NCBI GenBank assembly: GCA_907163375.1
Contig: CAJQUW010009239.1
Span: 372,001 to 436,000 of the forward strand
Direction: 5' to 3'
DNA from: Prostheceraeus crozeri
Lineage: Eukaryota; Platyhelminthes; Polycladida; Euryleptidae
Length of the DNA: 64,000 bases
The notes beneath the pieces are model-generated. The model worked only from the letters and a program-made list of their open reading frames with translations. It made no database searches and was not told where the DNA came from. The translations under genes were made by a program, and so were the position numbers. Each line of letters starts with the position of its first letter. Positions within the stretch are counted from its first letter, which is position 1. Positions 1-64,000 of the stretch are shown here, in pieces.

Positions 1-3000
1 TAATGAGATGATATTAATAAGAAAAAGTTAATTGTCAAGCACTAGGCGTTTCAATTTCGGTTTCTCAGTTACATGCATTATGTTATTGAGCACTGATGAT
101 TTGATCACCATGCGAAGTCAGAAAACAGGGTTTCGCTCAAATATACTAGGTAATATCCATTTTTTCTCGCACTTCTGAAGATAATACTGACCAAAGTCAA
201 ACTCGGAAAAGTCTAAAATTATACCATAATTATGCTTGAATCCACATCTCCCTGATGCGGAGCAAGCACAGTCACAAGTCCAATGTAGTGGATTAATCCA
301 TATAGTAGGATCAACCATGCCTTGACACAGACGCATAATATGAACTATACCGAATTTGTGAAACTACTAACTGTTTCAATCAACTCACGACTAAAAAAGG
401 CAGTATACAGTACATGCATCTTTACTACGGTTTTTCTTCAAATAATAACCCACCATCTAATAACCACTCACTCCATTCTCCAAGTCACTTATCATACAAT
501 GCAATACTTCTGGTAGTTTTCTTAGGTTTTCTAAAGAAGAGAGTAGACTACTTGTGATCCTGATCCTAATTGCAACCTTGATGACCTCACTGACGATTCT
601 ATTTCCCATTGTGATTCTGATAAATCGAATTAAGAGAAATAATATTTCTCTTTCGAATGTCTCGCTTTATCTTTCTGAAAGATGGAACCTTTCGTTTTTC
701 ATAGGCACAGCTCTGTTCTTTGATTATAGGCCTAAGTATTCGACCAGCATGAGTGCATGTGTAAGAATGTGATATATTATAATTCAGTTGCACCATAATT
801 TGATGAATTGCAAAACATGCGGTAATCTTATGTTAGGATTTATATCTACATAGCCGTTGAAATTTGTGCTCGGATATATGGGAACATGCATTGTTGTGCG
901 GTACAGTATTTGTAACCAATTCATGAATAGTAAAAGTTTACCACTCTCCTTTAATCGCCTTTAATATGAACTGTCTTAAGTAGACCTTCATTTCGCCAGA
1001 GCAATGACTGTGGACAACTTGCAATATGAAATGATTGAAATCCGATGGTCGAAAGCGCGTTATTAGATCTTCAGATATGCTATGTAATGTACGAGTATGT
1101 TATGAATGGAGTAAACTCATTTACATGTGGTTAAATATAAATTGCACATGTCTGTTCATCACTTTCGGTTACTTTACTTCTACGGCATATGTTATTAAGA
1201 AAAGATATATTGTGTTCTAATATATGTGCGCAATAATTATTGTGGATATAACAATGCCATGACGAAATACTAATAGCAGCAAAGAATAATGAAGTATTGT
1301 ACTAAGACGAACGCCATTATTCCATGCACAATTCCTCAACACAAAGATTCGTCTATGAACAAAAAATTCGCTTAAGCAATTATTATGCTTTGTTTATCAA
1401 TCCATAGCTTCATTGAATACCTCATTGATACATTTACGATAAATATTCGACTATTTGACCGCCAATTTGATTTTGAGAAGCAACTGAGAGCAGATGACTA
1501 TTCTCCCACTATACAAACATGTGGCGCTTAGCGAAGCCATATCCAAATGTTTGATTAGTTGACGAAAGATCTTTCTGTATTATGATGATGTTATCCTTTT
1601 GTTTTCATTTTTATGTCATGAATAAATATCCTGTGTTTGATTGATCACCGCTAATCAAAGATCTTTATTTAAGCGCAAACTATTATCCTTTTGATGAATT
1701 CATTCAAGTTTTAATGATGACTCTATGAATTATCGATAAAAGTCCTTCATACAGCATTCACGAAACGCACTTTAACCACATGATAAGTGCATATTGAAGT
1801 ATCGCGCCATCATCGTAATCTTCTTGTAGAAACCTTCTCAGCATACGACAATTGAAAAAATTGTTCATCATCCTTGATAGCCGAATGGGATCTGAGCTGA
1901 CAGATGAATTGATCTTGAAAGCGATCTTGTCAAGTGACCTCAATGCATAATTGCTAATGAAGGCGAGCATGGTTCACTCTTGACTGTGTGCACTTCAATT
2001 AAGGATAACCGTTCCACGTTATCAGAGAACAAGCGGCTCAGAGCAGTAAAAGAACTTATCGTCCGTCTGAGAAAAATGCCAGACAACATAAAAATGTAAT
2101 TAGAATAGCAGAAAGCAATAAAGCCGCTGAACCAGTCTTACTTTACTCAACATGGTACAGATAGAGGATACAGTTGACGAATGGAAATTAGCATTCAAAT
2201 TCGGTGGCAGAATTACAGACATTAGCTTGAAAGTACCAAAGTATCATTACTTTGGTTGAAGTAAAGAAATATCAAACAATGAAACTTTTCATAACTCAAT
2301 ATTTGGTGCAGATTGTGACAAAAATGTGCATGCAATTTCATAAGTGTGTGCCAATCAGAAGTATGATCAACACATCGATTTATTATTCAAGCAATTAATA
2401 GTTGCGTAATTCATGATTTGAGGATTCACAAAAGTTTGCACTTGAACAAGTGCATGGATAACTGGATCTATTATAGTCAGTCAAAATATCATGTGTTCAG
2501 AGATTTTTTTTACATTTTTTCGTGTCAAATCTAATAAACCAATTCATTCTACTATATTAACTGCAGCAATTTTTTCAAGGTTGAAATTATTTTTGTCCGC
2601 AAATAAAGCAAATATTCACAATAAAGATGGCGCATAAGAATATTCACAATAAGTGGCAAGACGCAATACTTGAGCCTGATCTCAACCTCGATGGAAGTTT
2701 GACCGATGTGGATGTTCTTACCAGTATCTTGTTATTGCTACATCATCAAATGTTGATCAATATGAAGCGAATGAGCCAGAAGTGAGTATAGAAGTCATGA
2801 ATTGCACGAAAACTGTTACGGCTCAGGCCTACAATTCATTCACAAAATAGCTTACGAGGGAAGGATTTTTAAATATACGTGCAATTGCCTAAGCACCTAC
2901 CTCGTGTCATTGCTTGATTGTTTATTACTAAAACAATTTTTGCTCTGATATCTGCACACCTGTGCTTTTTCTTGATTTTTCCGCAATATCCATATTTGTT

Positions 3001-3004
3001 TCAG
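1..3004. other. Non-coding sequence upstream of exon A (presumed intron in the I-II linker)
   Basis: AT-rich sequence without a convincing exon, RNA gene or transposon. It ends in a pyrimidine-rich tract and TTTCAG at 2999-3004, the splice acceptor of the first recognisable channel exon. A 52-codon frame at 2627-2785 is followed by a good donor-like GTGAGT, but its phase does not fit exon A, so it is not called. The preceding channel exon (end of the I-II linker) probably lies upstream of the window. Confidence 0.5.
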
Positions 3005-3126
3005 GAAAACTCAGACTGCTGAGGAAAAAGGTGCACCAAATTTGTGAGCACAATTACTTTCAACGAGCTGTTTTGCTTGCAATCCTGTTTAATACATTAA
3101 GCATGGGTATTGAGCATCACAACCAG
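3005..3126 (+). CDS. Cav3 T-type calcium channel alpha1, exon A: entry to domain II, segment IIS1
   Basis: This internal coding exon of 122 bp enters with two bases of a split codon (phase 1 intron) and ends on a complete codon. The peptide has a basic run (KLRLLRKKV) followed by the first transmembrane helix of domain II, ending LLAILFNTLSMGIEHHNQ. The NTLSMGIE-HxQ signature is diagnostic of Cav3 (T-type) alpha1 subunits and differs from Cav1 and Cav2. The acceptor is TTTGTTTCAG and the donor is CAG/GTAAGC. The exon joins in phase 0 to exon B 16 kb downstream, and the combined reading continues the known IIS1-IIS2 sequence without a gap. The protein is a plasma-membrane low-voltage-activated channel. 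Its vertebrate homologues are CACNA1G, CACNA1H and CACNA1I; no species-specific symbol is assigned. Confidence 0.95.
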
Positions 3127-3596
3127 GTAAGCACCTCATTTATGAAATTCATATTCAAATGCTTGACAACTTGTGTTCTGCTTGACAACTTATATTTTTC
3201 AGAAAGCTATTGACATAAACTAAACAATATTTCAACAGAAATTGCCACGCCATTCTGAATTTATAGAATAGAATAGAACAGTGTTATATTTGTCGAATGA
3301 AAATCATAGTTTTACACCGAGTTATTGCAATTGATTAAAAACAGTCAAATAGTAAAAATATCAAACATAAGCAAGAAAGCAAGAAAGAATACAGGGTCGT
3401 GGTGAGCATGAGAAGATTACATTCAGAAATCACTTTCTACATAATATACTTGAAACATATGGGACAAACGACTTTTTCATTTTGTCTGTACGACATAAAG
3501 GAATGCGAGGCAAGCCAGTGTTTGTCAGACGAGATGGAAGTAAGTCATGGATACCGTGATTTGGGTCCTTTTCAGCAAATGTGTATAAATTACTGC

Positions 3597-4450
3597 TCAG
3601 GTCAATACGTCGATAAAAAATTTCATCGGTTTTACAATTACATTTTCTTTTTTCCTTGCCATATAGATAATAAAATGTGCTCGTTTATCAACCCTTTCAA
3701 GACAACGTGATAAATTCTTGTTTAAATTGACAAACACCGGACAAGCATATTCAATTATAGAACGAATGTATGATGTATACACAGGATGAAGATCAAATTC
3801 ATTTAAAAATGGTCGCAATCGACGCAAAGTATAAAACCGGCGGTTAACAACCTTTAAAACAGCATCGACATGATTGCGCCAACTCAAATCATCAGAAACA
3901 TTGACACCAAGGATAGTGACATTCTTCATTATGTCGAATGGCATGTTGTACAATGTTGGATTTCGAAGCAATTTATTTTTTAGACATAACATCGCTTTAG
4001 ATTTTGAAAAGTTCAAAACCATGTGGTTTTGCTTGCACCATTTTTCTAATTCGCCAGTTATGTTCTTTACAACAGAATCGATAGCAACACAATCATCATC
4101 ATATATTGGTATCACAGCCGTCAAATCATCAGCGTACTGAACGCAACATGTTGAATGTTGTGAATAACTAAAGTCGCCAAAATAGCAAGCAAAAATAAAA
4201 GGAGCAAGTACAGAACCTTGAGGTACGCCTGATACAGTTCTATAAGACGGTGACGTGGCATTATTCAATCGGACACACGCATGTCTAATGAAAAGAAAAT
4301 CTTTGATCCATAACAGGAAGCCCGCAGGTAATCCACATTTCTCAAACTTTTTATAATCAGATTATGATTCATTTTGTCGAAAGCCTTTTTAAAATCAAGT
4401 GACAAGTGATCCGCGACATAAAGAATCGTCATAATTTTGAAAAATGGAAT
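3597..4450 (-). mobile_element. CR1/L2/Jockey-type LINE reverse transcriptase fragment
   Basis: On the minus strand a 223-codon open frame (4268 to 3597) carries the core of a non-LTR reverse transcriptase: GVPQGSVLAP (motif B region), then YADDL with the two catalytic aspartates, then the thumb-like SYIRSIIEYACPVF and LERVDKRAHFII typical of CR1/L2/Jockey-like LINEs. Upstream at about 4380-4440, in another frame, LDFKKAFDKMNH is the motif A aspartate region, so the copy has at least one frameshift between motifs A and B. No endonuclease domain or intact 5' part is visible. It is a dead, truncated copy inserted antisense in the first large intron. The clade call rests on motif style only. Confidence 0.88.
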
Positions 4451-4576
4451 TCATAATCGCTATGAGATTAGTTGTGGTGGATCCATTTTTGATTGCAAAA
4501 ATATCCCATTCAGCACTTCATAGCCGGTAAAATGTTATACCCCTGCATCCACATATCGGATGTTCCCCTTGCTTGC

Positions 4577-5185
4577 TCACCTTGGACGGGCTTTATCCAG
4601 TTTTAGCCTCCCGGGTGATCGGGTAGCACGGGATGGCCCCTCAATCCGTTGCTTCCACATGTCTCGGTTGGTTAGCGATCTGACCTTCATTCTACTCTTT
4701 GCCACAGTTCTGCAACTTGTTCTCGGTTTTCCCTTTCTTCTGTGTTCAGGTTTTTGTTTCCATGCTGTTTTGCAGATTTCATCCTCTGGTCTTCTGAGCT
4801 GATATCTAACCATCTCCATCGGCGAGTCTCAATTTCTTTGCTTATTGGGGGTACTTAAAGCATGCGACAGATCTTATCGTTCATTATTCTATTCTTCTTT
4901 GTCTTCCCCATTAACCACCTCAGAATCCTCATCTCTGATACCTCCATTGCCGTAAGGTCAGCTTTCTTCGGGGCCCAGAGCTCAGCATGGTACAGCATTC
5001 CATATCGGACTACCATGTGGAAACCTTTCCCTTCAGTCGTAGAGGCATCTTTTTGTCACACAGGACACCAGACATAGCTCTCCAGTTCTGCCAACCTGCT
5101 TGTGTTTTCGCCTTCATGTCCCTCCTTGATGTGCCTTTGTCATCCAAGACAGTACCCAGATATTTGAAAGCATGAACAGTCGGAA
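4577..5185 (-). mobile_element. Second LINE fragment: reverse-transcriptase C-terminal tail
   Basis: Read on the minus strand from about 5185, broken frames give FKYLGTVLDDKG, then GWQNWRAMSGVLCDKKMPL and RLKGKV, the thumb and tail motifs of LINE reverse transcriptases common in invertebrates. An 80-codon frame (4819 to 4577) follows with RRKGKPRTSCRTV and NRDMWKQRI, resembling the usual C-terminal GRPK...W...DR..W pattern. The motifs differ from those of the neighbouring 3.6-4.45 kb element, so this is a separate insertion in the same orientation. Several stops and frameshifts make it inactive. An RTE-like origin is likely but not certain. Confidence 0.8.
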
Positions 5186-5189
5186 TTTT

Positions 5190-8100
5190 GGTACTTTGCG
5201 CTCACTTTCTCTCGTGCTGAGGTAAACCTTCTTAGTTCTCCTAAACAGTAAGTTCTTCAGTAAGTAATTCTTATTGGTTAAAATAATATCAATGAAGTAT
5301 TTATTATGTATTATGCATAGAAGAAGTGCGATGCTAAGAAGAGGGAAGCTGCCCTCACCCCATTGACAGAAAAACTCAAAATTCAAGCAAGCGCTTTCGA
5401 AGTCCATTGGACATCACACGCATGATTATGATAAACGATGGACCTCGCAAGCTCCGCCGCTATAATTTTGAGTTTTGCTGACAATAGAAAGAGGAGACGT
5501 TCCCAAAACGTGTTTAGGATGTTCCTGGGAAATTGAACCAAAGCACTACAAAATACAAAAAATAATTGCAATTTGAGTGTAGATAAAGTCAAAATAATGC
5601 GCTGAATATACGGATTAATTTTGCATGAAGGATTAATAAGAGATGAGTAAATGCATGAATGCAAAATGAATGTAAGCACAATAGAAAAGACTTTGAAATG
5701 ATGTGAACAGTCAGTGACGGAAATATATGGGAGTATTTACTTAGAAAAGAAGATGAGAGTTTTAGTAGGTCAAGAATTAGGGCCGCATGCACTGCCGAGC
5801 AGTGGCGGGATGTACTGATCTGAGCCCTCCCAAATCTGTTTTTGGAAAAAGGGCATTGATGAGATCGTTTGCTATGTTTTAAACGACACCATGCAGCTGA
5901 AACAGCAACAGTTAAAAAGTGGCTCTTTATATTTGAAAGTATGAATTATCCGTTATTTGATAATTCCGAAAATTTATTCTTGTAGAGTTAATGCAACGGT
6001 TTAGAAGGGATCAGAATGACTTTTGGAGAAATATTAGATGTATTTTGCACAAAAATGGTGTATACATTGATATTCTGTAATCATGGTTGTTTACATTACT
6101 TTCGACTGCCCGGTTATTCGACAAAGTTGATTTTTGTGTGACCCTCAAATTGCATTTTTTATGTTCGGTCAATGTTCAGGTATCAATAAATGGGATTGCT
6201 ATGCATGCAAAAAGCTATTCTTTCGATATTTAAATTTGCAGTATACCGCATAGTCATAGCACACACACATAAAAATGAAAAGTTAATGAAATCAAATGAA
6301 TCAGTCGTTAGACAGTCGCACATCCGTAAGAAGTCTGCCATGGATAGTGAAGATCCTCATTCTTGACCTCTCCTACTTTGTGAGGATGGTTACCCGCAAC
6401 TTTAGTCACAATCATTCATGTTTCTCACATGTTGTTCTAGTTATCTAAAAAATAAGGTGAAATGTTGACTGACATCGACATAAATTTCCAGCATAATTTA
6501 ATGTAAAATTTTGAAACTGATTTTGCACTTTGCCTGATCTCGTATTAAATCATTAAAGGGATTGACCAAGTATTGTCTTGAAACCTGAGCTTCTAGCTTC
6601 GACAAGGGAGATGATATTTGCTATTGTTGATTTATCGACTGTGTGGGGAGCTCAGGAGAATATACGGGAAACAACTCTCAGTCTACGCAGTCTCATAGTC
6701 AATCCTGTTTTCTCACACACTCTTTCAAAGTTGTTGTTTCCGCAACTTCCCTCAAATAAGGCGTATAAACTCAAAGTCGTGCTTTCAGCATTTAAACCGA
6801 ATTATTCTAGTCATTCAACATTAATTGAATTTTAACATTTTGACATATTGATGTACTTTTAGTCAGCAAATTGCAAACAGATGAGAGGACTGGATAAATC
6901 CATCCACGATGCTCAAAAATATTTGTTCCGAAAGTCCGTAAGTTACGCCCTTGATATTCAATTTATTGCAGAAATTGTAGAATTGGCTGCTTCTCAATGA
7001 CTATCGTAGAAATTCGCCAACAAGTCCTGCTCTGATATGAGGAACGTTTGCAACTCACTGGAATTATTTGCTGTATCACTGTTTGTAGAATTTGCGTGAC
7101 GTAAAAGCAATTCAGGGACGTAGGCAACCTCCGATAACTAGGATGCACTCAACTGAGGAGATGAGCTATCCATAAAAGAATTTAACATAGTAGATCTGTC
7201 GGACGACTGACTTAGAGGTGTTCTTACAACTGCGCACTCATTTATAAGTATTTACAGACAGGGGCTATCCTAAATTGCATGAAATTGCAACTAAATTTAG
7301 CTTGAATTATCCACTTTTCGTCACTTAATTTTCACGATTTTCTCAACATCAGGAAGTGTATCAGTTGTCTTGCGATATGGCGGTTTTCAAAAAGCTTCGC
7401 TTTCATAGTTTAGAGATTTAAAGTTTGAATTGAATTGATATAAAACTGAATCATGTTCTCCTAGTTGGATAAATTAAATGTATATTGTATGTTTTAAATG
7501 TTTTTCTCTCTATGTTTGCTGTGAGTCACAGCCTGTGACTAAGAGTTCAGATAAAGGGATTTCTAATTGAAACAATTCAGTAAAATATCAACCTGATTGA
7601 AATTCGCCGGTCCATTAACCGGTACAAGCAAAAGAACCGGTGGACCGCGAACAGCACTAATTTTATTGCAATGTAGTTGATTTCCCTCTGCTTATAGGTC
7701 CCTCAACGTTCTGAGATTTTTCTGAAGTTTGGTGAAATTAGCCAAGCACCACAAGATCTTGGAAGAACAGATGAATCTATTTTCTATCATATACAAAAGT
7801 TCACACAATTTGACTAAGTATCTCGAATCAAAGGCGTTAGTTTGAAGCGTGGGATGAGTGTAAAGATGGAAATCTCTCCAAAGCATTGAAAACTTGCGTG
7901 CATGCATTGTTTTTGTCTATTCCGTCTTCTCATCAGCTGCTGAAATGATTCCACATTGCTTTGAGATTTATTTTGTTCGTAGTCAGTGGCGAATAACACG
8001 ATGGAGAGAATAATTGTGCATTTCACTCAGACTGCACCCGACCAGAAGAGATCGCTTCCATTTCACAGTAGCGCCTCCTATTTATGAAGTACGTATCCAA

Positions 8101-8265
8101 TTTGCATGAAACTTTTTATGTAGATATAAAGTTTTGTGGAGATTGATCGGTTTCACAGGTTTTTGTTTATAAAGCATGAAGCGTTGAACGTTGTGGACAG
8201 ATCACATTGACTTTATACGGATGATTAGTTACAAAAGGGATAATCTTTTCAAATCACTAGAACAC
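5190..8265. other. Unannotated intron stretch
   Basis: AT-rich sequence with only short frames. I see no splice-bounded exon, repeat array or transposon domain here. Confidence 0.5.
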
Positions 8266-8883
8266 AGAATTAGATTCATCTGCGCGCGCTTCGCTTTCCT
8301 AGAAAGGAAGCGTTATATGTAGCCTTAATATCGAAATGGCACATCACAGAACTAGACAACTTGGTCCTTCTCAAATGGATAATTCGTGTATCGCTTGCTA
8401 TTGGAAATGGCAAACAATAATCTGTCATGCAGAGGACACCAGAGCCAGTGAGAGATGAGTGCGTGCTGTGATATCACTTCGTTTTTGTCACTTTGTGTTT
8501 TCACCAAAACGCACATTGGCTAACATTCGATTCAGTGTATTCACTATACAGTGCGAAATGCCGAGGAGAGGATGTGAAAACATCAAGTGAACTAATTTTC
8601 GCACGCCTGCTACTTTTTTAAGAATGATCGGAAGGGCCAACATTGTGGAGAAAACTTGTGCGCAATGATCTGAATTCTTCGAATCTGACGGAATTTTGGC
8701 AATTGAAACACTTTGCTGGAACTCACATTAATCCGCAAGCGACGCACGACTTTCTTCCCTATCTCTGTAAGGTATTAGGAATTCCGTTTTGCCCACTCAA
8801 TAGGTTCCTCGATGTGCCGTCAATTTCGTATTAATCACACTTCTAGCAAACCGAAGCAGATAAACAAAATATTTAATTTTGTG
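8266..8883 (+). repeat. Dispersed 0.6 kb repeat, copy 1 (5'-truncated relative to copy 2)
   Basis: From ACAGAATT through AAAATATTTAATT the sequence is almost identical to 17588-18206 in the same orientation, with only scattered single-base differences and small indels in the first 200 bp. A 63-codon frame (8643-8834, starting MWRKLVRNDL and ending DVPSISY) is identical at the protein level in both copies. Upstream of the boundary the two loci diverge completely. At copy 2 the boundary falls inside a broken helix-turn-helix gene, so this copy lacks the 5' part of a longer element. The family is unknown, and the 63-codon product has no domain I recognise. Confidence 0.9.
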
Positions 8884-11800
8884 CACTAAAAAGTCTCAAA
8901 ATTGTAAGTCCTCAACTTTGGGCTCCAATCGAAAATAAGCGAATAGTAAATATATAAGAAAATGAGATCTGCATTATAACTTCAGATGTGAATTAGGAGG
9001 GGACTGAAACTGCACATGATAGAGTGAGTAAAGTAAAGTGACCTAAGGCTGCAGGAAGAGAGAATTTAGGAAAATATTTCATAAGACAGTAGTGGCATCC
9101 TCGTACGTATTATTCAAGAAGGCCTATATTTGAGCACAAAACGATAGAAGTCAAATGGCATTTACATGTGCGCAGTCAGTCTCAGTCACACTAAATGCAA
9201 ATAGTGAAATGATCCAGAGCATTTTGATATTAAACGTATAGCTGCATAAAGGTAAACATCCACAGGTGAAGGATAGAAGATAGGTTTGATTAAAAACAAG
9301 ACAGTCTGCCTGATACTATTCGATAGTCTGCTTCTTTGTAGGAACCTCAAAAATGGTCAAAATTGAAATTCTGCTTCGAATCAAGCAATTTTGTCATGAT
9401 TGAATTAAAATGAATCTCAATAATGGGCCACTGACTAATTACTTGACACCTGCAACAAGGAATAATGAATTTATACATAAGTAAAATGTCTGCCTCTTTT
9501 ATGGATATGTTTTTTCTTTTTTATGGATATTGTGTACTGAATGCTGAATATTAAATAGACCTGTGGTATTTATCTCCCTTTTGCAGTTAAGAATAAAATT
9601 GACACTTAAACTCAGCTTTTGGTATGAGAAACTATTTTGCAGATGGGATTATCCCAAATGGAAACCATTATCCATACCGACAGCCCGAAAACAGGAGCAC
9701 CTCAAAATTGATTCAAACAAAGTAAATGGATAATATCAGCGATGAAATGCGGTGGCGTATCTCCAATGTTACGGAAAGAAATGTAGAAATGAAAAAGCTC
9801 TCCAAGAAGTCAAAGTAGGCGACAAAAATGAACCAATTATCCATATTCATCTCAAGAGAGACTAGAGAGAGGGAGAAGGATGAGTAAGAGATGTCTCCAT
9901 ATGGTGTGACAGAAGGTCACGAAAAATATAATGAGCCGTTTTGCACGCAGCAGATATAATTTCAGTTAAAACAAAAAAGAATGAATAGATTTCCCTAGCA
10001 ACTATTTCCCGATACTTTTACTTGCTTGTGTACAAATCCAAGTAGAACACGTCCCACAAAATGGCCAAGCACAGATAAATGTCGATGAAAGCAAGCGATA
10101 AACAGACTTTCATGTCGAATTGTGATTTCAATTTGTTGAATTGTGATAATTAATTTTTAAATTCAGATTTCAAGAAGCTTTCATATCATTCCTAACGTTC
10201 AATCTATTGTCAGGTATTATTTAATGCTGACAATAATGTGTAGAATAGATAGTGTATTTTCAATTTTTGTCAGAACTACATGTATCTATATCTTCTAGCA
10301 CAGACCAGAATTCGTGGAGAGCAGTCGCCAGACCATGAAAAAGTGAATGAAGATGATCAATAATTAGATTTCTTAGACGGAAAGCTATACACTGAAAGTC
10401 GAAGCCAAGACAGTGGAAGTGGACTCTGAGAGTACATTCATTCTAATTAATCAATACATGATAACAATAGAATAGTGAATGACCTTTAAGGTAGGTTCAC
10501 ACATGATACCTGATAGTTGACCTCCGTTCATACTGATAGGCTTAGTTGATACAGACCCGCTCGTACTTAATAGCTGATAGTTGAGACAAATTCTGCCCCT
10601 CATTCCCACGAGCACTCCTAGAATTAGCAGTTGCTGGTAGAAGTGGCTGGAGAGATGCAATTACAGTTGCTCTTAGAACCCGGTCTCATAACTGCCTTCT
10701 ATCAGCAAATGACTTTAAGATTGCTTCTGTTTTTGGTTCATAGTTGTTCTAGCGCTTCGATGTGTAGTCACACTTGAGAGCAGACTATCAGGCATTTGAT
10801 CAGTGATCGCGCTGAAAACTTAAAATAGCCTAGACTGTTTTATAATCATGTTAAATGTAAAATTTAATTTCGGCTTTGAACACTTCGCTTTCTGGCATTT
10901 TTTGTTTCCGGAAGGAAGCATCGCCGAAATCCACATGCCGATCTTCTTGAGGAACACCGTTGTAGACCTCGTTCATTATTTGTGGTAAGTCAATATAAAT
11001 TGATAATCGAATCAATTTGAGGCCCATTTCAAATTTAAGAAGCACAATAGGCAATATTTTTAAAAGAGCGCTTTTCAGGAGCGGAATACAAAATCGCATC
11101 ACTTGCCAATTCCGGAATATTGTTTCGATATCGTGAAACTTTATGAAAAATCGCAATTGATTATTCCGTGATGTTCTTAAAGTGTTGTAATTTTACATCC
11201 GATTTATTAATAACAATGTGCATATTTTCATGTTTTGTCCTTTGATTCAATTTAAAAGAATCAATTGGACAGTTAAACGCAGTTTAATGACATTTTTAGA
11301 TAGCCAATTAGAATTCAATTGGACCTACGTGTAAGTTTGAAATAGACCTACGTACTTATACATCTATGTAGGCCGATTTTGACTCATTTTGCTGAGACTT
11401 GCAGCTCACTAACATTCTGCTAAAACCGTGTCCTTAAATCTACTTCTGATTCTTAATAAGTACAATCAGAATTTTTTTCTATATTCATTCGCACTTTATT
11501 CAAGAGAATACGGATGTAAGCAAAGTTATTGCATAAGAGATAGACATAAGCTTGCAGGTTTCACGGTAACTTAAAAGATTACACAGAAATCTAGCGTGGA
11601 ACAACGCATTTTTGCGGGAATGGGCACTTTATGTGTGAGAAACATTTTGTGCACTTGGTGTTGACAAGCATGATGAGGTGATAACAATGTGCAGTCCCTT
11701 TTTGAATTATGAACAGCAGTCAAATACATGTACACGGGTAGTGATCGTTTCTATCGGGGTTGGTCACCCTTGAAAGTCATGCTCGTTATATAGTGAGTAA

Positions 11801-12118
11801 CCTGATTGAAATTTGAAGTCCACAGTCCTCGATTAGCCATTTGATTGTTCAATTGCGGCACTCTCAGCTATCAGTTCTCATGCATGGACCTTAAGTTATA
11901 TCAAAAGTTTTGCATTTACTAATACTATAACTAGGCTTCGGGAGAAATGTTTTATAACCTAAGACCTAGGTTTAAACCTAAATTGTTTTTTTTGCAGATT
12001 GAACTTTTTTTGAACTTCTACAGCAATCTAGAACTTTTTAGTAATAACATACTACAAAAAGCGCAACAAATCACAAAATATCCTACCAGTTAGGAATTTT
12101 ATTGTCCTATGCTGCATC

Positions 12119-12415
12119 ATGATTCGTGCAGGGAAGGACCTTTATGCCGTTTTTTCCGCAATGATCTATCTGAGGAAAACATTCCTCAAAGCTCCATCCT
12201 GCGTAAAGAATCATCATACAGAAGGAAAATCGGGATCATACTCTTCAGAACCTGTGATTGAAAAACAAAAAGTTGAAGTTATGAGTATTGCAAGCGAACT
12301 AGACCCAGACGACGCTCTATCAATCGAGAAAGGACAACAAATATTTCAAAGAAAATCCCTGGTAGCAATTCTGGCTTTTATCGCGTCTCACTTGTACTTA
12401 CTTCATCACTTTTGA
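12119..12415 (+). other. Orphan 98-codon open frame, unrecognised
   Basis: A frame of 98 codons with a hydrophilic, charged middle (VIEKQKVEVMSIASELDPDD) and a hydrophobic end (LVAILAFIASHLYLLHHF). It lies deep in the intron between exons A and B. I recognise no domain. It has no flanking splice signals that fit the channel gene and no neighbour with related function. It may be a transposon remnant, an exon of an unrelated nested transcript, or chance. Confidence 0.12.
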
Positions 12416-12839
12416 ATAGCAATAGAATTATTGCCGCTATATAAGATTCTACCAAAGTTTGAGTTGATTAAGATTACTGAAATTTATCTTTGGTAATGCA
12501 TCTGATAGATAAATAAATTGGGGTTTCATTTCTTGCTGTGTGCAAATTCAACCAAATTTTGCATTCTGTACGCTGCAAGTAAGCCTATGCGATAATTAAT
12601 ATGCGACTTGCGTACTGTGGCTACTTTGTAGCTTATAACTGGAAGCTGGCGCAATTGATGCGTGGATTTTGACCCCGAAGCGATAATGATGGAATTTTGA
12701 TTCTTTACAAAGACAGTAACGGTGACTATTGAATTACTTCCAATATTCTTATCTTTTGTCACATCAGTAATAACGATTTTTGTAAGTGTTTGCCATTTAA
12801 TCTATAAACATATTACTACAATATATAAGACGCGGAAAG

Positions 12840-13060
12840 ATGTATGGGTAATGTAGCAGTAGAGAATCCAGAGAAATTGCGGAAAAGAGTGAAACAAGAT
12901 TTTTCAACAAAATTATGAAGAGCCAAGACCTTGCTCTCTACCGACTGCTTCCACCAGAAAGCCAGCATCGAAGAAACCTCAGGCCAAAGCAGCATCGACT
13001 TCAAAGATCTGTATCAGTCGAATGATCCGCTGAAACTTCCGCTCACTTTGACTTACATTC
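12840..13060 (+). other. GC-richer patch with all plus frames partly open
   Basis: The patch is clearly richer in G and C than its flanks and is open in more than one frame for 40 or more codons. One frame gives a lysine/alanine-rich run (KPASKKPQAKAASTSK) that superficially resembles a histone H1 tail, and another gives SIEETSGQSSIDFKDLY. Because several frames are open, none can be favoured. It could be a decayed coding fragment. Confidence 0.15.
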
Positions 13061-14619
13061 ATTTTTCCTGTGTTTTCATTGTGAACGTTATGCGTCTGTC
13101 ATTTCGGAAAATCAGAATATCGGAGGCTTATTTGTAAAAAAATCTTGGATAAACATGAAATGAGCAAAATAGAGGCAGCACTCACAAAATAGTGCCAAAC
13201 AATGCATTTTACAAGCTATAGAGCTGAAATATGAAAGGATGATAGGCATTAATTCAAGCATATAATAAAATCAAATGAATAAGTCACACCAAAATGAATG
13301 AAAAAGCTTATTGTTATTATTGATGCAAAGCACGCATTGCTCATACATCCAAACATAAGTAACATATGTACAGCAAGGTAGTTGAAGACCTACATTCGAT
13401 TGACCAGTTTGACACAATCTACTTTTGAGATGCATGTCCACAGAACTCGAATTAACTAATAACAAAATCAATAAATCGCACAATTTGAGTAGAAATTTGT
13501 AATTTCTTGATTTTCTATTCAATACATTCGAGTTCTGCGAATATCTTTTGAGTTTTATCATATAACTCGATGACTGGCATTTTGAATGGTGATAATAAAA
13601 GCAATAATATGTGTTTATTTTCAAATAAATGTGAATGTCATATTCCTGTGTAATAAAGTCAGATAAACAAGAAAGAATATGTAAAGTGAATGTTCATTAC
13701 ATTAAAGAAGGATGGTTTTCATTGAGTTACTTCATAAATATGCTAATTATGAGAATATCGATGAATTTGGTATGAAGTCTGTCGCCCAAAAGCCCATCAA
13801 TTGCAGAGAGTATCAGGTAAATTTTAACCAGGTAATATTTTTAGAAGTCAAGCTCAAGGAAATAGAATAAAGACAAGACACTGCAAGGTCATGGTTTCTA
13901 TATCCAGACAATCATGATGAATAAGAAGATGGAAGTGTTGAATTAAATGATTTACACGAGAGTGACACCAATTGTTGATGCAGATGAATTTGTTTTCTCA
14001 AATTTTATTCGACATACATGCAAAAATAATAGCAGTAGTTTTTTTAAAAAAAATGGGATTGAAGCTTCACACAAAAGAAGCACAAGCCTGCAGCATTTGA
14101 CCAGATATCTCTAGCTCCAGTGATAACACAACAAAACCAGCTAAACACCAGGGTAGAACTCTTGCTCAAGATCTTGAATGTACATCTTATGTTTGGAGCA
14201 TTACCGAAGCAATTCAGCAACAGGGAAGAATTCATCTTAAAGCGTAAACACGGCAGGTTGTACAGAAGTACGTGACTGACAATAAATTTGAGACAACTTG
14301 ATACTGCAACGTCCCTTGAATACAGTGCTTATGTCTCTATATCTCAACGAATCTGAAAGTATGAGCTTCCGAATGATACCGCTTTTAATGCATGAGGTGG
14401 ATGACAACTTTAAGTAATCCTTAATGCACAGTCGTGATGCGATCGATTGCGACATTAGACACATAAAGTAGCTACCCTACCACAGACAGATCATTTGAAT
14501 GAATACTCCTTTATTTGTCTATGTGCTTAGTTTGGGGGTATCAGGAATTACTTGCTGTTAAATGAACCAATTGAGTCAACCGCAATGACACATGCTTCGG
14601 CCAGTTATGCCTTAACAGT

Positions 14620-14697
14620 CTCAGGCAGCTTCGAACCAGCGATGTTGGAGCTGTAAGACGACAAATCAGCATGTCCTCTAGCCACAAGGCCACCGGA
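14620..14697 (-). repeat. tRNA-derived SINE head (minus strand)
   Basis: On the minus strand an A-box-like TGGCCTTGTGGCTAGAGGA (14692-14674) is followed 36 bases on by a B-box-like GGTTCGAAGC (14637-14628). Together they span the usual 75 or so bases of a tRNA. The T-stem and acceptor stem are degenerate, so this is a tRNA-derived SINE promoter region, not a functional tRNA. Confidence 0.55.
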
Positions 14698-17082
14698 CCA
14701 TCTGTTCGACTGGGTATCGAGAGTAATGTTATATCGTATACACATGTAATCAGTAAGGCAGAAACATGTGTCGTGGTGGTTACATCTGCTCAGATTTGAT
14801 AAATTTATCAATTCAGGTAAGGCTCTTACGAAACAAACACTTTTGACTCTTTCAAAACAATTCCATATTTGTCAAATGATGACAAAATCCCTCACTTCAA
14901 ATAGAGGAGTTTGAAACTCATTAAAAAATCCCTAGCGTTGGCATTGCTTTGATGGCAGCGTTGCTCATGAAGCACTTAAACAACATTAATGTAAAAATGT
15001 TCGAGAAGACAAGCGATATGAGAATATGCTTTTGTACATTATTATCAATAAGTCCACAGAAATGCTAATGCTCATCTAATGCACTCGTAAAATACATTGA
15101 GCATTTCAGAGAATTTCCAGTGAATTTCTAGTGCTCTTTGATTTGATCAAAATTACCTCGCTAAAGATCGAGCGATTTAATATTTAACAATGAATCGACC
15201 TGATATTATCGTTGACCTGGTAACCCATGTGTATCCGTCGCATTAACATGATGTTCATTTCTATCGTTTGAAAAGAGAGCCGATGTTGCTTATCTAGAAA
15301 ATCTCAACGACAGTTTTTTCATATCTATATAGGATAGAGGTATACCTGTATCCAGCTTTATCATCGTTTGTTCTGTCGTGCTTAGAGGACAATTAAGGGA
15401 AAATAATTACATGACATTCAATGACACACCGTCTATCAGTTTCTATCAAACTCCATTATCCAACGCTGTCTTTCGCAATTATCCTTAAGCATCAACTGCG
15501 AGTCAGTTATCGAACAAACAAGTATATGATCGGATCATTAAAGCAGAAGTCGAGACAACCAATTAATATCACTGTAATTACGAATTTCAAGAGACATTCG
15601 ATTAAGTAGATGGTTCATTCGTTTATGCCAGCCTTGAGCATAATGGATGATTCCATTGGTATAATAAATCGATTCCTTGACATGTGAATACGTGATGTAT
15701 TCATGAGATAATGCTCTATCGAATATCTCAAATGATTGAAGACGACGTAAGGCCATACGTCACTTTAATGGCCAAATAATTAATCCAATTTATTACCGAG
15801 GTCAAGCGTCGAGTGATTCATTTGCAAATATAATTTTCTTTTGATTTCTCTAATGATAGCACCACTCAGTAATAGCAATATCAGAATCATATTAAGCAAA
15901 TCAAAACGGTAGTTAATTTCAGTCTGCATCAATTCAAACTCTTGTACTAAACTATTATTCAATAGCCATATGTGGAATTTATAGAACAAGTAAGAATTCA
16001 CATTCTGTATACAAAGCAAGTATTCATATCCTGTTTCTAAAGAAGGTTACCTTTAATAACAGTAGGATTTCATCAAGTATACCTAGACTACATTTTGCAT
16101 CAATCACAAATTGCTTAACAAAGCTACATGATTTAAACTCCTGAAAACGGAGAAGATTACGTGGATGTCTCCAAACTCCTCGATGTAAAGTGTAATACGG
16201 AACTGAGCATCATTCCTCACTTTCAACAGGATGGGCATCAGTGCAGATCGGCATTCAAGTTGAAGGGCAAATGCATGAAGGACTACTGCTTTTCGTAAAA
16301 CTGCATCCTATAAATCCTGTCGGCCTACTCCAAAACTGCATGAGGATAGCATTTTAGAAAACATGCTCGCAGAGCCTTGAACAAAATTTGATGTTGTCCA
16401 TGATGTTTTTCCTTGTTTATTATTCTAGTATTATGCACCGTTTTGTTTTTTATTGCCACACCTATCAAGAAAGTCGACAACTTCTAAAGCTGTTTGATGA
16501 GTAAAATAGAAAATTTTGAGCCATTGCATAAGTGAATTTTTGAATTCAGCTTCAAAAGATTCTAAAAGTACCTAAACAAGTTTTACTAACTAACAGTGAT
16601 TTTAATAATATTGAAAAGCTCAGAAATTTTCGGAGGCAATCATGACTGACTTGAAGAATTGGTCGCTGATATTCAGTGTGCTCCTAAAGTCGCGTAAGTT
16701 TCTACCAAAATGAACTGTATGAAATTATAACTCAACAAACTATACATTTTTTGAAAAGCATTCTAATGGAGGCTTTGTAGCCTATACATTTTTCTCAGAA
16801 ACTAAATTAACAATGTGACTCAATTTTACAACAGAAATGAACTCAACACTATAATTTGTACTCGAAATTGAATCATCAGCTGCAGCATAGATGCTATGGA
16901 CGACACCAGACTTAAGATCTTTGGTCAAATTCTGATGCAATTATGTTCTTCTCACAACCTCCTTCCTTACGTTCTGAGAAGAGTGGACGTGTGCTTCTCG
17001 AGTATTTGTGCCCACGTGTGTGTGACTGCGTGATTTGTGTAGTATGCGTGAGTCAGCGTTTCGTTTGTTTCATGGCTACAAG

Positions 17083-17287
17083 TTAGGCCTCAGCCACACT
17101 GCGAGCTTTTCCAAGCGTTTACGAGCAAAGCGTTTTGCAGCAAATATAAAGTCATCATTGCAGCAGTTGTAGACTGCCACACTGCGAGCAAAGCAAACCA
17201 CAGCGATTGATAGCTTGCGGAGATACGTTTGCTCGCGTTTGCTCGGGACGCTCGTGTTTGCTTTGCTTTCAGTGTGGCTGAGGCTTA
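17083..17287. mobile_element. Small inverted-repeat element (Harbinger-like MITE)
   Basis: About 200 bp are bounded by matching inverted ends: GCCTCAGCCACACT at 17087-17100 and its complement AGTGTGGCTGAGGC at 17271-17284. TTA flanks both sides (17083-17085 and 17285-17287), consistent with the 3-bp TTA target duplication of PIF/Harbinger transposons. The interior is itself rich in inverted GAGCAAA/TTTGCTC motifs and contains a second internal CCACACTGCGAGC copy near 17172, so the whole unit can fold into a hairpin. It has no coding capacity. Superfamily assignment rests on the TTA flanks alone. Confidence 0.65.
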
Positions 17288-17387
17288 AGAAGACGATCAT
17301 GTCTAACGTAAACAATGATGCTTCTTCGGAGTTAGCTTGTTTTCAGCTATATCGATGTTCTGTATCGGGGATCACATTTCTGCAGCC

Positions 17388-17630
17388 TATGCACTGGAAC
17401 GTCTCCAGGAACTCATTGAAATTGTCAAATGCCATTTTTCTTTAGGGAACAGTCCAACTGCAGCTCTTCGTCAGTTGAATCTGAAGAGGGTCTGGATACA
17501 GATCAGTTCTCTATATTCTTTCACACGTCTTATTGCTGTTTGAATTGGCAGGCAGCAGCATCAAGAAACCACGTAGTGGTCGCTCTACAGAATTTGATTC
17601 ATCTGCGCGCGCTTCGCTTTCCTAGAACGG
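17388..17630 (+). pseudogene. Broken helix-turn-helix (DUF4817-like) transposon gene
   Basis: Three consecutive plus-strand frames, joined only by two frameshifts, give a familiar order: ALERLQELIEIVKCHFSLG, then NSPTAALRQLN, then EEGLDTD, then RLIA, then FELAGSSIKKPRSGRSTE. This is the N-terminal DNA-binding helix-turn-helix seen in DUF4817-type and mariner-related transposon proteins (EIVxxYFxxGxSxxAtLR ... GSvxxkprSGRp). A stop follows at about 17627-17629. The last third overlaps the start of the 0.6 kb repeat (copy 2), so the gene and the repeat are probably parts of one transposon. No DDE catalytic domain was found downstream. Confidence 0.6.
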
Positions 17631-18206
17631 AAGAATTGTATGTAACCTTAATATCGAAATGGCACATCATAGAATTAGACAACTTGCTCCTCCTCGAATG
17701 GATAATTCGTGTATCGCTTGCTATTGAAAATGGCAAACAATAATCTGTCAGCAGAGGACACCAGAGCCAGTGAGAGATGAGTGCGTGCTGTGATATCACT
17801 TCGTTTTTGTCACTTTGTGTTTTCACCAAAACGCACATTGGCTAACATTCGATTCAGTGTATTCACTATACAGTGCGAAATGCCGAGGAGAGGATGTGAA
17901 AACATCAAGTGAACTAATTTTCGCACGCCTGCTACTTTTTTAAGAATGATCGGAAGGGCCAACATTGTGGAGAAAACTTGTGCGCAATGATCTGAATTCT
18001 TCGAATCTGACGGAATTTTGGCAATTGAAACACTTTGCTGGAACTCACATTAATCCGCAAGCGACGCACGACTTTCTTCCCTATCTCTGTAAGGTATTAG
18101 GAATTCCGTTTTGCCCACTCAATAGGTTCCTCGATGTGCCGTCAATTTCGTATTAATCACACTTCTAGCAAACCGAAGCAGATAAACAAAATATTTAATT
18201 CTGTGG
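17588..18206 (+). repeat. Dispersed 0.6 kb repeat, copy 2
   Basis: Nearly identical to 8266-8883 in the same direction, including the 63-codon frame at 17965-18156 whose product is the same in both. Here the repeat continues upstream into a helix-turn-helix remnant, which suggests that copy 1 is a 5'-truncated derivative. The right boundary is just after AAAATATTTAATT.TGTG in both. High identity implies recent copying or gene conversion. Confidence 0.9.
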
Positions 18207-18560
18207 GTCGTTCTTTTTTGGATGTCGATACAAAAAGATCGAGGAAGCTGTACCTGTAACCTCCAGCTTCGGCTCCACTTCTGTGCACGCCGCCCGTCTT
18301 TCCACACGAGTGCCGGACAATCTCCAAGATACATTTTCTGAAGACGGAGTTTTCTGAAGTCGAGGCTGCTCACATCCATGGCCGCCGAGGTCATGGGACC
18401 TCAATCCACTGGACTACAGGTTTTCGGGGCTAATAGAAGGCCAAGGTTTGTCACACCAGTAAGCCGCGCTCTATGCAGATGGCGATCGTCTGCAATGCGA
18501 TTGTGCGCGAAGAACTTGAGTTGGGTGACACCCTCATTGTTCACAAACTGTTGTTAGTGC
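18207..18560. other. GC-richer unclassified insert
   Basis: Directly after repeat copy 2 the sequence turns GC-rich and differs in composition from both neighbours. It contains CATGGCCGCCGAGGTCATGG and overlapping minus-strand frames of 69 and 91 codons, none with a recognised domain. It may be another transposon fragment. Confidence 0.3.
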
Positions 18561-19104
18561 GTGATTCAAATGGTGATCAATTCGAGCACAAATCATATTG
18601 TTGATTATTTCATTTCTATGGCAAATTAAGCTATGCCATCAATGTGATTTCTGAATAAAATTTGAAAGGCACAAAACGTCCATTAAGTTTCCTTTCAAAA
18701 ATGCACCATTTGCTGGGTTGTAATTTTACATAAATCCACCTTTGTAGAAGTTTCTAAACTTGTCTGACTTAGGCAGCACCGTATTGTTATTATGGACAGC
18801 ATTTTTCGAAGGCATCAATTTCGATCTAATTTTGCTAAAGCACAGCTCAAGTTCAAAACATCTTGATGTTTCTTCCTTCAAAAGAGCAAAATAGAAAATT
18901 TCGCTGAAAAGTCAAGTTTTTCTTGTCTATGTCAAATGTACAGTTTCAGAAAAAATGCTGCACATATATGATGTTGACAACATACATCTAGAAACAGACG
19001 CATGCATATCGATATGTGAAATACACAGCAACAATAAATGCTTTATGAAAGATGAATCTCATTGTTGAAAGAATACTTTCATGAATTGACTTTTTTACTT
19101 TCAG

Positions 19105-19256
19105 CCAATCTCATTGACTGAGGCTCTCGAATACAGCAATATCATCTTCAGTGGATTTTTTCTCCTTGAAATGGTCTTGAAAATAATCGGCAGTGGAATC
19201 ATCGAGTACATAAGCAGTGGCTTCAATGTTTTCGACGGAATAATAGTTATTTTAAG
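19105..19256 (+). CDS. Cav3 T-type calcium channel alpha1, exon B: IIS2 to IIS3
   Basis: This 152-bp exon starts in phase 0 (PISLTEALEYSNIIFSG) and ends after two bases of a codon. It encodes the IIS1-IIS2 linker, IIS2 (FFLLEMVLKIIG, with the conserved acidic residue that contacts S4 charges), the short loop GFNVFDGIIV and the first part of IIS3. The ALExSNIxFxxxFxLEMxLK pattern is that of Cav3 domain II. The acceptor is TTTACTTTCAG and the donor AAG/GTGAGG. The split codon AG/C at the junction with exon C gives serine. Confidence 0.96.
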
Positions 19257-21481
19257 GTGAGGAACATTAGCATCTGATCTGAAAATTAATACTTATTGTA
19301 CATTTTTTTTGCATTCTCGATTGTACCGGACATCAGGCAATTATGCTACCAGTAAATGTAAAAAAAATAATTCGAATAGTACAACAAGCAATATCACAAG
19401 TGACTTAAAAAGTGAGTAGCTATACAAGACTGCTTCTTTGAATGCTAAGGTGACACCTGCTGCTGCCAAGGTGTCACTTTACCTTGCTTTATGCAACCAC
19501 ATGATTCCTCCCTGATGATTCCGTGCATAGCGAACTTTCTTTGGTTTCTTGTGTTTCTTGATTTTCATCAATATTCATATTTCATGACGAGCTCTCATTT
19601 TAGTTTATAGATATAAACAAAATTGATTGCAAGTTTTGATTTATTTCCCGTCCCTTAAAAAGTTAGGTCGATCAGCCGCTATGTATTACGTTTCCTACTC
19701 TGTACAAGGGTAAAAAACTTATGTTTTAAAGTATAAAATTATATTTACATACGCTCTTGACTTTAAGTAGCCTGATTTATGACACGATGTTCCACTAGGT
19801 TAGTTGTTTAACTTTGTTTTCTGGATTCTTTGAATTTTTTAACCTTGCCGTGTTTTAATTTAATTACAAAATCAATATAGAAAATGAGTATTAAGACTGT
19901 TTAAAAGTATTCTTGCATATCGATACTTGGTTAAGCAAATCATAATAATCGGATGTATACCTACGAAAGTTTTATAAGATTCGGTTTAAAATGTGATTCA
20001 ATTCCCAGGTACCTAAATTTTATATTGAAATTGTTGAACACAAATTGAAGAATTGCTTCAATATCATGGTCAACGTACATGCAACATTTCATATTGACAC
20101 CGCTTAGGCCATCCGATAAAGAGTTTGACACATGTTCTATTATTTGTTCAAAGATCCATCCTGCCACTATCAAAATTCAGGAAATTTATCACCTGATTCG
20201 ATGAAATTTTTGTACCCCGACTAGCTTACCCGGAATATGCTTTCTATCGAAGCTTAGTTGATTTGAATCCACTGTAATGATGTCACTTTACATCATCTTA
20301 AAAAAATTTATATAACTAGTGCCTCATTTCAAAATATATTCTAATTTTCTCATCAATGGAACCGAAACATCTCATCGTCGTCATGAATGCCCTAACGCTT
20401 GTATGCTGCATTTTCTTCAGCAAACATTGGCAAGTAGTGAGGTTCGCTTTTTTAACAACTTTTGTCGAAAGTATATTGAAAAATGCTTTTTAAAAAATGA
20501 TGAGGGCAGCTGGAAAGGCTTATTGATAAATAGCGAAGCAATAGCGGCATCCCTCTCCGTCAATAAGCAAGGACAAGTCTTCTACTAACCGGATAATGTC
20601 AGAATTGCGACTCATCCGAAAACATAATCCCTTTCCAAGAGGTTTACGGAAGTGGTATAGTTTCATTTCTAGTCCGAGCTTCAGATGCAGACCTGTGAAG
20701 GAACAGAGACACTACGAATTTCCGCTAGAGAACTTGTTTAAGGATGAGTGATTGAAATGGATTATCATTACGAAATAAAATTCATGTCATGATGACATAT
20801 TTCATATTCTCCTCACAAAATCAACAATTTCTAAAGTCCTCGTTAAAGTGAAGACGAATCAGTCAACTGTTATTCGGTATAGAAATATGAATTTTTATGA
20901 AAAAGAAAAACAATACTTATACATTGATGGTCGCATGCTTTACTCAAACTTATGCTATGATATTAATTGAAGGCTCAGCACTAAGAATGTGTTTTTGTCA
21001 CATTAACTATGTACATAAAAAGCTGACATGAAATTGTAGTAACTAAGCTTACTCCGTGTACTTTTTCAAAATACATGTACACTTTCGGTTTTTCGAAAAT
21101 AAGATAATTTATCTCTGCACCATGAACGCATGAATAAACTACCAGAATTTTTTATCGAACTCCTCGAAATCCGGAACAATCTACCATTCGCCTGTTTCAC
21201 GCTACCAACTGGACTCCACCAACCTTATAAAGTGCTTGCTACCAAATGTTTCATTTCCTTTCATCCGTTGGCGTATCTACTGTCTTGCACCAAAGCTACC
21301 AAACATACATAGTTCCTCCCAAATATGCATTAAGTGATAAACTCCTTGTCAATAACAGATTTTACCAATTCTTTTCTTGTAGATTCCAATTGTCTGAATT
21401 TATTTCTCTGTACGCGTGAAAACCTTCTTATGATGTTGAGTGATCGACATTTTATAATAAAATTAAGTACCAGAAAATCAC

Positions 21482-21990
21482 GACGTTTCGGAATTCTGAT
21501 GATTCCATTCTCAAGTGACATATTACAAAGGCGCAAATTTATTCAATCATTAGTTAAATACTAGACACGCAAGTCTTAAAACAGTACAGTTCAGTGAACT
21601 CTTAAGTTCATCAAACACGACTAAATTGTAATTTCGCATGCCATCTTTGCAATTTAGGGTGGACTTCAACGATCTGATGAACACTGCTTCCAAAATTCGG
21701 AGAGAGAATGTTCTGTAACATTTTGCCAGAATTGTGAACTCTTCTTCGTCACACGGTAGACCATCAGGGTGAGACATTTTGTGCTGTGCAGTAGAAGAAG
21801 CTATCCACGCTGGAAGATCCAGTGGAAGAAGATATCTATGCTCACGTATACGGGTCTTTAGTTGTCGGCTTCTTTGTCCAACATGTGTCGCTTGATATAG
21901 ATGACATTGAAATTGATAGACAACCTGTGAACAGAGAGAATGATCTGGTTGCTTCCTCCTTCGATTAATGACAGCAGATATCTTCAAGGT
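21482..21990 (-). mobile_element. Penelope-like element fragment with GIY-YIG endonuclease domain
   Basis: A 145-codon minus-strand frame (21987 to 21550) contains VVYQFQCHLYQATHVGQRS followed by RQLKTRIREH, the GIY-YIG endonuclease core of Penelope-like retroelements, and then the conserved tail ILEAVFIRSLKSTLNCKDG. In the nuclease core the usual Tyr-rich GIY/YVGQT pair reads VVYQF/HVGQRS, so one key position is changed (THVG for TYVG). The reverse-transcriptase part is missing. Downstream on the same strand (21515-21482) lies a hammerhead-ribozyme-like core, as expected near a Penelope terminal repeat. Confidence 0.88.
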
Positions 21991-22565
21991 GTCTGTAAAT
22001 GTAGGAGCTTGGATGGCAAATCATTGTCCGAAATGAGTAATGAGTAATGAGCTGATGGCAAAAGTGGCCCATTTGCTTGATTAGGGACACAGTCAGATCG
22101 GAAGCGGATGAGGTTTTCGTAACTAAATACTCGTACATTGACCAGGAGAACGAGAAAGAGATGAATATTTTTGAATACAGTCAACTGAGGCATGAACTTA
22201 CGTTGAGACAGCGCTCCTCATAGCAAGTATTAAGCAAGTATTTTGCACAATAATAAAGTGCTGATCAGAAGAAAAAGAAATAAATATTTGGCAGTTTGCA
22301 GTCAACGACTTTATCAATAGAACTCGGAAGTAAAAGTCGGAAATCAGATTCTCCGAGGAAAACTTGCGGACAACTGATAATTTGCAGCCAAATGCATATT
22401 AACCGGAAAAATTAATCCCTTCTTCTGCCACAGTGAATCGTCCGTACCAGCAATTACCATTTATCAACGTCGTGTAGAGAGCAGTGTTATGATTTATCTC
22501 TACACTGTGATATTTCACTAACAGGAAAATTCAAAATGAATAAGAAATTCAAACTGTATGGGGTT

Positions 22566-22645
22566 AAGTTATAGTTCAATTGGCTAAGGACCTGACTTCG
22601 ATAAGAGAGTGCAGGAGGTCCAAGGTTTCGAGTATTTCCGACCGA
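22566..22645 (+). repeat. Possible tRNA-derived SINE head
   Basis: An A-box-like TAGTTCAATTGGCTAAGGA at 22572-22590 and a B-box-like GGTTTCGAGTA at 22624-22634 are spaced as in a tRNA gene. Stems are poor. An A-rich tract at 22725-22745 may be part of the tail. Probably a degenerate SINE. Confidence 0.4.
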
Positions 22646-25600
22646 GAAAGAAGCAGTGCTCTTACAAGGTAACTATTTACGAGTATAACCTGGCGGAGAC
22701 TTGCCAATTCTTGGATGAAACAGGGTAAAAATAAAAAAAAACGGAAAATAGAAATCAAAATTATAATAATAATGATTGGCATTTATTCAACCATAGACAG
22801 CTGTGGCTGATCATGATACATGCAAGAAGACAAAGGTATATAAAAAGACATTAATTACGTCACACATGCACGTCATTATCTTCATATTATCATCAGTTTT
22901 CTCAATATACGAGACAGGAATATCACATCAGGCCAAAATAGTCACATGACTACACGATCTTGGACTATCTTTTCTAACCATTGACGACGTTGGAAGTCTA
23001 AAGTCTATAGTGTAAATCAGAATTAATTGTACTGCTTTCTCATCTTCTTCTTGATTTTATTTCTTACATTTTCTATGTGTTCCTCGCTTCGGAGTGATTT
23101 GAAAGTGGTGAATGCTTTAACATTAAAGTTGTAAATTTTTGATCTTTAGACTAAAAATTAGTCTTTTGATATTTTTAGTCCAAAACTTCCAAGATATCAA
23201 ACAAATTTAACGCAACATTTCTGAGTGTATATATAATGCGTGACTCTGATAGACAGAGACTCATAGAGATGCAGGATGGTAAAAAGCTTACGAGCTTCAT
23301 GTACAGATTACAGAGACGCAAAGGTATCCAACCTTTTACCTTGAGGGCAGCCGATCGAACATTATCCATCAAATGTCAGCACAAAGCAGAAGCATCTGGT
23401 GTAATGAAAATTCACAAACTCGTTGCTTCGACTTTCAGTTGAAGGTAGAATATCTGCAAGAAGTATGATGCGTATAGACGATCCGATTGGGAAGTCAGTG
23501 TGTCATTCATTGTAGTATAATGCGTAGTTCTCTGAATAAGTAAATAGTTGCAAAACTTGATTTGATGCTCTTCACCAAAGTGACATTCCTTTTCAAAAGT
23601 TCATTTCATGTAATTGCATGACCAAATATGCAATTATTATCGTCAAATAATCAGGTTTCCATTAAAAATTATTCATCATATTCTTTTCTTTAAAAAATGT
23701 ACAAATCTGTAAGGATATAATTCGTAACTTTTATTAATTGACATAAGTAAGTGACACTGAGGACATAACAGACATAAATAGGTCATCACCATATACATAT
23801 TCGTTATTGTTCATATCACATTCAATTATATGCTTGTATTTGTCGTGAAAACACAAGTTCTTCTTTCACTAGAATAGTTGTTCAAGGATGTAACTTGATG
23901 CCTCATCAAATGCGTAGTTTCTTTATAGTATCTATTTAAAAGGAATTCTTCAGCAAGTAAGCATTGTTAGAACTTGTATTGCTTGATTGATGTTAAAAAA
24001 TTCGTCGAAGTTCACAGCAAGGCAATCTATATCAAAATTAGGAAAGGAATGTTGTTTCAATGTAAAAAGACACAAGAACCGACCTTTCATATAGAGATTC
24101 AGGTTCAGTCATTCCAATAAAAAATATTTGACTTTCGATGTCCAGTTCATTCAAATACGCTTTGGAGTGTAGTCTATAAAAAAATTAATTATTTTTTGTT
24201 GAATGCAAACGTTTATTTATTTCTCGACCATTTTGTGGGACGAAGTCAGTTGACAACTGGACCAAGAGTTTATGAGCCTATTGACTTTTATACGCTGTCT
24301 ACTTCTCAAAGATGCAAAATTTCCTTATCTCTACATGATAAGCTTATGGGAACAACCCGCTCGTCCTCAAATAAGATGCCGGACAATAGAAAAAATACTG
24401 AAGCTATCATTAATATTTTTGCACTGATTATACCATAGAGGCAGGAGAATAATCCGATCTCTATGATGCATGATCAAACTCATTGGAGATGCTTTTACTC
24501 AATTTTCCTAACAGGTATTCTGAAACTAATTATCTGACACTTACCTTGGTATCCCATGATAAAGCAGTTATCTATAAAGCCATGTATTAGATTAGCGAGA
24601 TACTTGTACATCACGAGCATTACTTATCTCACTATTTTCTGATATTTCTTCACAATTGCCTGAAGATGCCTGTAAGACGCAGGTGAAAGGCCTTGCAAAA
24701 ACTGTTGGTTTTTTATTACGTGGTTTCTGTTCGGAAGCTTAGTGCTATTTTATTGAATATATGTATTTGTTTATCATTTTGTTAATTGCAATTGTCATAT
24801 GACAACACAATGAAGATGCAAAATTGACCGTTCTGCCTAAAGAAGCAACAGAAAATTATATTTGGATTAATTTATAATTCAAATACTTTTCACCAAACAT
24901 TTCCTATCTTTATTATGAAACTAATGATTGTGATGAGAAAGAGAGAGAATACATTTTAATTCATAATCAGATGAAATAAATTCATGTTAATTCATATAAC
25001 AAAAGTTGAAAGCATCACAATGAATCTTTGTCCGTCTAGTAAACCAGAAGGAGGCTAAACTCACACACGATTATTGTCGGATGATGTATAGGATATATCA
25101 GAATGATCGATGATCAGAAGAATGACACTTTCGGCGGAAATTATCTGAATTTCTTCTACGAATTTCACAAAATTGATTTAAATTGATTGAAAACGTCTAT
25201 AATAAATTGACTGTGAAAAAGATATAATCTTGAGTATTTCTATTTAAATTGCGGATATCATACTGTGACATTCGGTTGCCGGAATAAAAGTGATTTATTA
25301 TTTCTCTATGCTCGGCAATCCGGGTACATCATTTGTAATCATCAGCAGAATCCGATTCATTCTCGGCAATTCAAGTTAAAAAATAACAATTCAATCGTAA
25401 AGTGCCGTTGAACAGTCACAGTCTGTTCGTAAGCCGAATCGGTGAAGAGTGCGCATAATATATTAACCGAGTGAGTTTGTTTTGGCCCATTTCAGAAAGT
25501 AGTAAATTGCTTGTTCCACGTCAAGAAAAGTAGTTACATTGTAGCTCTTGTCGTAACGAGTTGGTGTCATTTATTGAAATGATGCTTTTCAATAATGCAA

Positions 25601-26997
25601 ACGTAAATGCTGAAAATAATAAAATATCAGAAATATATACAGCTTTTCCAACCTGAATAGCACCGATTGGATCACTAACTTGTCGAAAACGTGACAAGTG
25701 TCTGTTGAAAATTGATTAACAGGATTCATCAATAATGTCAGTCGTAAAGTGAAAATACCTTGCTATTTGAGAAAAGCCAGTGTAATGTTTCATTGTTGAC
25801 TTGTTGAATGGGATGTACTACATACGTTATTGCCTTAAAACGCTGCATTATGACGAGGGCCAACTGTTCGTTCGAGCCACGTAACCACCGAAGACAATGA
25901 CTGAATGTTTTAACATGACATTTTACTTAGATACAGGTGAATCAATGACATTTCAAAGAAGAAATATAATAGACTTCAACACTGATGCAGGAAAGCATCC
26001 GATCACAGCATTTTCAGAGTGACTATATAAAATGTGCGTACTGCTTGTGCATGTTTGTACAGTATATCGTAAAGTACTATGGTGGAACACATTTTAATTG
26101 TTTTGTTATTGTACCCAACTTATCGCACAGATATTTATTTTGCTTGTTTCACGACTTCATTGCGGTTTGATGATGTGTTTATCAATAAATCAAATTACTT
26201 AAGTAAAGGTACATTTCTTACAAAAGTTCTGAAAAAATTCGGACTTAAGGCAATGAAAGCAAAGTGATTATGATAGCAATATATTCTGTCTTTTAGATAA
26301 GTCAATCAACTTTTGTTGTCTACGGAATCTGCTGATAAATGTCCATTTTATCACAGACACTTCTCCTACAATATAGCATCACATACTCGTATTGAAAAAT
26401 TCGTCTACATCCATAGCTGTCATTTTAGAAACCCATCCAACTGCCGCACCCTATGTCTTACGTAATACACCATTTTGCTTTATGCAAAATGTTGTCATCT
26501 TGCTCAGCATCTGATAGTCATGACAACAGCTCCCTAAAAGTGAAGCAGCTAAATTTCTGGAAAATTATATACAGATAAGATGCATGTAAAAATTAATGCT
26601 GACAGTTATATCCAGGACTTTAGCCTTAAAATTTACATGATTGTTATCTAAATATTATCCAAAAAATTATTTTCCCGAACAAGGTTGAATGATGAGATGG
26701 AGCCTATCTGAATGCTAAATTTTGTTATTGTTACACAATTGGTGAAGGCATGGTGGAATTCATAGTGAAGGCGGAGGTAGACAAATATGTATGAAGACCG
26801 CTACCGATCCGACTTCTGAGATAATCCAAAGAATGCTACATTAAGCATACATGTGGATAAATCATCAAAATTGATTGTTTGCAATTCGAGCTAATTCTTT
26901 ATGAGCGAGCCAATGCCCCTTACATTGCGTGATATTTGATATTCTTTAGTATTATATTACAACATTATGGCAAATTGTCATCAGTATATATCACAAT

Positions 26998-27060
26998 AAT
27001 ATCAAAAATGAAAAACTACCGATCTCACGCCGACATGTTTCTGCCAGTAGTCTGGCTTCT
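26998..27060 (+). repeat. Inverted repeat, left arm (63 bp)
   Basis: Exact reverse complement of 27363-27425. Contains CTCACGCCGACATGTTTCTG. In the transcribed intron the two arms could pair into a 63-bp duplex closed by a loop of about 300 bases. Confidence 0.95.
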
Positions 27061-27362
27061 AAAGGCGCAGCAGATTCAGGAAGCTAAATACTCTTACCTA
27101 CCTGTCGGCAAGCATATAAGAGACTGTGCAGCTAACATAGAAATCAAATTTTCTATCTCACCATTCTATAAAATGCCTTTGGGTTCCACAAGAATAGATC
27201 GTGAACATAAAGAGGCCATGTTCATTAAGATCTATGAACCATCCCTCAATGCCACATGAAAGACTTAATGATTTCTCCCAAAAATCAAGATATTTCATTT
27301 ATGAAATCAAATTTCTGTTATATAATTTTTGTAGCAATAAATTTGAATCACTTACTGCCTTG

Positions 27363-27425
27363 AGAAGCCAGACTACTGGCAGAAACATGTCGGCGTGAGA
27401 TCGGTAGTTTTTCATTTTTGATATT
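27363..27425 (-). repeat. Inverted repeat, right arm (63 bp)
   Basis: Exact reverse complement of 26998-27060. On the plus strand it includes the stem GCCAG/CTGGC followed by AGAAAC and ATGTC, part of a hammerhead-like fold. Confidence 0.95.
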
Positions 27426-28105
27426 CACTTACATTTGTCTTGATTTTTTTATTCGCAATGATATTATTGCGACAGAATATTGTCGTACACTGTAAATCGT
27501 AATGTGCCAAAAGTTGAAACACAAGCGGACGAAAAAAGAGTTTTCGCCCTTTGGCTGACAATGGCAGGCTAGATGAAGCAATTGAACCAATGGCGTGTCC
27601 CTTACAGGGTCAAAAATGGGCGCCAAAAGGTCTATTAGAGAAGATGAAAAAAATCAAAATTGCCGAACATCAATTTTCACTGATATATTCATGTATTTTC
27701 ACATTTTTTCAGTGATATTTGACTGGTCGGTTTCTGCAGATAAAGCTTCATCTTATGATTTACGGGGTAAACAAATTATAGCAATTATTTGCTGCATAGC
27801 TTCTTACAATATGTGTCTGTATACATGTTGCATTGAAATTACTAGACTGCATTTGTGACAGAATATTTGGGGAGATATAAAGGTTACTTTGTATAGGCGG
27901 AATGAATATATTCATCTGTTCAAGCGAGTGCTTGGAAATTATCGAAATTAGTACTACATTTCGAAATCAAGTCTACATTGCAAAATGTATTCAAGCCTGT
28001 CGACTGGAGTGTCGACACGCCCTGCGTAAAGCGATGTGCTAAGGCATCTATTCGACCTCGTTAATATATTCAGATGCATCATGCTTGATCATTTCTATAT
28101 TCCAG

Positions 28106-28291
28106 CATTGTTGAGTTATGCCAAGGTGGAACGAGTGGTTTATCTGTGCTACGAACGTTTCGACTACTCAGGATTTTGAAACTGGTTCGGTTTATGCCTG
28201 CCCTCAGACAACAGCTTTATGTCATGTTGCGAACAATGGACAATGTCGCGACATTCTTTGCTCTACTAGTGTTATTCATTTTTATATTCAG
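28106..28291 (+). CDS. Cav3 T-type calcium channel alpha1, exon C: IIS3 end, IIS4 voltage sensor, IIS5
   Basis: This 186-bp exon carries one base of the incoming split codon, 61 full codons and two bases out. It encodes the IIS3-S4 loop ([10 protein letters not shown]), the voltage sensor [19 protein letters not shown] with five positive charges at every third position, the S4-S5 linker [19 protein letters not shown] and IIS5 ([12 protein letters not shown]). The correct reading differs from the longest ATG frame here, and the homology fixes it. The [20 protein letters not shown] block is a Cav3 hallmark. The acceptor is TATTCCAG and the donor CAG/GTGAGA. It ends AG, which needs a T from the next exon to make serine, and both alternative exons D and E begin with T. 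Confidence 0.97.
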
Positions 28292-28445
28292 GTGAGAAAA
28301 GTATTTGTTTTAAATAGATCCTTTTGATTTTACATCATCATTTAATGTTTTCTGGTCATGCAATAAGTAAAACTTGTAATAGCATCTGAATCAATCTTAC
28401 TTTGCTCGTCAAAATAAATAGGCCTCTCTATAGGACAGAGTTTCA

Positions 28446-28466
28446 GGTAATAATAATAATAATAAA
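28446..28466. repeat. (TAA)n microsatellite
   Basis: About six tandem AAT/TAA units within otherwise non-repetitive intron sequence. Confidence 0.85.
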
Positions 28467-28984
28467 GACGCATATTTAGAGAAAATATATGAAAATCCCA
28501 ATGATGGAAATCGTGGGATCCCATGTAAGAAGCATCAAAGTCAATCGTCAAAGATCGTCTATGATTGTCATAAATAGCTTATACGTAATGAGGAGACGAC
28601 GATAAGACAAAGGAACAAAATTGGTACTTTCACAATGCCAAGATTAACAGATTATGAAATGAGCACGGTTTTGAATTTTCTCCAATTCTTTTCACATTGT
28701 GAAAAGCTATTCGGAATGCGCACAAATGTCTCAAAAACAAATTCATTAAAAATGTGATGTATTTGTCTTTAGGAAAAGTTGTGCGAACCCGCAACATATT
28801 GCATTTAAAAATTTGGCATCTTCATATATTTTCGTGCATGCAGCCTTTACAAAAATTGTCGTTCATGAACAGTTCAGATGAAATATCAACCTGTTTAGGA
28901 CAGGAGGACGAGCACTGCTCTTTGCGTACTTTACTTTATCCGTTTAACGTCCTTTTCTCCACCTCCGTTGGTTTAGACGATGAT

Positions 28985-29440
28985 TCTTCATGAAATGCCT
29001 GCAGCTGTTACGATCAAGGGCGTCGGCTTCTTTGAGACCTTATTGCCGACAGTCTGCAGACACTGTCACTTTCCAGGTCTTCTTTGGGGGCCTCTTGGTG
29101 TTTGTCCGCTGTTCTTCATTTTTCATGCTTTCTTAACCCAGTCTCTGTTATCTTTCTGCACCACATGACCGTACCATCGCAATCTGCACACCCTCATAGC
29201 CTCATCGATCGACCGCAGGTTCAGGCTCGCCAGAAGGTCTTCGCTGGCAACTCTATCTTCGAGAGACACTACACACATCCATCTGCGCATCCTTCTTTCT
29301 GCTTCCTACATTCTCCTCTTTTCTGCAGCTGTCAAAGCCCAAGTCTCACTCTCATAAGTCATGCAGGCTCTGACGCATGAGTCGTAGATCTTTCCCTTCA
29401 TCCAGCATGAACTAGCACTGCTCGTTCTTGTTATTTTCAT
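28985..29440 (-). mobile_element. LINE 3' fragment (reverse-transcriptase tail)
   Basis: On the minus strand from 29440 the broken reading gives DEGKIYDSCVRACMTYESET, then WALTAAEKRRM, then EAERRMRRWMCVVSLEDRV, then LRWYGHVVQKDNRDWVKKA, and finally a GRPK-like RGPQRRPGK. This is the classic C-terminal part of invertebrate LINE reverse transcriptases (YGxExWxL ... E.RMLRWM ... RLRWYGHV). In-frame stops show it is dead. Compared with the 42.65 kb copy the wording differs, so it is another family or a diverged copy. Confidence 0.85.
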
Positions 29441-31842
29441 TCAACTGCTGAGTTGCTCAAATGAAAGTCAGACTCAAGTGCCGTGGACCTGTGCCCGTCT
29501 TATTTACATTGAATCTACGCCAACGCAGCAACGCTATACAGGACAGGCAATGCCCTTCCACGGCACTTGAAGCAGTTATCAAAATTGCTAACCCGTCCTC
29601 AAGAGATCAAACTGGTTAAAAATCAGCTGATTACATATTTGGCTGTTAACAGTAGCATAATAGAACCAAAACCGAAGGACTCCACTATTAGCTGTTTTCC
29701 GTCTAATAAGCTGGTGCGTAAATCAAAGTCAAAGAACGATCAGCTGTTTGCATAGATACATTTCTCAGTAAAGCTTAAATAATTTGCATCTGGCAGCTAA
29801 TTATAATATAGTAATAAAGCGCTCAGGTAGCGGCGAAGCTATTATTGAATAACGAAGGGCAAGTGTCGTCAAACATGAACAAATTGAACTCTCAATCCCT
29901 CAGTATTGGTAAAGGCTGGTTTTCGCCCCATAAGGGTTGTCAATGCAGTCCGACTCGTACATTAAGTCCATTAACGGAGAGTTTTTAAGTGTGAAGACCG
30001 ATATCTGTGATATATCATAATTTAAATGCCGCAAGAGTATTATCTTTTAATGTACTGCTTGTAGGACTTTTAATTGAAGCATAGTGACTTTTTTGTTCTC
30101 TACATAGCTACGAAAGACTATGTAAGCATAGACAGGCATTTAAATGTTAATAGTTACTATTTACTTCAGAAATTAAAACATGATAAGGCATCGCCGTTAG
30201 TGCATTTATTAGAATCAACAATATATTTCAACTACCAATACCAGTATAATCTATGTGCACGATTCTTATAACGCTGATAATTTTCCCTGCCTCTAAACGT
30301 GAAAATATTTTTGCGATTAACGTCTTTTATGACCTTTGATGATATACGGACGAAATCACGACATAAAGTAACGTTATGCAACTCAGTGTCATCTTGTCGT
30401 GTCGACTTTCACTTTAATCAACATTAGTTTTTACATCACGAGGTAGGAAGGTAATGAAACAAACGGATCATTATCGGCTACCATGATATTGTTATTTTAG
30501 TGTGTCGCATTATTACAACCATAAACCATTCTTCGTCGGTAAGCTGATCGTTATAGAAAAGCTGAATAATGAAAATTGATAGCTCGTACACACATTTTCA
30601 ATTATTGACTATTGATCATCACTGTTCTCCATTACGCAACATCGACGCTTCATGGCATGAACAACACTATATTATAGACCTTAAACAACATCTGCACAGT
30701 TGCCTAAATATTTATTTTCCTTTAAAATGCATTAAATAGTGGAAAATTCCTCAAATTCTGTACATGTGCCCACTTTTTCCAATGTCTTGAAGGTTTGATT
30801 TTATGGCTAACACACTATTAATTAATGATTTGCTTGTCATTGACTACGAATTCAGAGTTTGAAGAATTTCGAAACTAGTTTTGGGTGCTTCATAAAACAA
30901 AGTTTATGAAGATGTTTATTGTTCATTGCTTAATCGCTCACACCACTACTCATAAGTCAAGTGCGTTGAGAGCTATTTCTGCTTACATAACTAGATTGAC
31001 AACCAACCAACATTTAAGTTAATCTACGGAAGAAGCATGAGGTTCTATACATTAGCCAGTTTTCTAGAAATGCTTTGTGCATATGTAAGTGAGTCTAAAT
31101 TCTACAAGCTTGAATTCAATCTCCTGAATTTTCGCCATTTTCAGTTAGATCTTGCTGTTGATGATGAAATCTCGAAGCTCTTTATTTCAAATCAAAATTG
31201 AAAGTCAAACTCATAAGTCAAATTGAAATGTTTGCACAGAAATTTACGTTTTTGCTTGAACTTGATTTAGTTTGTTCAAATTTGAAATTAAGAAGGCGTG
31301 TTGATGTAGACATTCAAGGAATCGTTAAAAAATGAGACAATATCAGTACCGGTAGTCAATTAAGAATTGCGAGTTTCAAGAATAAAAATCATCACTTCTA
31401 CAAAGATAAATCATGTCTCTCTGAATGTACATCAAAATCATCTCTAAGGTTGTGATTGATGTATGAATTAAATACAGTGAATTCAATCTATCATGAAAGA
31501 TGCAAACTCCATTTCGAAATTAAAAGTGCCACTGATTATCTATTGTATCATGGTAAACATAGAGTCACATAGAATAACTATGGCTCGAGTAGAAATTATG
31601 GAGTGATTCAGTAAATGAACGGCTTGACATTTTTTATGTGGTTTAACTTTATCTGACTTTGTTTTTGGCTCTGGCTTACAAGAAAGTCTTGGAGCACAAT
31701 ATTTAGGAATCACTAGTGTAATAAACTCTAAACCGTCTCAAGAAGAACTATTGAAGATAAAAGTTACTAATAATCATTGGTGTTCTAATGAAATATTCTA
31801 AAATATTCCAGTTGAAATAAATGATTAACCTCGTCATTTCAG

Positions 31843-31960
31843 TATTCTTGGAATGAATTTATTCGGTTGTAAATTTTGTGACACTCAAGTTGGTGAGAAA
31901 CGAAAATGCGACAGGAAGAATTTTGATAACCTATTATGGTCAATTGTGACTGTCTTTCAG
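31843..31960 (+). CDS. Cav3 alpha1, exon D: alternative domain II turret and pore helix, three-cysteine form
   Basis: This 118-bp exon begins with the third base of the split serine codon and ends in phase 0. It encodes 39 residues: the end of IIS5 ([11 protein letters not shown]), a short extracellular turret ([13 protein letters not shown]) and the pore helix [15 protein letters not shown]. Three cysteines lie at residues 9, 12 and 22. The sequence closely follows the ordinary Cav3 domain II (LFGCKF ... DRKNFDxLLWxIVTVFQ). It can be replaced by exon E, 8.5 kb downstream, which has the same entry and exit phases. It splices to exon F, giving [10 protein letters not shown] across the selectivity filter. 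The acceptor is TCGTCATTTCAG and the donor CAG/GTATTC, a weaker donor than those of the neighbouring exons. Confidence 0.96.
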
Positions 31961-34900
31961 GTATTCATATACGTGTTCGCTCAATCTCGAGTGGCTTTTG
32001 ACGTAGCTCATGTAGAAGAACATTCGACGTCAGTTTTTGGTCACATTGCGCATGTAGAATAAGGAATTTTCTTCCGCGCTATCGAAGTGTGCTATTTCAT
32101 GCATTGATTTATTTTTACAACATATTCATTTACTTGATTGAGGAAAGGCGTATCTCTTTTTATTAGCGATATTATGTTGGCTTGAAATACTGGTTGGGGA
32201 GCTTTGTGGTGCTTGATTCCTTCATTATTGATGAATAACCAACATCGCATCAGACACGAATTTGTATTTGTTATACTCCTTTTCATAGCTGTGTGTGTTG
32301 CTGTTGGTTATTGTCAAATTCTATCAAAATTCAATGAGAATTGATTTTTAAGAAACGGTTGACATCGCACTCAAACTGCTTGCCATTCTTGCATCCTACT
32401 AATTCCCTCAAAATGTAAACAAATTATCATCAGAAATAATTCATAATTCAAGTAGATAATTGTTAATGTTCATTTAATTCAGTGATTACTTGCACCTGGA
32501 CAAAAGGTAATTGACGTTTCTGAGTCAGTAATCAAATGAGAAAGTTGCATTGAGGAACTTGAAATGCCCCTGACAGGTTGATTTATATGTTTTACTGAAT
32601 AGCTACAGTAAAAGTATCTCTTGAGTCAAACATTGTGACGACACATGTACATATGCATAAGGTAAATATTTCACGTAACTTAGTGAATCAATCATTTGAT
32701 CAAATAATAATTCCATATGTTCTTACTGATTTCAATTATCATTCCTCACACATGAAACGTGTATATATAAAACTGAGGTTTTGAGACGCTCTTGAGAAAT
32801 TTCTGTCGAAAGTTGGACCTTATACATATGCTGAAAACATGAAACAATCAAATTTCACAAATTACCTTAATTTAAGTATCACCCGCAAAATTTAATTTAC
32901 AAATCAGTCAAATTTATATTAAAATGATTATATCCTAGTATGCAGCTAGTAAACACGTAAGGTAAAAGTCAATAGAAACACTTCACAAAGGAGCACTCAA
33001 ACGGAACATTCCTTGCTCTTGCTGGACAAATATACCAATTTTCAACAGTTATTCGAGGGAAAGAAAAAAGAATCCGGACAGTCAGAATTAGATTTTTGCT
33101 TGTAAATATTTTAAAAGTATGAGTGGCTGACCGTTTTGCAAGCTTTCGACAAAATCAGGAGAAAGAAAACAATTTTTGCTGGTTTAAAGTCTTCGATTTT
33201 TTGGTGAGGTCTTTAAAAATGAAAGCGATACGGCAGGAATGGCAAGTTCAAGAGCTTTCTGCGTTTTTAATATTAGGAGGCACCCGAAATTAAAGCTTCA
33301 ACGGATTCAGGAGCACTCAACGTCAGTACCGTCTTTGATAGTTGACTATTAGTTTTTGATCATTAGGTCCATGTGAAATAATTGCACATTACACTCATAC
33401 TTCATTGCATTTAACATCACGATTTATGTCATTATTGCTTAAAATAATGATCAATTAACATGGCAATCGGTGAGCGCGTTACTGATGGTAAAAATCATGT
33501 GAGAACACTGTGAATAAAATAGGAAATGCAATAAAAATTTCAGGGTTGCCACCCACGATGTTCAAAGAAACATGTGTCGAAGTGGGCTGTTTTTGTAAAA
33601 GATGAATGGAACTTGAACTACATGTAGATCGGCTAGCACACTGTGATGCTATTGAAACAAAACACAATTATGAAGAAGATAGCTCAATAGAACTAATCAT
33701 CCCTCAGCTAGTACATTTGGCAATATCGACAAAACAGGAAAATCATTGGAACGTGCAATCATAAATATATATTTTTTACTCGAGCAAACAAATGCAACTG
33801 ACTTCCGTTCGTTGTAAGAGACAAGAAGCACAAACAAAAGTAAGGAGCGCAGAAAAAAGGGATGTGGTTTCGACATATGAGCAGGTGAACATTCTGTCCC
33901 TCGTGAATTATAAATGCCATACCATGTCTCTCTCTCTTTGGTGACTATGTTGTCAAAATGTAGGCTCTATCGCATTGTGGCTGAAAAAAAACACTAAGAA
34001 AGCCAAAGAAAGACACCTTAAACATGGCGCTACCAACTGGGAAGCACACATCAGACAAAGGCGAATTCTTTTCCGCTGCAATGTCCATCACAAGCATTTG
34101 CTGTAATTGAATTGCATATGAATTTTTACCATTCTACGATCCATGTGGCGCAGCTCTTGTTGAATTTCATCGGAGCAACAAGGAATAAAATGTACGAAAG
34201 TGACAAAATCTCCAGAAAGTATGCGAGTAAAGCGTAATATGCATGATGCCGTTCGAAATACCTGTTCTTCATGCGATATAATCTCCTTACCTGTTCATAG
34301 ACATGTCATAAGAAGACATTATTGTCCTATTACGTTAGTGAAATACATTTTTACTAACGATCAGCTATGGCTATCCTCAAGTCGAAGAAAAGTGATGGGT
34401 GGATATTCCTCCTGGTCCGAATGACAAGGGACATTATCGTGCATTTTGATGGTCATTGAGCTACACTCTGAGCACTCGGAAAGTGCGAACATCTGCTGCT
34501 ATCGAGTCTGACAACAAGCTAGGATGCAAGATGCGCAAATCAAATGTTATATAGGCCTACATAATCGCTATAGTTGTCAATCTCTAGAGGTAATGGTGAA
34601 TTTACGCAATTCCAATTTTCAAATTTCATTGATTAAAGTTGTTTGTCCTTGTATTATAAAAGAAACGACTCAAATAACTCGTGGAGGAATTGATTGCTAT
34701 GGATTGCACATCGAATGAGATGTGCTTCACTGTGACACCTGAAAATGGACAAATCTAAAGCTGCAATAATTTCTTCCAACTGTGTGTGGCCGTTGAGAAC
34801 GCTAACCTGGAAGGCAATTATTGAGACGTGTAGTTCGACTGTGGGAATAGTCGACCTAATCCAACAATGAGTCTTTCAAGTCACTCAAAGGTGTAGAAAA

Positions 34901-37900
34901 TTGTAAATGTATAGAAAAATATGATTTGAAAATACAAGTCAAACCAGGGACTAGTGGTAAATTGTCTTTCCATGACCTTTGTCATGAGGTAAATTTTAAC
35001 TTTGAAAGGGGAAAAAGAAATATATAAAGTTTAAAATTGTTATCGCTATGAAAGGTTGTTTTCAAATCAATTATTTATCATGGATAGAGATTCGTCCGAT
35101 TTTCCTATTTCTCTGTTTCGTCCGATTGACAAATGTTCAATGGTCAATTTCCTAGTAGCAAAAGAAAACATAATAACATGGTAAGTTTTCAGACCATACT
35201 TCTCGTATTAGTAAAAATTAAGATACATTCATAACAAACGGTAGACCTTCAAACTCGGAATGCCGTAATCCTATCTGTTATCGTGTGATAAGCATAATAT
35301 AATAATTGTGTATCTAGATATTTATTTCGATAATTAGACAGTTAAATTTTATGATGCACTCAAAAGATTCTTGACTACCTGTATCTTCGTGTTGACAGCA
35401 AACATGTTTAAGACTTCTCCTCAGTCTATATTTTTACATTATCTTGATTACTAGTCGAAATTTGATAAAATTTGCTAAAATATTTGCACGAGAATCAATG
35501 TTTATGCTTGAATATCAAACATCAAAATGTTAATAATATAGCAGTGGAATTATTAATTGGATGACACGTTTGGCTTGCTATCTTGGTAAATTAAATTGAT
35601 TCATTATTTACGCAAAAAGTGTAGATTTACTCATGAGAACATGTAGAGATAGTTGTAGATGTTGCCTAACGATTCAATGAAAGCCATGTCTGGAGAAAAG
35701 ATAAATTTCCAGGGTAAATATAAATTTCCTATCTCAAATTTCGACGGATTTGGATCCGTTTCTGTGATTCATAAATATTAGTTTAGCACTCATGGCTTGC
35801 CAAATTTCATGTCCTCTTAAGTTAGTAGAAGATATTGTTGATCATTGCCTTGCGGAGAGATAGATAAATGGTCCTAAAGATTTTCTTGTTGAAATCAGTA
35901 TAAGTATATAATCGTTCCTTGAATATTCTTTGAGGTAAGCGTGTACATGTATGTTGCATACTTGTGTGTTTCACATACAGCACGTGACAAAGCTTCTTAG
36001 TACATCTTCGTTTTATTTCAGTCTTCGATTATAATTATAATTATGCTTTGTATTTTAAGATTACGAATTATATATTGCTATAATACATAATTAAGAATTC
36101 TCATCAACTTAGTGAATAATCTCTAAGCTAAGATTCGCTTCATATTGCGATCATTCCTATTGCCGGCGCTTAGATAGTCAAGTGTCTTGCTCGCGAACTA
36201 ATGAATAAATGTATAATCATAATAATGATGTTATGACAATAGCGTTGAAAACATAGGAGTAAGTTACGCCAATGCTTGATCCACAGTGCGTAAAAATGTA
36301 GAGTTTGTGTAACAGGATCTCTGAGTTTCATTGTGCTTGGAAATTAGAAATCATTTCTGTATATTTCATACGCCTTATTTGTTGCCGATCATATTGATCG
36401 ATCACATCATTGCCTGCTTGTAGTACATGTATACACGGATACCATGTTTTATACAAAATTATGTTTGCGGTCGAACTTCATGTATCATTGTATTTAAAGG
36501 TGAGAATGATTTATTGGTATTTAGTATCATCGTGATTTAGGATTTTAATAGAAGGAAAAATTAGCAAGGTTGCTGTAGTCATGAGACAACTTGTCGGCTT
36601 CCAAGATAAAAAAACCAACCTTTGTAAACCCATCATTTTTAAGTCACTTGATCGATGAAATCAAATCATAATTCTGTTTATTGGTGATTTTGTCCCAGTA
36701 TGCATGTACATGACACGTGCATTCAATGCATTAATACGAGTAATTATATTATATGTGCTGAGTATGTGCAAAATATTCGCATACCTAATTATGTATTCTT
36801 GGACAGTAAAAATAGCCTGTCAGACATATCCCACTAAAAATAGCTAACTGAAATTGCATCGAATGCTGTCGACAGCTTCTTCACACTCTTGCAAGCATAA
36901 TAAAATAAAAAGCAATGCTATTTCTTGGTTTACTACATATCATGCTACAGTAGTAAATGAATCATTGAAACCCTCAGTTTCAAGTAATCAGCTAAATTGC
37001 ACTATATATAGGTCTGCACATTACTCCATGATAATCCTGAAAATTGAAATATCTTTGAATAATGTGCTCCGAACAAATATGCTTTCTGATGATGCATAGG
37101 TCAATCTGAAAATATCAATTAGGTCTATATTTTGAGGAAAGCAGCAAATCGGCAGCTATCGCACTATCATGGCTACCATATAGCCATGAATTAAACAGAT
37201 TTATAGGCCTAGATGGGTATCGTAAAATTTCCAAATATGATAATAAATCTTCGTTTCACATTTAATTTTTTTTTTAATTGTCTTGAAACGTTATAATAGT
37301 GTGGAAGAGACGTATTACAAAGCTCTCCTCCCCTCTTGCAATCAATGAATATTTTCTAAAAGCTAAAAATTGATGAGATAATGTCTACGATTTGACAATG
37401 TATTCGCCAATTCTCAAAGTAGATACTCATTTTGAGTTTGTATCTCAGGTTGATCGCATGCGCTTTGTGTTTCGAAATTTCAAACGTTTCGAATGTTAGA
37501 CATTTATTTCGATAGTAAAAAGGCATGGTGGTTTGATTTAGACCTGAGTAACTAACATTCCAAAATCAGACAGCTTGGATTGCAACTACGCTAATAACAA
37601 GCCGTTTTTGTAGTATTCCTCGCATAGTTTTGTGAGAGAAAAATGATTGATGCCCTTTAGAAAACTAGTACGTTACCATCGTCATTTTATGCTACTAACC
37701 CCGTCACTAATGGTCAATATAATATCAGATACATTAACATTGATGGTGATTCGAAAACCCTTCGTTTTGTGTCAGGTATACAAATCCATTTACATTAGTA
37801 ATCATAACTTATGACATTTATACTTGTGGCACTTCAGTAGAGCATAGCAGTAAGCAACATTGACTATGTTGAAGGATTTTGCAAGATACATCAAGAATAA

Positions 37901-40425
37901 CAATGAAAGTTCATGATTCGTTTGATGCCAGATATACAATTGTCAAATGTATGGAAGCTGTTCAATAAAACTTGTGGATATTCATTTCAATCATGGAACA
38001 AATGTAGCTGATACAATTGTGAGACACACGGTTACAGGCTTGCATAATAGATACAAAAACGTAATACAAAAATTATCCGAAAGAATACAGGAGGAATGTG
38101 CGAAGATACGTGAAAGTAGATGTGGCTCTTTTGTTTTAATCTCTATTTGTACTTATATTTCGTAGTGATTTCTGCATTCTTACTTATGTCAATGATCTTA
38201 CATATTGTCTCTCAATTGTAGAGAGCCATTTTCTTTATCTTAACTTGAAATGTGATGAAAATAATTTTTATCGAAATGTACATTGACACAGTGTTTAGAT
38301 ACACCATAGCTTCATCACAATTCAGAAGCATACTTAATCTAAGTCACTGAAAAAATTGCTGAACAATCGCAATAGCATGCATTTTTCAACAGACGTCTAA
38401 CTGAAATTTTGCTCTTCAAACTTTAATTTAACCACCTACTTCAACATAAGTGCGGAAATAATTTCCAAGGATATGAAAATTTTACGAATGATTTTGATCA
38501 TTGAATACGAATAATCACATGTCATATTTATTATTGATTTGAATAAATAATATCTAGAAAAAAATTATTATAAATGAACTGCTGATTTTCAAAAATGCAG
38601 TTTCGTAACAGTGTTCACTCATAGCTTGTGGCTTAAACAAAACTACGTTGCTAAGGATTTGCAATTTATACACATTATCTAAGATTTGGAAAAGATTAAG
38701 ATTTGTGGTGTAATTCAATATTCAAAAACTTGTGATGTACTCAATGCTGTCAATTCTTAGAGGAATTATGCGTACCTAATATGAGCTATATCAAATGATG
38801 AATTGCAATCACTTTGAGGAAAGGTACATTTGACAAGAGTAGAATAGCAGCAAACCACATTACTGTCTCCCGATGAACTTTTAATTTTATATCCGACTTG
38901 TAAGAGAGTAAATAGATTGATAGCAAATATTCAGAGTGACAATAAATCAATAAAGCGAAACATAAATTATTTCCATTTCTTTCTTGCAAGAAATTTCAAA
39001 TCTGGAAACCAAGGATATCTGTGATCATTGCATGTCTTATGCGTAATTAACTTCTTTCTAGCATCATCAGTAGCACATAATTAAGGAAAAGGTGAATGTT
39101 ATTTAAACTTCTTGAGTATGCATCTCTACAATTTCAATAATGTGTTAGATACGAGTGCATCAAATACATAGCAAATAAGATAATGTCAACTTGGATGTGA
39201 TAATTGACGTAATGCTAAAAAGTAAGCACACTCTGTATAACAAATCAAACTTCAATAAAAACATGTCTAGCAATGATCTACACGAAGCGAATGCGCATTG
39301 TTATTATATGCTCCAATGTTCTCTATATCTGAAAAGCAATATTCAATAACATGCAAAAAAAGCAAGCAAAGAATAACAGATGTTACTTCTCAATTACCTA
39401 TTAATTGAAAATTGATTTAGATCACATTATGTTCACCGGCATTCAGCCATTGCATCCAAGTACTTCTAAAAGAACACAACAACAAAAACAGTATCTGCGA
39501 TCAGAACACCATAGATATTGTAATAGTCCTTAATTCCCCCAATCGATGTTATGCTCAATGTTATCTAACTATCTACGGAAGGTTCGCGAAAACATAATTT
39601 TAGCCATTCAAGAGCAATAGCGGCATACTGCAAGCATACGTGCGTGCAGTATGATATCAAAGTAGTTTCCTATTTCTGAAGTAATTGGAAGTCTATTCTG
39701 AACACTAAAAATTCTATTATCAAGATATTTGAACAGATGTAAGGTAGACTAATGGAATTCTTATTATCGAATTTACTGCTCAGAACAAAGATGTTTCAAA
39801 TTTCATCTACATGTACGTCAGGTTGCATGTCACATGCTGCCATCTCTTTCGATCCCAACACTTCTGGATTAGTGCGCAGTCGTCCAGCTCTTCACGCAGT
39901 CTATCCAGACTCTTCACTGTCTACTCATATCCTTCGACCACAGACATCTGACATTGTTTAGAATAGACTTCCAAATACATAGATTTTTTACTTCTGATAA
40001 TTCTATCATTACTTGCGTTATACCGTTCTCCTTGGCTTTCTAGTTTCAATTTTCTTGCTATGATGAACGACAGCTAATTGAATACATAGATCAATTGTAT
40101 GGGTCGAACGGATCTAGTATTATATCATATCTGCTAAGTTTCCATGGCAATTCATTGTAATGTAAACATTGATTCGCATCATCCTTCAACATATCTTTAT
40201 TATTTTTGATTTTTATTTAAACTGGTATTATATCGACCCGACCCTTTCACTCGGAACACCGCGCTGTCACAGCTACTACACTCCCTTTCCCTTTTACTGA
40301 GAGCTCTACTCAGATCCAACAATAAGAAAGAATCCACTCATAGAGGTTGTTGTCTTTGAAAAATACTGAAACAAAAAAATGTGTCTCCAAGCGTCCGCAT
40401 TTGTGTGTCCTTTTTTGCACTTTAG
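31961..40425 (+). other. Intron between alternative exons D and E (about 8.5 kb)
   Basis: No further copy of the turret exon (pattern NFD..L.W..VT.FQ) was seen between D and E, and no clear transposon domain. A 72-codon frame at 37947-38165 (hydrophilic, VIQKLSERIQEECAKIRE) is unrecognised. The region is AT-rich throughout. The acceptor of E is preceded by a strong T tract (CCTTTTTTGCACTTTAG). Confidence 0.8.
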
Positions 40426-40603
40426 TAACTTGGGCATGATCTTTTTCGGAGGCAAGTTCTGCTGGAGACCAGATGGTAGCAAATGTGGATGCAGCTATCG
40501 AACAAAGCACTACCACGACGCAAGTCGAGCTGGTAACACGTCTTGCTACTGTGAACGAGCCAACTTTGATACACTGCAATGGGCGGCAGTGACCACTTTT
40601 CAG
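40426..40603 (+). CDS. Cav3 alpha1, exon E: alternative domain II turret and pore helix, five-cysteine form
   Basis: This 178-bp exon has the same phases as exon D and encodes 59 residues, 20 more than D. It starts NLGMIFFGGKF (compare [11 protein letters not shown] in D), continues with a longer turret with cysteines at residues 12, 20, 22, 40 and 42 (CWRPDGSKCGC ... TSCYCER), and ends in the pore helix ANFDTLQWAAVTTFQ. Homology at both ends and identical splice phases show it arose by duplication of exon D. In invertebrate Cav3 channels (for example Lymnaea LCav3) an alternative exon 12 of this type is established, and its cysteine-rich version makes the channel more sodium-permeable. That function is inferred here, not shown. 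The acceptor is GCACTTTAG and the donor CAG/GTAGCC. The exon is richer in G and C than the flanking intron. Confidence 0.95.
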
Positions 40604-43600
40604 GTAGCCAGTCGATTGCCGACAATACAGTCTATGCGTGCAAGTGCCTGAATGAGTAGAAATGAACCTTTGTGGTTCGATCAATATCTCATTCGTGTGG
40701 TGTTGATCTGTGTGTTTGTTTTCTTCATCTTAATGACAACCTACCTTTTTTCATCTATTTGAAATTTTATTGTTTTAGATGTAACTGTTTGCATTTTTTC
40801 GCATATCTTTACTTTTGATTGGGGCTTACGTTGATATCAAGAGATAATTGAAATGAACATTCATAAGTTTCAAAAGTGAATTTCTAAAGTTTTTTTGCAT
40901 CAAATTTGTATGAAATAAAATTATATTACTCGTCGACTAACATTTTACTGAATTCACCATGCATGCGACGAAAAACATTCCAATGAAAAAAATTGTAACA
41001 TTATTACTTTGCATTGCTCGATTTCTTTTGAGAGCTTGGGATGTAGCTGCTACACTATACACCACGTTGTCTCAATTCTCAACTAGATAAACTGGTCTGA
41101 TAATTAAATTTGATGAGTTACTTTATTCACAGATGTCTCAAGTTAAAAATCACGATTATGCTACTTTTTGACTTCGATTTGATGACATCTAATATCCAGT
41201 GTTTCTAAAGCTTCGATTCAAATCTCACTAGGCTTATTATCTTTCGAGAATAGCAGTATAGATGTCAAGCAATGCAATGAATAAATGACAGATTTGATGA
41301 ATTGATGTCATGTTCAAAAATGCTGATTCTCTTGGGGTAATTATAATTATCTGATGCTTTTGACAGCACTATCCAAGCCAGTGGGGCTTGTTGCATTTTT
41401 TACCAACATCAATCTGAAATATCAATAAAATTTTGACTAAAGTTCAAGAGTAAAGTTCACGAATCTAGCCGAATCACAAATCACTATGGTGTCATGAGAT
41501 CTAATTCGCACAGAAATCACTGAGTGTGTAAACGTGAAGTTGATATCAGTCTCAAATCGGGAATATCAAACAAAACTAAAAATGAATCACTTACTTGACC
41601 AAGTAAGACCATCGACAAAGCGAGAGACAATGGCTGAAATATTTTATCTAAAAGTTTTCATGAAATAAATCACTTTGCAAAAATTTACTTTTGGCTTTTC
41701 CTCGGAAGCCATGGAATCGTTCGTTGAAAACAAAAACTAAAAATGATAAGAGACTGCAGTGCGTCATGTATCCTACAGTAAATATGAAATTCCATTAATC
41801 TAGATTTTAGCCTCGCGTTAAGTTCCAAGTTCAGAGAAATGGAGGAAAATGGAGGCATCAGGTGCAAGCGAAGCCAGCAACCATTCGACATTAGAAGTCA
41901 GAACTGATCATCATAGAGAAATTGAACTCAATCTAATAGTGATAGACATGAAAATGTCTTCTCTGAACAAATCATCTCATACTTCGACGCATTGAGCAAG
42001 CAGGCTGCATATCCATATTACAGTTTAGAAAACGGATCGCCGGTGACCTCAGATTACATAAAAATAATTGCATGTGTTGCAATTGATACGACCTTTGGGG
42101 TCTTCGGCATATAGAAAATCGAGTCAAGTTGCAGTTGTAGACTTTGCACATTAAAAGGTATGCATGCAGCTACATAGAGACTTGGAAGGAATACAACATG
42201 TTAGATTTTCTGAAAGCGATTTTCTTGCACTGATTGCAGTGATTTTCTTATCTGAATATGCTATGTAACATCACGAGGTGACTATCCAAGTCCTTCATTC
42301 ACAATGGTTCAATTTGCACGCAGTATGATATAATCACTTTCACAAATTGGATTAGAGCCTTTAATGTTTGGATGATTACTTGGATCATGTTCTATAGCTG
42401 AGGTCCTACATTCATGCCAGTTCATGCCAAAATTTAACCGAACTGCCAATAATAGCCTTGTCTCCTATAGAAACCAAGTTGTAGATGAAGTTGCCGGCTA
42501 AATATAAACAAGACATCGAATGAAATCTGTTTACGTCATTTAATAAATGTGGAAGTTTCCACAAGGGTACAGAAGAAATATCACAATGCTACTGCACAGG
42601 CGATGTTAAGATCAATAGTGAATGATCATAAAGGAAGAATTTGATTCGGTACTTGCCCTATCAAACTTAGGTGCTACGTGTGGTCGGTACTTCTCTATGG
42701 ATGTGAATCATGGTCCATAAATCAGACGATGCGGGCAAGGTTGGAAGCGGCGGAGATGTGGTTCCTCAGGCGGATGCTGCGCATCCCTTGGATACAGAAA
42801 ATTAGCAACGAAGCCGTACTCGAACGCACACATATACATCAAGGCAACTGATGATGACCATCTTTACAAGACAAATACGGTTCCTTGGTCATGTCCTTCG
42901 GAAGGAGAAATACGAAGATGTTGCTCTAACCGGCAAAATTGAAGGAATGAGAGAGCGCATACGTCAACGATTGTCCTTCATGGGGTGGCTTGGGAAAGCG
43001 ACGGGCAGGAGAGCCACCATCATTAAAATGTGCAAGAGACGAGAAGAACACCTGATTGTCGCCAACGTCAGCTTCTGACACGGCACTACTGATTGATTGA
43101 CTTACCCTATACGAAAACTATTTCAAATTTTCCAATGTTGATGAACAATATCATTTCCGATATTTTCAAAAAAAAACAGTTATCCGATTTTTGAAATAAT
43201 CTAAATGAAAACCTAACTAACCAACCTAAGATGGGTTGACTTCTCATTCACTCTAAAGCCATGCGCTACGCAGACTAAAATCAGCTTCTAACACCACATT
43301 GGAATGCATAGAAATCCGACACTTAATATTATCAGCGGACATGTACACTGAAGACTATATTACGTTGAGGACACGCGCTGATGCTTTACAGCAATACCTG
43401 AAGAATGACGGCTCCCAGGGGCAGACAATTCTTTTCATTCGCAGAACTTCACTTTGTGTGTTTCAAGGACAAGCGCCAGTACCATGTCAGTGTATTTTGA
43501 TTTTGTGATGACTCGAAATTATTCTCAATCCTGTTAAAGCATGAAACAATTATGGTAGAATAATTTACAATCAATGCAGGAATCTACAACTATTATATGT

Positions 43601-46600
43601 CTCGACATTCATGCAGCAACAATGACCTAGATCGGTGCTTATGTGGGTAACTGAATGATCCATCAACACATGTCACCATTCTCATCCTGATAACTTAGAT
43701 AAAGAAAAGTGAAGAGTCGGATTTCTATTTTAAAAATAACAAATGTTTGAATGATTTGTCGACAAATCTGGCGAACAATTCTGTCGGATCTGCGTTGAAA
43801 AACAAAGTTCAGAAAGTCATAAATAAATTAGAAAATGTTGATGAATGAATTGATAGATCGATTATCTCTTGAATCAAACAGTTTTACTCCATTCAATATT
43901 TCGTTTGTGTGAGATTGATCAGGATTTTACATCACCTCACATTGGCATTGATATATTTTTATATTAATTGTACACCGCTCAAAATTATTGCAAAGGTCAC
44001 CTGTTTAAGCATGTTCAAATCCTCATGTATCCTATTTATATCATGAGGAGATAATATGGTTGTCTGTAGTATTTGCGAATATTTAGTAAAACAGTAGCAT
44101 GTAAAGGTCAACTTTCAAATTTTAAAATTGCAGCAGATTAAGCATGAAGCTTCGTTTATAGATCCCGTATTATGAACAGATCCCATTTTCCCATTTAAAT
44201 CTCATTTTTGAAGCTTAAAATAATACGCTTATCTATTGATATGTCTGAATGTGAGTGTCAAAGACTGTATTCTTCCATTCGTTTCTAAATCTATCATCTT
44301 TATCTGATATATTGTCAACCTGACTCTTTAAATACTCTTGTGATTGTTTCCACTGGCCATCCATACTGCTATCATTCCAACGGAACCTACTTGTTTTGCA
44401 TGGCTTTTCATGTACATGTAGGTATAATAAGATGCTAAACTGCGCTTGCTATTACGGTGTCTTTCAGCAGACTGTTTCAAACGTTCGATGTTTTTGTATT
44501 TCTGCACCATTTTTCAAGTGTGTTCTCAATATGTCTTTTGTGATTATCTGTCAATGGTCGATATCGTGCATAATTTCCTACTTTTTGTTTTTATGACTGT
44601 ATGCTCATGAAGATGTTTTTCAGGAATTTATGGATTGTGCATATTAAATGTATACATAATTTTTTATATACTACTACTTTGTAATATATGCATATGAATT
44701 TCATGCATGTCAAAAATTTGATGGATAAAATGCAGCTATATCTTATGCAAACATGTGTTGAATATTGACGTTTTAGATGTACAGTACAGTGTCAATAACG
44801 CATGGATACTTCCATCAAATGATTAAAGAAAGACCATGAAGGCGCTCAAGTATTATTCCTATTATACTTCTTAGCATTATCTTTGTGTCAGTTCGAGATT
44901 GTACACATGCTTTTTCTGCTTTTATAAAATACTGACAATCAACATCGTTCAACAGTACTTTGCATCAGAATTGTGTACATTTATTGTGCTATTTTTTAAA
45001 TGTTCAACATCGAATGAGTTACTTTGTTTATTTTAAAGATGCTGATGTACTGTAGCCTAATCTGCATTTTGTAAAATAATGCTTTGCTATTAAGTTTTAT
45101 CAATGAAATCTGATTGCGTGTTGGTAAAATGCATTTCGAACTACTACACGTCTATATTTGCTCGATTTGTCTGACAAAAACATGTAAATGCAACGAACAA
45201 GGGAGATTACATAGCATTTTGATCGATTTCTATCAGTGCTGTGTTTTGAATAGATAAATGAGAGATATGTAATTGCATGTAGCTGCGATTACATATTCTG
45301 TGTAATTTCGTCCACAATCAAAACCGCACATCACTTTAATCTTTTTGATAGAAATTTTACATTTTCAGAACTTTAATTGAGGATTTTCTATTGATATCTT
45401 TCGAGATGCACTTGCTAAAGAAAATAAAAGAACCATATTTTTCATGATTGGGTAAAATATTATGGATTGCTTTAAGTCATTCAAACTAATCGAAAATGCC
45501 AGGAATCTAAGTTCACGAAAGCAATCAGCTTGTGAAGGAAAATATCATTAATGACAAAGTGAGATTTTCTCTCATCATGCGATATGCGATGGATGACAAT
45601 TTTTCAATATGTAAAGATTTCCACATTCCTGTAGTACGTATGTATGCAAGTAATACATCTTCAGTTTTCATAGACTTCGAAAAACTGAGCACGTAATCAA
45701 ATCAAAATCTAGGCCCTATTACATAAAGAAGGTAATCTCTTATGCAGTGTATAGATTTACCAGCATTTACCTTGTGTCAGTTATCATACAAGCAATTTAT
45801 TATTAGCATTCAATGAAGTTGAAAAATAAAAGAATACGTAAAATATTGATCACATTTGTTATGTCTAAGTTGTGATGATGGCTGTTGTATATAAATCCTG
45901 CAAAAGCTCATTGAGTCAATACATGAGAAGTACCAGAGATATCTTTTATCTCATCGAGAAGTTCGTCAAAACATGCCATTTCAATTATTAGCTATATATT
46001 CTATTTCATTCATGCCCTCTATATAATTTTATGCGATTTTTTTATTCATGTGAATGCAACAATGTTTATAAACAGTTTGCAGAAATACAGGCACAGAAAA
46101 TCGAAACGCAAATGCGAAGGATATCCAAATGCTCTTTAATCAGTTAAAAATAGCAATTCCTCCTACAAAATTGAATATCAATCATTTTGAAAAGCGTCGC
46201 CTATTCAGCAATCGATTCAAGGCCATTGATTGTCCTTACTATTTAGAGCTAGAATCATGAAAAGAAATAGTGATTTCAAATCTTGTTCAGATTTTAACAG
46301 TAGGCCTAATAACCATTATAAAGTAATATAGAATCACATTTCACCTCGGCAGTATCTGCCCTGTAATGCTCTCGATTACATGTAATTCAGTTTCCATATC
46401 ACTAATGGAGTAGTAAGTTTATGCGACTACAATACAAGAAAGATACATTTTTGTAGCTTTGATTGCTAGCACGCAGCAACAGAGTGCTTCGATGGCGTAG
46501 GTAAAGAATTGATATTTTTTACAAAAAAGTAAATTTCGTCCAACGATTCGTCCTCAGCCTGATCACAAGGAAGACACAGATTTGTACATGCTGCATCAAC

Positions 46601-47600
46601 ATTATCGTTAGCTTTTTCATTGTAAGCATGAAAAAGGAGCACATGTACAATATATACGTGCATTGAATATGTATAGTACGGTATTATAAAGAATAGCTTG
46701 ATTTATTGATAATTTTTTCAAGTCTCAATCCATGGATCGACCTGATCAGTTGTGGACAGATATGAACCAGCATCATCGGAACAGAGGAAGTACAAACATA
46801 GTGAGCATCCAGGCATGAGAAAATTTTCAATAGCCAGGTAGGTTTCTTGTTTAATTACACATTAAAAGCGCAAGCAGGGTTTACCTGAAGCGCCTCGGAT
46901 GCGATGATGATTATCGAATGCAATCTGCTCTATGGTGTCTACAATTAGGAACTGTTAATTGACTAAATCATGCTTTCAACAGATGATTTGGTGGACTTGT
47001 GATAGGATGGCATTCTTGAATATCCTCTAGATCCATCGTCGCTGAATCACATCTACCCACGACTGAAGCAGTCCAATAAGTCGAAACAAACAGTATCTTT
47101 CTCATGGTGGTTACATTTGCTGAATTTTTATAGATAACTATTGTAGTGCGTATAGATGTGCACTTCCTCTATATGTAATCGGGTTACTGAACTGGTGAAA
47201 CTTCTATCCAGTTAAGATCCTTTATCGGCAGGTTGGTTCGTTCTCTAGTCAATTCAAAAGTTGATTTATAATTTTCAGTTGATTTATAATCTAATACCAT
47301 TGTTATCTGCCTATTTTTCCTCATGTCACTAACCTGAGTTGAAATGCAAACCCTATCTGTCATTGATATGCTCTAAAAAATTATCTTTTCAGTGTCTGAC
47401 TTTGAGGTAAGTCACTATTTCCTGCAATTCTATTTTTACAAGGATGAATGCAATACTATACACTACTATAAAAATAGACAATAACTGTATGATTTACAGG
47501 ACTTGTTAAGACTTCATGAGTATACAATCTTGCAATGTCTATCTTATCTAAGTGAATTTGATGATCGCGATTTGTATAGCAATTTCATATCTTTTGTCAG
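40604..47600 (+). other. Intron E-F of the Cav3 gene (about 7.0 kb)
   Basis: Phase 0 intron with GTAGCC donor and CTTTTGTCAG acceptor. It contains one LINE 3' end (42.65-43.1 kb). The stretches 40604-42650 and 43103-47600 are AT-rich, with nothing I can classify. Confidence 0.9.
42656..43102 (+). mobile_element. LINE 3' end (reverse-transcriptase tail), RTE-like
   Basis: The plus-strand reading starts IKLRCYVWSVLLYGCESWS, continues LEAAEMWFLRRMLRIPW and ISNEAVLERTHI, meets a stop, and resumes in another frame as IRFLGHVLRKEKYED, LTGKIEG and RIRQRLSF to a stop near 43080. This is the conserved C-terminal segment of a LINE reverse transcriptase. The final bases TGATTGATTGACT may be the simple-repeat tail typical of RTE-type elements. 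The 5' part is absent, as expected for a truncated insertion. One frameshift or stop lies at about 42848. Confidence 0.87.
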
Positions 47601-47756
47601 ATACTCTCTCAGGAAGACTGGAACGCTGTTCTCTATACGGGAATGGCACGAACATCGCCTTGGGCGTCGCTTTATTTCATTGCATTAATGACTTTTGGAA
47701 ATTACGTGCTGTTCAATCTTCTCGTCGCCATACTGGTTGAAGGATTCTCATCGGAG
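47601..47756 (+). CDS. Cav3 alpha1, exon F: domain II selectivity filter and IIS6
   Basis: This 156-bp, phase 0-0 exon encodes 52 residues. [15 protein letters not shown] holds the domain II selectivity-filter glutamate (Q-E-D-W), one of the four acidic residues of the EEDD filter of T-type channels. [12 protein letters not shown] and [19 protein letters not shown] form the IIS6 pore-lining helix, and the exon ends FSSE. It is constitutive and receives either exon D or E. The acceptor is CTTTTGTCAG at 47600. A second AG lies 12 bases inside the exon (after CTCTCTCAG) and would remove ILSQ if used. The homologous sequence supports the first. The donor is GAG/GTAAAT. The next coding exon (II-III linker) was not identified with certainty. 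Confidence 0.97.
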
Positions 47757-47868
47757 GTAAATGAAGACAAACCTCAACATTTATATTTTTGCATCATATA
47801 TCGTATCATGCTCTATCATAATATCGCATCAAAGTTTGGTTTAGTATCAGCTAGCACAATGTCATCAG

Positions 47869-48108
47869 GGGGTATCAAAAATTATTTGCAATTCAATCGG
47901 GCCGAGCAATCAATTAATTTTAATTGCATCCGAAAGCAATCAATTAATTGCAATTATTCGGTAAAAACAATCAATTAATTGCAATTATTCGGTAAAAACA
48001 ATCAATTAATTGCAATTATTCGGTAAAAACAATTAATAAATTGCAATTATCTTCTATCATCAATCAATTTATTGCGACCAATTAATTGCAATTAATTTTT
48101 GATACCCC
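47869..48108. mobile_element. Short inverted-repeat element with internal minisatellite
   Basis: The left end GGGGTATCAAAAATTA and its complement at the right end (TAATTTTTGATACCCC, to 48108) form terminal inverted repeats. The inside is built from CAATTAATTGCAATTA-type self-complementary words, including three perfect 31-bp tandem units. ATGTCAT occurs just outside each end (about 47860 and 48113), though not directly abutting. There is no coding capacity. This looks like a MITE that acquired or expanded a minisatellite. Confidence 0.6.
47937..48029 (+). repeat. Three tandem 31-bp repeats
   Basis: Unit starts are at 47937, 47968 and 47999. Each unit contains CAATCAATTAATTGCAATTA followed by TTCGGTAAAAA and is identical to the others. 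Diverged partial units flank both sides. Confidence 0.95.
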
Positions 48109-48990
48109 ATGAATGTCATATCACTCATCATTATTTTTGTATGTATGACAAAATTTTGAACTTTTGTGACTAAATGATGTAATTCGCTGAGGTCAATTGG
48201 AAGAACGACTGCACATAAACATGTCATTTCTCATGTGTGTGGAGAGAGGGATGGTCACAGACTCGAATCTGGCCGTTAGATAATCAAATACCAACATTTC
48301 AAGGAAAAAAATTTCCGGAAACCGGAAGTTAAGTAAGTAAGTTGAAAACAGAAGTTTTTCCGCTCTTCGTAAAATGACGAATAATTGAAGAGCCAATTTA
48401 GCACATAGTAAACTATCGGAAGTTCATTAAATGGCTATGATAAGTGTCACATGTGTATCTAAGTAATTCAGCAGACGTCGATTTATTGGCTGCGAATTGC
48501 TGAAGATAATTTATATTAATTTGACTGTGATTGACTGTGACGATGATTACAAACAGCACCAGTGAATGAAGATAAATGTGGTCATCATTCATCATGATCA
48601 AAATCGACTCTGCTGGAAAAATGTGATCAACGTGATTGCAATTATAAACGCAAATAGCATCTATTCATCCTTAAATTTTTTTTGCTATTGTATTATAATT
48701 TCACAATTTCTCAATTTTGCTTTGGCATTGCATGCAACGCAAGTTTCGAAAGCGTATTAAAAAGGGCCCACCGTTTGTGGTAGTTATATACTCGGTAATG
48801 CATTACTGTTTTCAAGTGTACACATTATGTTGATAAATTTATGAAATGACTACTTAAACAAACTAAGAAAATAGATACAGATTCGTGTCAGAATTCATGT
48901 CATACATTATGAGCAATATAATGGTCTGCAATGGTAGTTTATACATTACACGTGTGTAGCTGACGGTTTTTGACGGGAGGTAGTTCATCA

Positions 48991-49116
48991 AAGGTTGAAA
49001 GGAAAAATATAAAATGCACTCCCTGTGATTTATCCGTAAAAGTTTAATGCTAAAGTACATATATACAGGAAACAAACGTTTCGCGTCGCAGTCGCAGCCT
49101 CAGTGTCTGTAAAAAC
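48991..49116 (+). repeat. Penelope-like element, terminal inverted repeat (3' side)
   Basis: Matches the reverse complement of 51692-51813 with few differences. The longest exact core is TGCACTCCCTGTGATTTATC plus the following CGTAAAAGTTTAATGCT. The distal part holds ACGTTTCGCG and the CAGCCTCAGTGTCTG stretch. Confidence 0.93.
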
Positions 49117-49185
49117 GTGCAGAATGTGCCGGAGTGAACGTGCTTTAATACTATCTGTGTATAGTCACTCAGACGAGAGCATCTC

Positions 49186-51759
49186 TCAACCGACCAGCTC
49201 GTGCTTACGGTTTAGATCTGGATTCCTATCACGTAAGTACATAGCTTCTTTTAGACGAGCTTCTATTGGTGATTTACGTTTGTCCAGAAAATGGAGGTCA
49301 AAATCTGAAATGGATATATTGCTGCTATGATTACTATTAGCATGGTCAGAAAGTGCACTAATGTTATTGGATAACATGAGGCTACTACCATGTTCTTTAT
49401 AACGAACGTAGAGAGGTCTGCTGCTTGGACACATGTAAGCCTTATTACAAAGTCTGCATGTAAATTGATAGACGACAAAACGGTCATCACAAGCAGAGTG
49501 ATCGTCAATATTGACACAGATCTCACAATTAGAGTACTTACGAGTCCTATTATTGCCATTTAGTTGCTGATTTAATTTTTTACTGGGTTTGCTTATTAGG
49601 GATAGTGGCAGATAAAATTTTTTTAACAAAGGAATTGAATTTTCTATTGCAACTATCATTTGTATACTTAGTGGTCATTTTAACAGTTTCTGATTTCTCA
49701 TCGCTTTCCTGTTGGATTTACTTTTATTTTTGAAGTCGCGACGATTGTAGCCATTACTACGCATTCGGTCATGCATAATTTTCTGTGGACTATCTTTTAA
49801 CTCACGAGTCGAACAGCGTTTTTCTATGCGCTGCTCAGTAGCAGCAATGAAGTTGTTTTTAACGTGTTGAGGGACCCAACTATCTTTTCTCAACATTATG
49901 TTCGAATTAGATGACTTAGAGTACCATTTTAAGATTATTTCCTCGTTCTCAATAGATATGACAATATCTAGGAGGTTTAAACTAGAATTTAATTTAGGCT
50001 TGTCAATGGTGAATTGGATATCTGAATTGATAGTGTTAAAGGTGTTTTATTTTTCCGAAAACACTCTCGTCCCTATTTAAGGGACCCATGATGATATCAT
50101 CAACGTACCTACAGAATATTTGAGGCCTGATGCCTTCGTTGTTAAGGTCTTCGAAAGCATGAGTCTCAATGGTATGAACACTGATGATGGCGAACGGCGG
50201 CGCGAAGTGGGAGCCCATAGAACAGCCATGAATTTGTAGAAAGATATCTCCCTCGAAACTAATCTCATAATTGTTCGCAATGAAAGTTCATGTCATCTAT
50301 CGTGAGACCCAGGTTATCAATTTTCCTCCAATGCTCACTGGAGAATTCTAAAACACATTCTGTATCGAAATGTATCGGAATGCTCGGGTATAGGCTTAAC
50401 TACCGAAATGAAAGTGTGGTTATTTGTAAGGGATTTCTTATCCACTTGTTGAAGAACATTAATAACAGACTCAGTGTTGTGTGAGTGGGAAGGGATAAAT
50501 TCTATCAGTTGGTTGAGAATTTGAGTAATCAGCCAGTCAACTTTTTGGGTAGGACTATTTATCGTCGAGGCAATAAGCCTCAATGGAAAACTATTCTCAG
50601 TACGGTTTTTGTGATCTTTTATGTAAGTATTGAATTGAGCTGGCTTGCTCCCACAAGACTTAAGTTTCTCTTGTTCTATTCTACTAAAATTATTTTTGCA
50701 AATAGTGTCGATGATTTTATTCGCCTGATTTTCTATATGACTAGCTTTAGATTTATGAATTTTACGATAGATTTTATGGTCACTGAGTAGCTCACGGGTA
50801 TTGTCTTTATAATCAGTTGCGACAACTATATTTGTTATATCGGAAGTCACCGCAACTAGCTGGTTCCTCCCTAAATAACGCTTCGTGCTATTAGTGCATT
50901 TTGTTGTTTTTTTGTAATTATGATTATTTTTGGCATGCTCAACTTCCCGTTTAACTATGTTTAAAGTTTCGTGTTTGAACAGATTAAGGTTCAACTCCAA
51001 CTCCTCCTTCATTTTAGGTGCTAGGGTTGCGCGATTCCTATGGCAAGGAATGTTTATCTTACTATTGGTGTTGCTATTATCATTTTTATGAGCAGCTTTC
51101 CATCTAAGTTTGTTAGTAAGTACCTCCAATTTAACTTTAGAATCTTCCATGAAGTGATCGTTCAGTTGGGGTGGAACCCTGAACTTCGGACCTTTTCAGG
51201 GCAGTCAAGTACGGATATGAGTAAAGGAGCTTCAAAATTGACTGTGACTCTGGTACGATCTACCGAAGACTCGAGCTGGTCTGCCGAAGGAACTTCTCGC
51301 CTACGAAACCAAAGCTTGTCGACATGCGTGAAAGGAAAACTAGGCTGGTGCTTAAAATAGCAAGCGTCGATGGACAAAGGATACGGAGATCCAGTTAACA
51401 CCATCCACTTCTTCGAGTGTCGTTGAAAGGTGATTTTCTCCTCCGCAAACAGCATCTTCTCAATCTGTTCCACTAAGTTCTCCACAATCGCTGAGTCATA
51501 CAGTCGGGTCACTTTTAAGTACTCATACCCAATCATCTGTTGCAGTTCTTCAGTCTTCCGCTGGGAGATGTAGATGCTGCTTCGAAGAAGTTCTTTTTTT
51601 CAAATAGGCCATCTTCCGCTTGATTGCTTCACTTTCCAAGTCACTCGGTATCGAAGAGAACCAGTTTGATAGACAGGTTTTGAGATAATCAGTTTTTACC
51701 AGACACTGAGACTGCGACTCCCTCGCGAAACGTCTGTCTGCTGTATATATTTTCAGCAT
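49186..51759 (-). pseudogene. Penelope-like polyprotein remnant: RT plus GIY-YIG
   Basis: Minus-strand pieces in order: 51759-51550 and 51536-51162 (N-terminal region, one frameshift in a T-rich run), 51150-50335 (271 codons, with KPAQFNTYIKDHKN and FPLRLIASTINSPTQKVDW, the early Penelope RT motifs), 50280-50036 (GCSMGSHFAPPFA, then the catalytic CRYVDDIIMG), 49896-49675, and 49659-49186 (157 codons, with CEIC, DRFVVYQFTCRLCNKAYM and the tail SPIEARLKEAMYLRDRNPDL of the GIY-YIG nuclease). The YVDD motif is intact. Five or so frameshifts or stops separate the segments. Penelope elements move by RNA copying, with a reverse transcriptase related to telomerase. Confidence 0.9.
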
Positions 51760-51813
51760 TAAACTTTTACGGATAAATCACAGGGAGTGCATTTTACATT
51801 TTTTCTTTCAACT
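51692..51813 (-). repeat. Penelope-like element, terminal inverted repeat (5' side)
   Basis: Reverse-complement partner of 48991-49116. The first ATG of the element frame (51759) lies inside this repeat. On the plus strand it shows CACTGAGACTGCGAC followed by GCGAAACGTC, a degenerate hammerhead-like layout. Confidence 0.93.
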
Positions 51814-52488
51814 TATGCACGTACAAGTTCACTCATATTCACTACAAATTAATTCCGAGAAAACTTGAGGAGCACAGCCCCGATAAATAACAGAATTCAC
51901 TACATTTTCACTACAAAACAACTTCATTTGCAAAATGTTTCGTTTTCAATTGCAAAATCACATTTATTAGCTTAGTCCTCACGTAAGTTCGCTGATAATG
52001 TGTAACAGAGACCTCATTTCTGGAAACAAGTGTTTCATAATGCCTTGCATCATTTATGAAATGACAATTTTACTTAAACATCTTGAATACAAGGGGTTTA
52101 TCATTTGCACCACACAAGGAATAATTGAATGACAAAATTACTATAAGTTTCTGTAAAATTGCTGTAAGTTGTAAGTGTTCTTACTTTTTTATTGTGAGCT
52201 TGAATAAACTTTTTCTGAGCAATGTGCACAAGTGCAATTATAGCACTTGTACACTTACCGGTATACACTGACAGGTGGCAGAATCGGCTACACCCACCAG
52301 AGCTGAAAACGGGTGCACAGGTCGCACACCTCTGTGACCCGAGCTGACCCGTTTTTAATGAATAATTTAATCACTTTTAATTTAAGGTTTTCACTATTGA
52401 TCAACTGAATGTTCTTCAATGCTGGTTCAACAAGAAACAGGATTTTCCTGATCTAAGTGTTGTACACGTTCCGTGTTTGTTTTGCAAG

Positions 52489-52572
52489 CCAGTTGCTCTG
52501 AATCCGAAAGACATTCTGCATTAAATTCATCTATAACATCATTAAGTCACAGTCTCTATGACTCCAGAAGCG
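52489..52572 (+). CDS. Possible II-III linker exon (serine-rich)
   Basis: After a T-rich acceptor (TTTGTTTTGCAAG) a frame opens with SCSESERHSALNSS and SLSHSLYDSRS, serine-rich and hydrophilic like the II-III linkers of Cav3 channels. A GTAGAA donor could end the exon at 52572, giving an 84-bp phase 1-1 cassette. Exon F leaves in phase 0, so at least one more exon would have to lie between them, and I do not see it. The reading also stays open beyond the proposed donor (GRSDLRGPWILEK). It is a tentative call on position and composition only. Confidence 0.25.
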
Positions 52573-54569
52573 GTAGAAGCGATCTCCGTGGTCCTTGGAT
52601 TTTAGAGAAACTGGGATTTATTTTCTACTACCATATCGGAGTTGTGAGCGTTTTCAGACAATTGCATGAACATTTGAAAATTTATGTTAACTGCAAATGT
52701 TATATGCATGTACATTGTACATATATTAATATTATATTTTGCTCTTCCTTTATGCGCAACATGACATAAATCGATTGGAAAAATCATATTTGGAAAGCAA
52801 AGATTTTTCTATTCCTGAGATAATTTGGATCAGATGCAAAATCATGTTTTCATGAGCAGCTACATTCATTTTAGAGGTTATTTCACTCCTAATGCATTCT
52901 TTATACGCGTATAAACGTAGAAGTAAGCTAGTAGAATGATCATGAGGTGTAAAACATATACTAATTTATGATTGGATTAGATGCAAATTCAGCATGTAGA
53001 AATACGGGTCATGGGTCAGAGGGTCAATGCCGGTCACAGGTCATATCATAGCTTGTAGTGAATCATGCAAGTGATGAAATATTTTTGGACCATTCTTTGT
53101 AGTCATTTCCACATTGATGACGGCTTTGCATTAAAACATCTGTTTAGCAAGTTTGGAATTAATTTGTTGGTCATTTCTCTATTTTCACGCAATCTACGTT
53201 TCGCCTTGCCACTATATTGAAATGGAGGGCTCATGTTTCATAGCAAATAATCTAACATCGAATGACCGAACCTTTAATTATTGAAAATATACCAAGAAGA
53301 ATAGAAATTGAATTATATAGATCTGCGGAAGTGATTTGCTCTAAAAGGTGCAGTCTCATTGAAGTCATAGCAATAGCGCATGACAATGAATCCCTTAGTT
53401 TGCTATACTCAACAACATCATCATCCGCTTATTCATCAGTCGAATGAATATCTATTGAGGTAATTTAATTAGTTATTCAGCAACGCATCTCAAAACGTTT
53501 TACTCGTCAATTGTTTCAGATTCATGGCCATTGTAACAATGCATCTCACTGCACTCAAATAAAAGGAAAAAGCTAAATGTCGATACTGTTACAATTTCGT
53601 CACTGATCACCTTTTTCGTACGCGATCTATTGTCTTGCTCAAGAAATTAAGACAGTTGCAGTGGGACGGGAATTTTCTTTTCCACTACCATCCCATCTGA
53701 CCCATCTCACAGAAGTAATTGCACGGGAATTCTGTTAAGTGCTAATTACCAAGCATCTGTGTGACTGACAAAGAGATGGGAGCGCTAAAATATAATTAAC
53801 AGTTTAATCGACGCTTTAAAGCTTTGTCTCCATATTATCAATCTCACTTTAGAATTTCTTGCGATATAGTCCTATTTGACTAGACTTGATAATTAAGCTT
53901 GTTTTTATGCATTTCAGCAGTTCGAGCTAGGGAATTTGAAATTATGTCTGGCCATCAGATATCAATAGTCCGTATTACACTTAATGTAGTTCCTAATCGC
54001 CTGAACATTATTTATACCTGTTTAGTTGATTTTCTCTAAATGTTCTCCATTTTCTACGTAGATGCCTACGTGATCAAGATAGGTCAGTGGAAGCATATCA
54101 CGCATATCTAATATAGTGGTTTAGGAAGAAACTTACAGTAATTTACAAGCAGTATCAATAAACAAGCAGGTGATTTAACAGAATGTTTCAAAAATTGTTC
54201 AAATGTGGGATCAAGATATTTTGTGCTGCTGCTTCTTTAAGTCTCATCCACATCTCGGAAAATACATTTCCGAATGCAGTGGAAGAACTTTATTTAGGGC
54301 TGTTCTAATCGGGATGAGAAGATCTCTGTCGTGATAGGAATGCCATTGACTATACATGCATTCAGTAGCAAGAATTGCTCGCAAGTAACAGAGTGAACAG
54401 TGATAAAAGATGAACTCGGACTTGACTGAAATTTGAGACGAACCAACCAAAATGCAGTTTGAAAAAATAACGCACAATTAACGGGAGGCTGCAAATTTTG
54501 TTATTTCCAAAAACTCTCCCTGCAATATCTCCCCACGAAGTAAGAAAGATAAAAATATCGTTCCTTCTC

Positions 54570-54597
54570 GACGTTTCGGGTTCAGACCCTTCTTCAG
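54570..54597 (-). ncRNA. Hammerhead-ribozyme-like core of a Penelope-type terminal repeat
   Basis: On the minus strand: CTGAAGA (fits CUGANGA), an A, a 4-bp stem GGGT/ACCC with loop CTGA, then GAAAC and GTC. These are the conserved core pieces of a hammerhead ribozyme in the right order, with one extra base beside stem II. The surrounding DNA has no Penelope coding sequence, so it is probably a solitary terminal-repeat remnant. Activity is not established. Confidence 0.5.
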
Positions 54598-56311
54598 CTT
54601 GTAATACAAGATGTCATTGCCTCGTTGAGTTCGAATCCGGCTCCATAGGCCTACTTGAAATTCCAGCAGATAGCAAAACTGCTTGAAGGTAGCTAAATTT
54701 GCTTTCTTTGGAAGACAATTATTTCAGCAACTCCTGGTCTCTTTTAGACACCGTTAAAACGTCATGTAGTTTACACTGTGCTCAGCATAGACTGACAGCC
54801 GCTGCCTCATGCTGCAGATACTTGACAACCACTTCAAACAATCTAAAAATCTCCTTCGTGATCTATATCTTATTCGGTAGTTTCCACTGAGACTGCAGTA
54901 CAATGCCAAATGCCGATTCCCTTGCCAACTTTCTTTAATCGCATCAACTAGAAAACCATTTTTCGCATTTGTTTTAGTTAATAGGATAGAAATTCATTGT
55001 CTATTGATGGGTGATGGTTGTGTCATCTGTGCAGTGAGGAACCGAATTTCGGTCAATGTTGTTCGATCTTTGGAAGAACGTTCAGTAAACAAGTTAGAGA
55101 AAATACTGGTACGCAACAAAGGCTTTTACAACAGGGAACTGTGATTGAAAGCATTCATAGTGTGATTCATAGTGACGTGTGACCACGGAGAAACATTATC
55201 TTCACTGCCTATTTCCGCTCCATTCTTTTTAATATAATTAGTCTATAGTTTCAGATTTCCATAGTCGCATCATGACGCATTCAGAGCGCAAGCGCAATGT
55301 AACAAAGATTTATGTGTCTCAAACGCATGAAATCAAGCGGATTATTCAACGATTTTTCCAATCTTATTGTTTGACTATGGATAACATTAATATAATGCTT
55401 TGTTCTCATTATTATGGCAGAATTTCCATTATCAATTTCTTGAAGCAAAGATCTACATATACAAAATAAATAGTGTACATCATCTCGATTCATGGGAATA
55501 TTAATGCTAAACACAACGTGTCTGCCAAGTTTTCTTACTCTTAAGTCTTATCTATCATCCCATGATACACGTTTTAAAACAAATTTTTCAAACCGACTGC
55601 GGAATTATTTCACAGTTCACAACTATTATTTTATCTAGTTCGATTGAACAAAGAAAGAAAAATTCTTTTTGAATTCCATCGAATGTCAAAGCAAGATATC
55701 AGGACATAACATGAGATTTCATTTCCAGACTTTTCATAAGTAGAATCGGCTCGGATAGATCAATTGATATTGACAATAAAGTAATTACAATGACAAGCAA
55801 ACTTTATTCAATGTTTTGTATATTCATGTCATGAAATTTTGTTTTATTCAGAGGAAAGATAAAATGACATTCCTAACATCGAAAATAAGGACTAAAAAAT
55901 GCGTACATTGTGTGAAACTCATTCATCCTACCTTATAGCTTCATCTCTGAATCAGCAGAGATAGTAATCATTAAAGCAATATCTATGCCAGACAGAAAGG
56001 ATGTAATTATCTTCTCTTTTTAAAGGAGACGACAAGATGCAGTGTCGAATGCTTCCTTCGGTGATAATGGAATCACATTGATGTGCTAAATGATAGCTTT
56101 TCACACTTGTAATTAATAGATTAGAAGAATTTCACCATCATTCATTGGCTCCGGAGACTTGATTCTAGTTCTGCAAGTTTCATGTCCTGCAGTAACTTTT
56201 TCTTTATCGCAATACTGTCTGTTAGCTCCCTGTTTGATGTATGCAGGTATATAATTTGATTTATACAGCATATGAGTATACATAGAAATACGATGCATGA
56301 ACAACTAACAT

Positions 56312-56388
56312 TTGTGGCTCGTGGTTCATTTGGTTGAGCAAGGGTCTAGTTAACCTGGGGTCGTAGGTTCGAATCCTGCCAGCTGACA
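56312..56388 (+). repeat. tRNA-derived SINE head
   Basis: An A-box-like TGGTTCATTTGGTTGAGC (56322-56339) and a perfect B box GGTTCGAATCC (56366-56376) lie at tRNA spacing. The T-arm stem GTAGG/CCTGC pairs fully with one G-T. The acceptor and anticodon stems are imperfect, so it is a SINE promoter or tRNA pseudogene, not a working tRNA. Confidence 0.65.
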
Positions 56389-59300
56389 TCTTTTGCATGG
56401 CAATTTGATCTGTCGTTTATTGCATTTCATTCTATCGCTAATGACATCACGTGCAAGTCAGACGCAACACTTTGGGGTCCATTTATTTGCGTCAAATGAA
56501 TCGCATTTTCAGTTTGATGAATATGATCATTAAGATGAAGAATAAATGTACTAATTTAGTGATTTGAAAAAGCCACATCTGAAATCACGAATATGATAAA
56601 GACGTTTAAATAAAGAATAATGAGTTTCAGGAGAACACTGCTCACATTCTCAAGTGGAAGGTGAAAACAAATGCAGTCAGCGACTGCACCTAGTGGGTTG
56701 CATGTGGCTACTGGTGATAACCGTTAGAGTCGACTGGCAACCATGCTCTTAGCCATTCTGATAAAATTTATCGATCATGGGATTCGTCGATACCATATTT
56801 ATTAAATTCTGTGGTTGTCTTTGACGTTTTATCTTCAGCGATTGCGTGAGTGTGTTTACTTGTTTTTACTTAACAGACTTCGAGACAACCGATAATAAAC
56901 TCGTGGGTCAGCAATGCAGAGGGTTCTAACATACTCTAAGCATGCTCAATGAAATTACCTCAATTTACTTCTAAATTTAAAGCAGACATTTAAATTCGGC
57001 TGCTTATTCTGTACAAGTGTACATCTACAAAGCCAAATCCATGCGCAGTTCTACACAAATATCCTAGGCCCTCATCAATGCAGTTTCGATCTGCGTTGAT
57101 TTTGTAAAGAAATTTTCAGATAATTGATGCAATCTTACCATCGATGTAACTCATTTGTAACCGTTCTCTGCGATCGCTGGTGCCACTCGTTGTCGTCAAA
57201 TAAAGTTGACTGAAATGTAATGTCATAAAACAAGATCCTCTTTGGATAGCTCAAATCATGATTTGATATCGAGTTAATGAGATAAGTAAATATAATTAAT
57301 ATAATGAAAATATGCTGAATCACTCAAAGCCTTCTGGGTCTTACTAATATAGCATTGAAACTTCATGGAAATTCATTATTCAACCAAAAATACATAGAAA
57401 GGGTGACGAAGAAAGTCTGCAAAAATCTTTTCCTATTACAAGTGAAATCACAGTGCATCTCAAAGAAATGATGGCATTGCAGATCTACCCATTGTAGCAC
57501 AAATCAACAAGTTCCCACGGAACAATTTCGCCAAAATTGCTAGTTTTTCGTTTCCTGTGACTTTAAGTTATAAATCTGTATACTGAAGATAATGTAGAAT
57601 AGATGACGGAAGGCAATGACCACATGTGCGCTTAAAAGCAAGTGATGATAAAGAGGAATAGCCTAAAAGATTGGACATATTATATAGCTTTCTCCCAATT
57701 TACTTGTTGGCATGGATAAATCAAAAATGCAATTTATAGGGATAGCGAAGGCACTGTCATGCAGCAATACGTTTAAGAATGATTAGAGGAATGTCATTAG
57801 GTGCATGCGATATTTAGGGTGGTAACCGCTTCAGGGGCTCTATCAACAACATCCGGGAGTAAAAGTGAATAAACTGAGAAAAGCCAGAGTTACTCTGCAA
57901 AAAAACAGACGAAAAGAAATAATTATCGGAATTTGTTTCACCAAAATATCATGCAATTATTTTCATTGCAAATAGATAGAAATGGAGGATGCGTCATTCT
58001 GCACTTATATATCATAAGGACAAAATGAACGAATTTCTCCATTCAAGAGCACATATTTTTCAGGACCCTTCTTATGACATTTTTGATAATAGAGCAATGA
58101 AAGAACGCATAATTACCTACATAGAATTTTTGGAGCTCTTGCATTATCCCAATTTTCGATTATTAAAGGAACATTAATACAATTCAGGTATGAATAGTTG
58201 AAACAAATAAATCCAACAGTTTCAATATCCATGGAACTATTCGTCATTGGTGACCAGGCAATACTAGAAAAGAGCGTTTAGAAAGAGTATAAGTCCGCCT
58301 TACTACAGTTGTAAGAGCGACGAGTGGAACCTGGAGGACTGTGGAACACAGTGTATAGGCTTATTTCTAGACAGGAAATTAATAGATCTTACTGAAAGCT
58401 CAATGACCTTACTATGTAGAAATACGATAAGCAGTCATTTGTACAGTCCGTTTCCTAAATTGTTGCACGGCCCAAAAAATTCTTACATCTCTTGTTTATT
58501 CTCATCAAATTTAATCGTAAGCTGGTAAGTGGTAACTAATTACTAAATAATTCACTTGGCCGCAAGTGTCAGCATTCCTGGGGCGTGAAGAAAAGGCCTA
58601 CTGACCACAACTGACCACTTGCGAAAAATAGATGTATGCCAAAATAATCTATATAACAAAAGGCTTGATATGGTATGCGTTTATAAGAATCAACCATGAC
58701 TTCAACACGAAAATTACATTTAAAAATGGGCTAAATTTTTCGTGCAAATTTTTGAAGCGGTCCGTGTATTACTAATTTCATTTTGCGAATTTTCAATTGA
58801 CAGTATTATTACTATGCAAGGAAATAAGTGCATCAAAAGTAATTTTTGAATTTTTGCTTTTTCGAAAAAAGTTTCAATACTAAAATTTATTTTCAAAATG
58901 TTCAATTGAAGTGATTTTGAAGGTATTATTAATGTACGAGTAGTTTCTCAAAGCAGTCAAGATAATGGAAGCTCGTGAAAGTAGTCCTTCTAAGTCTTAC
59001 ATTTCGTCTTCACGTTTATCCATCTTTTTGCGTCCGTTGTGATTCTCATGTTGTTCACATCTCTTAGTTCCATTCCTTGCTGAATATCAACGATATCTCA
59101 ACGTGCGAAACTCTCTTTAGAATCGATGCTGTGAGAGACACTTTTTGTTTGAAAAACAACTTTTGTGAAACAAAGCATACAGTTTGATTGACATTAACTA
59201 GATTTGTGAGCAAAGGAAAACGACTTTTATCATTTGACAAACTGATCAGCAAAGAGGAAACTAGTCTCCAGTTCTGAATAAAGATTTGATTTGCTGATTA

Positions 59301-62300
59301 GACGCTTTGGACGTTCTCTCAGGTACATTGGCTGTTTAGCATTCAATTGCGTTATTCTTCAATTGTTATCCCATCAATAAATATATCAAAATTTGCTGTA
59401 GAATGGGATAATAATTAATAACATTGATGACCTATATAAGAATACGTAATGGCATGTCAAGGATCTATACAGAAAAATTATATATAAATTGTATCAAAAA
59501 ATTAAAAAATATAGAAACGGATATGAAAAGTAATATAAATATTTATAAAATTTCTGTATTCAAATAATATATAAATATAAAACAGGTAATAAATTCACAT
59601 ATATTGATGCCTGAGCGGGCAGGCATGCACAAAATTCAGCGTGTTTATGTTGTACTGTATGTGAATTATTAAACAGAATTGTGATATCCTCCATGGTTTG
59701 ACATCAAAAGGATAGATCGGTTTATTTTGAATAAATTAAGTGATATATCCGGCAATTTGAATGATTTCCATATAATCAAATCATTGCCAAAACTTCGGCA
59801 TTAGTAACTGATCATTGTTGTAGTGCAGGATAACCAACTGTAATCCATCAAAAAGGAGACACTCAACTAGCATAGACCCCGCATTAATTTCCGATAAATG
59901 TCAGGACTCAGCGATCGATTTGCTCCTGGATAGAGTACTTCCGAGATATCATCGTAGATTGTACTATTCATTTGCAGTAGTGTTTAATTATTCATGTTAT
60001 GCAGTAAAATCGGATTTAATTGGTACATGGATTGAGACAATAGTCTTCTAGCATGTCTTATGTGCGTTCAAGCATCATAGACAACTGAAAATCAATATAA
60101 ATTGATATTTTCTTACATAAAGATAAATTTAGTTTGAAAGCTTAGTGACCTTCAAGTCGTTATTGAAGCTGACAGACGCAATACGGATACAGTCCATGAT
60201 GTAAAATTCTGTATGTGAAATTATCGTAAAGGGAAGAATATGGGATTTACATCCCCCTGTTCTTCTATATTTTGCGTCTTATTTTATGCATGAGAATGTC
60301 TTTGTCTAGATTTCGTGTCATGATCGCTAAAAAGAACCAAATCCTTGCTCGAAACGCATAAAAGTTTTCAAATATAAGAAAGCCATCAGCAGGGGCTATA
60401 ACAGGAAATGCATAATATGTAAGTATCTGTTATCCAATACGAAAATAGAACAAAACATTAATATTTTCGGATGGCATCTAAATTGCATTCTCATTTGGCC
60501 GTTATTGTCTTGGCATCTCGAGAGAATCCTTTTAGATTTTAGTTAACAAGGAAAAGGTATCTCAAATATGATTTACAGTCGATAATAATTAATTAAGTGG
60601 AGGTTTCTTGCTTGCCATTTGCTCACAAACTTTCACACCTCTTATTTTACATCAATATGCCGATATTTATGTAGTAGGCAACATTTCAGTTGCAAATTAT
60701 GTGCATTGTCATTAAGATATGGGAAATGAATCATTTTGTATTTGAAGATGCCATTGCTTATTTCGTAGATTTATCGGCGTAGATCACCATCAGATAAAAG
60801 GAATAAAATATGGCTCAGCACCAAAAGTGTGAATTCAAATTTCACATTAATGCAGGAGAAGGAGGAGAGGAAAGTGGAAACAAATTTACTTTAAAAATGT
60901 ATATAAAGCTGCATGTAAGTCAACCGAGTTCAGTACGAAGAGTTGTGGGAAAGAAAAAAAAGACATGTGAGATTGGATACAGATGAGATAGGATTACGCT
61001 ACATCTTACCAATCACAATTAACAGTGATTCATCTGACTAAAATGATCGCCGAAGGGTAACGCAAATAAATTATGTCGTTTATTAAGTAAATAAGTTCAT
61101 GTACGAAAACTTGGTTGTTACTCATCAAGTTTTAGAATTAGCCACATACACGTAGTTTTAAATACATTAATATTGCCTCCAGATATCTCGCTGAACGCCT
61201 GAGTGAAATTGATAGATTTGAATCAATAAGATATCGATAATCAATGAGAATTGACGTTGAAGAGCATCATGTTATGCGATCTACCGCTTTCGATCGAAAA
61301 CTTCCGATGTAGAGCGGGGAAAGCTGTATTTAAAAAAAGATTTATTTTCAAAAAGTCCATCATTCATGAAAAAATGTATGGTCGTGAAGTCCTACTAAAT
61401 ATCTTATTTTATTGTCTGTATCTCTGTGTGATATTCAGAATGGATTCGGAGTGTCTCTCATTCGTAAAACACAAGCGAAGCGGACAGACACCTCTCATTC
61501 TAATAGACCTTGCGAGAACAACTCGACGTCTGTGAGTCTTTCGTTTTCCTTGACAATGATCGATCAACTTCATTCACGCTTGCTTTGGGAATGTGTGATA
61601 CACGTCGCCGAACAATACTAACCTTAACTGCTCACAGGCCCACTATCTTCGCACAATCGTCAGTAGAGACAGTTTACATGTAGTCGAGTAGCCAATATCC
61701 ACATTCATCATCAAACCTGCTTTGCATATCACATAAGAACAGCTGAAAACGAAGAAAAATTGCGCTATAGTCCCAAATTAAAACCCATTAACATTTGGCA
61801 ATGCTAATCCTTGTCTTGCACTGAATACTTCCCATTAAACCGCCAAGGATTTCAAAATGGCACTGATACTTCACGCGCATGATGTTATGTACAAGGTAGG
61901 TGTACATAAGTGTATAGTTAACAAGATCAGTCACTGTTTTGTCATTGAGTCACAGCAATACATGTAAGTACGCATTTAATGATTTGGATGTAGAATCGCT
62001 CGCTTCTTTTGATAAACAAGTATGTAGTTCGAAATCCCCTTTATCGCGACAGTAACCCTCCGCTGATAAGGCATTACTTCAAAAGTAAGTGCTTACTTTG
62101 CAGGGTGGACCTGATTTCAGGTTTTTTTCTCTTGATCAGTTGTTTACTTGGTTAATGAAAGTTCGGAATGTCTTATCTATTGACTTCTCAAATTTCAACT
62201 ATTTCTAGAAAAATTGAAAGCTCGTCAATCAATATCGGAATCGGAGTGTAAAATGCCATTCCCCCAAAAGACGCTAGAGGACAGTACAAAGATTCCTTGA

Positions 62301-63880
62301 ACAAAGAGGACAACATGAAGATATCTTACTAGAATATTCATGAAATGAGCGATTATCAGAGTTGGAGTCAGTCCGGGCTCAGTCCAACGAACCCCCTCAC
62401 GAGCTGAGGCCCAGACGGACCTTTATTTTAAGGCTCGGAGGTCAAGACGGCCTTGATTAGGATGACATCTATGGCAGTATATAGTGACATTTAGCAGTGC
62501 ATGTTGAGCATCACAACATTATACCGTAAAAATAATATGCACGTAAGCCTAGACCTAGTTAACTGCCTCTATTTGTATGTATCGCATTGCATATTTCACT
62601 TCATTATACTCGTACATTTGTTAACATTGCTTGTAAAAAGTGCATATTTTATAAAATGCGATTGAAAGTTAATTCTTTTCTGAAAAACTGAGAGTAATTC
62701 TTCAGGAGTAGGCTTTCTATTGACAGATGAATCGCAACTAAAATCTTCTGCGTTAACTAAGAAATTGGGACACTAAGGTTCGAATAGTAACTAGCTGTGA
62801 TACGGACGTGATAGAAAGCAATCACACAATCGATGCGATGTCATGCCGATGAGTGCATCATAAAGATAGCGGAACATCTGCGCATCGGGCGGGACTAGTT
62901 GAAATTAGACTGTATTGTAGCTATCTTCACCTACTACCACATCAAAATCAAGGTACATTTATGTCATCCGAGGGGTACAGACAATGTGGTGATTTGAAAA
63001 GTGAGGATCTTTCCCACCCCATTAGCCCTGATGGTAGGCGCAATATCAAAAATCATACTTCAAGAAAATAGATTTTACACATCCATCTAACGTGCACCCA
63101 GTAAGGGAAGTGTTGATGTTAAACTATCACTTACATGGACACTATCTAACGTGTCAATAGTACACATGTTATGGAGCAAATGTCAGAGATGATCGACGAA
63201 TGAGATTATTTAGTTTGAAATCACATTGTGCATTTGTGTTTTTATTATGACACAAACTTGTTATATAACAGTCAATAAAGCACAACAAACGGTCACTGTA
63301 AACTAGAGAAATTAGAGATAAACTGATTGACAGGGGACTCTGTATCAAATGCAACAAATGTCGAAGACACCATCTTCCGCAATTATAATGCTTTGATTAG
63401 TTAGCATAGAATAGCCTGCAATTATTCTATAAGGATTATTATTTGAATAGCATGAAATGGATAGCAGCAGTGCAATAAATCTTACCTTCAACCTTTTGTG
63501 ATAGTTATGATGAACATTAGTAACACTGTTCAACAAGGAATTTTAAACGCGGGCCGAGACGGTGAAGTGATAGAAATAAGTATGAGTACAAGTTAAGATG
63601 GTATTATTTATCTATACAGCATTACATGTAAACAATGAAGTCTAGGATAAACTGTTATCATTTATTGCATCTTTCTGTTTCGCATGTTTTGCTATAGACT
63701 ACATAATGATTGCTATACATTTCTTATTTCGCGTATTATTATTTAAATATCTATTTCTAGGACAGAGAATGTGACACCATTTTCATCAAATCATTCCTTC
63801 ATTCTTTGATTCAGAATTGATGCGCATTTTCAACAATTGTCTAGATGGGACCGAAAATCGTTTAAATTATGTCGATTACA
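56389..63880. other. Unannotated intron stretch
   Basis: AT-rich DNA, with an especially AT-rich run at 59460-59590. A GC-richer patch at 62360-62460 (CTCACGAGCTGAGGCCCAGA) is of unknown origin. I found no exon or transposon domain. Confidence 0.5.
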
Positions 63881-64000
63881 TAATCGTGACAGCTTTCCTC
63901 CTCCGTCATCTCCGTTAACCATTTCGATTTATTCTCCTTCTGGAGCGACTACCTGATTGTCGAGGAACTGATTCACCTAGACCGAGAAAAGTTCCTCGAC
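63881..64000 (+). other. Open frame running off the window end (possible exon start)
   Basis: Base composition becomes clearly GC-richer in the last 150 bases. After ATCGTGACAG a frame stays open to the end with FDLFSFWSDYLIVEEL and HLDREKFLD, rich in acidic and aromatic residues. The polypyrimidine tract before the AG is poor. An alternative acceptor is CCTTCTGGAG at about 63945. It could be the next linker exon or an unrelated gene. I do not recognise it. Confidence 0.2.

Follow-up and report, generated by a model that had tools for sequence, protein, structure and literature searches.

The closest described counterpart of the locus analysed here is the exon 12 pair of LCav3, the T-type calcium channel of Lymnaea, reported by Senatore 2014 (as cited in PMC4436565), Guan 2020 (PMC7382465), and Guan 2022 (PMC9694082); what is taken from these papers, and from PMC10120453, refers to excerpts of their texts. 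In LCav3, the short three-cysteine exon 12a, with lysine at the so-called switch position, makes the channel strongly sodium-permeable, and the long five-cysteine exon 12b gives greater calcium preference (PMC4436565, PMC7382465, PMC9694082), with sodium and calcium contributing about equally in the 12b form according to PMC7382465. The residues concerned are C1051, C1054, C1064, and K1067 in LCav3-12a (PMC7382465, PMC9694082), and C1054, C1062, C1064, C1073, C1075, and A1078 in LCav3-12b. PMC9694082 numbers the 12b alanine 1078 and also 1089, and one passage of its Discussion swaps 12a and 12b; where it conflicts, its abstract and mutant data, which are mutually consistent, were followed. According to PMC9694082, exchanging Lys and Ala at the switch position in Lymnaea exchanges the ion preference, and in the model proposed there the lysine forms a salt bridge with the aspartate that follows the domain II glutamate of the filter. 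Reported lengths are 38-46 aa for exon 12a, with the pattern CxxC...C, and 48-55 aa for exon 12b (PMC7382465).

PMC7382465 names alternative forms of exon 12 in a platyhelminth, Macrostomum lignano, and two Cav3 genes are stated for flatworms (PMC7382465, PMC10120453). Because both had already been reported in flatworms (in the excerpts of PMC7382465), the exon pair described below adds to a known system. Alternative domain II pore exons are also described for lophotrochozoan NALCN, in which exons 15a and 15b change the predicted selectivity (PMC4436565).

Exons D and E of the window gene

The window, that is, the whole stretch of DNA that was analysed, comprises 64,000 nucleotides of the genome of the polyclad flatworm Prostheceraeus crozeri. 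The following domain II features of one channel gene were identified in it:

3005..3126, + strand: exon A, domain II S1; found by tblastn with a human DIIS1 fragment, with splice sites and a frame open into B
19105..19256, + strand: exon B, domain II S2-S3; tblastn, splice sites, and open frame
28106..28291, + strand: exon C, domain II S4-S5; its last two nucleotides, AG, open a Ser codon; Pfam Ion_trans 7.4e-10
31843..31960, + strand: exon D, 118 nt, 39 aa; end of IIS5, three-cysteine turret, and P1 helix; 12a type
40426..40603, + strand: exon E, 178 nt, 59 aa; end of IIS5, five-cysteine turret, and P1 helix; 12b type
40426..40428, + strand: in-frame stop TAA if D is spliced straight to E (first E codon in the D frame)
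47601..47756, + strand: exon F, remainder of the P-loop, filter SQEDWN (Glu and "beacon" Asp), and IIS6; phmmer against human Cav3.3, E 1.7e-30

Exons D and E were each flanked by AG upstream and GT downstream. In both, the initial T completes the Ser codon (AG|T) begun in C, and both finish at a codon boundary before F; the flanking exons C and F, presumably constitutive, were present and in phase with D and E. The cysteines of D are C9, C12, and C22, with Lys25 at the switch position. Exon E encodes NLGMIFFGGKFCWRPDGSKCGCSYRTKHYHDASRAGNTSCYCERANFDTLQWAAVTTFQ, with cysteines C12, C20, C22, C40, and C42 and Ala45 at the switch position. An N-glycosylation sequon (NTS, residues 37-39, 40535-40543, + strand) was found in the lengthened inner loop of E, and none in D. 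A 139-aa open frame antisense to E (40310-40729, - strand) was also noted, most likely as a by-product of exon composition.

The frame A-B-C-D-F was open without a stop over 244 residues, and likewise A-B-C-E-F over 264 residues. Joining both exons (A-B-C-D-E-F) put a stop (TAA) at the very first E codon, and joining neither (A-B-C-F) shifted the frame and then gave a stop, because the lengths of D and E both equal 1 mod 3. Since double inclusion and omission are both stopped, a full channel would be produced only by single inclusion of D or E, and from these reading frames we infer that the two exons are mutually exclusive.

Full-length D matched the human T-type channels in phmmer with E-values of 3.3e-09 to 9.5e-09, the next match being an N-type channel (0.059), and F matched human Cav3.3 at 1.7e-30 versus 2e-11 for an R-type channel. 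E alone matched the human T-types weakly and at its ends (best E 0.19), and it was unrecognised by Pfam Ion_trans at E 0.05. The gene is thus probably a Cav3 (T-type) gene, and not Cav1, Cav2, Nav, or NALCN. Within the window, D and E matched each other by tblastn at 32.7 bits (E 4e-06); among 200 dinucleotide-preserving shuffles of the whole window none reached this score, the best being 24.3 bits. A splice-bounded turret-like pattern occurred twice in the window, with a mean of 0.025 and a maximum of 1 in the 200 shuffles. The scan for this pattern, covering both strands in one phase with set end motifs, detected no third turret exon in the window, and the remaining tblastn matches of D and E to the window all had E 0.37 or worse. 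No Rfam family matched the window at the gathering score.

The arrangement of residues was compared with the Lymnaea exons. In D, C9-x2-C12-x9-C22-x2-K25 has the spacing of LCav3-12a throughout, and in E, C12-x7-C20-x-C22...C40-x-C42-x2-A45 has that of 12b save for a longer inner loop; the switch residue lies three positions after the last cysteine in both, as Lys25 in D and as the neutral Ala45 in E. Because this spacing agrees with the Lymnaea residue numbers, D corresponds to 12a and E to 12b. At 39 aa with CxxC...C, D is within the reported 12a description. E has the 12b pattern C...CxC...CxC and is longer than 12a; its 59 aa, like the 47 aa of its counterpart E' in a paralogous gene (see below), fall outside the 48-55 aa reported for 12b, which is a descriptive range and not a defining one.

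The original prediction had placed D and E at the end of IIS5, the turret, and the pore helix of a T-type channel, with common entry and exit phases, 39 versus 59 residues, and three versus five cysteines. These boundaries proved correct to the base, the phases, sizes, and cysteine counts were confirmed, and the family is supported by the matches of D and F to human T-types. The homology it had seen at the two ends (LGM..FG.KF and.NFD.L.W..VT.FQ) was found again in both motifs and in the D-E alignment, and its order, with D first and E about 8.5 kb downstream, agrees with a D-E intron of 8465 nt. Its link to invertebrate Cav3 exon 12 gains support from the cysteine and switch spacing. The implied polarity, with the cysteine-rich E as the sodium form, has to be reversed, since the published sodium form is the short three-cysteine 12a, to which the vertebrate-like D corresponds. 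Family, location, exon-pair architecture, and the exon 12 link therefore stand; the polarity does not, and a second Cav3 gene had gone unnoticed. It is very probable, in our assessment, that the locus is the 12a/12b pair of an invertebrate Cav3, in which the choice of turret exon sets sodium/calcium preference.

The pore and the predicted ion preference of the two forms

The selectivity filter of the window gene is EE(D)DD, as read from exons that are collinear on contig C7668 and on one strand:

Domain I, L045: filter Glu, LESW
Domain II, exon F: filter Glu-Asp, SQEDWN (QEDW)
Domain III, L040: filter Asp, SSKDGW
Domain IV, L003: filter Asp, ATGDNW

The domain IV L6 loop carries the tetra-cysteine pattern C..C..CC, as CDSSEECVRNCC in L003 and as CDDSGDCVTNCC in the paralogue. 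This loop also occurs in other invertebrates, is needed for the full sodium effect, and is tied to larger sodium current (excerpts of PMC7382465). Three cysteines, PCEDQVCVSVRC, were found in the domain I S1-S2 region (L037), where a turret-tether cysteine is expected, and are candidates for pairing.

D, as the 12a type, is the predicted sodium-permeable form and E, as the 12b type, the predicted more calcium-preferring form; we infer the currents of the two forms, the disulphide bonds, and the salt bridge from Lymnaea. As proposed, either D or E, and one only, would be joined between C and F, and an mRNA with both exons or neither would terminate prematurely. In the D form, the C12-C22 disulphide would hold a lysine next to the domain II outer-pore aspartate, whose charge the lysine would neutralise, so that sodium passes. 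In the E form, alanine would occupy the switch beneath a turret that is longer and internally braced by two disulphides, the aspartate would stay charged, and the channel would remain more calcium-preferring.

In two alignments, human Cav3.2 and Cav3.3 were found to have lysine at the position aligned with Lys25 of D. The calcium selectivity of Cav3.2 is among the highest of the T-types, and Cav3.3 is mixed (as given in PMC4436565). Lysine alone is therefore an insufficient marker, because the calcium-selective Cav3.2 carries it too, and for the same reason the disulphide-braced loop must matter as well; extra intraturret disulphides are argued to be necessary in section 19 of PMC9694082.

The same human lysine bears on a further reading, which we consider unlikely: that D and E are true alternatives that chiefly adjust kinetics, the tethering of the voltage sensor, or block by metals, and not sodium/calcium preference. 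Cav3.2 carries this lysine and is no sodium channel; in Lymnaea, exon 12a slows every kinetic property that was measured, and changes of the loop cysteines alter zinc and nickel block (both in excerpts of PMC9694082 and PMC7382465); and the expected tether cysteine is placed differently in the two exons, as C9 in D versus C20 in E. Against it, the K/A difference at the switch is exactly the exchange made in the published mutants, and the gene has the domain IV loop that the full sodium effect requires.

A second Cav3 gene and the introns of the pair

The genome searched comprised 2,048,925,868 bases in 14,165 contigs. A second Cav3 gene was identified on contig C11242 at 82-273 kb, with exons of all four repeats (L012-L031, L002, L005, L038), and contains its own pair of turret exons:

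C11242:181983-182103: exon D', lysine at the switch; GT-AG
C11242:184699-184840: exon E', ELGIALFGGKFCSHADGSPCCCHKRNICVCDRENFDTLLDALVTVFM; 47 aa; GT-AG

As in the window gene, the paralogue frames were open with one turret exon and stopped with both or none, double inclusion of D' and E' giving a stop after 23 codons of E'. Searching the genome with E returned at least three matches, namely E itself, the matching exon of the paralogue, and, weakly, the other turret exon of the paralogue; the search with D likewise returned at least three, of the same three kinds. No further turret exon was found among the matches listed for D and E. Mitochondrial COX1 was also present in the assembly (L039, C6227:15936-17282, - strand) and read sensibly with AAA = Asn (DRNFNTTFF), ATA = Ile, AGA = Ser, and TGA = Trp, that is, with the echinoderm/flatworm code; the residues behind this reading are ones that we take to be conserved in COX1.

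Protein identity between the window gene and the paralogue was 24/40 for A, 34/50 for B, 54/61 for C, 31/38 for D, and 45/52 for F; E and E' were identical at 26/47 aligned residues, with a 12-residue gap (12 residues of E unaligned). Third-position identity was 0.35-0.47 by exon, and dS was not estimable. An uncollapsed haplotype was rejected in view of these exon protein identities (26/47 to 54/61) and the low third-position identity. The duplication of Cav3 is old and, most simply, the doubling of the exon preceded it. Since an unused exon would be expected to be destroyed by drift, we regard the survival of the complete exon pair in each gene, at such divergence, as the best evidence here that E is used.

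The same comparison bears on whether E is a relic of exon duplication, still open in frame and now spliced rarely or never, with D as the sole working turret. Among the six exons compared, E differs most between the genes (26/47 plus the 12-residue gap; next A, 24/40), and Pfam Ion_trans fails to recognise it at E 0.05. This reading is nonetheless improbable, as both genes have intact splice sites, frame, and 12b cysteine positions even though their third positions are close to random. The GC content of E (0.49) also exceeds that of the D-E intron (0.34; window 35.8%), a weak point because D itself has 0.34. Slightly less probable still is that E, or joint inclusion of D and E ending at the TAA, acts as a poison exon that lowers channel dose via nonsense-mediated decay, for although translation of C-D-E-F would end with the first codon of E and that of the paralogue equivalent after 23 codons of E', E is a complete in-frame channel-like turret whose five placed cysteines would be needless in a pure poison exon, and the stops simply follow from D and E lengths of 1 mod 3.

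With E read as the 12b exon, its counterpart E' is unusual in that its switch residue is Glu (CDRENFD), where 12a has lysine; in the mollusc and nematode 12b exons described in excerpts of PMC9694082, this residue is neutral. E' has six cysteines, the middle residue of the first CxC being Cys too, and carries Asp in place of the P1 tryptophan and Met in place of the last Gln. At the P1 tryptophan position, human Cav3.3 has Y, W, Q, and M in repeats I to IV, respectively, and at the last-Gln position the window gene has V in repeat III and R in repeat IV; because both positions vary among repeats, these two changes alone do not mark E' as dead. In the main-text excerpts of the Cav3 exon 12 and flatworm literature consulted, no description of an acidic residue at the switch was found, and the charge-reversed paralogue exon, known from one genome, may be new. 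More speculatively, the two Cav3 genes with two turret exons each might form a combinatorial set in which the residue facing the beacon takes one of three charge states: Lys in both 12a exons, Ala in the window 12b, and Glu in the paralogue 12b. The Glu would add negative charge near the beacon aspartate, so that calcium would be bound and preferred beyond known T-types, and the duplications would have set up a graded sodium-to-calcium series; we hold this extension to be doubtful.

Regarding the choice between D and E, no splicing-control element was recognised in GCATG counts, inverted repeats, or an intron comparison with the paralogue. One Rbfox-type GCATG occurred within 500 nt downstream of each of D and E, with 0.7 expected from the window average. 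Steric exclusion and U2/U12 incompatibility are general grounds for exon exclusivity; neither seems to apply here, the D-E intron being 8465 nt long and the six exons GT-AG with no U12-like donor. Eight pairs of inverted repeats were found in 28292-47600, the best pairing 39681-39704 with 39955-39978 (22/24, 92% complementary) about 450 nt upstream of E. The surrounding 311-nt stretch (39675-39985, + strand) had an RNA fold z of -4.58, and 0 of 100 shuffles were as stable. It was not found whole elsewhere in the genome, its inner parts matching two other places at 78%, and the hairpin may be either a splicing element or a fold-back repeat.

Comparison of the introns of the two genes gave 97 matches, only one of them strong (next best, E 0.056): window 46960-47062 (+ strand) with C11242:188540-188642, 103 nt, 71%, E 1.7e-08, within the E-F introns of both. 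As this sequence had at least 41 matches in the genome, it was rejected as a conserved control element and is a dispersed repeat. The paralogue copy contains a GGTTCGAACC box and presumably resembles a tRNA-derived SINE; ARAGORN detected no tRNA gene at the window copy.

Other repeat-like sequences were observed in the window. A reverse transcriptase fragment (3600-4361, - strand; 254-aa open frame; Pfam RVT_1, E 3.1e-15) lies in the intron after exon A. Open frames at 49189-51599 (- strand) and 21553-22020 (- strand) had no Pfam match, and their look, we presume, recalls Penelope-like retroelements with a GIY-YIG end.

Comparison with described systems

In the present analysis, the turret switch and the geometry of its cysteines and lysine were found in a polyclad flatworm, in which both copies of an old Cav3 duplication have kept both turret exons. 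The Glu of the paralogue 12b provides a naturally occurring test of the beacon-neutralisation model, under which glutamate in place of the lysine should shift selectivity in the opposite direction. Because human Cav3.2 and Cav3.3 carry lysine there too, such a test would concern the disulphide loop as well as the lysine.

The pair is like exons 12a and 12b of Lymnaea LCav3 in its site at IIS5-P1, in a short three-cysteine versus a long five-cysteine exon, in the patterns CxxC..C and C..CxC..CxC, in Lys versus Ala three positions after the last cysteine, in the C..C..CC domain IV loop, and in the domain II ED motif. It differs in that 17 residues separate the inner cysteine pair in E versus 8 in LCav3-12b, in the 59 aa of E, and in the presence of two Cav3 genes in the present animal. 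With the published flatworm Cav3 genes it shares two Cav3 per genome and exon 12 alternatives (as given in PMC7382465). NALCN exons 15a and 15b work similarly, as alternative domain II pore exons, and the present pair is not a member of that system: in NALCN the filter residue itself changes (EEEE/EKEE), whereas in the window gene the variation lies in the turret and the filter stays as it is.
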